From contig NC_083601.1 of assembly GCF_029168945.1 (NCBI RefSeq), positions 32,973,660-33,037,659 of the forward strand: a stretch of 64,000 nucleotides of DNA, in the 5' to 3' direction. Below the pieces are notes generated by a model. It saw only the letters and a program-made list of their open reading frames with translations, made no database searches and was not told the DNA's origin. This stretch comes from Cannabis sativa. Taxonomy: Eukaryota > Streptophyta > Magnoliopsida > Rosales > Cannabaceae. This document shows, piece by piece, positions 1 to 64,000 of the stretch (position 1 is the stretch's first letter; each line of letters opens with the position of its first letter). The translations under genes were made by a program, and so were the position numbers.

Positions 1-880
1 TTCTTGCAGGTGATCAATCACACCCCAAAATTGAGGAAATCAATTTGACATTGGCTTTATTAGGATCACAAATTTTGTGTACATAATTTTCCTACATCGA
101 TTCTAAACTAGCTTCATTAAAGAATTCTAGCTACACAAAGTGGCTACAAAGTTTATATTGGTGGTCAACTAGAAGAGTTTCTTTAGGTCAGTGTCTTCTG
201 CCAAGTGTTGCTGACGACATACTATCTCGGACTTGTGTAATTACAAACAGCTCATGTACCATGTCAATGGCCAAACATTACCTTTAGAAACCATGCCATC
301 AATGGGGACATGAATTTTGACTTGGACTTTGAAAGAGAAAGGATTTAAAAGATGTCCACACAATATAAGGTCGAAGTTGTATTTCAGAACACCTGCACCT
401 TCACTTAAGAAAGCCATGTAAGTTGTTGCAAAGCAGAATGTGACATGCCTAGGCATTCTGTGCTTGTACAGCTTGTAGCAAGAGCCTCAAGTGTGATATT
501 AATAATAGTCGCAAAATGATTCTGGAAACATGAAATCCCATTTCTTTATGTGTGTCCTAATTATTGTGGTATCAATAGAATCACAAGGACAAGAGCGGGG
601 TCCTTACTCCTTATAACTAATCCCAAAACAAAAGGAATAATCAAGCAAAGAGAGGAAAAGACCAAGAAAAATTGGCAGGCAAGGCAATAGTAAGATGCTG
701 GTAGTGTGCATAGTTATTTATGGCCTCATTTGCGTTGACTTGACATAAATAAGTGTTTGTGTTCAAGTGTCATCAAGGAGAGCACACACTCTTCAGTGGG
801 ACTTCCTATCATTAATGTAAAGTCTATAAGTGTTACTTTCTTCTTAGTTGATTTAAATTACTTATTCTTAACTGCAAGAA
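1..880. other. Unassigned, less AT-rich stretch
   Basis: This stretch is visibly less AT-rich than what follows. The longest reading frame is about 71 residues on the minus strand (241-456), and I do not recognise its translation. It could be the untranslated or intronic end of a host gene lying left of the window, or an old repeat. No conserved motif, splice-bounded exon or terminal repeat is visible. Confidence 0.3.
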
Positions 881-1600
881 ACTAATAAGAAAACACAGAG
901 ATTTACAAGCTTCATCAACCCTAAAAATTCATTTCAGACAACTAGTACTTGGGTTCCCTTAAACCAGGGTAATAACCTTCACTATGCATTAAAAGAATAC
1001 ACTATCCAGTTTCGATTACAATTGTTCAAAAGTAATCTACAAATAATTCATACTACCCTACTGATTTGAACACGAACAAATCAGAAAATCATCTAAGCAT
1101 CCTTAAACTTCAGAAGCCAAGATCCCCTTGCTTCTATGCAGCTGAACTCCCTTCAGCAATGCAATCTGAACTCCCTTCAGACAAACACGATCACTGATTC
1201 TCCTTCAATCCACGAAGATCCAATCAGCTGACCTACAAGAATAACCAGAAAGACAAAGAAGGCAATTTTGCCCTAACAGAGCAAAATTACTAATCAAAGA
1301 AGAAGAGTTAGTTAGTTAAACCTGTAATCCCTGGTTATATACTAACAACTCTAATATAACAAACTTAACAGCTCAGCAATCAAGGAAGGACAACTGTCCA
1401 CGGTTTAGACTTACTAAGCTGACCTGTCAAGATGAGACAAAAGAAAAAACAATTAGATTAAACTATCCACCAAATAGATGACCAGAGCAACACAATTTGC
1501 CACACAGAACATCTGGATCTTACAATTACCACTTTGGCCCTTTGCAAATGCCATCTGCAAGCAACCATTGATGCCAAATTAAATCTCAATTAAGGAATTG
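881..1600 (-). other. Possible LTR remnant (low confidence)
   Basis: The base composition and layout resemble a plant copia LTR read on the minus strand. There is a TATA-like box (TATATAACC in minus orientation, near 1338-1346) followed downstream by a GC-richer leader-like segment. A short internal repeat of AACTCCCTTCAG occurs twice near 1145-1180. I could not find convincing TG...CA ends, a target duplication or a primer-binding site, so this is only a suggestion. Confidence 0.22.
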
Positions 1601-1740
1601 AAAAATGTTAGAAAATCTACTCATAATATTTCACTGTGTCCTCGTTATACAATTAAGAGCAAGGGTTGGAAATGAACCTTTTTTTGTTTTTCAAGATCTC
1701 TTGTTAAAAAGTGGTGTCCTATATTGTGTTCACCAATCAA

Positions 1741-1866
1741 AATTTAACACATTCATTAATTTTTTATTTATAAAAAAATTAAACCTCTAATAAAGTCAAT
1801 AAAAATTTAACACATTCATTAATTTTTTATTTATAAAAAAATTAAACCTCTAATAAAGTCAATAAA
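1741..1866. repeat. Perfect 63-bp tandem duplication
   Basis: Two adjacent 63-bp units, 1741-1803 and 1804-1866, are identical base for base. They start with AATTTAACACATTCATTAAT. Perfect identity in this AT-rich, otherwise unconstrained context indicates a recent duplication. It does not lie in a recognisable gene. Confidence 0.9.
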
Positions 1867-3882
1867 AGTAGTTATCATATTTAATATAAATTAGATTAGT
1901 TGATGTGTCAAACTTTGATAGATTTAACACAGTATGAGACACTAAATTTTAATATGAGATTTTAATTCTTGAGAGGCATATGCAATGTAAGCGTGATAAA
2001 AAAACTTGCATACGTTGCATTTGTTGTTTGAACTATTGCGTTTTATTTATGATACGTATTGTATTTCAGGTATAGTTATAAAAATATGCTGGACTAGATT
2101 AAATTAAATTGAATTATTAGTTAAGATTGGACTAGATTGGATTAATTTTGTACTATATAGCATTTATTTATCTAGTATATAGGACTAAATCTCTCCTACC
2201 AAATTCTTGGAAGATATACTAAGATCTTCAAGGAAGAAGGATCAGATTTCCCCACATCCTTAACCAAAAACATCCATATCTACCTTAGCTGGATCAAACA
2301 TCTTATTCTTCAACTGGATCAGAGTCAAAATCAAAGTAGCAACAATGAAGTGAAACCCAACTATCACCAAAACTTATTATATATGTGAGTATTAATAATT
2401 ATCGTATCACCCAAATTCTTTTAATATTAATTATTTATTCCTATATATACTTGAATTAATTTATTACATCACAAAACCAACCCTATATAGTGCTAGGATA
2501 GTGGCCAGATTTTTTGTTTTTGATTTTTTTTTTTTTTTTGGTAAGAGCTTCTTAAAAGTAATTTTAAGTCGTATGAGAATTAAAAAAATAATAAACATAT
2601 ATGCACAGTTTAAAAACACTTTTGTGAGAAATTGGAATCTTTATGGTAAAAGTATATCTTTCTAGAATTAATGAAAACTGTAAGGAACATAACATTGTAG
2701 TAAAATCATTATTATCTCAACCGAACGGTGCTTTTTGCTTTTTTTTTTCTTTTTTCTTTTTTATTAAACACTTCTACTGTACTTCTATAAAGAAAGAAAC
2801 AGAAAAAGTTCTCTTTAATACAAATTATTTAAACCTAAGTCTAACCAACAATGAAAATTAGAACCAAGCTCTCATCCTAGGCAACATACTTGAGAGCAAT
2901 ACTAATTTATAGACTAACTAATAATATATATTAGCTAGGGAATATACAGTAGCAAAAAAAGTTCAACCAAACTTTTCTAGTCTTAATTCTTTAAGTACTC
3001 ATTCCCATATAGCATGCATGCACTAATATATCTTCCCATTTAATTAAATTAGAGATTCACAACAAAGAAGACAACTATTAATTATACGTACGTGATGAGA
3101 AAAAAAATACATAATTTTAATTATATAAATATATATGGCTTATTTGCGAGATCATATATAATATAAATACCTTTAATAACACTTTTCTACTCATGGACCC
3201 TTGACATATATATAAGCTGCTGTTATAGCTGACTTTCTTAAGTTGTTCCTCAAAACAAAATCAATGACAGCTAAAATTGTTGGAGCAAATTATTATCATT
3301 AAATTCAGTTCCAGATATGTTCGACTCTTATTCACTTCTCAATATTTAACTCGAACATAGTTTGCAATGTATATTTTAGCATATAGTCTATATATATATA
3401 TATACATACCCACACAACATATAAAGTGTTCTATATCATGTAATTACTCTTTTAAAAATTATTAATTATTGTGTAAACATTAATTATATATATCCTAAAT
3501 ATATATATCTAAATAATATTTTCTTTTTAAAGAAATGTGTATAATAAGATGGATCATATCAATCTCATTTAATATATTAATATTTACAACGTGAGAATAT
3601 TTTATTTTTTTGAGAGAAAAGAATATTATATGTGATTTCAAATAATAAGATGGATCATCAAACTCATATAATTATTAATTGGCGTGCTACTGAATCGATC
3701 AGTTTACCAATAAGTCGGTTTTAAATTTGACAAGAACTCTACGGCTACATATACACATAGAAGTGTAGAACCACAGTAATCTCATATATAAATTATTAGC
3801 AATATTGGCATCTTTGCATGCATGCATGCATGTGTTAGAACTAATTATGAATTTATGAATATGCATATAAATATAAATATAT
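1867..3882. other. AT-rich non-coding stretch
   Basis: I see no gene here. The reading frames are short and low in complexity. Simple-sequence patches include T runs near 2520-2540 and a GCATGCATGCATGCATG tract near 3815-3831. Confidence 0.6.
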
Positions 3883-4241
3883 GGGTAAATACTATTTTAG
3901 ACCCTGTATTTTACAAAAATTACCAATAATATTTTGTTTTGTTAAATGATAAAATAGACCATTTATTTTTTTAAATGGTAAAAATAGGACCTGAGCTTAA
4001 ATTTTGAAAATTTTCTTTTTAATATAATCACCTTTAAGACAATTTCTAACACGAACAGATATAGAAAATGTAATTAGTTTTATCATAATATGTCTGTACA
4101 CATTGTTATTAAATTTTATTTTAACAAAAAATTAGTTTAAATTTTTATTTATATAATTTTAAAAAATATGAAATCTATTTTATCATTTAATAAAATAAAA
4201 AATTTAATTAGTACCTTTTTTAAAACACATATGATATACCC
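3883..4241. mobile_element. MITE-like element, family C copy 1
   Basis: The ends are inverted (GGGTAAATAC... at left, ...GATATACCC at right). Internally both arms share TTAAATGATAAAATAGA, about 60-70 bp in from each end, so the element can fold back on itself. A related copy lies at 24522-24894: both contain a GTATTTTACAAAAATTA-like subterminal segment and the block read roughly as AATAGGACCTGAG / AATAGGACTGTGAG. It has no coding capacity. The target duplication at this copy is not clear. The Mutator-like assignment rests on the second copy's 8-bp duplication. Confidence 0.65.
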
Positions 4242-4303
4242 ATTCAAATAAAACATCTAGTCAAGTTGATTCCATGGATATACATAAACGTATAATAAGT
4301 AAG

Positions 4304-5139
4304 GGCCCGTTTGGTACGCAGGATTGGACTGGATTGAACTGAAAAGAATTGGATTGGACTAGACAAGATTGGATTATGCTGAAAGTAATCCTGTGTTTGG
4401 TTTAAGAATAGACTGAACTATTTTATTTATTTCCTTTTAGAAAAAAAAATAAATTAAATAAAAATATATAATAATAAATTAAAATTAAAATATATAATAA
4501 TAAATAAATATAAATAAATAATTCGTAGCAAAAAAAATAATATATCATATACAATTAAGAATATATCATAAATATATAATAAAATATTTTGTCATATTTT
4601 TATTCAATAAATAATTAAAATACTTGAATAATATTTAATTGTTTATCTTAAACACTAATTTAATCACTAATTTAATACAAAAATTAATTTTTTAAAATAT
4701 TTATATAAATTTTTTAGTAATTTAAAAATAATATATAATTTTATTGTCATATTTTTTTCTTAGAATCAATTTAAGTAACTATTATTTAATTAATAATATT
4801 CTAAATTTTAAAAACTTATGTATAATAATTCAAAATTATACATTTTTACTAATTTTAATGAATAAGTTTTTGATAAAAAAAAATGTATAAATAAATGTGC
4901 GATAATTATTTTCTTTAAATTCTTATTAAATTTAAAATATATTAATAAAATTTAAATTAAAAAAACGATAAAAAAAAAAAATCTCACCTGCATGGGATTA
5001 TTTATCCCATCCAGCAGGATGGGATAAATAATCCCAATGAGGTTAACTGGATTAGTTATCCAGACTTCTAACATGCTCAAACACTGGATTGGATAAATTA
5101 ACTTGTCTAATCTAATCCAGTTCTGCGTACCAAACAAAT
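4304..5139. mobile_element. Non-autonomous TIR transposon (PIF/Harbinger- or hAT-like ends)
   Basis: The left end reads GGGCCCGTTTGGTACGCA and the right end carries TGCGTACCAAAC, giving at least 11-12 bp of inverted terminal match. The subterminal parts of both ends are rich in variants of GGATTGGACTGGATT. The 830-bp interior is almost pure A/T with no coding capacity. A TAA/TTA-type target duplication is possible but not certain because the right edge has diverged. A perfect hairpin lies near the right end (4993-5036). Confidence 0.6.
4993..5036. repeat. Perfect 20-bp inverted repeat with 4-nt loop
   Basis: The arm TGGGATTATTTATCCCATCC (4993-5012) is followed by the loop AGCA and an exact reverse complement (5017-5036). 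It lies about 100 bp inside the right end of the surrounding transposon. The arm itself contains the inner inverted repeat GGGATTATTTATCCC. Confidence 0.92.
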
Positions 5140-5458
5140 ATTATGCACGTGATTGACGTATATATAAATTGGTGGCTATTATTAGATTAACATTTAAAAC
5201 TATAAAAGAATTCTTAATTTATTATTGTGGTGAGCTCCCAACTAACACCAACCGCCTCACCCTTAATAAGCCATATCTTCATCACTCATAGATTGCTTAT
5301 TTTGTAAGTACCATATAACTATGTATAAATATATATACATTTTTATTGCATGGTCCAAACTCCAACTCATCGTACCATAATTTGTCGGCACCTACAAACC
5401 AACTTGTATAAAAATATGTATATATATATAGATATAAATATATATATAATAACAATAA

Positions 5459-5745
5459 GTTAGACATATAATTTTAATAAAAAAAAGTAACAATAAAAAT
5501 TATTTATCTTATAATTTTGTTATAATCGTATTTTTTTTAGCCATTAAATGTTAATTCAAAAACACAGCAACATATTATTAGATTATATATTAAATAAGTT
5601 AAAAAAATATGTCGCTGCGTGTTTTTGAGCTCACACTTAAAAGACTTAATTGATACTAAATAACCAAAAATTAATACGATTACAACAAAATTATAAAATA
5701 ATGTACTTTTACTATCACTTTTTTAAGTAGGATCATATATGTAAC
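5459..5745. mobile_element. Small foldback MITE-like element
   Basis: Two imperfect arms, about 5459-5586 and 5606-5745, are inverted copies of each other. Paired blocks include TTATAATTTTGTTATAATCG against CGATTACAACAAAATTATAA, and AAAAACACAGCAACATATT against AATATGTCGCTGCGTGTTTTT. The ends read GTTAGACATAT and, inverted, GTTACATATAT. No coding capacity and no certain target duplication. Confidence 0.65.
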
Positions 5746-7135
5746 AATTATAAATGTTAAAAAGGTTTCGTTTCAAATATCATTATATTATATCATGAAT
5801 ACAGTACATATATATATATTTATGAAAAATTTACATGTGAAATTTTTTTAAAAATTACAAAATACATTAACACAATTTTTTTTTTTCATATTTTTACTCT
5901 TTGAATTTTTTATTTATAAAAATATCTTTTCAGTAAAAATAAAAAATTATTTTTTATTATTTTTTAATTTATTTATAGTTGTTATGATGTTTTTTTATAT
6001 ATATATAGTTTATTTATAGTTGTCGTGAGTTGATTTCTCTTTGTTTTTAGTTATTTTTAATTTTTGTTGAACAACGTATATTTTTATAATTTTAAAATTT
6101 TACAAACATAATTTTATAATTAAAAATTTTAAGTCATAAAATTATATATAAAAAAAAAGTATTTTAAAAATTCCCTTTATTTATTACAACTATAAAGATT
6201 ATTATTTTATATCATTTCATACTTTTTTTTTTCTTCCTTTAATTGCTATTTATTCTTTCCTCAAACTATGGGCAGGTCGATTATTTAATTGATACAAATT
6301 GATGTGGAGTATCATGTGGAATTAATAGTGATAATAAAGTGAGTAAGACAATTCTTAATTGGTGTTTAAAGTTTATATTAATTCCACCGGCGGATGAGGG
6401 CTGCGACTGGCTGGGGAATGGGGGCACACTAATAAATGCAGTTGATTAGCAATATTCCATTTCTAAACCAATTTATTGTAATTAATATATACTACTCTCA
6501 AACCTATCAACACATAAAATTTTCAGAATTTTTATTCAATACCACTTGGTGCCAATTATTATTATTAACAACATGTAGATACTAAAACAGAGTTCTGTTG
6601 ACATTTTAAAGTGTCCAACACTCATATATAGTGATGTGGTATATATATGACATGATAACCGTTATGCCAATTAACAACATGTACATACTAAAGAAGTATT
6701 GTTATATAGTATTTTTTATAATTATTTTATCAAATTAAAATATAGGTGAACAGTGAAATATACAAATGGGAATACGTTACTTTTTATGATATCTCTAATG
6801 AAGACGTCACCTAGAGTTAAAATATGATCATTTAATAATAAAAAATATGTTTTGTGTCAAAATATAATGTAAATTTGTCACATAAATTGTAACAAATTTA
6901 ACACAATATATTTGTTATAAATTAATATAAAATTGTATCATCATAAATGTATAATTTTATTATTTATTTTTATGTCACTTTTTATTATTTTATTAGTATA
7001 TTTTTTTCAAAAATATTAGTATATATTTAGTCATATAGCATCAATTATGGACTATTTATATTTTAATTTTATTGTTTGACTTAATAAAATTAATGATAAA
7101 AAATTATTATTTTTATATTTTTAATAAAAATATTT
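5746..7135. other. AT-rich non-coding stretch
   Basis: No gene or element boundary could be supported. A short GC-richer patch (about 6380-6430) contains no open frame of note. The last five bases before the copia element (AATTT, 7136-7140) are its target duplication. Confidence 0.6.
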
Positions 7136-7140
7136 AATTT

Positions 7141-7361
7141 TGAAGGAGTTGAGCAGAGAAAGAAAAGAGAAGAACAGAGTTTGTTCAATGCAGAGAGAAA
7201 AATGCAGAAAAGTTCAATTCTATTAATGATCAACTGAGAGTTTATATACACAGCAATTACAACAGAACCAAACTAAAAATAACAAGAAAAGCTAACAAAC
7301 AAAGTAACAAAAATAACTAATACAATACTAACCAACTGTCAGAACAGTTAGTTAGTTAACA
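7141..7361 (-). repeat. 3' LTR of the copia element
   Basis: This 221-bp repeat begins TGTTAAC and ends CTCCTTCA in element orientation. It differs from the 5' LTR at three substitutions. The polyprotein stop codon (7352-7354) falls within the first bases of this LTR, so the reading frame runs through the polypurine tract into the repeat. Confidence 0.97.
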
Positions 7362-10300
7362 TCCCCCCTCAAACGAAAAGGGGAAGACACAACTTTGAGT
7401 TTGGTTTTCAAATAATGAAATCTGTCGTCTTTAGGCAAAGATTTGGTCAAGATGTTAGCAACTTGATCCACAGAAGGAACATATCGAACCGAGACTTCAT
7501 TATTTAGAATCTGATCACGCACAAAATGTTGGTCAATTTCAATGTGTTTGCAACGAGCATGGAAGACAGGGTTGGCAGCAAGAGCTGCAGCCCCTTGATT
7601 GTCAACCCAGATGATGGGAACATCGGCTAAAGTCACCTGTAATTCAGTAAAAAGTGACTGAAACCACTTCAGTTCAGCTGCTGTGTTGGCCAAGGCACGA
7701 AAGTCAGACTCAGTGGATGATCGAGCCACGACAGGCTGTTTCTTAGCAGACCAAGAGATGAGATTTGGACCAAGAAAGACAGCGTAGCCTCCGGTAGAAT
7801 GTCGATCATCAGGGCAACTTGCCCAATCAGCATCAGAATACGCTTCAATAGACAATCTCGTTGCTGGTGTGAGCTGCAGGCCGTGAGAGATGGTGCCTTT
7901 TAAGTATCTCAGCAATCGTTTACATGCTTCCCAATGAACCACAGTAGGAGCATGAATAAATTGAGATAATTGTTGATAATAAATGCTACATCGGGCCTTG
8001 TTAAGGTCAAATACTGTAATGCCCCAAGTGTGCTACGGTAGAGAGTTTTGTCCTCAAATGGTAGACCCTCTGTTAAAGCCAATTTATGAGCACTACTTGT
8101 AGGATTTGAGCAAGCTTTTGCACCATCTAACTGAACCTTTACAAGAAGGTCAGTTATGTACTTGCTTTGAGACAAGTACATAGTATCATTGTCTCTATGA
8201 ATTTCAACACCTAGAAAGTAGTGAACTGCCCCCATGTCTTTAAGTGAAAAAATAGCATTTAGATGAGTAATAAGCTGCTGAATGAGAGTAGGATTAGGCC
8301 CGGTTATTAGAATATCATCTACATATACAAGGAGAATAATTTGAGTGGAACCCGAGCCATATATGAACAATGATGTGTCAGCCTTTGAAGCTTTAAAACC
8401 CCAACCGAATAAGGTGTTTTTGAGTTTGTCATTCCAAGCCCTTGGTGCCTGCTTCAATCCATATATAGCCTTGTTCAATTTACATACATGATTAGGATAG
8501 AGAGGATCTTCAAAGCCCTTAGGTTGAATCATATAAACTGTCTCACTCAAGTCTCCATAAAGAAAGGCATTGGAGACATCAAGCTGCCTTACTTCCCACT
8601 GATATGTTACTGCTAGAGTAAGAATTAATCTAACAGTAACTGGTTTTACCACAGGGCTAAAAGTCTCTGCAAAATCGATCCCTGGCTGTTGTAAATATCC
8701 ACGTGCAACAAGTCGAGATTTGCATTTGTCTAAGGTTCCATCAGCATTTAATTTCACTCTATAAACCCATTTGTTATCAATTAAAATCATATGAGACTCA
8801 TAGGGCACAAGAGTCCAAGTACCTTGAGCTTTGAGAGCTTTGATTTCAGTTGACATGGAACCATTCCAAACTGGATCACGAAGGGCAGATTTGAGAGATT
8901 TAGGCTCTCTAGGCAGTTTGTATTCTGGCAGCCTATGTTTAGTTGCAAGATAGGCTTTTGGCTTATAAATGCCTCTCATAGACCGAGTGATCATGGAGTG
9001 AGTACGAGGGAGATTACTAGCAGGCGATGCAGAAAATGTATTGTCACTATTAGTTACTGGTGCAGGCAAGGTAGAGACCGATGTGGAAGAAGAGACAGAT
9101 TGAAGGTCATGAGTATTAGAGTGAGCAGGCAAGATAGCAGTATCTACATTAGCAGTAGGCACACAAATTGCAGCAGTGTCTATAGTTTCACGAGTACCAG
9201 TATCTATATTAGCAGTATGTTCAGTTGCAGTGGCTATATTAGCATGATTCCCAGACTGTTCAATAGCAGTATCCACACTAGGCATTGCAATAGGCTCAGG
9301 GACAGGATTAGTAGCAATATTATGAGCTCCAGTAACAAATTGCATAGTAGAATATAATGGGGCCTCAGAAGTTACCTTGGATGAAGGGGCAGAAGTCTTG
9401 AAGGCAGGAAAAGAAAGCTCATCAAAGACAACATTTCTAGCAATAAAAATTCTTCCAGCAGCATTTTCACACAAATAACCTTTGTGTTTTGGAGAGTATC
9501 CTAGAAAAATACACTCTTCAGACCTATACTCAAGTTTGTGATGATGATAGGGTCTCAAATGTGGATAGCAAGCACAACCAAATGGTTTGAAAACACTATA
9601 ATCAGGTTGCTCATTGAATAGACATTCATAGGGACTAAGATTGTCAAGAACTGGGGTAGGCATTCGATTAATGGAATGAGTGGCACACTGAAATGCATAC
9701 CACCAATAAGAAAGATCAAGATTAGCTTGAGCTAGAAGAGTTAAACCAGTTTCAGTAATGTGTCTATGCTTTCTTTCAACCCTACCATTTTGAGCATGAC
9801 TATGAGGACAAGGTTGTTTGAAAACTATGCCTTGGTCATTTAGAAATTTTTCAAAAGGCCTATACTCCCCTCCCCCATCAGCTTGAACAGCTTTAATTGG
9901 TAAATTAAACTGTTTTTCAACAAGACTTTTAAACCTAATAAAAGTGTCAAAAGCTTGAGATTTCATAGTGAGAGGAAAGATCCAAGAAAACCTACTATAA
10001 TCATCAACAAAAACGATATAGTATTTGTAGTTTTCTTTGGAGGGAACATGAGAAGGTCCCCAAAGATCCGTGTGAACCAAAGCAAGAGGTTGATTAGCTC
10101 TAGATTGAGATAAAGGATACGACAGTCTATGATTTTTGCCAAGTTGACAAGCCTTACAAAATTCCAGATTTTTAAGAGGGCATGGGATATTAATTTTGTG
10201 CAAAATTTTGCTAAGTGTTTGGAAAGAGGGATGACCAAGTTTCTTGTGCCAATTATTAATATCTTTAGTAGTGTGAGACAATAAGACAGTAGGATTTGGA

Positions 10301-11859
10301 ACACAAGAGTAAGCAAAACAAGATTCTTTATTACTTTGCTTAGTACAAGAGGAAGAATCAACATTAGTACAATAGTGATTACAACACTTAGACTGATTTA
10401 ACAAAGGCTGAGATGAAATGTCTGAAGTGGCCAAATGCACCTGCAGAGCAGTGGTAGAAAGACTAGAGCTATCATCTCCAAGGTGATAAAGCCCATCTTT
10501 GATTTTCCCTTTAAGCAAGACTGCCCCTATTTCCTTGTCCTTAACAAAACAACAAGTTTTATGAAATTCCAAGAAAACATCATTGTCATGAGTTAGTTTA
10601 GAAACACTAACTAGATTCTTAGTTATTGAAGGAATGTGCAAGACAGATTTAAGATTTAAAGATTGAGAATTAGAGGAGAGGGAAGTTGTACCAATGTTAG
10701 AAATTAGCAATTTCTTACCATTAGCAACAATAACTGTCTCATTACCAGCAAAGGGAGTAGCCGACTCAAGATTATCAAGAGATTGAGCAATATGATTGGT
10801 TGCACCAGAATCCACATACCATCCAACATCATCTCCAAAATCAGGTACAGATTGAGCAACAAAAGCCTGAGGATCATACTCGAAACTCTGTTCAGTGAGA
10901 TTAACCTGAGGCTGAGCAGCAGAAGCCTTAGGTGTAACCCAATTTCTATCAAAACGATAGTGGCATGTGGCAGCATTGTGCCCAAACTTCATACAGACTT
11001 GGCACAAGGGTCTGTTATTATTGATAGGCCTGGAGTTATTTGTCCGATTGAAGAACCTGGAGGAGTTTTCAGAACCTTGTCCCTTTGTAGAACTATTAAA
11101 GAACCTGTATTGACCATTTCTTGAACCAACAGAGAGATTTGCTGCCATTTTTGCAGAAAGATCCAGCACAGATGAATGTTTTTCCAGTCGAGCCTCATGG
11201 GACATCAAAAGAGCTTGGACTTCTTCAAGGGAAAGAGTATCACTTCGAGAGGTGATGCTGGAAACCACAGAATCGAACTCGGGACCAAGTCCATTGAGAA
11301 GATGTAAAACAAGATCAAAGTCATGAACGGGTTGACCCGCAATAGCCAAAGAATCACAGATAGATTTGATCTTATCAACATAATCTGAAATGGACATGTT
11401 ACCTTTCTGCAGATTCGTTAGTTGACTCTTAAGTTGAAGGAGTCTTGCTTTAGATTGGCTAGCAAATTTCTGCTCCAAGACTCGCCAGACCAAATTCGAT
11501 GTATTGTAACATGCCACAGTAGCCAAGATTCCTTCTGTCATGGATGATCAAAGCCAAGACAATAGTAATTGATCTTTACGCCTCCACTGCAAGAACTGCA
11601 GATTTTCACCACCATTGACGAGTTTTTCCGGAGGAGCTTCATTGCTGAAAAGAAGATTGTCGAGGTCATGACCTATAACAGTAGGAACTACTTGCGATTT
11701 CCAGGAGAGAAAGTTCGTGCGATTGAGTTTCAGTGTCAAGGAAGCTGTCAAAGAATTTGAAAATGGATTCCATGGTGGTGTTGTCGAGGAGGACTGAGCA
11801 GGCACCACACCAGGATCTGAACCTCCAGCTTGAGACGAGTGGTCACCGGAGGAAGCCAT
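7352..11859 (-). pseudogene. copia Gag-Pol polyprotein, one stop and one frameshift
   Basis: The reading frame starts at ATG 11859 (MASSGDHSS). A TGA at 11548-11550 interrupts it in Gag after 103 codons, and the same frame then stays open to 7909. The domains follow in order: Gag; a CCHC zinc knuckle (C-x2-C-x4-H-x4-C, about 10967-11010); an aspartic protease with DSGA (10801-10812); a GAG-pre-integrase HHCC region; the integrase core (HTDLWGP near 10060, GRVERKHRH near 9775); reverse transcriptase with YVDDI (about 8312-8328); and RNase H with SDADWAS. A single-base loss near 7968-7974 shifts the frame between reverse transcriptase and RNase H. RNase H continues open to the stop at 7352. Apart from these two lesions the frame is fully open, consistent with recent inactivation. 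The product would normally assemble cytoplasmic virus-like particles and copy the element RNA. Confidence 0.95.
7362..7370 (-). other. Polypurine tract
   Basis: GAGGGGGGA in element orientation lies immediately upstream of the 3' LTR. This is the expected position for plus-strand DNA priming. It also codes the last residues of the polyprotein. Confidence 0.9.
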
Positions 11860-11870
11860 TGACGCAAGTC

Positions 11871-11886
11871 AAGGGCTCTGATACCA
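11871..11886 (-). other. Primer-binding site (initiator Met-tRNA type)
   Basis: In element orientation the sequence next to the 5' LTR reads TGGTATCAGAGCCCTT. It begins directly at the LTR edge. TGGTATCAGAGC is the classic plant copia primer-binding site, complementary to the 3' end of initiator methionine tRNA. Confidence 0.93.
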
Positions 11887-12107
11887 TGAAGGAGTTGAGC
11901 AGAGAAAGAAAAGAGAAGAACAGAGTTTGTTCAATGCAGAGAGAAAAATGCAGAAAAGTTCAATTCTATTAATGATCAACTGAGAGTTTATATACACAGC
12001 AATTACAACAGAACCAAACTAAAAATATCAAGAAAAGCTAACAAACAAAGTAACAGAAATAACTAATACAATACTAACCAACTGTGAGAACAGTTAGTTA
12101 GTTAACA
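11887..12107 (-). repeat. 5' LTR of the copia element
   Basis: 221 bp, TG...CA, with a TATATAAA promoter box in element orientation near 11985-11994. It differs from the 3' LTR only at three substitutions. The flanking AATTT (12108-12112) is the target duplication. Confidence 0.97.
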
Positions 12108-12420
12108 AATTTTACATCAAATTTTACGATATAAATTTACTGGTTGAATTAAATATTATGAGTTCATATATATTTACATTTATATATATATAAATATATA
12201 TAAATATATATAAATATATATTAAACCATGTAACAAGTCAATAAATTCACCATTCATGTATAGCATTTTTCATATTGTGTGTATAATAATTACTGAAAAA
12301 TCAATGGAAAATTTGATTTTCTATACTTAAAAAATCTTAATATTTTATTTTTAAACCAATACATTTCAAACTAAGAAAAATATGACACTTTTATCTAAAA
12401 CCTAGAAATACCCCTCTCAT

Positions 12421-12617
<197 letters not shown>

Positions 12618-12840
12618 TCTGTCTGAAATCAAAAAAAAAAAAAACATACTGGTCCGATGGTCGGACCATGGGGTCCGAATGGTCCGACCATTGGACCGAT
12701 TTTTTTATTTTTTTATTTTTTTTTGCGATTTCAGAGAGAGGAAAAGAGAGTGGGGCTGAGGGGGTGCGAAGTTTGGGTGGTCCGAGAGAGGGGGGCTGGG
12801 TCGAGGGTGTTGGTGCGGGTGGTCAGAGGTGGTGGTGAGG

Positions 12841-12882
12841 GTCGGAGGTCGGAGGTCGGAGGTCGGAGGTCGGAGGTCGGAG
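12841..12882. repeat. 7-bp minisatellite, six units
   Basis: Six perfect copies of GTCGGAG lie in the right arm of the foldback element. They are flanked by a direct repeat of GGTGGTGGTGAGGGT type. Confidence 0.9.
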
Positions 12883-13097
12883 GTGGTGGTGAGGGTGGGC
12901 GGTTGTGGGATGCGAGATAGAGAGAGAGATGATGCAGAGAGAGTTTGAGGGAAAGAGAGAGAATGGGTTTGAATTGTGAGGGGGAATTTTTGAGGTTTTG
13001 AAAAAAATGTCATAGTTTTTTTATTTTGAAAAGTTTTGGTTTAATAATAAATTTTTTTAATTTTTTAAGTATATAAAATCAAATTTTCCAAATCAAT

Positions 13098-13432
13098 TAC
13101 CATTTCCAAAACTAATACGTTTATTGCATTCATTATTATTTCTTAGTTGACGTCTGTCTACGCGCGACAACATAATTTAGAAGGATAATTTTGTAACAAT
13201 CAAAATCTGCCGTTTTTTATTTTTTTTTTTTCCACAAGATTTGAACTACTTGAAACTTCCTATTTGTTTATACCATAAACTAAGCCTATAACCATATATG
13301 AATCTGTAGTTAGCGACGACACAAATTTAATAATTAATATATTTAGAATAGTTTGCAGCATAAATACTCAAATTTAACTTCTAATTGTAAATAAATACTA
13401 AGTTTAATTTTAGCGACAATAATACCTAAATT
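13098..13432. other. Non-coding stretch between elements
   Basis: AT-rich, no reading frame of note. I see nothing that defines an element or gene. Confidence 0.5.
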
Positions 13433-13631
13433 ATATATTTTTAGAATTCTGTAAGTGTACCTAATATTATTAAATATTAAGTAAATTGTCACGTGACAAT
13501 CTTTGATTGGTCAAGGTTATAAATTTTTATTTTTTTTAAAAAAATTAATTTAAATATACTAATAAGAAAATGACACGTGATAAAAACTTAACATATAATT
13601 CAGGTACTTACAGAGTTCTAAAAATATATTT
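13433..13631. mobile_element. Small MITE-like inverted-repeat element
   Basis: The left arm contains TATTTTTAGAATTCTGTAAG and the right arm, inverted, TATTTTTAGAACTCTGTAAG. Both arms then run into a CACGTG-containing block (TCACGTGACA and TGACACGTGA). The total length is about 200 bp. No certain target duplication. Confidence 0.55.
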
Positions 13632-13635
13632 TAAT

Positions 13636-14188
13636 GGGTCAGCCTTAGGCATAGGTGGCCTAGGCCCGCGCTTAGGACCCACGATCATTTTAGGGGCCAA
13701 AATTAAAAAAATACCTTTTAAAAAAGGAATTATTTCACAAAAATATAAAAATAACAAAAAAAATTTCAAAAACACAGTTTTACGAAATTTTAAACATTTT
13801 TACAATTTTTTTTATTTTATTTACATAAAATACGATCATTTATGTTGTAATCTTGATCTTGTTAATTTGTTGTTGATTTTTTGTTATCTAGGTATGTTAT
13901 TTTTTATTGTTATTTTCATGTTATTTTCATGTTACTTTTATGTAGTTTTCTTGTTGATCTTATGTTGTTTTCGAGTTATTTTTGGAAAACCGTAAAAATG
14001 TAAAAAAAAAAAAAACATTCTTTAAATGTAAAAATGTAAATATTTTACAAAAAATGGTGCCTTAAGTAATTATTCCTTTAAAAATATACTTAATTTTTTA
14101 ATAATTCTTAAAAATACAATTTATCCTTATTAATAAAGGCCAAAAAAAATTTTTTTACCTATAACCTATTTCAACTCAAGGCCGGCCT
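13636..14188. mobile_element. MITE-like element with GGCCGGCC-type ends, copy 1 (host of a nested element)
   Basis: The left end reads GGGTCAGCCTTAGG. The right end, inverted, reads AGGCCGGCCTTGAG. The left subterminal part is GC-rich (about 13640-13690). The interior is interrupted by a second element (13726-14076). A related copy lies at 22123-22476. No protein is encoded. Confidence 0.6.
13726..14076. mobile_element. Nested MITE-like element, family D copy 1
   Basis: The ends are inverted: GGAATTATTTCAC at left and, inverted, GGAATAATTAC at right. A flanking TTTAAAAA-like repeat may be the target duplication. The interior (for example GTTTTACGAAATTTTAAA and many TTATTTTCATGTTA-like steps) matches the element at 25145-25476 along its whole length. 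It sits inside the GGCCGGCC-ended element. The 141-residue frame across it is low in complexity and not a gene. Confidence 0.7.
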
Positions 14189-14270
14189 TAATATTATTAC
14201 TACAAAAAATTAAACTTACATATTTATTTACAACTAAAAGTTACACGTAAGTATCAAATTGCATATATTT

Positions 14271-14365
14271 ATTTAAGTGGTTCATTTGGAAATTCATGTA
14301 GTTTGAATAACATGCATTATTTAAGTGGTTCATTTGGAAATTCATGTAGTTTGAATAACATGCAT
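14271..14365. repeat. 48-bp tandem duplication
   Basis: Two adjacent units begin ATTTAAGTGGTTCATTTGGA at 14271 and 14319. They are essentially identical over 47 bases. The reading frame crossing them is only an artefact of the repeat. Confidence 0.85.
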
Positions 14366-15016
14366 ATACACCTATATATATATATGATAAATACAAACTG
14401 TCATGTACGTAAGTATTCTCTAGTCTCCAATTGGATAAACTATTACGTATCAAATGAGAATACATATATGTGAAAATTCAGGTATTTTTGCAAAGTTTGA
14501 AAAAATTTATGTATGTATGGGCACATTTAACTACTAACTACTTATTACTAGTGTAAAGTCCTTTTTTGGCAAGTTAGGTGACAAAATAATTTTTCCTTTT
14601 TATGGTAAGATTGCTATGCATTAATTTTCGAAATCTTACCTCTTTTATTCGGTTATAAGTTGCCATTTTCCTTGTTTGGAAAGTTGCACTTTCAGCTGAA
14701 CTTTCCTTTGTTGAAAACTTCTCAAAAGAGAAGAAATTCTCTTTTGGAAAGTTGTCCTTTTAAGGGAAACCTTGATTATTGCCTTTTCCTTTTTAATTTC
14801 GATTGTATCTTGATACAATCAGAATATCTAATCTGTTTTTGGCAGGAATCAAGCTTTGAAAGAAGATCGGACCCGATTTTAGTAAGTTTCCCGTTTACGG
14901 CGTATCCGCTTCGTCGACAAGAACCGAATCTGATGTAGCAGATCGTGTTTGTTTTTGGAAAGTTTTTATACAGCTGCTAATTCGAACTTGTGGTTGCCTC
15001 TTTGGTTTCTATGATG

Positions 15017-15024
15017 TATAAATA
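15017..15024 (+). promoter_or_regulatory. LTR TATA box
   Basis: TATAAATA in the solo LTR lies about 465 bp from its 5' end. The following GC-richer sequence is consistent with a transcript leader. Confidence 0.6.
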
Positions 15025-15207
15025 GAGCCTAGAGAGCAACCATTCGGATTACCTCTTCCATTATTCATTTTTTGCATTTATCTTTTGTGAGAAGAGAGTG
15101 TTTCTTTGTTTTGTGAGAGCCTAGTTGTTCACCTAGGTTCTAGTTGTTCTATTTCTGTTCTTACTCTATCCTAGAGGTTGTGAAGAACTACTTGACTGAA
15201 CAAGAGA

Positions 15208-15313
15208 TTGGTCTTCGGGAGAAGACTTGATAAAGCCTTACTTCGGGAGGAAGTAAGCACTTGGTCTTCGGGAGAAGACTTGCTAAAGCCTTACTTCGGG
15301 AGGAAGTAAGCAC
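15208..15313 (+). repeat. 53-bp tandem duplication inside the solo LTR
   Basis: Units 15208-15260 and 15261-15313 begin TTGGTCTTCGGGAGAAGACT and differ at a single position. Each contains inverted motifs (CTTCGGGAGAAG, TTACTTCGGGAGGAAGTAA) that can form small stems. Confidence 0.9.
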
Positions 15314-15682
15314 TCACACTTCAAAGACGAAGGGAGTTCGGGCTTGAAGGTGTTTCAAGAAGTCAGATTCATAAAGTGGATTACAAAGGATTGCGGCAAT
15401 ACTTTAGAGGGAGTCTAAACTTGTTTAAGTCAATTGTCTTTGTAATTTTGATACTTTATTAATTGATTTCATTCTCTGGGCGTGGCCCCGTGGACTAGGA
15501 GTGTTCGTGAGAACACTGATACCACGTATAAATCTCTTGTGTCAAGTTATTTATTTTTCTGCAAATATTTTATATTCGCTCGTTCCGTTTCTTTGTAGTA
15601 ATTACTGCCGCCGCAAACGCTTACAGTTTTTATATTTTCGTATATACAACTGACATTTGCAAAAACACGGTTTTTCAACTAG

Positions 15683-16709
15683 TGTATATATAGTTTATCT
15701 ATCACGCTAAGCTAACCCAATATTGGGTAAAAAGTGACGACAAGCGATGTTAAGCCGTCTATGTGTGTGTATATAATATGGCCCAAGTATATAAATACAG
15801 CTAGCCTATCTATAGCTATATATAGATACATATATATAAAAGCTAGCTCAACCAATTCTAACCTACCCATATATATCAATTTCCTTTAAGGACTCCATTA
15901 ATTGACATTTTCGTTTTGAGTTCAAATTCATTTTTGTCAGCATATACATTAAAATGAAATAAAAACTTATTGATTCAATTAGAGCTATATAGCTAGCTAG
16001 CTAGCTAACTGATAAATGAAAAGTTAGTTGTTCAGCAATCTATCACACTAGCTAGTTTATTGGTGTCTCTACATGCAAATTATTGAGCCCGTTCTCTCTC
16101 AACTATATTTTTATCTATATAAATTTCAAGCATTTATATCTTTTGAATTATATTAACAATATTATAAGTAAAATATAATTAAGACAATTTTCGACCTTAA
16201 TATTATATATAGATCTTTTAATTAAACACATCTCAAAAAAAAAGATCTACTATCTATTTAGGTGTACATGGAATTAAGTTGTCAACATAATTATTATTTT
16301 TTTTTTATTATATATTAATAAGTAGAAGCTATATATATATGCATGATTATAAATAATGTTAATAGTAGAAGAGTATATATATTGAATTTTGGAACATGGA
16401 TTTCTGCAGTATATATATAACACATACACATATATTAATATATTATCATGGATATATAGCTAGCTTTTGCAGATAGAAATTTATAGTTTTGAAATCGTTT
16501 AATTATGTGATCACTCAATTAATATGTATATATAGAGTACGGATTTTTTTATTTAAAAAAGAGACATTTATATCCATCTTAAATATATATTTATATACAT
16601 TAATTTTCATAATTTTACTATTTGAATTATATTATTTTTTTATAATAAACTTATAAGTTTTTTTAAAAAAATATTATATACATAAATATGAATATATACA
16701 TGGAAAATA
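15683..16709. other. AT-rich non-coding stretch
   Basis: No gene. Repeated TATATA and GCTAGCTAGCTAGC tracts (for example near 15990-16005) are present, but no element boundary can be supported. Confidence 0.55.
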
Positions 16710-17090
16710 TTCGGGAAAATTGTACTTAGTAATATTTTTGTTTTAAAATTTTTTAATCATACAAATAAAAGTAAAATTTTTGTTTCTAAAGTTTTATTTT
16801 TTAATTTTAAAAAATAAAAAAATAAAGTGCACTTTTTAGATCTCATTTTAATTTATTTTCATTTGTTGATTTTATTTAACTCGAGCCCAGGTCCAGGTTC
16901 GGATCTAAGTTAGGATCTGGATTGAGTCCAAGTTCTAAGGTCTAGATTAGGGTGAGAGTCTAAAATATTAATTAAAAATACTATTTTAAAAAAAATAAAA
17001 GAGATGACTTTTTTTTCAAAAATTTATAATTTTAATTTTTAATTAAAAAATTAAAATAATTTTACAGAACATAATTTAAGAAAATGTTTT
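16710..17090. mobile_element. MITE-like element with GGGTCC-rich core, copy 1 (short core)
   Basis: The left flank (TTTTAAAATTTTTTAATC, then AAATAAAAGTAAAATTTTTG) matches the left flank of the longer copy at 18218. The core (about 16880-16965) is rich in GGTCC, GGATCT and GGTTC steps. The right flank ends near an ACAGAACATAATTT segment similar to the other copies. Edges are approximate. Confidence 0.5.
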
Positions 17091-18217
17091 TAATTTTCTA
17101 TATTAATTTAAAAATAAAAAATTATTTTAAAAAATATATCTAAATACACCCATAATTAATTAATATTATTATTCTATTTCTAATTTAAATAAATGAATTA
17201 GTGGCTTGTGGTAACTGATGGTGACTGATTAGTTTAGACACTAGTCGGTTGTTATTTGGTATGTAATTAATTAATTAATTAATTAATAATCACTTTCTCT
17301 GAGAAGTAGTAGTACGTAATTTTCCTTTACTCGCTGTTTCTTTCATGTCTTTAATTCATGAAAACGAAACTTCATCCAAAACAATACATATAATACATAG
17401 TCAATTGTTTGTTTAATTATTATACATCACTTTAATTATAAGACTGACTTACAGTCCTATAAATCCATAATATATATTTAGTTTCCAAATTAAAGAGTAT
17501 GATCATTTATATTGTTATCTTATCAAAAACAATATTTATATATATTTATGATATGATATGTAATACAAATATATAGATGCAACATTGTATCACAATATTC
17601 TTTTCATTATTGGGGCATACGTGTGAAATTGCAATTAGCTAATTAAGTCTAAAAAGTTATCTAATCATGTTAAAGAATCATTAATATAAGTAGATTTTTT
17701 TTAAATGCAATATTATTAGATAATTGTAAATATTTAAAAATATGTGGATTTTATTAATATATACAGTTACATAAAATATTTGAAAGAAATAAAACATATA
17801 TTAAATGATATAATATTATTTAAATTAAGTAACCATCGAACAAAATAGATAAAAATAATGTTACTATTTGGGAGTGTCCTTAATATATTTGAAACTTCAA
17901 ATATTTGGGTAAATATCTAAATTAATTTTATGTCACTCTCATATATTCGAGAAACTGCCCAATTCTAAGTTATATATAGTTTCTATATACTGTTTAAAAA
18001 ATCTAAATAAAACCCTATTTACTTAATAGAAATGAACTAAAATTATAATCTAAGATTTCTTAAGAAAATCTTAAAAAAAATTAACCTACTCTACTCACTA
18101 TACGTACGTAAAACTTAATATAATTGGAGCCAAGCTACATATACAGGTGCGATTATTTATCGATAAATTGATTCTAATGAAGTGACATAGTCTTCATTTC
18201 AAAAGTAGCTAAAATTA
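17091..18217. other. AT-rich non-coding stretch
   Basis: Nothing supportable beyond simple sequence (for example four copies of TTAA near 17265-17285). Confidence 0.55.
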
Positions 18218-18885
18218 TTAAACGTTTGGTAATACTTTTATTTTAAAATTTTTTAATCGCAAAAATAAAAGTAAAATTTTTGTTTTTGAAAAACGAAATA
18301 AGTATTCTATAACCTCTTTTGTTTTTCAATTTTGAAAATAGAAAACAAAAGTGTGTTCTGTAAATATTATTTTTATTTTTTGACTTTACTTAAGTTGGGT
18401 CCAGGTCTTGGATTAGGACTAGGGCGTAGGTTCGGGTCCAAGTCCGAATCCAGGTCTGGGTGTGGGTCCGAGTTAGGGGCCGAGGTTCAAGTATGGGGTC
18501 CAGGGTTCGGGTTCAAGGTCTAGGGGTTCGAGGTTAGGGTCTGGGATCTGAGTTCGGGTCCGAGGTTCAGGGTCCGGGCCTGGGACGAGGTACGTGACCG
18601 GGGTTCGAGTCTAGGTTCAAGTCCGCCTCCGAATCTGAGTCTGTCATGAGATGAGGGTTCAGGTGTGGGTCCCAAGGTCTAAGTCAGGGTTGGAATCCAA
18701 AATATATTTAAAGATGAAAAAAAATGTTTAATTTTTTTTTTAATTTTGATTCTTAATTAACTAGAAAAAATTAAAAAAAAAAAAGTGATGAAAACAGTTT
18801 TATAAAATATATTTTTGAAATTATTTTTACTTTTCTAATTAAAAAAAACAAAAATTGATTAAAATAGAATTACCAAACATAATAA
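18218..18885. mobile_element. MITE-like element with GGGTCC-rich core, copy 2
   Basis: The ends match as inverted repeats: ...CGTTTGGTAATAC at left and, inverted, ...TGTTTGGTAATTC at right. Between A/T-rich flanks lies a 290-bp core (about 18395-18690) of degenerate GGGTCC/GGGTTC/GAGTTC repeats, strikingly GC- and G-rich against its surroundings. Sister copies: 16710-17090, 56540-56960, 56961-57700 and 61449-61690. The 63-residue open frame across the core is an artefact. Confidence 0.65.
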
Positions 18886-18889
18886 TATA

Positions 18890-21800
18890 GTTACTCTTTA
18901 ACAATTATCATTTTACTTAATTAAATTTTTTATATATATGGGTACTACGTATAGTAAGAATTTTTTTAAGGTACTTATTTACGGATAAAAATTACAATTT
19001 TTTTTTTGGCAATAGTATAATTAATGCACCCACAATTAAGAATTTTTGAATAATTTCAAATAGAAACAGCCTATTCGAAACAAATACAAGTGCAACAAAT
19101 TATTTGGATTTCTATTTTGACATTCTAAATTATCTTCTTTTTTTTTTTTGGAAAATTTATAGGAAAGTCTCCCATAACTATATTATATTATACACTCCTA
19201 ATAATTTATTCATGGACCAAGAATATTGTATTGCAATTTTTCTAAATATATATTCAACTCCCAGTCTCCCATGGCAATTATTATTACTTGTGGTAAGTCA
19301 ATACATATGAACTTTATAAAATAATGTTTAAAATATTTTTTTTTAATGAAAATAATGTTAAAATATATTAATATTCTGTAACTACATAAATTAATTAATT
19401 TTTTTTGGAAAGAAGACAGATATATATTCCATTAAAAATTATTTGAAAGTGCAAAATATTTTAATTTATGGTCACTATTTAAGTAGTTATCTAATTTAAT
19501 TTTCTTATTACTAATATTGTCAAAATATATTCTCACTTAATTTTGAGAAAATTTTTAATAAAAAATTTCACCTATATAAATTTATAGTATCGATCTCTAA
19601 AGTTTGCTGCTCAATTTTGTCTACACTAAAGAACTAGTGAATATTTAGAAGTCCGTATATTTGTTATAATATTTCTTCTGCATAAATAAATTATCTACCA
19701 TGTGTAATTGATATGTCAATCTATATATTTGTTAATCATTAATAAATTGTTCATATATGTATATTTAGTTTTCACTTTTCATATTAAATTAACAATATAT
19801 GATACATTCAAAAAATTGGTAATGTAGCCACATTAGATTATGAGTAAGTGAAGATAGATTTTGCACTTTTAATTAATCAGAGAGCACTATATTAAGCATA
19901 TATTTATATATATTTGGTTCCAGAGAAAAGAGTTTTTATTATGGGGGGAGACGAGACGAAAGAAACAGATGGCATTCATCAATATTTGAGCTGATATATA
20001 TTATTATATAATAAAGTGGTGGAAAAGAAAAGAAAAGGCAGTAGCATCTTTATTCCTAAATTCCTAATATATATATACGTGGCAGTACTAAGCTTTGTTG
20101 GATAATTGACAGCTTAATAGGTCCATCTCTATATTTAATTTGATTATCTCTATATACTATATAATATAATAATATTAGTTTATCACTTTTGAATGTTGCG
20201 GCACATGCTAAATGAAGACATTATTTTGATACCCACCACATTATTTCACACACTAGCCTTCCTTCACTGCTTAATTATATTATAGTATTTAGTAATAATT
20301 AAATTAAAGATGTTAATGTTTAGTTTCCCAACAGCACAACACAATTTATCTACGTCTAACTAAAGAGATAATATAATACTTCAATATTTTTTAGAGGGAT
20401 ATATTAATGATGATGTTGATCATGATATTGTATATATATTCAAAATACATACATTAATACAATTTGCTTTTTGCACAAAATTTATTAAACTAGGTAAATC
20501 CCTTATATATATGGAGGCTGTTGAGTCAGAGCACTTGCTATGAAGAGAGAGAGAGAGAGCCACACTGGGCTTGACCAAAATCAGAAGTAACAATACTGCC
20601 AATATTTAATGGTAAAAGGTAAATAATCCTTAAAATCCCAAAGAAGCAGCCGTAAAGCGCAGAGCAGTGCGGGAAGCTTACTACAAAATGGTAATAAATA
20701 AATAAAATAAAATGAGATTTATAACCAAATATATATATTATATTTATATGAGTGTACGTGGGGTGTAAATGTAATAAATGATAATGAATGTGATTTTTGG
20801 TGAATATATTTTTATTTTAGAGTTGAATACGTGGCTGATCCATGACAACAAAATGTGAAATTAGATTAGATGCAATACCATTGGGGAGTGTGTATGTGTG
20901 GGTCTTTTATTCTAGATGTTGTGTAGTGAGTGTGGCTGAACTAAAATGCCATATGTATCTCTATTAATCTCTACTGTCATCTGTCGACGCTCATAAATGA
21001 AACCAGAGTGAGAGCTGATCGGAATGGAAATGGTACGGATAATGAGTGGGGAATGGAATGCTGCCTCGCCTCTCTCTCTTTCCTGCATATTTAATATTTT
21101 TCATCTCCCTTGGAACACACAATTCCAAATTGATTTGTTTACTTCAAAAATAATAAAAACTATACATAAATTACATATTAAAAATAATAATTCAATAATG
21201 TAAAGTAGGAGACATTATTCAAAAATAAAAAATAAAACATAAATATATATACTAATATATTATAAAAAATTTATAAAGGAATATGTATAATAATTAAAAA
21301 TACTATTATAATAAAAAATTAAAAAAAAATGTGGGAGATTTTTTTTATTTATGTGTTTATATATTACAGTGTATAATTTGACATTTGAATTTAAAACTTC
21401 CAACACAGATGCATTTTTTTATGGCTACTTGAGCTAGCCTCAAGTAGTTTGGAACCCTGTCGAATTATTGAAAAATGATAACCTATACTTGCCCCGTTTA
21501 ATATTCAGAGATAAAAAATTATTCTCATACTTCCCCATTCTCTACTTAGGCAAGAAATTTCTATCCCAATAAAAGCGGATACTCACCACAGGTAGAATTT
21601 CCATAGCTAATGGGGAGCTACTTCTTTTTTTTTTATTGAAAACTTAATAGTAATTACCTGGAATTATAATTCATGTACTTTTCTATATAGAGAGTGATTA
21701 TATATCTCCCCTAAAAAGATTCCATCTGTGGGGATTTTAGATAGCGAGTAATATATTGTAACATTTGGACAACATTTTAAAATTGAGAAGTAGTTGATTA

Positions 21801-22120
21801 TTTCCTTGTATTGTTTTTTAAAGGAAAATTTCATTTTTTTTATGCAATTCTAGAACGTAACTTTTTTTTATTCAACATCAAATAAATCAAAAGCACGATT
21901 CACATCAACCAAACAAAATTGTGGTAAAAAAAAACCAAACACCAAATTCAAAAATAAAATAAATTATTTTATTTTATCTTTCTCTCCATCTTCTCTTTAT
22001 TCACTCCACCTTTTTCTTCTTCTTCTTTATTTTTTTTTTCATTCAGTGTTGTTTCTTTGAGTTTATCCAAGCTTTATTTTCTAAGCTTGGATCATGGTTG
22101 GCTCTAATATGGATCTCCAA
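18890..22120. other. Non-coding stretch
   Basis: I see no gene. The part at about 20520-21110 is less AT-rich than its surroundings and contains a short GA microsatellite (about 20548-20560), but has no open frame or recognisable RNA. It could be regulatory DNA or a remnant element. Confidence 0.5.
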
Positions 22121-22122
22121 CA

Positions 22123-22476
22123 GGGTCGGTCCTAAGATATATAGGACTTAAAGCGAAATCAAATTTTGGGGCCCCTATATATAGTTTAACTATTATAAAA
22201 ATTATAGTTATAGTGCTTAGTTTAATGGTAAAACTTTTAAATACTCTTAAGAGCTTCAAGGTAAAAAAATTAAAATGTAGAGGTTGGGAATTGATCTCAT
22301 GACCTCTTATATGAGAAGTTAAACCTTTTACCATTACACCAAAAAAAATTTATTATATTTTCTTCTTATTTATAATTTTATCTATATATTAATATTATTT
22401 TTTTTCACAATTTCGGGGAGTGAGCGTTCGGGAGTCCGAGGCGTACGCCTAGCCTTCCTACTCTCAAGGCCGGCCC
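22123..22476. mobile_element. MITE-like element with GGCCGGCC-type ends, copy 2
   Basis: The left end reads GGGTCGGTCCTAAG. The right end, inverted, reads GGGCCGGCCTTGAG. Both edges have the same GC-rich subterminal style as the element at 13636-14188 (for example GAGGCGTACGCCT near 22439). A tRNA-like segment is embedded. No protein is encoded. Confidence 0.6.
22280..22345 (-). other. tRNA-derived (SINE-like) segment
   Basis: On the minus strand, an A-box-like TGGTGTAATGG (near 22343) is followed about 45 bases later by a B-box-like GATCAATTCCCAAC (near 22296-22283). The spacing and motifs are those of RNA polymerase III internal promoters. It cannot fold as a functional tRNA by inspection. 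It is likely a relic. Confidence 0.4.
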
Positions 22477-24513
22477 TAATCTTCAATACGTAAAAATAAA
22501 TCTAGGAAGGGACAAGGATGGAGTTTTCTTATGTATGACAATAATGAAAAAGATTTGATTGAGTTTGATGATAGATAGTTTTGGTGAGATATTTTCTCAC
22601 GGACCGAAATATTAATTTTCAAGCCATGCAACATAAGATGGTTTCTCTATGGAGATATGTCCGTGGCTTATTTGTTAAGGATTTGAATTCTAGTAGATAT
22701 CTATTCCAATTTTATCATAAAATGGATATAAAAACGGGTCGTGGAAGGTAATCTATATTTTTGACAAGATTCTTTTAATCTTTTGAAAGATTGAAACTAG
22801 ACGAAAATTATCATTTTCTCTTTTAATTAACATACATTACAACAGGTTATAATGACAATTTATAATATACATTGAAATTTTGTATTTTATATATAATTAT
22901 TAATATATTATTTAATTAATTAATTAATTAAATGTGAAATGATAAAATTAATGATATGAAATAAATATTTTGTAGCTACGTACCAATATTCTATAATTAT
23001 ACACTAGAAAACTACTAAAATAATAGAAATGCATAAAAAATAAAAACAAACAAGATTTTTATACGTGTATCAATATCATCATTATAAATTGTTACTAATT
23101 TACGGGATCACGTTCAAAGATAAAATTCATTAGTAAAATTTAATAGACTTCCTTTCTTTCATTATATATTGCAAGTTTAATGTATTTTACCTTAACAAAT
23201 AAATTTTGTTGAAAATTTTCAAATATTCGAACTTCCTTTAATCTGCCTGAAAAGAGCTTCCGAGTCAAGACTTATATCCACCTTCTCTCGAAAGCTTGTA
23301 GTTACTTCTGTTCTCCCGAAGGCTTAACACTTTGTTCTTCTCTTTAATTGTTTGAAGACTCAAAACCTGAAATTCAAATTAATGACACGTGTAAATAATA
23401 CCAAAAACGACAGAAATTTCAACTATTAGAAAGATCCAACCATCAGTCAACACTCAACACTATAAATTAATTTATCTTAAAAAAAAACACTACAAACTAA
23501 TTTATTTATTTTTTGAAAAAGAAACACTATAAACTAATAATTAATTAATTTGTTTTTATATATATATCTCGTCACTTTTCTCAAAAAAAATAAAATTATT
23601 AATTAATTTGATATAAATGCATATTATATCTTATACAGCCTGTAGCTGTAACTTCTAATCTCTTACACTTTTTCACGGGACCACTATAAATAAACAGCGT
23701 TATTCATTCAAAAAAAAAATGTTAAAATAAAGACAATTTTTTTATTTTTATATTTGAGTATAATTATTATATTGTTTTTTAAAAAATAAAAAGCACCATT
23801 TATTTCTATTTTCTGTCACTTTTTTCTCTAAAAAACTCTGCTATTGACGGCTATCCACTTCAAGTGTTTATCAGATTACGAATGTACCCTTATAAAATAG
23901 TTATATTTACTAGATTGCCACTCCGTGTTGGTGTTGTGTTGCCAACAATTAAGACTATTAAGCACAAAAATGTTCAGCCTATGAAAGGTCAATAAGGTCA
24001 ACCTTCGATACAAATACAGAAATATTAGTTTAATTTAAGGAAAGAAAACTTCTTTACAATCATTTTATTTTTATACCAATGTTATTCCACCTTTATCTTT
24101 TCCAAAATATGTTATTGTTTTTTTAGAGAACAAGATTTATTATTTATTTGTTTTATTTTTTTATGAAGAGAACAAGATATATTATTGTTATTAACAATAC
24201 TATGCAACAATAACATATACTACATTTTTTTAACGAAAATTAATAACAAAAAAAATCTTAAAAATGTAGATACTTACATTCTTATTTATTCAAGTTATAT
24301 AAAGATTTTTTATTTTTCAGTAATGGATATAGCATCGATACTATGCTTTAGCATGTTTTTAATTTGTTTACTTGTCAAAATTTTGAAAAAAAAAAATAGT
24401 TTCAAATTGATTTTAGAAAATGTGTTTTGACTAAGGATTAGGGATGTACATGACATGAGGCAATAGAACATCAGTTTCAGTAGAAAACTCCCTTAAAGTG
24501 GGAATAGAGTGAA
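22477..24513. other. AT-rich non-coding stretch
   Basis: No gene. The segment 23230-23400 is less AT-rich and contains CTCCCGAAGGCTTAA, which resembles, inverted, the CTTCGGGAG steps of the solo LTR at 14552. It may be a fragment of a related LTR. Confidence 0.5.
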
Positions 24514-24521
24514 GAATATAT

Positions 24522-24894
24522 ATGTAATATTATTTTAAATTTTGTGTTTTGCAAAAATTATAGATTGGACTCTCTATTTTGTTAAATGATAAAAAAGACT
24601 CTGTATTTTTTAAAATTGTACAAATAGGACTGTGAGTTCAATTTTCAACAATTTTCTTTTAATACAATCGGCATGAAGATAATTTTTAACACAAACAGAT
24701 GCATAAAATTTAATCATTTTTGTCATAACACATTTAGGTCGAATTATTATTAAGTTTTATTTTGATAAAAAAATTAATTTAAGGTCATATTTTTACCATT
24801 TTGAAAAATAAATGATTCATTTTATTATCTAATAAAAGAGAGAACTTAAGCTATAATTTTTGTAAAACATAGAATTCAAAATAGTATTTAGCCC
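24522..24894. mobile_element. MITE-like element, family C copy 2, with 8-bp target duplication
   Basis: A perfect 8-bp direct repeat, GAATATAT, flanks the element (24514-24521 and 24895-24902). The long inverted ends are similar over about 40 bases: AATATTATTTTAAATTTTGT at left against AATACTATTTTGAATTCTAT at right, both continuing into CAAAAATTATAG. The interior is homologous to 3883-4241. Duplication length and long ends fit a Mutator-like or hAT MITE. Confidence 0.75.
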
Positions 24895-25144
24895 GAATAT
24901 ATTATTCTGAGTGAAAGAAAAAAAGAATTCATATTTTTTCATTAATTGGTTTTTCTAAGAACATTCACTAATCTGTCACATCAAGCAATAATATATATAA
25001 TACCATTTAAACAGTTATTTATTTATCAACATTTTGCATAATTTATAGAAAAGACAAAGCCGTTATATGAAGAAGAAAAAAATTTGTATTATAAAGGTGT
25101 TTGATAGACAAATAAAAATCAATTTATTAAAGAGCTTATAAAAA

Positions 25145-25476
25145 GGGATTAGTTCACAAATACATAAAAATAATAATAAAAAAATTATAAAAATATAGTT
25201 TTACGTAATTTTAAATATTTTTATAATTTTTTTTTATTTTATTTAAAGGAAATACGGTCTTTTTATGTTGTACTCTTGTTAATTTATTATTGTTTTTTTG
25301 TTATCTGTATGTTATTTTTTGTTGTTATTTAGATATTATTTTCATGTTATTTTTATATAATTTTCTTATTACTTTCGTGTTGTTTCTATAAAAAACTGTA
25401 AAAATGTAAAAGAAATTTTGAACATAAAAATGTATTTTTTTTTTTACAAAAAAATAGTGTCTTATGTAATTATCCC
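25145..25476. mobile_element. MITE-like element, family D copy 2
   Basis: The ends are GGGATTAGTTCAC at left and, inverted, GGGATAATTACATAAG at right. The interior is collinear with 13726-14076 (shared blocks include ATATAGTTTTACGTAATTTT and TGTTAATTTATTATTGTTTT). No coding capacity. Confidence 0.7.
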
Positions 25477-27027
25477 AATAAAAAACTGGAACTAAAAACT
25501 AAAATGGGTAAATCTCAATTTTTTGAAAGAGTTGTTATGAATTTTTATTAAAAAGCTATAATATTTTTTTTAGAATAACTTTATAATTAACTTATTTGTA
25601 CTAAAATACATTTACTTATTTATAATATAATACTAAAAAAATAAAAATATTTAAAATAAATTATATTATAATAAATAACTAATATTCAAATATTTATTTT
25701 TATTTTAAAAATTTATATTTATTGGATATTTTGTATTTTCAAAATTTTATGCTAGCAAACCACATAAATTATAATTTTTTTAAACAACCTAAAGTTTCTT
25801 ATATACTTCCATTTTTTTTTTCTTACATATAATAAAAAATAATTTGAAGATACCAAATGCATAAAAAGTCATATTTTGGAAGAAAAAAATAAATAATAAT
25901 AATATAAAAATAAGTAATCAGTAAAATATATGTTTTTTTATATGTATATTTGTAATTATAACACTGTGAATAGTTCAAAAAATTATTTTTAACGAGTTGA
26001 AAAGTTCAAAGATATAATACATAAGTCATAATTTGTGGAATAAAAATCCTAAATATCCTTACTATTAAAACAAAGTGTCATATTATTATTCACTAATCCA
26101 AAATTTCATTCAAGTGGGGGTGGACTAAATTATTAAAATAATATAATATCTAAATATAACTATAAATATTTATTTAAGAGATGTAGACACTTATTTTATT
26201 CTATATAATTAATTTCTATTTTAATTTTTTTTATACATTATGAAAAGAAAAAAAAAAAAGAGCATGGACAAGAGCCCCCACCTTGCTCTTCATTGGGTCT
26301 GTCATTGTTAATATTTGTATAATTAAATATGAGATCTTACAAAATATGGTTAATTATTTATAAGGTGTCACATGTAAATAATGATATTAGACACACTAAT
26401 ATCTAATAACAATATTTTTAATATAAAATACTAAAATGTACTAATAGTGCTTAATATGAGTCTTCATAAAATACTCAATCAAATCTAATTCAGTTTCCAT
26501 TTGTGCGTGTGAATTGCATGTTAATCGACATGTAAAAGTAACCGATTCAATCTAATTCACACACATTTTTATATATTTTAAAAAATTATACATACAATTA
26601 ATATTTTAATATAAAAAAAATAATTCAAAAATCTAATACATGCACATGATACAAATATATTTTAAAACTTAATAGACCATATGTATATTTTATTCTTATA
26701 TATAAGGAAAATATAATTTAAAATTAAATTAGATATTTTTTTCAACATAAATATTTTTTATTTCTTTATTTGAATTTGTTATTTTATTTATTTTTAGAAA
26801 CACAATACAACAATATTTTTTTTATTTTATTGTTAGATATATGTGATAAAAAATATTTTTTATTTATCAAAAAATAACCAATATAATACAGTTAAATTAT
26901 CTAAATTTTAAAATCTACACTAATTAAATTGAATTACCACCCCTAAATGCCAAGCATATAATTTCATTGATAACAACATCAAATCATTTTTATCCTCTTC
27001 CTACTTTTTTTGTTTCTTTTTTTGTTT
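25477..27027. other. AT-rich non-coding stretch
   Basis: No gene or bounded element could be supported here. Confidence 0.55.
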
Positions 27028-27125
27028 CACTACTACAGAAAGTATAATTCACGTCGGTTTTTAAATGTCATTTAAAGAATTTACGTCGGTTTATAAAACC
27101 GACGTGTATGTCATAGACGCAAATA
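27028..27125. mobile_element. CACTA-type transposon end (truncated)
   Basis: It begins CACTACTACAGAAAG, the form expected at CACTA element termini. Subterminal inverted repeats of the block ACGTCGGTTT...AAACCGACGT follow. No opposite end is visible, so this is either a one-sided remnant or a chance fragment. Confidence 0.5.
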
Positions 27126-27501
27126 GTTGTTTGTTAGAGTGATTTTTGTGTACACATGTATACATAATAATTTGTAGGAGAAATTGTGATTTTCTTTAGT
27201 TTTATAATTGATATTTAATGATAATTTTAAATTTTTTTTATAATGATAACTTTTAAGTGAATTAAGTGAAGATAAATAAATACATAATCGGTGGAAAGAA
27301 ATGACAATTTTTGAGCGTTGTCTGCCCTTTATGTCGCTCTGTGGCAGTTTATTCTGTTTTTTTCTTTTTAACTGTTCTTCCCATTATCTTCTTTCTTAAC
27401 TATATCATAACTACTCCCGCCTTCATCTGCTTTTTGAATTCTTTCATGTTCTTCTTCCCCATCACCAGTTTTGTCTGATTGCTTTTGATTGATTATTCAC
27501 C

Positions 27502-29118
27502 ATGGATAATTTTATTCCAACTATGTCTAGTGCTTTATCTGCGAGAGAGAAAGAAGTTATTAATCTCTCTGGTCTTAATACTCCACCACCGAGACCTGTT
27601 GTCCATCGACTTCTCTGTCGAATTTTTTCTAAGAGAGGGTATAATCCTAAACAGTTTAAGAATTTCATCATATCTCAATGGTTGGGTCGATTTGAAGTGT
27701 CTATCTCTGATTATGATTCCAACACTGATTCATATACTGTTTCCTTCGGCTGTGAAGGTGATTTAAGAAGGGTACTCTCTAAGGAACCTTGGCACTTCCA
27801 CAATCAACACATGATCTTATGCCAACCAAGTGTTCTGCAAAATGCCTCAATGGACTCCTACACTATAACTCCTTTTTGGATACAAGTATATCGTCTGCCT
27901 TTTCTTAGTAAATCTGAAGCTTTGGCAAAAATCCTGGGTAACATGGTTGGTACTTTCTTAGAAGTACATGAAGACTCGCTTAACGAAGGTTGGGGACCTT
28001 TTCTTAGAATGAGAGTGGGTATTGATGTGTCTAAGCCTTTGCTCCGTGGTCAACTAGTTTCCTTCCCTTGGATGGCTGATGAGATGTGGTTGGACTACCG
28101 CTATGAACGACTGCCGGACTTTTGTTATGAATGTGGTATAATTGGTCATGTTTTTGACAAATTCCCTTCTTTTTTGGAAAAATTAGATGAAGATCTTCAT
28201 CCCGATCTTCCTTATGGTCCCTGGATGGAAGGATCGTCTTTGCCCAAGTCTAGTTATGACAGATATCGCCAAGATTTCTCAAAGGAGGGGCCATGGCCTT
28301 TCATAACTCGTCTTGCTCGAAATACTATCAATCCCATAATCAATCATCCGAGACACTTGCCTGCTACTCCTGCTCGTGTTACTAATACTGAAAAAGGCAA
28401 AGGAGTTTTGGAGTCTACTCAGATCTTTGAAACTGCTAATAAGAGTTTCCAACATTTGCAATTGATTAGCCCTCTTACATCGGTTGGTGACTACAAATCT
28501 GATCTGGCTTCCTCTTCTGGATTGAGAGACACTGTTATTGATAAACATGATACCCATAATTCCACTAATCATTCCTTAAAGCAGCCCATCCCATGCACTA
28601 AATCGTGCAATATTGTGTCTCAAACCAAAACAGTCATGGATTTACATTCCACTACCATCCCTCCCCATACTCTTTCTCAAGAATTACCACCAGTAGCCCC
28701 TACTCCACTTATCCCTATTGCCACTTATCCTCCTCCCACTATTCCTATATCAAATACTTCCGTCCCTATCCCCATGAATATACCACCAGCCTACTTACAC
28801 ATCTCTAACTCCTCACCACTTATGTCCCACATGTCTGATGCACCTGCTGCAATGACAGTCACTGCTGACCCAACCCTGCTAACAGAAAATCGACTCTCTT
28901 CCATCTTCAACAAAAGACAGCTTACTACTTCGGGAGGAAATGTCCGTACCATTTTGAAGAGATGTCGCACCAGAGTTTCACCTTTAGCAGATACTACTAA
29001 TTTTCCTATGCACCAGCAACCGGACCCTTCTTCTGAATTTCCCAGCAATTCTTTGAAGGCTGATGGCGATGATGCTTCTTTGGCGAAGGCTGTTGCTCAG
29101 CCTCGCCAATCGTCATGA
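27502..29118 (+). CDS. LINE ORF1 protein (DUF4283-like with CCHC-type zinc knuckle)
   Basis: This 538-residue ORF is the nucleic-acid-binding protein of plant L1-type LINEs, which coats the element RNA. Residues about 25-190 match the DUF4283 type of region ([30 protein letters not shown]). A zinc-knuckle region follows near residues 210-225 ([20 protein letters not shown]). The expected pattern C-x2-C-x4-H-x4-C is incomplete: the last cysteine position is phenylalanine, so RNA binding by this copy may be impaired. The C-terminal half is Pro/Ser/Thr-rich and looks disordered, as is usual in the family. The start is the first ATG after the short leader. Its TGA overlaps the ATG of ORF2 (ATGA, 29115-29118), which suits termination-reinitiation. 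Confidence 0.9.
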
Positions 29119-32100
29119 ATATTATCTGCTGGAATGCTCGGGGCTTGAGCAATCCGAGAGCATTCCGTCAACTTCGCATGCTCGTTTCTCATCATAGTCC
29201 TGATGTTGTTTTTATTATGGAGTCAAAGCTTAGAATAGGGTCTCTTTCTAAATTCCGTAATGTATTAAAGTTTCCTAATGGTATTGAAGTTCCTAGAGTT
29301 GGTCTTAGTGGGGGTCTTTTATTTCTTTGGAAATCTAATGTAAATGTAACTATGATTAATTATGGTATAAACTTTGTTGATTGTTACATGGGTTTTGTTG
29401 ATGGTCCTTCTTGGCACTTTTCGGGATTCTATGGTGCTCCCTCTATTTCTCAGAGGCAATTCACTTGGGAATTGCTAAAAAAATTAAAAGATACTGCTCC
29501 TTTATACCCGTGGCTTGTCATGGGCGATTTTAATGAAGTCCTCTCTCAAAGTGATAAACTTGGTGGTCCATTACGTTGTGAAAACCAGATTGATGCTTTC
29601 CGAGATGCCATTGATTTTTGTGAACTTCATGATCTACCTTACAATGGTGATAGATTTACTTTGCACAATAACCATTCTCAAACTTCAAATGTTAAGGAAA
29701 GACTTGACTATGGGTTCACTAATACTTTCTGGGCTGATTCATTTATTACTCAACCTGTTTCTCATTTGGATTTCTTTGGTTCGGATCACAGAGCCTTGTT
29801 GTTTTCGGTTGCCATCCCCAATGTGCAATCACAGCCGAGATTCAAGTCAAGATTCAGGTTTGAACAAATCTGGTTGCAGGAGGAAAAATGTCATGATATT
29901 ATACTGGAACAGTGGAAGAATTCGGCTACTGACCCTACTAATCAGGTGCTGCAAAATATTTCTAATTGTGCATCTCAGCTTCAGCGTTGGCACCATTCAA
30001 AGTTCAGTGATATGCCGAAAAAAATCAAGCTTTCCCAAGATAAAGTGGCTGCTCTTAATAATAAACATGACACGAGTATTGAACATTTTGAAGAGCTTCG
30101 CATGAGTGAATCAATCCTTGATGAGTTACTAACTAAAGAAGAGGAATACTGGAAGCAAAGATCAAGAATTTCATGGTTGCAATCCGGTGATTCTAACACC
30201 AAATTTTTCCATCAAAAGGCTTCTAGCAGGCGGTCCAATAATACTATTCGTATGCTGATTGACGAACATGGAATTGAACATTCATCTCCTGCTGATATTG
30301 CTCACATTGTTCAGAGTTATTTTCATAATATGTTCTCCACAGAGGGTTACGATGCTGCTGCTATTGATCATGTGATGTCTGTTGTTCCTCATATTATTTC
30401 TGCTGAAACTAACCAAGCTCTTCTTCGTCCTTACACAGTTGCTGATGTGTATGATGCTCTTTCTTCCATGAAATCGGATGGTAGCCCAGGTATAGATGGT
30501 ATGTCTGTCATGTTTTACATCAACTATTGGGAGATTGTTGGCGATCTTGTTTCTCGTACAGTTCTCAAAGTTCTAAATGATGGGGGAGATCCTTCAAGCT
30601 TCAATCAAACTGTTATCACCTTAATTCCTAAGGTTAAGAAACCGACTTCAATGTCCCAGCTGCGCCCAATTAGTCTTTGTAACGTTCTATACAAGTTGGT
30701 CTCGAAGTCAATAGTGTTACGATTGAAGCCTTTTATTGGTGAAGCAATCTCAGATTCTCAAAGTGCGTTTATTCCATCTCGTCTAATCACTGATAACGTA
30801 CTTATTGCCTTTGAACTGCTACACTCTCTTAAACATTTAAAAAGAGGCAAGGAAGGTTATGCAGCCATCAAATTAGACATGAGCAAAGCCTTTGATAGGG
30901 TCGAATGGCATTTTATTCAGCATATGATGTTAGCTTTGGGTTTTCATCCAGCAGTGGTCGACCTTGTTCAGCGATGTATTCAAAGTGTATCTTACTCATT
31001 TCTTATCAATGGTTCGGTGGCGAAGGAATTTGTTCATCCAAGTCGTGGTATTAGACAAGGGGATCCCTTATCCCCTTATCTTTTCATTATTTGTGCGGAA
31101 GGTTTATCACGACTTCTCCAACATGAGGAGGCTATTGGTAATTTACAAGGTCTACGGGTCTCACGTTCTGCTCCAAGTGTCTCTCACTTGTTCTTCGCGG
31201 ACGATAGTTTGGTTCTATGCCGTGCTAATCGACGTTCTGCAGCTGCCATTAAATCATCCATTGATATCTATTGCCGAGCTTCGGGCCAAAAACTGAATGT
31301 GGACAAGTCAGTTTTATCTTTCTCCCCAAATACTCTCCCTTCAATCCAAACGTGTCTACAACAGATTTTGTTAATGCCAATACAACCGTGTCATGAGCGC
31401 TATTTGGGTCTTCCATCATATTCAGGAAGGGATAAAAAAGTCTTGTTTGCTGAGATTAAGGAAAAGCTATGGAAAAATCTTTCGGCTTGGCAAGAGCAAT
31501 TATTTTCTATTGGTGGTAAGGAAATCCTCTTAAAAGCTGTTGCTCAATCTATTCCGACATATGCTATGAGTTGCTTCCGCCTCTCTAAGTCACTAATTAA
31601 CCAAATTGAAGTGATGATGAATAAATTCTGGTGGGGTTCGAATTCCTCTGGTTCGGGCATTCATTGGAAGACTTGGTCTCTACTTTGTGCTCCAAAGGTG
31701 GAAGGAGGTTTAGGTTTTAAGAGCTTCATTCATTTTAATCAAGCTTTACTAGCGAAGCAGGCTTGGCGCATCTTCTCCAATCCTTCTTCCCTGTTAAGCC
31801 GCATTCTCAAAGCTCGATATTACTCACATTCCTCCTTTTTGGATGCTGGTAATGGCCCATATCCCTCCCTTACTTGGCAAGGGATTCATTGGGGCAAAGC
31901 TTTGCTTTCAAAAGGTCTTAGATGGAAAGTGGGAGATGGTCAAGGCATCTTGTGCAAAAGTGATCCTTGGCTGCCTGGTGTCACCAACTTTCGTCCTTTG
32001 GTTGTGACTGGAATTGAGGATCATGTTAAGGTTTCTTCTCTAATTACAGCTGAAAGGTCTTGGAATTTAAACTTGCTGAACTCTTATTTTATTCCTGCTG

Positions 32101-33239
32101 ATGTTGAGCGAATCCTTAGCATTCCATTGACCCTAACTCCATATTCGGATGCACTTATCTGGCACCATGAGCATAATGGCTGCTACACGGTGAAATCGGG
32201 TTATTTTTTGGCTACTAATTTGGAGGAACAACAGCCTAGTATATCAGGTACACAATCACAGCAATGGTGGAAAAAATTCTGGCGGTTGTCCTTGCCTTCC
32301 AAGGTCCGTATTTTTTTATGGCGTGCGATAAATGATTGTATACCGGCTACTGCTGTTCTGTTTCACAGGCATATAGCTCAGTCCCCAATTTGTCCACTAT
32401 GTCAACAAGATAGTGAATCAATTATGCATGCTTTGTTCTATTGCCACAGGCCTAGAAAAATTTGGAAATATTCCTCTTTCTCACTTGATAATATACTCTT
32501 TAGCAGTATGACTTGAAAGGAATGTTTTCTTTATTTTTCTACCATCTGGTCTGATTCCACAATTGAACAATTTATCACAATCTTGTGGTATATTTGGAAT
32601 GAAAGGAATAGAGAAAAGCATGGAAATAGAACCAAGCCATATGATATGGTTCTCTATTTTGCTCTGTCTTATATTGAGGATTATCAAGCTGCCCAGAAGC
32701 CGAAGACTACTCCAACATTGTCTTCTCCCTCACGGTCGAAATCTGCTACAGAGACTCCTTGGCTTAATCCTCCTTCGGGCAAGCTTAAGTTGAATACAGA
32801 TGCGGCAGTCGACATATCCAACCAACGTACTGGTTGTGGAGCTGTATTAAGGGACTCTAATGGAGATATTGTGGCTGCTTTTTCAAAGTCAATTCCGGGT
32901 GTTTTTCGGCCTGAAATAATGGAAGCTTTGGCTCTATTGAATGCTTTAAAATGGCTGATAGACAATCAATTGACTGCTCACTTCTTAGAAACAGACTCTC
33001 TTTTAGTGGTCAAAGGTTTACACACATCTACTACTACTGTTTCTGATTTCCATTGTCTGTTATCAGACATTACACATCTAGTGTCCAATTTCCCAGGAGT
33101 GCAGATTTCTCATGTTTATAGATCTGCGAATACGGCTGCTCATTTGTTAGCGAAGTATGCTCTTTCGGTGGACTCTGTTTGTTTTTGGTTGGAGGGAATA
33201 CCTCCCCCGTTAAATGCTTATTGTATTATGGATGATTAA
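29115..33239 (+). pseudogene. LINE ORF2: endonuclease, reverse transcriptase and RNase H, one premature stop
   Basis: The N-terminal APE-type endonuclease (residues about 1-235) shows NARGL, ESK, GDFNE (about 137-141) and SDH (about 223). The reverse transcriptase shows [12 protein letters not shown] (about 587), [11 protein letters not shown] and FADD (about 694-697). A zf-RVT region ([10 protein letters not shown], then CPLC...H..F.C) follows near residues 1065-1120. A TGA at 32514-32516 (codon about 1134) interrupts the frame. The same frame then stays open to 33239 and encodes an RVT_3-type RNase H with NTDAA, an E in EIMEALAL, ETDSLLVV and RSANTAAHLLA. One stop therefore separates the complete enzymatic part from the RNase H. 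In the cell, ORF2 nicks target DNA and primes reverse transcription of the element RNA in place. Confidence 0.93.
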
Positions 33240-33265
33240 TATAATATAATTGGCATTTTTATCTC

Positions 33266-33287
33266 AAAAAAAAAAAAAAAAAAAAAA
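33266..33287 (+). other. LINE poly(A) tail
   Basis: 22 uninterrupted A residues end the LINE about 26 bases after the RNase H stop codon. It marks the 3' edge of the insertion. Confidence 0.9.
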
Positions 33288-34350
33288 CCAACCGAATAAA
33301 ATTAAAAATAAATTATCAATTAACTAATTCTTTCTCAACCGGAAACTGTAATGGATATGATAGCTTTTAATTAATATTAGCAATGATCAAATAAAACTTA
33401 TATTTGGTATATTTTCTTTTTTGAAAAGGTTGCTGGCCTACTTACTTACCTATGTTGCTTTATAAGGCTGGAATTATTGAAAACCACAAGCCCGGTATGG
33501 AAATTGAACTTTCCAACTAAGCTAGATTTCTTCGGAAAAAATAATAATAATAATAATTAAAAAATAACAATAATTATTAATTAATTTTTATTTCCACTTC
33601 AAATCCAACTTGGAATTGGCTTTTTGTGATGGCATGGATTGGGCATGGCCATCATTTGAAAACAAAGCCAAACGTAAACCCAGAAGTTGACTTGATGATG
33701 TAGAATTACACAATCCAAATATTTTAGGAAATTATGCTGAGTCTTTTCAAAAAAAAAAAAAAAAATTAATTATGCTAACTAAAAATTAATTATGTTGAGT
33801 CTTTTCAACTTAATGAATTTACTTAACAATATTTATTATAACATAACTTAAACATATAAATAAGACAGTAAGTCAATAAATTAAGTACGATTTTTGTGTC
33901 AAAAAAGTTTATAAAGAGAACACGTATAAATTATTATTGAGCTACGCGTGATTGTTAATTATGGTCAACTATATTGTTTTTCTTTTTTAAGTGACAAATC
34001 TGACTTAATTTAATCTATTGAGAGAAAAAAAATTATTAGGTGAAATTGAATATAAAGATTTAATTATTAGTCAATTCCCCTCCCTAAAGGCAAGAAAAAT
34101 AAATTTTCAATAAATTTAAAATATATTTGATTAATTTTTTCTTTTTTGTAAAAGTATAAAAAAAATTATTTTATGGTCTCACGTTGTGATTTTGCCAAAG
34201 GCTTAATTTTAGATTGAGACAGCCTTCCACGCAATATTCATAATTTCATATGGATTTAGTTGTGCATAATTTTGTATTTTTATTAATAATATTTCTTTTA
34301 TTCTATAAAATTTCTTGAATTCCACAAAATGCATGCTTATAGTTTGATGA
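33288..34350. other. AT-rich non-coding stretch
   Basis: No gene. A small direct repeat, CTAAAAATTAATTATG with GTTGAGTCTTTTCAA, occurs near 33740-33810. Confidence 0.5.
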
Positions 34351-34360
34351 TAATTATATT

Positions 34361-34410
34361 GGGACCGGATTTTGTCCCGTTACTGTACGGACACGGATTG
34401 CAATCCGTGA
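34361..34410 (+). repeat. Left terminal inverted repeat
   Basis: GGGACCGGATTTTGTCCC is followed by the palindrome ACGGATTGCAATCCGT (34393-34408). It pairs imperfectly with the right end over about 50 bp. Confidence 0.85.
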
Positions 34411-36912
34411 TGTACTGTAACCGTCGGATGGGCAGTTACTTTGATCCAAAGGTTGGGGTTCATGTAGGGGTTGATGTAGGGGTATGTAGGGTTAAATAAA
34501 TGGATACCGGCTACTTTTTTGAAATTTAAATTTATTAAAAAATGGAAAAGTGAACAGTTACATCCATCAATCAAGTCCTATCAACCTATCAACCGTCGTC
34601 CCTCTCCACTCACTATACCATTTCATTGTTATTTTTATTTTGTTGTTTATTTTGCAAAGTTCTTTCATTTCCATTTTCGTCTCTGCTAGGGCAAAAGCAA
34701 AGTTCTTTCATTTCCATTTTCTTTTTCATTTTCCATTTTGTTTTTCCATTTTCCATTTTCATTTGAGTTGGTGAAACCCATACTGTACATTTTGTTCACT
34801 GTGGTGTACATTACTCGGAGTCTGCCATTGTTGGAGTTGTTACAGGGAGTGTCAACGGTGGGTTTTACACTTTCTCCGTTCTACTTTACATACTTTTCAC
34901 AGAAAAAAAAATACATTTTTCAAGCGAACGTGGTGTTTTTGCATTTTCGTGTACTTAATATCTTCCATTTTGTCTCAGGTGTGGAGGGTGAGGTGTTGCA
35001 AGGATTGTGCATTTCTGTGTGGAGGTATTACTTTCTCTATCTCTCTCTATCTCTTTCTCTCTGGTTTTGTGTTGAATGGAGTTTGTATTTCTTTCTCTCT
35101 GTCTCCCCCCGTGCATGTGCTTGGTTGTATGTGTGGAATGTACTCTAAATTGTTTTGAGTTTTTCGTTTTAGTTTTTTATGAATATATGATTCGGTATTT
35201 CTATTTAAAGTGGAATGCACTGTAATTTAGGGGTTTTGATTTAGGTATTTTGATTTCGGTATTTGTGAAATGTGTTAGTTGACTTGTTTGGATTTTGAAT
35301 ATTTGGGGATTGGATAAATGGAGATTTTTTGAGCAATATGACAAAACTCATTTCAATTTAAAAATCTGAACCCAATAAAACAAAAATAGTTGTATTGTTA
35401 TTATTATTATGGCCTTATGTATAGGTATTAGAGAAAAAGATGTTATCTTTTTCAGTTATGTGTACGGTGAAGACTAAAGATATAAATGTATCATATGTTT
35501 TTGAGCAACACCCGAAAAATATAATTCACAAGTTCTATAATATTAGGTTGGATATTGTTTTAGTGATCTTATCATTATGTAACTGATTTTGCTTTCTTTC
35601 TTGTTTTTGGGATGAAATATGAAAATATCAAGTATTTGTAAGTATGGTACCAATTTTAGAGGCACTAAACTTATTGGTACTGAGCATAATGTCATACAAT
35701 TTAAATATCCTAATAGAAATAGGAGATATTATCAAACCAAACAAGTTGTGTATTGAATTAAAAACTTAACACAGATAAATTAGGAGTACTATTAAAAATT
35801 CGGATAAGAATAATTTAAAAAAATATATGTTTTAAATTTTGTAAAGATATTTGTACTATAGAAAATAAAATTTTCGTACATTTTTGAGACCTTATAAAAT
35901 TAAAACCCTTTCGAAATTTTTTCACTTATGCAGATAGAATTCATCTTATAAAATAGTATCAAAAGAAAGCTATTTTGTAAAGTAATATAGAAGTGGACAA
36001 GGTTTAGAAGTCCCATTTTGCAACCCCATCAAAGCTTAATGTTCATACTTGAGGAAGTGTAATAAGACATTAGTAAGTACTCTAGTTAGGAAGTAAAACA
36101 TTAGTTGCATTCTCCTTTGAAGAATTATGGAGTTTTTGACTATGTTAGGTATAGGGAAAAAATGTGGAAGGGATAGAAAATAAGTTTAAAAAATTGTGGT
36201 AGATCCTTATTATTTATTCTTCTCAGTGTATATTTTCATGTTCCTTCTGCATCTACACTGAGATGCCTACAATAAAATCTTAATATAATTGTTTCTATAT
36301 TTTATATTACATATGTTGGCATCATTGTATGTTAAAAGTGAATACTGTATAACTGACTTTGCTGGGATGGTATTGTAATAGTAAATTATCTTAGGAAAAT
36401 ATGATAACTTGGAAGCAAAGGGAGACTATTTTGCAACAAGATGAGTGATTTTTATTGTTATTATTACTTGTTTATTTTATTAATTGTTTGTGAACTGCTG
36501 TACTTTGCGGTTTTTTTGTTCCAATCAGTAACTGGAGTTGTTGGTTTGGTACAACCCACTCGATTTTGGGAAATTGACATTGCTTTTAATTGAATTTTAA
36601 TCTTATTTGAATTTTCCTTTTGGGAAATTAGAATTATAACAAAACTAACAATTTACAGAATCCATTATTTAGGCATATTGGTACATTGTACTTAACAGTT
36701 TCCATGTAATACATATTATGAAATTATGTTATATGGGAAGAGATGCTTACCTGTTATTGTACACATATAGAAAATTAAGTGTCGGGATGTCATGAATACA
36801 CTGAAATGTTAGACAATTGCATGAATTATTCAAAGTCTTTGTCTTCCAATATTTTAGTGTTTTGAATGTTTGTTAATTTAAGTTATTTTGTCTTGTGTAA
36901 TAGGTTTATAAA
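34411..36912. other. Left subterminal and 5' region of the Ulp1-like gene
   Basis: T-rich, pyrimidine-rich DNA with no convincing coding exon. The reading frames at 34550-35158 are hydrophobic, low in complexity and mutually overlapping, so I read them as non-coding. The region could hold the promoter and leader or first intron of the protease gene. Confidence 0.5.
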
Positions 36913-39900
36913 ATGGTATTTAAACGGAAGAGGGGGGCTGCAGACAAAAAGGATGCAACGAGAGATAAAGAAGAAGGATCCGAAGGAAGCTTGGCCGAAG
37001 TACTAGTGAGTTATTTGTGGCAGTTATTTTAGTGGTAATATTTTTTGGTTTTGAAAATAATATTTATAATTCCATTCCTTTATTTAATTGATGCAGCCAA
37101 GCCAATTTCTATGCTTATGCTGATGCACACAAAGAGAAACCTAAAGCAGATGTGAGTGACTTGGACTGTGTTATGGATCTTTTATTTTTTATCTTTGATT
37201 TAGCGTACTTTTGTTAATAATCGAGTCTTAATATTGCAGGTGCTTCGTAGTTTTAAGGAGCAATTCAAGCTTCTTACCGATGAAGAGATTGAGAATTGGG
37301 CTGCATACGAAGTCGAGGCTTCCTCCAAGGTTGGTGGTAGAGGGAAAGGGAAGAAGGTGAAGGAGACATTATCTCGCCGAGCCGTGGATTGACAACAACG
37401 AAGGTGTGGGGGACGTTCAAGTTTCTGGTCGTTGCTCATTCGAGCGTTTGGGGAGAATAGTCCCACTGCTGAACGAGGCTCAAAAGGAAATGGTGAGAAA
37501 TGCCGGTTTCTCAACATTTTTAAGGGAGGATGCCCCGTACATAGACGCTAAGATAGTTAGTTGGCTGATCGATCACGTGGATCCAACCACTTCTACCTGG
37601 AGATATTTGGAAGAACAATCCAACTATCCGCCAAGCTGTTTGAGGATGTCATGGGAATCCGGGATGGCGGAGAACCCGTGGCAACCGAAAGTGAGCGTGA
37701 CCTGGTTGAGTTTGACGTCCTCTTCAAGGCCAAGGACTATAGGTATTCCCTGACTTTGCTTTGGAGAATGAGCTCGGGGAAACCGGCGTTGACTACTGTT
37801 TCTCATTAAGTTTCTCCTTGTACGTATTGAACCGTGTTGCCGCCGAAGAATGGTACCGAGGTCAGCACTAGCTACATGCATTCTTTAGTTGACATAAGGT
37901 CAATTAAGAAGAAGAATTGGGCGACTGCCGGATATCGATATCTAATGAGCTCTCTACACGGTACAAGACGAAGAACACCAAAAATGTCTCCGGTTGCACG
38001 ATATTTTTACGGAGTAAGTTTTCGAATTATTGTGATGGTAGTAATTTTATTCTCTCGTGTACCGCGTGGTAATATATGTATGCACTTTTGTTTGGTGGCA
38101 GCTTGTATATTTGACGCACGTAGACTGGACTGCTACTCACGTGGACCGAACTTGTGGCTCCAATTGACTTTTGGACCACAAAACACCGCAAGTCGGTGTA
38201 CAAGTGGATTCGAGACTGTGGTGGTCACACAAGTGGAAAGGTACATTTAGTACTTCAATTTTCTAATGCGTGAGAATTTTATTTGAGAGATATGCTAACT
38301 AGTTTTTTTGGTGTACTAAGCAGGTGAAGTTGACTAACACGTATGTGTTACTGCCAAGTTTTGAATCCGCTGCAGTTGGGCAACCCACAAATGACGCAAT
38401 ATACAAAGTTTGTGTGTGAGTTGAAAGATGAGGTCTTCGGCTTGATTTGAAGGTGAGCAGGCGCAAAAGAGTCATTATCGAAGGTACTCTCCACTTCCCT
38501 TGGGAAGGGGACTATGAAAGAAGTGTTGGAGATACCTGAGACGAGCAAAGTTCAGCGCTCGCTTTCGTTCAACGGGGAGACCGAGAAGAAGGATGACGTC
38601 TGTGTCGAGGAAAAGGATGGTGAAGGGACGAAGGATGACGTGGTTGTCGAGGAAAAGGATGGTGAAGGGACGAAGGATCAATTGGAAGAGGATGTTGATG
38701 ATGTAGAGAGTGTCCCTTCACTTAATCTATCGAAGAGAAGGTCGTTGTTCCAACTAAGGTGGTTGTTTCGATGATTCGTTTGAGGTTATGAACTTTTGGG
38801 GAGAAGATCTCCCCGCTATTGTAAAAGAGGAAGTTGAGCGAGGCAAGTGAAGGATGATTTTGATGATCTTGCGTTCGAAAGATTCAAAGAATGCGGAGGG
38901 AAGGTGATTGGTCCGTTCACCGTGAAGAAGGGTTACTCAAATCAACAAGACGAGTTGTTCCGTTACATTTTCTCTAGCGCCAATGATCCGAGGTAATCTC
39001 ATGTGTCATGATTACCGTGTACGTAGTTGATATTAGTACATTCGTTTCGTTGTTGATTATTTGTTTGGTATTTCGGTGAAGTGTTAGCCCATTTTGGGAA
39101 GGTTGAGGTCGAGCGGATGTATTTCAAATGCATGAAACCGAGACCGATATATCACACGATGTACGTAGAAGTTGGCTTTTGGGTGCTTTGAAATTTTTAG
39201 TTCATTACTTTAGTTAATGCCATTTACAAATTGTATGAATGACAACATAACGGATATTGTTTGTGTAAATGTCGGCTCATTGATTGCTTTGCTCAAATCA
39301 TGAATTTTCGAGAGAAGAAGCGCAACGGCATTGGAAGTAAGAGAACTTGGTTTATGCCCACCGAATTTCGGTATGAAATTTGATATTTAAAAGTGGACAT
39401 GAATCTTTTGTATTTGTCTTGTAAACTCGTTAAATCTAAGTTTTTATTTAAAATGTAATCTATTATGTGTGCTTATTGTGCAGAGCAAGTTACTTGGAAG
39501 ATCGATGATCGTGGAGAGGATGGCGAAGCGAAGAGTGGTCCACTCTTTATTACGATGCAGATTTGAGTTTATGTCACACTGTAATTTGCATTTTCTTGAA
39601 ACTTTTGTGTTGAATCAAATGTGTGTAGTTCAATTTTCCGATGACGTTGTTTGTTTTACTTTGTCGAGATGGTGGTACCCCTACCGGATACCGAGAGTGC
39701 TCCGCACCGGTTTGCGGCGAATGTGAGCATGGTTAATACAACGTGTGGAAATTAGGGACTCGTTGTCTTCGCAATGCATAAGAGGTCACGTCGGAGCACT
39801 GCGTAGAGATGGTATGCACGTGTGTACACGGTGTGCCGTTTTATTAGTGTAATTGCACTAATCTCAACTCGTGATTGTTTTAATTTTTTTGCGGCTCCGG

Positions 39901-40491
39901 ACTTTGGACCAATTGTTTGCCCCCGTGAAGCCGCAGGACTGAATTTCGGCCGAGTTTGTAATTATTTCTTCAAGCAAGGACTACCCACAACAACAAAATG
40001 GCCACGATTGTGGAATGTTTGTAATGAAGTACATGGAATCACTGTTCGAGGAAAATGAAATATTGGAAGAGGTAATGTAATGTTGATTTCTTTAGTTTAA
40101 GTTTTCATCCCGTTAACTAACTCGTTTATATTGTGAAAATTGAGTTGTCAATCTATTTTTTGATGGATTTGTTTCTATGGATTTGGTTGTCATGTGTATT
40201 ACTGAATTGGTTTCCTAATGTACACTGCAGTTTGATCCTATTGAAGCGAGACTGGATTGTGTTGGGAAAATTGTCACCCACGAGAGTAACAAGGCTAAAC
40301 ATGCTGTGATGGAGGGAGTTAAGAAGCAATTTGGATTGAGCAAAACCAAAGTTCTTCCATCAACATCTACAACTATAGCATTACGTAGTCCATCAAGGTC
40401 TCCTCGAGACCCCCGATTCAAGACAGTCGAAGGCCGTGTCCGAAAACATGTGGACTGGCAAGAGCAAGTCCCCGAAAACACGTCATTCTAA
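36913..40491 (+). pseudogene. Ulp1-like (C48) cysteine protease gene, decayed
   Basis: Several open pieces in different frames form one gene. The first exon candidate (36913-37005, starting MVFKRKRGAA) ends at GTGAGT. A piece at 37240-37389 reads VLRSFKEQFKLL. A conserved N-terminal region of plant transposon-borne Ulp1 proteins follows (37406-37620, CSFERLGRIVPLLNEAQKEM; then, after a frameshift, GRTIQLSAKLFEDVMGIRDG). Next come a region near 37820-38010 (LYVLNRV, LVDIRSIKKKNWA), an acidic linker with 14-residue repeats, and IGPFTVKKGYSNQQDELF near 38910. The catalytic-cysteine motif is PQQQNGHDCGMFVMKYME, with Cys at 40009-40011, ending at a GTAATG donor. The last exon is 40231-40491. The catalytic His and Asp are not recognisable. 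Ulp1 enzymes cut SUMO from proteins. Such genes recur in plant Mutator-like elements with unknown transposition role. Frameshifts make this copy non-functional unless they are assembly errors. Confidence 0.8.
38592..38675 (+). repeat. 42-bp in-frame tandem repeat in the acidic linker
   Basis: Two units (38592-38633, 38634-38675) encode DDVCVEEKDGEGTK and DDVVVEEKDGEGTK. They lie in the linker of the Ulp1-like gene. Protein-level periodicity is kept, so the repeat probably arose while the frame was in use. Confidence 0.85.
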
Positions 40492-40499
40492 AAGGCTGG

Positions 40500-41820
40500 C
40501 CATAAGTAACAAGTAGTATATTACAATGGTTAGAAAAGTTACTTTATTTATATATTTACTATGTTCAGTACAATGGTTACAAAAGTTAGGTTTTAGGTCG
40601 TAAATTATATTTACTCAGTCATGTTATATACTTGCATCATACTACTGTTAGGTGATTTGGAATTGCACTAATGTTGGTGATTTTATAATTTACTATAGGG
40701 TGAGACTTGTGGTAGTTTTTAGAATTTGGTGGAACTGATTATTATTATTGTATGGTCATTATTACTATTATTGTGAATATTATTTAGGTTGTTATACTTT
40801 GCCATTACTATTAGGTTTTGGATTTTTTTTTACCATAACAATATGTCAAGTACATTATTCTGAAAATGAAACTAACCAATTTTTACATTCCTTTTCGCAC
40901 TATCTGTTTTAGTCCAATGATGTCCATAGCCAAAATAATAATAATACTTATACTTATGTACTTTCCCATTACTATTGTGAATATTATTACTGTTGTTATA
41001 TTTTGCCGTACTATTAGGTTTTGGATAGTGAATTACATTATTTTCAAAATGAAATTGTTTACTCCAATTATGTCCAAAATAATAAAAATACCTACAATCA
41101 ACAACGAAGGCATTAATTACGGCCTTGGACATAAATTTGGATCAAAAAGAGTAAGTACGCATGCTTATGAGCAATAATAATAACTCTGTCACACAATTTC
41201 CTTTGTAACAATTTTACCACTTCTAAATAATGTAATTAAAGGCTATAAAAAAGAACTGTTTTCCAAAAATGCAGTGTATTGAACATCAACCTTTACAACA
41301 ATTATATGGATACCTCCAACATATTAAAAATTAAAAACAATGGTACCAATCTATTCAACATTAAACACATAGTTAAAGTACTGTACAGTGATGAGACATA
41401 ATAACTCTGAATTTCACCATTTCTAAATAATGCAATTAAAAGCTACCAAAAAAAATAAAGGTTAGTGTTTTTAAAAAATGCAATGTATTGAACATCAACG
41501 TTTGAAAATGGTAGCAATCTATTAAACATTAAACTTTGAAAAAAAAAGTTGAAGTATTTTTAAAATGCAAATTAGTGAAACACAACAATGTTGACTAAGT
41601 TATTATGACACTTTTTGGATTATATTGTGAAAATTACCGATATTTATCTTTAAATCCTAGTATTTCACACTAGATTAATTACTGTACTACGCACATATTG
41701 ACATTCACAATCAATGACGAAATAGTAATTAAGAAATTTTTAATAGAACCAACTTAAATGCCTACCTTTCCTTTGAATTACGTCCTTAAAAAACATAAAA
41801 TAAACATCATACCACATACA
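40500..41820. other. 3' flank of the Ulp1-like gene
   Basis: AT-rich, with diverged internal repeats: blocks such as ATTACTATTATTGTGAATATTATT recur near 40760-40790 and 40967-40990, and TGCAATTAAA/GCTA(C/T)(C/A)AAAAAA blocks near 41230 and 41430. No gene recognised. Confidence 0.45.
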
Positions 41821-41826
41821 ATATCT

Positions 41827-42290
41827 CTAACGAAATACAAGTTGGCAAATGATGAAGAGGCAAATAAATATAATGAAATATAATTTTTTAATAATGTTTT
41901 CATGGTGCATCTTCTCTTTCTCCAAACTCCTTACTTGGTTTCGCAAACCGAGAGTAGTGTCTCGGGTTTTTAGGATGAGCTTGATCGATCCAACAAAAGT
42001 AATCACATCCTCGACTTTCGTTGTTCTCACCGAATTTAAAATAAGTACATCACCATATTTACAAAGCCTAGTTTAAAATATTATTAAGGCGTTCGAAGTC
42101 TTACATAGTGCGGACATCCAAAGAAGCGACGACCCGGATTTGCTCTACTGCTAGAAGTCCAAACATAAGCTAGATCACCACAGTAACAATGGGGGTGTCC
42201 CCCAAGTGAATTTTTCCATGAAGGGAAATCCCTCTCGAACCCGTAGGGGTCCTCTCCGGTAACTGCCCACCATGTTTTTTTTTTAACAAA
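41827..42290 (-). pseudogene. GRF-type zinc finger, coiled-coil, membrane-anchored protein remnant
   Basis: On the minus strand a piece near 42225-42108 reads HPHCYCGDLAYVWTSSSRA followed by NPGRRFFGCPHY. This is the signature of a GRF zinc finger (C-x-C ... NPGRRFxxC). A candidate splice donor, GTAAGA, follows. A second piece (about 42050-41827) reads CKYGDVLILN, then a coiled-coil-like NQVRSLEKEKMHHENIIKKL and a hydrophobic tail (YFIIFICLFIICQLVF) to a stop at 41827. Plant genomes hold many short proteins with this order: GRF finger, coiled coil, C-terminal membrane segment. Exon phases do not join cleanly, so it is probably decayed. The GRF finger binds single-stranded nucleic acid in other proteins. 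Its job here is unknown. Confidence 0.65.
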
Positions 42291-43091
42291 CCAAATTAGG
42301 GTGTTAGTGAGGCTTGAAAAGGAGTGTTTCCGTTGACCTTATGGTGGAAATAGGTTGTGAAAATAAATTTAGGGGGGAAACCGAATTTCTTTGAAAACGT
42401 TAGAAAGTATATTAAAATTGGGGAGCATATTTCGTGCTTCCTCTCAAATATTTGCTTCAAAGTCTTTGGTGCACTATACTTATATACAAAAAAGTAGTGT
42501 CAATCAATCACAAGCAAATTCAATCAAATTAAAATAATATTTTATGTTAACTCTATGAACAGTTAAAAGTACAACACATAAATATTTCTCCCCACATGAA
42601 TAAACCACATATACAGCCGGTTTAGTTTGGTTTAATGGAATTGTATGAACTTTCTTATATTTTAATTTTATGTAGGATGTATTGGAATTCTAATTTCCAA
42701 TAATCAGTTGACATGTGTAGGATGTATTACCTTCTTTAATAAAATAAAAAATACTTATTTAAATATACAAACCTTTGAAGTCAATATGAATGAAAATAAT
42801 GTGTGTCATTTAAATATACATTTTGAATTTTGAGTGGGTTAATATCAATGAAACTTAATTTTTGTCTTATGTTAATAGAATCTGCTACAGTACATATGAT
42901 GTGACATATAACTATGTAAAACTCAGCCAAGTACGTTTTTACAATAAAATAATAATTTCAACACTTAAAGTAAACAACAAATCCTTCAAAACCCTAAAAA
43001 ACAATTTTAAATAAATGAGGAAGACCTTTTTTGTATTTTAAAATAATAAACATTTTAATAATATTTTCCCATCAATCCATATACGGTCAAA

Positions 43092-43555
43092 TCAGTAGGT
43101 TGTACATGAGGAAGCAATTTGACATAGGACTGTAAAAAACGCTGACATTCGCCTCCCGCATATCTTTTCTTCAAGAGTCTGGCGCACCGTTGTGTCAAAT
43201 ATTATAACACTCATTCCTCGGTCGCCTTGTCCACTCGGGAGGTTAAGGTTCGGTAGGATGACATATTTGGGTGGCCGTTTTGGAAGTAGTTCCCGCCACC
43301 CTAGTCCACCCATCCCAAACCTTCGTCAACATTTCCTGAATACACATGTACCACATACATAAAATTTTTAAGAAACAATTTGTAATAATATAATATTGAA
43401 ATAAATAGACATAAAGAGTTGAGTTATTACCAAAATTTGTTATGAGATGATTTATTGAATTGCTGAAATTCCCTTGATGCACCTACAACACACGGTTGCA
43501 GTGCATACCAATCCTTCTGTTTACACATCTTCACTTTGGTGCAACAACAATACAT
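43092..43555 (-). pseudogene. Left copy of an unrecognised duplicated gene
   Basis: A TATA box lies about 105 bases upstream of an ATG at 43555 (MYCCC). The translation continues KDWYALQPCVVGASREFQQF. After a candidate intron (donor GTAATA, acceptor near TATTCAG), it reads LTKVWDGWTRVAGTT and CHPTEP. The phase across the candidate intron does not join, so the exon model is uncertain. I do not recognise the protein family. The same gene is present in inverted orientation at 47363-47831. In the right copy the equivalent of the first exon contains a stop (TAG) where this copy has AAC. Confidence 0.5.
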
Positions 43556-43660
43556 AATTTATTTTTTTAATATATTATACACACGTCTACATATAGGGAG
43601 TGAGTTCTCTAGGATAGGGTTTAATACGAAATTGTGAAGGAGTAAGGAGAGGTAGAGGGG

Positions 43661-43668
43661 TATATATA
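43661..43668 (-). promoter_or_regulatory. TATA box, left duplicated gene
   Basis: TATATATA is conserved with the mirror copy at 47233-47240, including flanking CCACAAGTAC and CCCCTCTACCTCTCC in gene orientation. It lies about 105 bases upstream of the ATG. Transcription would run outward from the satellite array. Confidence 0.55.
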
Positions 43669-44640
43669 GTACTTGTGGATGTGATTGTTGAGTGTAGTCT
43701 TCACAAAAATTTAAAAATAATAATTAATAATATAACCCTAGGTACGGCTACAAATAACCTAAAGCTATTTATTTGACTTTTTCAATCCCTTGAAAAACGT
43801 AGTATCAACAAATAGACAAACCCCTACTAACTTTTCCTTGGAAGACGTAATTGGAACCAATATGCATGCTCGGTCACAACATTGAATTGGTTCACTGTGC
43901 TAAACAAAAATTATGTATTTAAATAAGGTAAATGTTGCTCCCATTGTTATCACATGTAGCAACAAATATCCTAATATTATGTCCAAATAAACATGTGTGG
44001 CCAAATGAATAAGAAATTAAATTAGGATGTTTACTAATAATGAAAACTCAATATTTATTTAAATACGATTTTAATATTTCATTAAAATATTATTCGTTGG
44101 AGTAAATATTGCAATAATTTTTGTAAGATTACATTAACGTATCACTCGTTGGAATCAAGATTACAATAATTTTTTGAATACTATATAAATATAGATATTT
44201 AATAACAAAATTGTTTAATGTTATGAATACAATAGTAGTTTAAGACAAGAAGTGACTCTAGTAATAAAATCAAGAGAATAGTGAATCTGGTACGCGTCAT
44301 GATGAACTGAGTACACACTCAGCCCAAACAACCTAAATTCATAGTGCGACTTCTCCCATACTGCATCGGTGTCACTCTGTACAACCCTAGGTCAAACTTC
44401 ATTCGGTGAGTTCGTTAGAAGAGGAGTGACTCCGTACCCAACAAAGAAACTTCACTACATACTGTGTCACCGCGCATGTAAACACCGCGAGTGACAACGT
44501 CAGTACTACGAATGGTTGACTGTCGCGTCGTACAACCCTAGCTCGAACTAGATTCATTGAGTTTTTTAGGAGGATAGTGACTCCGGTACACCAAAGCTAA
44601 CTTGACTACATACTGTGTGTCACCTTAACCAAAAAACACC

Positions 44641-46330
44641 GAATCCAGTTCGACCTGGGGTACCGGAATCACTACTCTCCCAACGAACTAACCGAATCCA
44701 GTTCGACCTCGGGTTGTACTGAGTGACACTCAACCATTCCTACTACTGACATTGTGACTTGCGGTGTTTACGGGCCCGGTGACACACAATATGTACTCAA
44801 GTTCGCTTTGGGGTACCGGAATCACTACTCTCCCAACGAACTAACCGAATCCAGTTCGACCTCGGGTTGTACTGAGTGACACTCAACCATTCCTACTACT
44901 GACATTGTGACTTGCGGTGTTTACGGGCCCGGTGACACACAATATCCTACATATAGTTCGCTCTGGGGTACCGGAATCACTACTCTCCCAACGAACTAAC
45001 CGAATCCAGTTCGACCTCGGGTTGTACTGAGTGACACTCAACCATTCCTACTACTGACATTGTGACTTGCGGTGTTTACGGGCCCGGTGACACACAATAT
45101 GTACTCAAGTTCGCTTTGGGGTACCGGAATCACTACTCTCCCAACGAACTAACCGAATCCAGTTCGACCTGGGGTTGTACTGAGTGACACTCAACCATTC
45201 CTACTACTGACATTGTGACTTGCGGTGTTTACGGGCCCGTGACACACAATATGTACTCAAGTTCGCTTTGGGGTACCGAATCACTACTCTCCCAACGAAC
45301 TAACCGAATCCGGTTCGACCTCGGGTTGTACCGAGTGACACTCAACCATTCCTACTACCGACATTGTGACTTGCGGTGTTTACGGCCCGGTGACACACAA
45401 TATGTACTCAAGTTCGCTTTGGGGTACCGAATCACTACTCTCCCAACGAACTAACCGAATCCGTTCGACCTCGGGTTGTACCGAGTGACACTCAACCATT
45501 CCTACTACCGACATTGTGACTTGCGGTGTTTACGGGCCGGTGACACACAATATGTACTCAAGTTCGCTTTGGGGTACCGGAATCACTACTCTCCCAACGA
45601 ACTAACCGAATCCAGTTCGACCTCGGGTTGTACTGAGTGACACTCAACCATTCCTACTACTGACATTGTGACTTGCGGTGTTTACGGGCCCGGTGACACA
45701 CAATATGTACTCAAGTTCGCTTTGGGGTACCGGAATCACTACTCTCCCAACGAACTAACCGAATCCAGTTCGACCTCGGGTTGTACTGAGTGACACTCAA
45801 CCATTCCTACTACCGACATTGTGACTTGCGGTGTTTACGGCCCGGTGACACACAATATGTACTCAAGTTCGCTTTGGGGTACCGGAATCACTACTCTCCC
45901 AACGAACTAACCGAATCCAGTTCGACCTCGGGTTGTACTGAGTGACACTCAATCATTCCTACTACTGACATTGTGACTTGCGGTGTTTACGGGCCCGGTG
46001 ACACACAATATGTACTCAAGTTCGCTTTGGGGTACCGGAATCACTACTCTCCCAACGAACTAACCGAATCCGTTCGACCTCGGGTTGTACTGAGTGACAC
46101 TCAACCATTCCTACTACTGACATTGTGACTTGCGGTGTTTACGGGCCCGGTGACACACAATATGTACTCAAGTTCGCTTTGGGGTACCGGAATCACTACT
46201 CTCCCAACGAACTCACCGAATCCAGTTCGACCTCGGGTTGTACTGAGTGACACTCAACCATTCGTACGACCCACAATGTGACTTGCGGTGTGTACGGGCC
46301 CGGTGTGGCACAGTATGTACTCATTTAATC
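44641..46330 (+). repeat. ~153-bp satellite array, 11 units, inside the Mutator-like element
   Basis: Units begin with GGGGTACCGGAATCACTACT at 44657, 44810, 44965, 45118, 45270, 45421, 45571, 45724, 45876, 46029 and 46181. The spacings are 150-155 bp. Each unit contains GGTACC, TGAGTGACACTCA and CGGGCCCG, all near-palindromic. Units are nearly identical apart from occasional single-base losses next to C/G runs. Two diverged, inverted units precede the array (44265-44640) and one diverged unit follows it (to about 46430). It is not a CRISPR array: units are contiguous, without unique spacers. Confidence 0.95.
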
Positions 46331-47232
46331 ATGAAGCGTACCAGAGTCATTATTCTCCAGACTTTATTACTACACTCACTTGTTCTCTCAAACTACTATT
46401 GTATTCGTAACAGTATGTACTCATTTTAATATGTGAGAAACATAAAATGAAGAATAATATTAAAAGTATTTTTTTGTTAGTTTTTTATATTTTTAAGCTA
46501 TATTATGTTATTATATTATTTAAGATACCCTGAAGTAACTTTTTTTTTTTTAAATGTAACTCTTATAATGTTTTAAATGTGTCTGATAAAATAGTTTTAT
46601 AAAAATAAGTTTATTTTTAATTTAATTTTCTAATTTCAAATATAAAAAATTTAAAAGTAGTAACTTGTTTTCATACATTAAATTTTATTTAAATTTAAAT
46701 ATTCTTATATAAAATAAAAAAAGAAAAAGACTAAAATATTTTTTAAAAAATTTAAAAAAGAGAATGTTTGACAAGTTTATTATTATTATTACAAAAAATA
46801 TATTTTTACTATATGTGTCATGAGTCATATACAAATAATAAATAAAAAAGTAGGGATGCCTAAAAAAGTAATTGGCAAAAAAAAAAAAGAAAACGTACAA
46901 CCGCTGAATTAATATATTTTAAAATTATTAAAGTGAGAATATGTGAGTAGCTCATTATTTCATTTTTTTAATAATAATATTAATAAAGGAGAAATTTTTT
47001 CTAACCACAATCAACCAAACCACAACAAAATCGATAATTTCGTTGGTTGGAATTACGTCTTCCAAGGAAAAGTTAATAGGGGGTTGGGTTTGTTCAAATT
47101 ACGTTTTTCAAGGGATTGACAAAATCAAATTTGTCTTGGGGTTATACCACCTTTAGCCGTACCTAGGGTTATATTAATTATTATTTTGTAATATTTGACA
47201 AGACTACACTCAACAATCACATCCACAAGTAC

Positions 47233-47240
47233 TATATATA
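47233..47240 (+). promoter_or_regulatory. TATA box, right duplicated gene
   Basis: TATATATA is conserved with the mirror copy at 43661-43668 and lies about 125 bases upstream of the ATG at 47363. Confidence 0.55.
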
Positions 47241-47362
47241 CCCCTCTACCTCTCCTTACTCCTTCACCTCTCAATTTAGTATTGTTTTCTTTCCTAGAAA
47301 ACTCACTCCCTATCTGTAGACGTATGTATAGGGATAATATATATAAAAAAAAATAGTAAATT

Positions 47363-47831
47363 ATGTATTGTTGTTGCACCGAAGTGAAGATGTGTAAACA
47401 AAAGGATTGGTATGCACTACAACCGTTTGTTGTAGGTGCATCAAGGGAATTTCAGCAATTCAATCAATCATCTCATTAGAAATTTCGGTAATAACTCCAC
47501 TATTTACGTCTATTTTTTTAAAAATTATATTATTACGAATTGTTTCTTAAAAATTTTATGTATGTGGTATATGTATATTCAGGAAACGTTGACGAAGGTT
47601 TCGGATGGGTGGAGTAGGGTGGCACGAACAACCTCCAATCATGGCACCCAAATATGCCATCCAACCGAACCTAAACCTCCAATAAGGCCACCGAGGGATG
47701 AGTGTTATCTATCATATTTGACACTACGGTGCGCCATACTCTGGAACAAAATGATACGCGGGAGGCAAATGTCGCCGTTTTTACATTTTTTGGTAAAATT
47801 ATTATTTTATTATAAAACCGTACTTGGGTGA
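47363..47831 (+). pseudogene. Right copy of the unrecognised duplicated gene
   Basis: It starts MYCCCTEVKMCKQKDWYALQ and continues PFVVGASREFQQFNQSSH to a TAG stop. After a candidate GTAATA...TTCAG intron, the second piece reads ETLTKVSDGWSRVARTTSN, then CHPTEPKPPIRPPRDECYLS and CAILWNKMIRGRQMSPFLHF. Compared with the left copy, the exon-1 stop is new. I do not recognise the family. Confidence 0.5.
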
Positions 47832-47905
47832 GTTTTAAATATATATGTCACATCATATGTACGGTAGGAGTTTTTATTAACAAAAGACAAAAATTAATCC
47901 ATTTT

Positions 47906-50400
47906 GTTGGGTTAATCCAAATGTTAATCCATTAGTTGGTTGTTCACTTTTATTATTTGAAAATTGTAATGTTTAATACTTTATTGTAATCAAGAAGTGA
48001 GAAATTGTAATGTGGTTACTACAAATTAATTAGCATATATAAAAGATTTCTTTATCCTAATAACGTATTTCTACGTATGTCTTTCCAACCCTAAAATCAA
48101 TTTTCAACAGTCACAGAAATAAATTATATGAAAATATGTTTGGAACGTATTTCAATGTACGTCGGAAAATTTGGATCTCCCATATCTCAATAAGTTCAAG
48201 TTTGAAAATAACGTACATTAATATACGTGCAGAGTACCTTATATCGGAAATACAGTACGCTGCAATTATGTTTACTCAATATTTGAATTTAATGAGATAA
48301 TAAGATTTTTTTTCAAATGTAAACTATAATTTCGAACATATTTATTCGTACATTACTTATTTTAATACATTTTGAACCATTTCCTATTTAGGACCACGTT
48401 TTAAAGTTGTTGGGAATTATTTAAAAATTGTCCAAATATTGTAATCTTCTTAACCAAGTATGGACTATTTCCTCTTTAATTTGTAGATACTAACTAAAAA
48501 AATCAATAGTTGTCTTATCAATATTTAATTTTCTGTGTACGTCCCACGTTGTACTCACCGACGTTAAATGGAGTATTTCCTACACTTTAAATAACGTACG
48601 TCGGCCGATTTCACGGTGTAACATCAAATCAAACTCGACTACATTCGACATGCAGATCTCATGGGATTCCCTGATTTGAGTTAATTAATATACTATTTCA
48701 AAACACGAAACCTACCAGTAATTACTTAAGGAGATTTAATATTTGTTGGGCTCTAATATACTAATATGACATTTTTCTTATTAAAATTTGGACAAATCAA
48801 TTAGGTCAGATTTAATAAATTATGATAGTAGTACCAACAACGATTATGATGTCAAATTTTAATAAATTATTTACGACTGAAATGAGTAGATGTCACATCA
48901 CCTTTTTAAATTTCACCATTTAAACCATGTACTTATTATTACCATAACATTTAAATATTTAGGTGACAAAGTATTCATTAAATAATTACTCCTTCTGTGG
49001 GATCCGACCAAAATATTAAAAAAAAAGTCATACATGTCACGTGAATTCTTCGAGTATTGTGCCAAATATTGTAAAAAAAAACTTGTTTTTATTATTTATT
49101 ATAATTGTAGGGAATGTTCTATTCTATGTACCTTATATTTTGATCTCTATAAATAGACAAACATCCTACATATAGTTACTTTATTTGTAATAAAATAATT
49201 AGGATTAATACAATTAAGAGCACCATGATTTGATATCAATATATTATAACATTTATTGTTGATACATTTAATAGAGTTTCATTTTTTTTTTCTTTTTCTG
49301 AAAATTAATTTTATAATTCTAAATTTTAATGCATATGGTGCATGGGACCTCACATTTGATCTTTATGTTCAATTAATATTGATTTTTTTTTTTATATATA
49401 ATATTTTATTTAGAAACATTTTGTGTTCTTATTTAAATTTAGGCTAGTAAATTTAAATTAATACAACATTTAACAAAAAAGAAGGCAAATACTCATTTTG
49501 ACAAATTATTTAGATGGTGTTTTGGCACTATAATTAAAAAATAAATTTTATTCATAACAACTGAAATTTTTTTTTAATAATGCCTACAATTATAAGTGTT
49601 TGACAATATTTTCAGAAGATTTTTTTTTTTAAAAAAAAAATAAATAAAATATAAAATTTTGAGAACACCAAAAAGTTATTTGTCGGAGTTTAATTTCATC
49701 AATTTTTTTTTTCCAAATTACTTTAAAATGCATTTCTTTTTTATGAATATATTTATTAATTTTTTTATTGAAGTTTATTTTCTAAGAAAAAAAGAAAGAA
49801 TAAATAAATAATTTCTGTTTTTACAAAATTACATCAAACAAATATTTTTTAATTTTTGAAAACTTCAAAGTATGTTTTATATTATCATTATTTTAAACAA
49901 TTTTAAAAAAAATAAAAACAAAACCAGAAAAATTCAGAGTGACTCCTCTTATTATTTAAGATTTGAAAACAATTTTATGTTTTTATAAACTCAAAAGGTG
50001 GGTCTACATACAAATTCTTGATTTAGTCAAATATTTTCAAAAACAAAATCTGGGTATTATTTTGAATTTTAGATTGAAAAATAAAAACACTATTTTTCAT
50101 GTTTCAAACCGTGTACTTATTACTTAAAGATGGTGATGTGACATTTTTATACGGCTGTAATAAATCAATTCACATCATTCATTATGTCTTCCATCTGTAC
50201 TAATACTTAAAAGCATTTTATTTTTACTTTAATTCTGCAAATTATTATTTAAATCTCTCAAACCGTACGTAATTTTGTTTTTAATATAAACATGTCACAT
50301 CACTTAGTACTTTCCCGATATTGCTTAGATTTTGTTTGTGGGATTTGATTCACCTTCTCCTTCTATTAAAATTGGTTAACTAATAAATGTGTAAATATTA
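47906..50400. other. Non-coding interior of the Mutator-like element
   Basis: AT-rich. The part at 48050-48620 has many ACGTAC/CGTACG steps, as in other non-coding parts of this element. I see no gene. Long T/A runs lie at 49280-49300 and 49620-49640. Confidence 0.5.
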
Positions 50401-50502
50401 CCATTGTCAAAATTTATTAACTATGAAATGGTTAAATTCGGAAAAAGAAAACCAATATTATTACATCAACCCAATCACGTGTACATCAACCCACCAACCC
50501 AC

Positions 50503-50509
50503 TATATAA
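50503..50509 (+). promoter_or_regulatory. TATA box of the 160-residue ORF
   Basis: TATATAA in CCCACTATATAAG lies 65 bases upstream of the ATG at 50574. A short A/C/T-rich leader follows. Spacing fits a plant RNA polymerase II promoter. Confidence 0.6.
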
Positions 50510-50573
50510 GTAAAGGTTATGTCTATTCACTAAGCATTTTTATCAAACCCCGTTTTACTGTTACCTACATCAA

Positions 50574-51056
50574 ATGGACCCTTACCAAAACTTCAACCCT
50601 TTTGAAACAAGTCCTCAAAAATCCCCACCGCATCCTTTTTCTTCCACAAGACACGTAGGTACACCGTCACGGAGTCCAAGACTCCGTTCAGCGTCCATCT
50701 CAGGATGTCCTAACTGTGCAAGGCTCGAGTCTGTTCTCCACGAACACGAAAAAATTATAAAGAAGGCTTATTTACGAGCCACGGAGGCCAAGCAAGAGTC
50801 ATACAAACTCGCGGAACATCTGTACCATTCAGCCCACGCCATGCAAGAAGCCAACAGTTCAAGAGAAAAATTAGAGGGTATCATGGATGACATTCTCGAC
50901 TACACCGAGGTGTCCATTCCCCACTACCTACTTCATGTGAAACAAGAATCACCAAGCACTACTCCAAGAGAAAGCCCTTCACGACCAAAGTCCCCGTTCA
51001 GAGACAATAGCCCTCCGTCTCAAAGGAAGTTCCCTCAAGTTATAGAACTTGATTGA
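50574..51056 (+). CDS. Unrecognised 160-residue coiled-coil protein with CxxC
   Basis: The frame is intact and has plant-gene-like codon use, unlike the surrounding A/T-rich DNA. The N-terminal 40 residues are Pro/Ser-rich (SRSPRLRSASISG). A CPNC pair follows at about residues 46-49. Residues about 50-105 are highly charged and predicted to form a helix or coiled coil (HEHEKIIKKAYLRATEAKQE). The C-terminal part is again Pro/Ser-rich with a PRESPSRPKSPF stretch. No signal peptide or membrane segment is seen. The ATG is chosen because a TATA box lies 65 bases upstream. It is the only clearly unbroken gene in the element, 1.8 kb upstream of the transposase. It could be a second mobility-related protein or captured host sequence. 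I do not recognise a family. Confidence 0.65.
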   Translation: MDPYQNFNPFETSPQKSPPHPFSSTRHVGTPSRSPRLRSASISGCPNCARLESVLHEHEKIIKKAYLRATEAKQESYKLAEHLYHSAHAMQEANSSREKLEGIMDDILDYTEVSIPHYLLHVKQESPSTTPRESPSRPKSPFRDNSPPSQRKFPQVIELD

Positions 51057-51415
51057 ACATCCGTTCGGTTTCGATCGTGGTATTTTTCATATATATATAC
51101 TGTACTTTTGTTACAACTCATCTCATATGGCTGTTGAATCAACTTTTTGTTAGGCCATTTAATGAGATTGAAGCACTTCTATTATATATCTACTTGTTTG
51201 TAACTTTACTATATTATTTTAAGTTTTTTTGCTTTCTGTTTGCAGTTGTGATTTCACAATGATTCACTTCACTTTTACTTCCACAATTAATTAATGAGGA
51301 AAGTGACATTAATACTCCAAAATAAACCAAAGTACATATTTCATAACAAATACTGATCGTACAACATTATAGCTTAAAATATAAAATAACATAACTTGGA
51401 CACTAACACAGGGCA

Positions 51416-51622
51416 TCATTTACTGTTTTTGGGAGAAGTATCCACTCCTCCTTTGTCTCCAACTTCTATATCATCTCCATTTCGGTCCTCACCTTTCTCG
51501 CCGAATCTTTCACATTGTCTGTTCGGGTGATTTAATTGCACCGTAACATTCACCCTCATCAAACAAAGTGAGCAAACGGAATTAAGGATAGCCTCTTCAT
51601 CATTATCATCATCGAATCCCAC
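51416..51622 (-). CDS. Small unrecognised ORF downstream of the RNase H1-like ORF
   Basis: 68 residues, acidic (MGFDDDNDEEAILNSV), with CSLC and a lone Cys further on. It is in the same frame as the ORF 51638-51853 but separated from it by two adjacent stops (TAA TGA), so the two could be parts of one decayed or spliced gene. I do not recognise it. Confidence 0.3.
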   Translation of the reverse strand: MGFDDDNDEEAILNSVCSLCLMRVNVTVQLNHPNRQCERFGEKGEDRNGDDIEVGDKGGVDTSPKNSK

Positions 51623-51637
51623 ATGCGGGGAAACTCA

Positions 51638-51853
51638 TTAACACAAAGCAAAGTTCTCTAACTTTACGCCGGTGAAGCATTCTCCCGTCTCTCCATGTAG
51701 ACATAAAGCAGAAAAAGCTTCTATGAAAGATTCATAACGAATTATTTTTATGGACGCATCAGAAGTAGTGTTTTTGCTTACAGCATCTTCGTACGTACTA
51801 TAGATACCTTCATTTGGTCCATTGAAAATAACCCAGTGTGGACCTGAACTCAT
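51638..51853 (-). CDS. Small protein resembling the RNase H1 N-terminal hybrid-binding domain
   Basis: 71 residues. HWVIFNGPNEGIYSTYEDAV matches the family pattern of a short beta strand, G-x-x-x-GIY and a conserved aromatic. A spacer and YESFIEAFSAL follow, the place of the 'F..eAe.aL' end. This domain (also called viroplasmin-like) binds RNA/DNA hybrids or double-stranded RNA in eukaryotic RNase H1 and occurs alone in many plant proteins. The middle is shorter than usual and the tryptophan expected after GIY is replaced by Tyr. The ATG at 51853 gives a natural N terminus. The role in the transposon is unknown, and the assignment is by pattern only. Confidence 0.45.
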   Translation of the reverse strand: MSSGPHWVIFNGPNEGIYSTYEDAVSKNTTSDASIKIIRYESFIEAFSALCLHGETGECFTGVKLENFALC

Positions 51854-52149
51854 ACTTGATATATTGTAATGCTAATAACTAAGTTACAAATTAATTTCTC
51901 TATAAACTTGATGCTGGATTGGAAAACGTCTCAAGTGTCTTATATAAGTCGTGGAGAATAACCCTATAGTACGTTTTTTAGTTAGCTGTACTCCATTGGG
52001 ATGTACTCCATTGGGCAAATGTGATGTGTCAAAAGAGGGGTGCTTAAATCTCTGAATTACACAATTAAATACACGTGTAGGCGTACGTAGTATGGTCAAA
52101 TGTCAACATTATTCATCAATGCCGTTTTTCCAAAAAACCTAATGTCCTA

Positions 52150-52790
52150 CGCATCGTTCTAACGTACGACGATGGTTTAACTTATAAGAAGATGTAGGTG
52201 AAGGGCCCATTAATATCACCAACATAAATAAATCCCCAACATATATAAATCAGTAAAACTACCCATTCTACTAAAATAAGACATCACTTTAATACACGTG
52301 TACACGCATGGGGTTTTCATAATAGTACTGCGTTATCTTTGTAAAGTACAGGAATGGTTGAATTAATTAAAAGATGTTGGTATAGGCCCATTAATATAAG
52401 CCCAATGGATTTAAATGTGAACAACTAACCATTTATTAAAATTTTCTTCTTTTCTTAACATATTTTTTTCCAAAAACAATAAAAGTACAATGTTTTATTT
52501 CGGACGTACGAATATGGTTCAAGTCATTGAAAAACTTAGGTGAAGGCCCATTAACATAACCCCAATCTATTTAAATCCCACCACCAAACCTTTCAACTCA
52601 ATAACATCAACCCTTCAAATTTTTCGTCAAATAACCTTATTTCACAATTACATGTGGAATGAAATTAAAACAATTTGTACTATTATACTGTTATGACGTA
52701 CGAGAGGAGTTGAGTTCAGATTGTAATATTGAAGAGGCCCATTAATATCACCAACAGCTTTAAATGTGATCACCAACTCCACACAACCCT
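52150..52790 (+). promoter_or_regulatory. Four promoter-like repeats upstream of the transposase gene
   Basis: GGCCCATTAA occurs near 52205, 52385, 52545 and 52737, at intervals of about 160-190 bp. Each copy is followed by a (T)AATAT or ACATA step and ACC/CCC blocks. In three of the four copies a CGTACGA precedes it by 35-50 bases. GGCCCA is the core of plant site II / TCP-bound promoter elements. The last copy lies about 160 bases upstream of the ATG at 52895, so the array is well placed to drive the transposase. Confidence 0.6.
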
Positions 52791-52894
52791 ATTATCTCAG
52801 CCTTCTATACTCACAAAATCTAATTTCAATCCCCTCACCACCCTCTACACCTTACTCCTCATCTACAATTCTTACAAATCAATAACAAGCCAAC

Positions 52895-55188
52895 ATGAAT
52901 GACGAACACACTTATGAATGGGAAACCATCACAGCAGAGCTAAACATCATAAAACCAGTGAATGAGATTGAGATACAGGACGTGCTAGGCAAGAGTCTCG
53001 ACAAACTGGAAAAATGGGAAGCATTCTACGAAATGTATGCGAAACGGATGGGTTTCGGCACAAGGAAAGACGATGTACGGCGTTCTCATGGGGTCATTGT
53101 AATGCGGAGGTGGGTTTGTTGTTCAGAGGGTTCGAAAAAAATCGCATCACCGGACACACCAAGAAAAAAAAGACCTCATGATGTCACTAGAACCGGATGT
53201 CAGGCAGCATTGCGTATTTTACTCACACAACCGTCTAACACTTGGAAATGCAAAGAGTTCAAGACAATGCACAATCACGAGTTGGCTTCATCAAGTGAGG
53301 TACAATTTTTGAGATCATATAGAGTTGTCTCCAATGGGTTGCTTGCCCAAGTCGTCGATGAACTCCGTAGGAATTAAAACTCGCCAACATAATGTCTCAT
53401 GTTGCTTTGCAAAGTGGAGGTTACGAGAAAATGCCATGTCAACTTCGAGATGTGTACAACAGTGGTTGCCGGTGCGAAGCGAGAAGAGAAGATAGAGACG
53501 GACTCGGAAGGGGCTGCGGGATTTCTTGATTGTCTCGCAGAGAAGGATCCTAATTTCTTCGTTGTCTATCGTGGTTGACGACGAGAATCGCTTGGCTAAC
53601 TTATTCGGGCGGATGGAAACTCACGCGTGGACTATGTAGCTTTTGGGGATGTACTAGGATTTGACACAACCTACATGACGAATGAGTACAATAAGCCCCT
53701 CACTGTTCTCATTGGCGTCAACCACCATTTCAACACATGCATCTTCGGATTTGCTCTCCTCCTCCACGAGAAGCTTCCATCATATTCTTGGCTACTTCAA
53801 AAATTTCTAGAATGCCATGGAGATAAGAAGCCAAGTGTTGTAGTTACTTGACCAAGATGCGGCCATGAAAAAGCTATCGTTGAACACATGCCCGATGTTA
53901 CGCACCGTCTCTCGCGCTTGGCATCTCAATACAAATGCTTCGAAAAAGGTTAAAGATCCGATCTTCTTAAAAACATTTAAGGATCTCATGTACAACTACT
54001 ACGAGGAGGAAGAATTTGAAGCAAGATGGTTAGACGTCATCCAAACCCAACAACTACCGTATAATGAATGGTGTCAAACAACATTCGAGTCAAGACAACA
54101 ATGGGCGTAAACGTATTTAAGGGGTTCATTCGTTGCAGGAATGAGAACCACCCAACGTTGCGAATCCATCAACTCCGCTCTAAAAAAATTTTTAGAGAAG
54201 AATTATTGCTTGCGTGAATTTGTAACAACCATAGATATGACAAGCCTCAAAGCTCGTACACAACGAGACCGCAAATGACTTCAAAAGTAGATGCACTCGA
54301 CCTCACCCACCTAATCCTACATGCTTGACCACTTACTACAACCAATGTGCGGAATTCTACACAAGAACTATGTACCACAAGGTTGCCGAGCCTTGATTTA
54401 GAGAATAACTATTTTGTCCTAACTCAAGAGCAAGAAGGAGAGTGGCGTATATTCACCATTGGAAAGTTCCAAAGCATCCGGACGTCCAATACCGAGTTCA
54501 TTACTGTGAAGGCCGACGAGCACTACACTGTAGTTGCTTGCTCTATGAAAGTCAAGGGTACCCTTGTAGACATTTATGGGCTACAATGAAAAGATTAAAC
54601 ATGAGAAGAATACCTAATTCTCTTCTCATGAAGCGATGGAGCAAATCCGCAAAGATAAATCTCCACCTATATTTTAACCCGCCAGCACAACCACAACAGC
54701 ACATTTACGAGATGGCTAGGTTTGGATCTCTCAGTTCACTGACTTATAACTTCACTTTCTATGCAGCGAAATCAGAGGACTCGTACAACCGTGCAAAGGA
54801 AGAGCTTGAACGGCTAACTCTAATGTTCAAGGAAGAATTTGACTTGAATTCCAATCCGGAAGGAGAGACGCCACAACCTGGAAGATATCGTAGCAACCCC
54901 AACATTATTAAAGACCCCGAAGTTGTGAGAACAAAGGGTACGGGAAATACAAGGGAAGGACCAAACGGGGAGCAGATCCCAAGAAACTCAAGACATTGTC
55001 GCATTTGTCGCTCATCAGACCATGATTATCGACGGTGCCCAAATCGTCAACATAACACTGGATCTCAGGGGCAACAACCTCCAAACAATCAACCACCATC
55101 TGACTCATTCAATGACCACTCCAACGCGTATTTCCCGGAACCGCCTTCCTCCACACAAGAGTCTTACTATAGTCATTCTTATAACTAG
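52895..55188 (+). pseudogene. FAR1-type Mutator transposase, several frameshifts
   Basis: The 5' piece (52895-53377) holds a FAR1 DNA-binding region: FYEMYAKRMGFGTRKDD, then a zinc-binding block ending in CKEFKTMHNHELAS. The MULE transposase core follows (53627-53851): VAFGDVLGFDTTYM with the first catalytic Asp, then YNKPLTVLIGVNHH and FGFALLLHEK. After a +1 shift near 53850 comes DQDAAMKK with the second Asp. Further pieces read RAWHLNTNASKK, EEEFEARWLDVI and, after another shift, AGMRTTQRCESINSALKKFL. The 3' piece (54442-55188) has a SWIM zinc finger (CSCLLYESQGYPCRHLWA) and a C-terminal CCHC-like CRICRSSDHDYRRCP. Domain order matches FAR1/Jittery-type transposases, nuclear proteins that cut and join the element ends. 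At least four frame changes break the gene. Confidence 0.9.
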
Positions 55189-55499
55189 CTACTTTTAGCC
55201 ATTGTTGTTTTAACGTTTATGACTCTACTTATTGCAACCCAAGATCTACATTTATATACTTCTTGTTATGTTTGCTGTGTTTAAGGTAATTCTCTCATCT
55301 TCACCAAACCTCAAAATTATTATTGACGAACAACTAAATTATGCCTAGGAAAAAAAACTGAATCTTATAAGGTGAAAAAATATATTTTTCTGGTAATTTT
55401 TAATATACGAAATATTTACAATTACAAAATTACACCAACTAAAAACTCAATGTATAACAACAAATAATTTCATCACTAAAAAAAAAAAATTCTAAACAA

Positions 55500-55941
55500 T
55501 ATACTACGAAACGTAAATGAACGTACTCGGTACGTGAAATTTTGTACTCGGTACGTGATATTATGTACACTAATTTTACTAAACATCACGCAGAAATAAG
55601 TAATGTACACGGTACTCTATATAATGTACTTAATTACCATCCCACAAATACATATGATCTTATGAATGAAGGAAAATACCAAAATAGCCTTAATCCGACA
55701 ACATGGACCCACTGCCTACAGTGTTTTCGTACCATCAACTGCCAGGAACAGTGAAGAGTGATGTACCTTTTTGTACTCTAACTAACACAAACAGTACCAT
55801 TTTGTACTTTTTCCGTACCTAATTATTTTATAATTAAAAAAATAAAATCCCAACCGGTAACCACACCTACAACAACCGGTTACCACTTACATTTTAAAAA
55901 TTAAAAAACATTTAAAAGTACGGTGGGGCCCCCCTGCCGTA
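55500..55941. other. GTAC-rich right subterminal region
   Basis: GTAC tetramers are strongly enriched here (GTACTCGGTACGTG occurs twice near 55525-55560, then GTACAC, GGTACTC, GTACTT, CGTACC and others), about 15 or more in 440 bases. They approach the right end. The left end has similar steps (CTGTACGG, ATGTACTG near 34383 and 34410). This could be a protein-binding subterminal array. Confidence 0.5.
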
Positions 55942-55991
55942 CAACGGATTCCAATCCGTGTTTTGCATATATGGGCACAAAATCGGCTGCC
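55942..55991 (-). repeat. Right terminal inverted repeat
   Basis: Inverted, it reads GGCAGCCGATTTTGTGCCC at the end, then the palindrome ACGGATTGGAATCCGT (55944-55959 on the plus strand reads ACGGATTCCAATCCGT). Confidence 0.85.
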
Positions 55992-56001
55992 TAATTATAT
56001 T

Positions 56002-56539
56002 ATAGAAGTTTTTATAACATGCATATATGATTGTAAGAGTTTCAATGATATTTTATTTTACATATCCATATACAAATATGATAAATAAAAGAATTATTAC
56101 ATAAAAAAAATATAAATTGACACTTTATGTATATATTATATCTCCATAAGGTGTGGATAACATTTTAACCTTTTATGTGATTTTAATTACTAAAATATCA
56201 CCTACACTATTACTTACACAATCACACAATGGTTGTAGAGTGGTTGTTGCATGGTTGCGTGGTTGCTGCGTCAAACAAATGTTTCAATCAGACGATAGTT
56301 GTAGGGTGGTTGTTGGGTAGTTGGCCGAAGGTTACATGAGACGAAGATTTCAATTAGACGAAATAACTGTTAGCAAAATATTTATGCAACTGTTGTGAAA
56401 CATTAAAAATCAGAACAGTGTTTCCACGTACGTATAACTCTATTTACATGTCTCTTTATGATTTAATATGAACAAATTCACCATTAAAAATTTGGAAAAT
56501 AACGAAAAATGCACCAGGATAAATATTTTACTGTAGTAT
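56002..56539. other. Non-coding stretch
   Basis: No gene. A short imperfect repeat of GTTGTAG(A/G)GTGGTTGTTG lies near 56230-56320. Confidence 0.5.
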
Positions 56540-56960
56540 TGACGTAATTTTTTTTAGACTATACTTAGAGTTGGATTGTTTGGGAACTTCAGTTCAACTT
56601 TTTGAGATATACCTTTCATGGATCTGAACATTGAAGTCAGGACCTTGTCCCCAACCCTAGCCTTGACCTCGATCTCGGACCCGAACCTAGGCCCTGACCC
56701 CAGACTCGAACTTTAGACCCCGAACCCCCAAACCCTGACCCCAGATCCCAAACCCTGCTTAAATAAAAACGAAAAACCAAAATGAAAAGTAAAATTTACA
56801 TAATACACTTTTATTTTTGTTTTTAAAATTAAAAAATAAAAGTAGTTGCACAACACATTTTTAGTTTTCAAAAATAAAATTTAAAAAAAAAAAACAAAAA
56901 TTCGACTTTCAATTTTGTGATTAAATATTCAAACAAATATTACCAAACGCTACCTAAGAG
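56540..56960 (-). mobile_element. MITE-like element with GGGTCC-rich core, copy 3
   Basis: The core (about 56640-56760) is rich in GACC, GAACC and GACCCC steps, the complement of the plus-strand copies. The right edge reads ATATTACCAAACGCTACC, the same terminal block as in copy 2 (inverted GTTTGGTAAT). Left edge uncertain. Confidence 0.55.
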
Positions 56961-57700
56961 TGCGTTCTATAACACTTTTTTAATCAGTTTTTTATTTTTT
57001 AATTAGAAAAGTAAAATTCTTTAAAAAAACATGTTACATTTCACTGTTTAATTTTTAAATTGAGAATCAAAATTTTAAAAATTTGAAAATAAAAAAAAGT
57101 CTCTTTCAAAATTTTTTTAAACAATTTGTTTTCATTTTCTTAATTATAGTCTACTTGTATTTTTCATCAATATTTTAGACCCCGACCCCGATCCTATTAG
57201 GACCCGAACCTTGGACCTTGTTATAGGACCTCGACTTGAACCCCAAACCTCGTTACTTGAACCCCAACCCGGACTTGGACACAAACACGAATCGAAACCC
57301 GGATCCAAACATAGACCCCGAGCAAGATGCCGGACCCCAACCTTATACCCCAGACCTAGACGCGAACCTTGGACCTCGAACCTCGATCTCAATCCCAAAC
57401 TTTGACCTCGGACCCCATACTCGTACCTAGACCCTAACCTTGGACCCGGTCTTGAACTCCAAACTCGAACCCATACCCGTACTCGGACCCTGACTCACAC
57501 CCCGAACCTATACTTGAACTTCAACCCTGGAGCCCAAATTTAGACCTCGGACCCGACCCCAAACCCAAACCCCAACCTTGGACCTGACCCTGAACCCCAA
57601 CCCCAACCCACACCAACACTTTGACCTTGGACTCAGACCTTAGCCCCGAACCCTTACCGTACCTACTTTCTACCACCTCAGTTTACTTCAACCTACTCTT
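56961..57700 (-). mobile_element. MITE-like element with GGGTCC-rich core, copy 4 (longest core)
   Basis: Flanking A/T-rich sequence (TTAATCAGTTTTTTATTTTT, then AATTAGAAAAGTAAAATTC) matches, inverted, the right flank of copy 2. The core runs about 500 bases (57176-57670) of degenerate GACCCC, GAACCC and GGACCT repeats. Open frames across it (on both strands) are artefacts of the repeat composition. It abuts copy 3 end to end. Confidence 0.55.
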
Positions 57701-57905
57701 GGATATTCATGAGGAATATAAGGAGCCGACTGAGTTTTTTTAAATTGATAAAATATATAATATTATTTGAACTTCCATTATTTGTTATTTTTATTACCTT
57801 ATCTATTACTAATTATTTATTGTTTTCTTTAGTTAATTTTTGTGGAAATTTGGGAGCAACTCTATTTGTACGATGATTTGATATATGGCATTCTATAATT
57901 CAATA
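57701..57905. other. Non-coding spacer
   Basis: Nothing supportable. Confidence 0.4.
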
Positions 57906-57907
57906 TA

Positions 57908-58357
57908 CAGTAGAACCTCTATTTAAGAATACTCTATTTAAGAATAACCTCTAATTTGTTATAAAAAAATCAAGTCCCAATTTGGGCCAGTTATAAATAA
58001 GAATAACCTCTAAATTGTAATTAGTTATACATTTTTTAAGTCCGATATTAACAAAGTATACCTCTATGTAAGAATAATTACATCTTAATAAAATATATAC
58101 ATATGTTTTGTAAATTTATTTACATTAAATTAATAATTTTATTTAAAATTGTAACATATGTATTACCATTATATTTACTCTAAAAATAATTCTATTATAA
58201 TATAGTATTAATAATTATTAATTGTTATTATTGTTACATTGATATTTTTTAGTATTTTAAATTTTTTTTTTCTAGTATAACTCTATTTAGTTATAACCTC
58301 TCAATTAGAATATAATTTGCTTGGTCCCAAGTCTATTCTTGAATAGAGGTTCTACTG
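57908..58357. mobile_element. Emigrant/pogo-type MITE
   Basis: The ends are 24-bp inverted repeats with one mismatch, starting CAGTAGAACCTCTATTTAAG and, inverted, CAGTAGAACCTCTATTCAAG. The dinucleotide TA flanks both sides, the target of the Tc1/mariner superfamily. The terminal sequence is close to that of Arabidopsis Emigrant (pogo-like) MITEs. Inner copies of AGAATAACCTCTAA give additional repeats. No coding capacity. Confidence 0.85.
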
Positions 58358-58777
58358 TATATATATATGGAATACTTCTTGATGGGTATTACTCATAAAT
58401 GGTTACTTAAAAAAATTTAACTATAAATATTAATTTTAAAATTATCAAACCATCGAATTTTGATCTAATAACGAATAATGAAATCACAAATTTGAATTTC
58501 TATGCTTAATTTAACTACTTAATTAAAAAAAATATCAAAAAATATTTTTTTTTACACTATATCAAAAATATGTTCATACAAAAATATTTAACTCAAACTC
58601 AACTTTTTCTTTTTTTATTTTTCTTGCTAAAAACTTTTTTTTAAATTTTTTTTTACCGATGAAACAATCTCAGCCCATATGATATAAAAATGAGAGATTT
58701 TTTTTAATTAGATAGAAAAATTAAGTATAAAAACTCAAAATTTTCTAATTTTACCCATTCATGAGTAATACCTATTA

Positions 58778-61135
58778 GGGCTATTTACAAAAATATGGGA
58801 AAATAAAGATAAGTTTTGATATATATGGCATAAAAACTTAATTACACTAAATATGGCATTTTTTTAAAAAAACTTACAAATATGGGAAAAAGTCTTGAGT
58901 AATGCCATAAAAAACTTAAAATTTGTGTTTCTTTTTATTTATTTTTTTTTAAAAAAAAAATAAAATACTAAAATAAATCAAAAATGATCTCAACTATAGA
59001 TATTATTTTTTTTTTACAGAAATTAAACTTGTTTTTTTTTTATTTAAACTACTATTTTTTTTCTTTGTTTTTTGTTAAAAACTAATTATTTCATTAAAAG
59101 CAACAGAAAAAAAAAAAAAAAACCAGTTTCATCAACATCATCCTGAAGAAAAAACAATATAAAAAATTATAATCTAAAGATAATATAACTTTAAAAATCA
59201 GTTTCATCAACATTGAAAGAAACTATTAATTTCATTAAAAGAATAAAAAAAATAGTTTCATTATGTTATTAGAATTTTTTTTCAAGTTACTTTTTTATTA
59301 TTTTGTTTCTAGGTTGGAAACTTACACTTATATTTTGTTATTAAATTATTGGTAGGCATTATGTGTTGTTTTGATTATATTTGTGATTAGTATTTTTTTT
59401 TTTTGTATATTTGTGTGTGTGTATGTTTTTATTTGATTGTCTGATGAAACTGGTTTCAATTAACTTTATTAATAACATTTGTATTTTGTTATGATTTTTT
59501 ATAACGTCAAAACTGGTTTCACATGTCGAAACTAGTTTCACATGTTTTAACTATTCTGTAATGGGGTTGCTCAATTTTTATGATATTATTATATATTTTT
59601 TCGTTTGTATAAAACCAGTTTTATTATTGTATGATATTTGAACAACAATTTTTATTTTATTTTAATTAATCAGTTTCTGACATACATATTATTTTATTAT
59701 TTTCATAACTGGTTTTTTTAAGTAATTAATTTTTTTTTATTGTTGTTCATAATTGAGTTTTATTCAATTTTTTATTAATTTATCTCAAGAAACTGGTTTT
59801 TATTTGTTTATTTTTATTTTGGTTGTTTTACTAACTGGTTTCTCACATTCCACTGTTTTTTTTTTTGTTATTCTTTTATGGTTTTTATTGCACTTTTGTC
59901 TCTTTAATTTTCTTTGTTTCTTTTTTTTTCTCTTTGATTTTAATTTGTGATTCTCTTTGTTATATTTGCTGCATATTGTATGTTTAAATTAACTCTAATT
60001 TTTGAGCAAGCAAATAAAAAATTAAATGCCAAAATAAAGAATGAAGTTAGAAGTTTGATTATTAGGTATTGATATAAATTTTTTATGTTCGAAACTGGTT
60101 TTTAAATTTAGTATCGTTAATTTGTAAAAATTTAGTTATTAGGCATTGTGTATTTTTTATTATGTTATTGTTGAAACTATTTTTTTTTTGCCTCTTTTAA
60201 TGAAATAATTCGTTTATTTTAATATTGATGAAACTGGTTTTTAAAGTTAGTATCGTCTTTAGATTGTAATTTTTTTCATTATCTTGTTGATGAAACTATT
60301 TTTTGTATTCTTTAAATGAAATTATTAGTTTCTTTCAATGTTGATGAAACTAGTTTTTAAAGTTTGGATTCTTTTTAGATTATGATTTTTTATATTGTTT
60401 TTTTTTTCAGGATGATATTGATGAAACTGGTTTTTTTTTCTGCTGTTTTTAATGGAATAATTAGTTTTTAACTAAAAAAAACGAATAGTAGTTTAAATAA
60501 AAAAAACAAGTTTAATTTTTGTAAAAAAAATGAAATATAAAAATGTACACTTATTATATATATTAAGAGAAAAAAATTAGGTTGAGAAAAAAATTAGGTT
60601 GAGAAAAAAATTGAAAAAAAAAAAGAGAGACACAAAGAGAAATTAGAAAAAAAAAATAGAGAGAGATAAGCGAAAGAAAGAAAAAAAAAAAAGTAGCAAC
60701 TGACTTAAAAGTTGAAAAGAAAAAAGAGAGCCAAAATTGACTAAAAAATATATAAAAAAGACAAAAATAAATTTTTTTTTTGAAGTTTCAATAAGTAAAA
60801 AAGAAAAAAAAATTAATAAAAGTATAAAAGTAAAATGTTCTTGTCAAATTAAAAATGTAATGTTTGAAAAAAAATGTAGTATTTGGTGTAAATTTTTCAA
60901 ATAAAAAGAAACCCTAAAATGTAAGTGTAAAATAAATTAAAAAAATAAATAAAATTAATTAAGCTAAAAACAAAAACATAAAATATGGGATTGGATAATA
61001 AGTTTATAAAAATATGGCATATCAAATACCATAAAAAACTTAAATGTGAAAAAATGCCATAGAAAAGTGGCAAACCTAAAAATGCCATATTTTTCTAACT
61101 TTGTTATGAAATCCCATATTTCATGTAATTTTCAC
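58778..61135. mobile_element. 2.36-kb non-autonomous Mutator-like element with 9-bp target duplication
   Basis: A perfect direct repeat, TACCTATTA, flanks it (58769-58777, 61136-61144). The ends are GGGCTATTTACAAAAATATG and, inverted, GTGAAAATTACATGAAATATG. Subterminal AATATGGCAT and ATGCCATA steps recur. Beyond this the element is a long imperfect foldback: the left block at about 59040-59275 (CCAGTTTCATCAACATCATC, ACATTGAAAGAAACTATTAA) mirrors the right block at about 60290-60510. The interior has many copies of GAAACTGGTTT. No protein is encoded. Small frames (for example 59753-59950) are T-rich artefacts. Confidence 0.85.
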
Positions 61136-61448
61136 TACCTATTAAGAGTACACCTATATATATATATATATAAAACTCTATATTTGTATCAATCTAAATC
61201 AAGTAATGGTAGACACCATGAATCATGATACTCTCTATACATGACTAATTGCCCACAATTATTTCTTTCCAAAGAGTTCTTTTCTTTTGCATTTATTTAT
61301 CAATTATTGTTCTTCACTTGTTTTGACTGTGACCTATAAAAGACGAGAACTAAAGTCTATAGCTTCATCAATTTATCTTAAACACACTTTTTCTAAATGA
61401 ATATTGGATTAACTCTATGTTTATTCTTATATATATATATATAAACTA

Positions 61449-61690
61449 GCACTTTTATTTTTTAAAATTACAAAAATAAAATTAGATTTTTGTTTTTTAT
61501 TTTTTGAGAATTTTTTGTTTTTGTTTGTGTTTCATAAATTTTATTTTGTTTTATCATTATTTTTTTATTTAGTGAGGGAGTGAGAGAAATTAAGATGAGA
61601 GAAAGTGGGCCGAATTCAAGGTCTGAGTTCGGAGCAGGGACTGGTTGGGGTCCGAGTTGAGGGCCTACCGTATTAACCAAACGCCTTGTT
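61449..61690 (+). mobile_element. MITE-like element with GGGTCC-rich core, copy 5
   Basis: The left flank CTTTTATTTTTTAAAATTAC matches copies 1 and 2. The core (61606-61668) has GGTCTGAGTTCGGAG and GGGGTCCGAGTTGAGGG. The right edge, GTATTAACCAAACGCC, is related to the inverted GTTTGGTAAT terminus. Shortest core of the family. Confidence 0.55.
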
Positions 61691-63701
61691 TAACATTAGA
61701 GAATGAATGAATCATTCATATCTCCTCCTATTTCTTATTTAGGAGGAACGCATTTTTTGTTAAATTTTATTCATTACTTTTAATAATAATATAAACCTAA
61801 GATAAAATGAATAAATAAAATTGATCAGTTTAGCAAAGGACATAACGCTTAGGACATGCATAAGTTACTAATGACTTAGTTAAGTAATTTAATAAGGTTA
61901 GTGTTATAGCTAGTAAGTGTAACATGACTTTAAATTTGTCTATAAAGAGCGAAAAGAGAAAATACCAGCACTACGTCTTATTTATTTATGTAGTTTTTTT
62001 TTTTGTTATTTTAACGAGAAAAACTGAAGAAGATTAGTGCTAACATAAAATTTATAGGTAAATTAGATTTTATTTTTTTGTTTCTTTTTGTTGGAACAAA
62101 AGTTCATCGAAATTACAATGCAAAAAGTTTATATTAAATACGTGTGCAACGTATGCAAGTGACACGATTGTAATATATATTTTATTAAAATATTTATTGT
62201 TAAAGCATTTAAATTGTTACAATTTTAACACAGAGAGTTATTTTTTTAGTTAAATTAAAATACTAAGTCTTTATGAACCACAGTAATTTCTTTTGCCAAC
62301 AAAATACCAAGTTACGATTCAGCACTTAAATACTTTATTTTATTGTAATAACATATCTTCAATATTTTTTTTTGGTAAGGGTATCATCAATAAATTTACA
62401 ACTTGTTATTTTAAAATTTCAAAAACAAATTTAAGACTAGACTGTAAAAAAATAATAATAAAAACATATTTTTTATTAATATATATTTTTTGAACTGGAT
62501 AAAATAAACTTAGTGTTTGAATTGTAAAAGTATAAATCTTAGTTTTAATTGGTCATGTAATATATGTAATTCATTTGAACGTCCATTACATTAATTTAAT
62601 ATTTTTTTTGACAAATACTTTAATTTTCCTTTACCTACTTACTATTACTAAGTTTGAATTTGGGGTGTAAATACATTTTATTTATTTATTTATGGAACTT
62701 TTTAGGGGTTTTAATTTATTTTATTAGTAGAGTTTCATATTTTTATAGTAGATAATTTTATTCTCTAAGGAATATATTAGGAGACACCTTAATGTGCTAA
62801 TTACTATAAAAGGTGACAAAAAATTATTAGTGCAATTCAATATATATTAGGTCTAATATTTTTTCATTTAACAAATAATATAAAAAACTGCTAACCACTC
62901 ACAACGCACCGTTACAACATCTCTAATAGTGACACTCTTTAAGATTGTTAAAAATTTTCACATCACCTAAAAATATAATATTTTATTTTATTTTTATTTT
63001 AAATTATTTTTGATACTTTTTTGTTATAAAATGTTCTAATGATAAGCATATTTAAAATTATTAAAATAATACTGTTATTCAATATATATTAAATGATTGA
63101 TTTTTTATTTTATGATAAAATAATAATAAAAAAAAGGAAAGAAAGATAATTAATGATGTCATATTTAGGCATTATTACTAGTATTCTTTTTTACTCTAAT
63201 AGTAAGCATTTATTAAAAAAATGCTAAAAATATATTCATGTCATCAAATATTTTTTAAAATATTATCATTGGAATTGCTCTAAGGTGTCTAATACCAATG
63301 CTTTTATTCTCCTCATCTCTTACGAGATTATTTTTTATAAAAATTTAGATCTTTCTTATCTGTTTTTTGGAGTGTATGTCTTGTACGTTGTATTTCGATT
63401 CATCATATGTACACTATAGATAAAGAATGAGGTTATTTGATTGACAATTTTCATCCTTGTATTATGGTATAAGATGACCAATTTTATTTTTATGTCTATA
63501 GTACACCTTTTTAAATGATTATTTCGGTAGATTTTTTATATATTTCAACATATCATAAATTTTTAATCATTTTTTTTTTTTACAATATCATACGTTATAT
63601 TTGTTTAGGACTATCTGTTAATTTTTAAAAAGTTCGAGTAATCTACAATATCAAGAATAATATTTCAATATTATTTTATATATTTAATTATTTAAGCCTA
63701 A
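61691..63701. other. AT-rich non-coding stretch
   Basis: No gene and no bounded element supported. Confidence 0.55.
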
Positions 63702-64000
63702 TTTTTTTTTGATAACAGAAACTTCATTGAAAAACCAGCAAAACAAAACAGTTAAGTAGCAACAAAGGGTGCTACTTCCCTTTCTAGCAGTGGACGACAA
63801 ACATTATGGGACGCAGCCCATGCCGCCACCTTGTGAGCCACCAAGTTAGCCGAACGAGGCAGCCAAAACACACACCCATGGGCCGCAAAAGAAAGGCTAT
63901 TAAACAAATGCAGAAAAAGATGAGAAAGATGCCAAATAGGGATGGTATTCTTGTTTAAAGTAGTAACTAACTGGAGGCAATCCGAGAAGAAGTTTGCCTC
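63702..64000 (-). mobile_element. 3' end of a second LINE, cut by the window
   Basis: Read on the minus strand, a coding end is followed by a short 3' untranslated segment and a short A-run (T run at 63702-63710). The 5' part lies beyond the right edge. Its reading frame is a LINE-type RNase H distinct in sequence from that of the LINE at 27296-33287. Confidence 0.8.
63752..64000 (-). CDS. C-terminal part of a LINE RNase H (RVT_3), partial
   Basis: The partial frame (83 codons in view) contains FSDCLQLVTTLN, the strand with the third catalytic Asp of RVT_3-type RNase H, and then RSANLVAHKVAAWAA, the conserved C-terminal helix. It ends at TAA 63752-63754. No frameshift is visible. The enzyme degrades element RNA during reverse transcription in LINEs that encode it. 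Confidence 0.8.
   Translation of the reverse strand, partial: EANFFSDCLQLVTTLNKNTIPIWHLSHLFLHLFNSLSFAAHGCVFWLPRSANLVAHKVAAWAASHNVCRPLLEREVAPFVAT

Follow-up and report, generated by a model that had tools for sequence, protein, structure and literature searches.

Does the 21.6-kb stretch at 34361-55991 of the Cannabis sativa DNA analysed here (a single stretch of 64,000 nucleotides, referred to below as the window) correspond to one mobile element, or to several lying side by side? A preliminary description, made from the letters alone, had proposed a single Mutator-like element (MULE) carrying both a FAR1-type transposase and a Ulp1/C48 protease gene. Having examined the ends, the genes and the intervening DNA, we consider that the stretch is very probably one broken copy of a Jittery-type MULE, which contains a probable nested insertion together with protease, GRF and coiled-coil genes. 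Features are listed in Table 1.

Table 1. Position of the features described in the text, in window coordinates (TSD, target site duplication)
Feature	Position	Strand	Basis
10-bp TSD TAATTATATT, left copy	34351-34360	+	sequence comparison
Left end, degenerate inverted repeat (comparison over 55 bp)	34361-34415	+	end alignment
Palindrome ACGGATTGCAATCCGT, 32 bp inside left end	34393-34408	.	motif scan
Ulp1/C48 protease-like gene, probably multi-exon, broken	36913-40513	+	Pfam and alignment to P0121
GRF zinc finger, split over two frames by an intron or a frameshift	41900-42197	-	Pfam on joined pieces
Candidate 9-bp TSD TGGGTTAAT	42835-42843 and 47908-47916		sequence comparison
Probable nested element of 5,064 bp, non-coding, with long inverted repeats	42844-47907	.	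repeats and candidate TSD
153-bp tandem array, 10.9 copies, inside nested element	44656-46323	.	
Coiled-coil ORF, intact, 160 aa	50574-51056	+	ORF, protein match, model
FAR1-type MULE transposase, broken	52895-55188	+	Pfam and frame-aware alignment
Transposase domains: FAR1; MULE; SWIM; CCHC knuckle	53024-53287; 53651-53911; 54526-54594; at 54997	+	Pfam, motif
Right end, degenerate inverted repeat (comparison over 55 bp)	55937-55991	-	end alignment
Palindrome ACGGATTCCAATCCGT, 32 bp inside right end	55944-55959	.	motif scan
10-bp TSD TAATTATATT, right copy	55992-56001	+	sequence comparison

Ends of the element

The stretch is bounded on both sides by a perfect 10-bp direct repeat, TAATTATATT, exactly as had been described, and this length fits the 8-11 bp reported for MULE target site duplications (PMC6446971). 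The 10-mer is found 4 times in the whole window, both strands included. Just inside the duplication the DNA reads GGGACCGGATTTTGTCCC on the left and, once inverted, GGCAGCCGATTTTGTGCCC on the right. Inverted alignment of the two 250-bp ends gave a score of 36.0, compared to a maximum of 32.5 for random stretches aligned with the left end (n = 2,937 window stretches). Identical 10-mers lying 1-40 kb from each other form 20,589 pairs; when these were ranked by their 55-bp ends, the TAATTATATT pair came in position 2, the sole pair above it being the TTTTTTATTT repeat. The tips by themselves prove nothing, because over the first 20 bp 340 of these 20,589 pairs, the TAATTATATT pair included, score equally well. 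Likeness between the ends is confined to the outermost 50-60 bp, and is not strong. What stands of the terminal inverted repeats announced in the preliminary description is a pair of related, inverted ends; long terminal inverted repeats (TIR) were not found, the similarity covering about 55 bp and being degenerate. Long TIRs are typical of MULEs but not obligatory, and non-TIR MULEs are recognised in the literature (PMC2528002, PMC6446971).

The strongest single fact in favour of paired ends is a pair of palindromes at equal spacing. The 16-bp palindrome ACGGATTSSAATCCGT has two sites in the window, both exact copies, and no further site appears even when up to 3 mismatches are allowed (at least two matches, with up to 3 mismatches, were obtained in 5 out of 100 shuffles). 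The distance between each palindrome and its own end is 32 bp, identical on the two sides; the matching terminal palindromes noted earlier are confirmed. Being palindromic, ACGGATTSSAATCCGT gives no proof that the ends are inverted.

Genes between the ends

The transposase gene was recognised by three consecutive Pfam matches between 53.0 and 54.6 kb, FAR1 (E 2.8e-19), MULE (PF10551, E 1.2e-16) and SWIM (E 8.7e-5), all of which, together with the Peptidase_C48 match described below, exceed the Pfam cut-offs. A CCHC knuckle is located C-terminal to SWIM. The MULE-type DDE transposase domain assigns the gene to the Mutator superfamily, and the N-terminal FAR1 followed by a C-terminal SWIM or CCHC motif is the Jittery/FAR1-type arrangement; judged by these domains, we read the transposase as Jittery-type (FAR1-class). 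Its Cannabis relative P0001 contains the MULE domain PF10551 at E 3.4e-27, with SWIM slightly below cut-off (18.0 versus 19.6 bits). The transposase core also gave a sub-threshold "RNaseH-like" match (PF21056). A protein search with the read-through of the gene returned 164 matches; among the 120 listed, the best 14 came from Cannabis sativa and Humulus came next, the best seven being 74-87% identical to the read-through.

Upstream, on the same strand, the window contains a Peptidase_C48 match at 39964-40059, placed at the Cys motif. Seven proteins, all from Cannabis, were listed as matches of the protease read-through (36.9-40.5 kb), the best one being P0121, of 873 aa; no Citrus or Humulus relative was among these listed matches, scoring being limited to the 7,990 candidates with most words in common. 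P0121 gives a C48 match at E 8.5e-13, as well as a plant mobile domain match below cut-off. When it is aligned with SENP1 (E 9.5e-5), its His, Asp and Cys fall in register; we take these three residues to be the catalytic triad. The C48 domain with its His, Asp and Cys is thus found in the relative P0121, the window gene itself being broken. Structure prediction for P0121 gave a mean pLDDT of 27.9. A transposase and a protease gene, on the same strand and with domains above cut-off, are both present inside the unit, as had been claimed. Two kinds of repeat were seen in this region: a 42-bp coding tandem repeat within the protease gene (38585-38668), whose 14-residue unit differs in number between P0121 and P0122, and imperfect direct repeats at 40751-41503, spaced by some 200 bp, between the protease and GRF genes.

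Three smaller genes had been proposed as well, coding for a GRF finger, a coiled coil and an RNase H1-like protein. The GRF finger was recovered on the minus strand by joining two pieces (42197-41900), at E 4.5e-9. The coiled-coil gene was confirmed as an intact ORF, 159 of its 160 residues being identical to P0128; the search produced 4 matches from 17 candidates, all from Cannabis sativa, and the predicted structure is a single helix spanning residues 46-114, with low-confidence ends. The Cannabis relatives P0001 (transposase), P0121 (protease) and P0128 (coiled coil) stand for clusters of 147, 92 and 37 sequences, which are database members and not copies within one genome. By inference, the mobile unit includes the GRF gene and the coiled-coil gene; they could also be bystanders.

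The RNase H1-like gene, on the other hand, was not retrieved inside the element by Pfam frame scans, the + strand of 55403-55900 being left out. This absence weighs little, because of that omitted segment and because the same scans overlooked the split GRF finger, and could miss a split RNase H1-like gene. Patterns built on motifs of RNase H and of related domains gave no match either, which carries no weight, as the RNase H pattern also overlooked the real RNase H of a LINE. It is to this LINE, on the left of the element, that the RVT_3 match at 32517-33236 belongs. The LINE itself covers 30633-33236, its end being separated from the element by about 1.1 kb; RVT_1, zf-RVT and RVT_3 share a single frame, which has at least one in-frame stop.

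A probable nested block, the case for one element, and frame breaks

Between the two groups of genes lies a block (42844-47907) which is probably a nested non-coding element flanked by a candidate 9-bp duplication, TGGGTTAAT. Its inverted arms are 84% identical over 753 columns, and 86% over the outer 120. A hand estimate puts at about 0.2 the probability that the 9-bp match is due to chance. No coding domain was detected in the block, the Pfam matches there being all under the curated cut-offs. Once the block and one copy of its duplication are subtracted, the host element measures 21,631 - 5,064 - 9 = 16,558 bp. The 21.6 kb first proposed is then correct as a span, but it would be an element of about 16.6 kb inflated by the probable insertion of 5.06 kb. 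That the element is far larger than typical MULEs is a weak claim in view of the grapevine families of 17.7, 16.2 and 14.4 kb, the largest sizes recorded there being 14.4 kb for Jittery-like and 17.7 kb for MuDR-like MULEs (PMC2528002).

The block might instead be native to the element and regulatory, for instance as the tandem-repeat target of an anti-silencing protein. Its structure, a 153-bp tandem array flanked by inverted arms, lends some colour to this idea, as non-coding tandem repeats are the reported targets of VANC (PMC10398659); its own long inverted repeats and candidate 9-bp duplication make it unlikely, as does the repeat listing of the window, in which no pair links the ends of the block to the outer ends of the element. 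The position of the block, a 5-kb element with long TIRs sitting between both gene groups, also suggests another organisation, in which two older elements would be adjacent, Ulp1 and GRF belonging to the first, the coiled coil and the transposase to the second, and the outer ends would match by chance. ULP genes of grapevine, placed downstream of the transposase (PMC2528002), go in the same direction, and so does the exclusively Cannabis origin of the 7 protease matches listed out of the 7,990 candidates. We nevertheless hold two adjacent elements to be very improbable: the likeness of the outer ends, the 10-bp duplication and the equal spacing of the palindromes (32 bp) would all have to coincide, and in Citrus gene models a related Ulp1 region immediately precedes the transposase. 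In 3 of the 120 listed transposase matches (P0025, P0041 and P0086, all from Citrus), Peptidase_C48 is found upstream within the same gene model. Compared to P0121, the protease part of P0086 shows 36% identity across 81 N-terminal residues and 28% across 129 residues of the protease domain, and that of P0041 shows 21% across 507. These models are predictions; the three probably correspond to one locus in two Citrus genomes, the fusion of protease and transposase is probably an artefact of prediction, and neither a GRF nor a coiled-coil gene is included. The succession of a related Ulp1 and a transposase on one strand, outside hemp, makes chance neighbours less likely. Common chromosomes of the protease and transposase relatives were also considered as evidence of linkage, and discarded as too weak. 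A single Mutator-like element with both genes is well supported by its ends and 10-bp duplication, and helped by the Citrus gene models.

As far as the sequence can be read, the transposase and protease genes of this copy are broken. Compared to P0001, the transposase has 11 frameshifts, 2 in-frame stops, and 59 mismatches in the 610 codons away from breaks; compared to P0002, a close relative whose model is, however, without some 80 residues around the SWIM finger, it has 11 frameshifts, 1 in-frame stop, and 8 mismatches in 517 such codons (these counts are approximate, as they come from our own frame-aware alignment and reference gene models may skip breaks themselves). The protease gene differs from P0121 by 23 frameshifts, 3 of them doubtful as they fall at intron edges, and by 2 in-frame stops in aligned codons. 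Local assembly errors could have produced these breaks, in which case the copy would really be intact and possibly autonomous, and still a single element. The comparison with P0002 points that way: the 11 frameshifts face 10 mismatches in all, an excess of indels that is unusual for plain decay, since breaks are about as many as mismatches. We regard this explanation as possible but rather doubtful, given that mismatches to P0001 are more numerous, like ordinary divergence, that the coiled-coil ORF has no break, and that frames elsewhere in the window are kept. A copia ORF is open over 1,212 codons, a single in-frame stop and a single frame change being confined to its edges, and the three LINE domains share one frame over about 2.5 kb, in spite of the stop mentioned above; a uniform assembly error is for this reason unsupported. 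Homopolymer errors are not supported as the cause, since the longest run averages 2.53 at the 34 breaks, versus 2.77 at random places.

Relation to known elements and possible history

Among the nearest described elements are Jitvine-1 and Jitvine-2 of grapevine, which have a Jittery-like transposase, a large size (11.9 and 14.4 kb) and no TIR listed in the report describing them (PMC2528002). The same report mentions ULP coding sequences in Jittery-like MULEs of melon and of some grapevine families. In grapevine, however, ULP is downstream of the transposase, whereas in the hemp element it is upstream on the same strand, and the Jitvine entries list no TSD, compared to 10 bp in hemp. CitMule of Citrus (PMC4334395) has FAR1, SWIM and MULE domains as well, resembles the hemp element in its AT-rich TSDs and in terminal repeats that are short and degenerate, and is termed non-TIR; it differs by its size (6.9 kb), its 9-bp TSDs, and the lack of any Ulp1 mention in the portion of the report available. 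Jittery group 36, found in flowering plants with TIRs of 39-292 bp or none (PMC6446971), has the same N-terminal FAR1 and C-terminal SWIM or CCHC. It is entered there with 1 ORF, to which the hemp element adds protease, GRF and coiled-coil genes.

Arabidopsis KAONASHI/KIU and the VANDAL MULEs are likewise Ulp1-bearing, non-TIR MULEs (PMC13317346, PMC10398659, PMC2528002). Their transposase is of the mudrA type, with ULP in reverse orientation, unlike the FAR1-type transposase and same-strand protease of hemp; the hemp element has neither a mudrA/VANDAL-type transposase nor a reverse ULP. Accessory proteins that counter silencing were described in these systems, VANC (PMC10398659) and KIU (PMC13317346), and the KIU genes, which belong to non-TIR MULEs and bear Ulp1, were linked to methylation loss (PMC13317346).

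The suggestion that the locus represents an undescribed lineage stands in part only: the accessory set is unusual, but the pairing of a Jittery-like transposase with ULP was already reported in melon and grapevine (PMC2528002). Our verdict is a new family of a known kind, distinguished by its upstream Ulp1, its GRF gene and its coiled-coil gene. No title or abstract naming such a set was met in a literature search of partial coverage, and the Cannabis pangenome paper, in its accessible part, names Mutator and not FAR1 or MULE (PMC12286863).

From these features, a history of the element may be proposed. The transposase would bind the element ends, the palindrome 32 bp inside each being a candidate site, then excise the element and insert it elsewhere by a staggered cut, generating the 10-bp target duplication; such a cut-and-paste mode is suggested by membership of the Mutator superfamily. 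The mobile unit would comprise the transposase gene, preceded in the same orientation by the Ulp1-type protease gene, GRF on the opposite strand, and the small coiled-coil gene. The protease most likely would remove SUMO, either from silencing factors of the host or from the transposase itself, and so favour expression or integration. Later on, the non-coding element with long TIRs would have inserted between the protease and transposase genes, bringing the size from about 16.6 to 21.6 kb. A broader scenario, which we offer as tentative and somewhat unlikely in its entirety, is that of a Jittery-lineage MULE family predating the split between Cannabis and Citrus, with Ulp1 as a standing partner upstream, GRF and coiled coil joining in the hemp lineage, and a multi-gene set of helpers that would evade silencing by way of SUMO, arrived at independently of Arabidopsis KAONASHI.

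The function of the Ulp1 domain in such elements has been stated to be unknown (PMC13317346). Different MULE lineages repeatedly carry Ulp1 proteases, and the hemp element bears on the reason why. If the order of Ulp1 and transposase is truly common to hemp and Citrus, a lasting helper, not a chance capture, is suggested. Annotated, unbroken Cannabis proteins make the role of the protease testable.

Other features of the window were recorded. The copia element, at 7141-12107 on the minus strand, is young, with 221-bp terminal repeats 98.6% identical and the 1,212-codon ORF. At 57121-57639, repetitive open frames occur on both strands, with imperfect repeats and one inverted match at 18.5 kb. 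Finally, two inverted repeats of about 260 bp, sharing 85% identity, were found at 59000-60538, some 3 kb right of the element.
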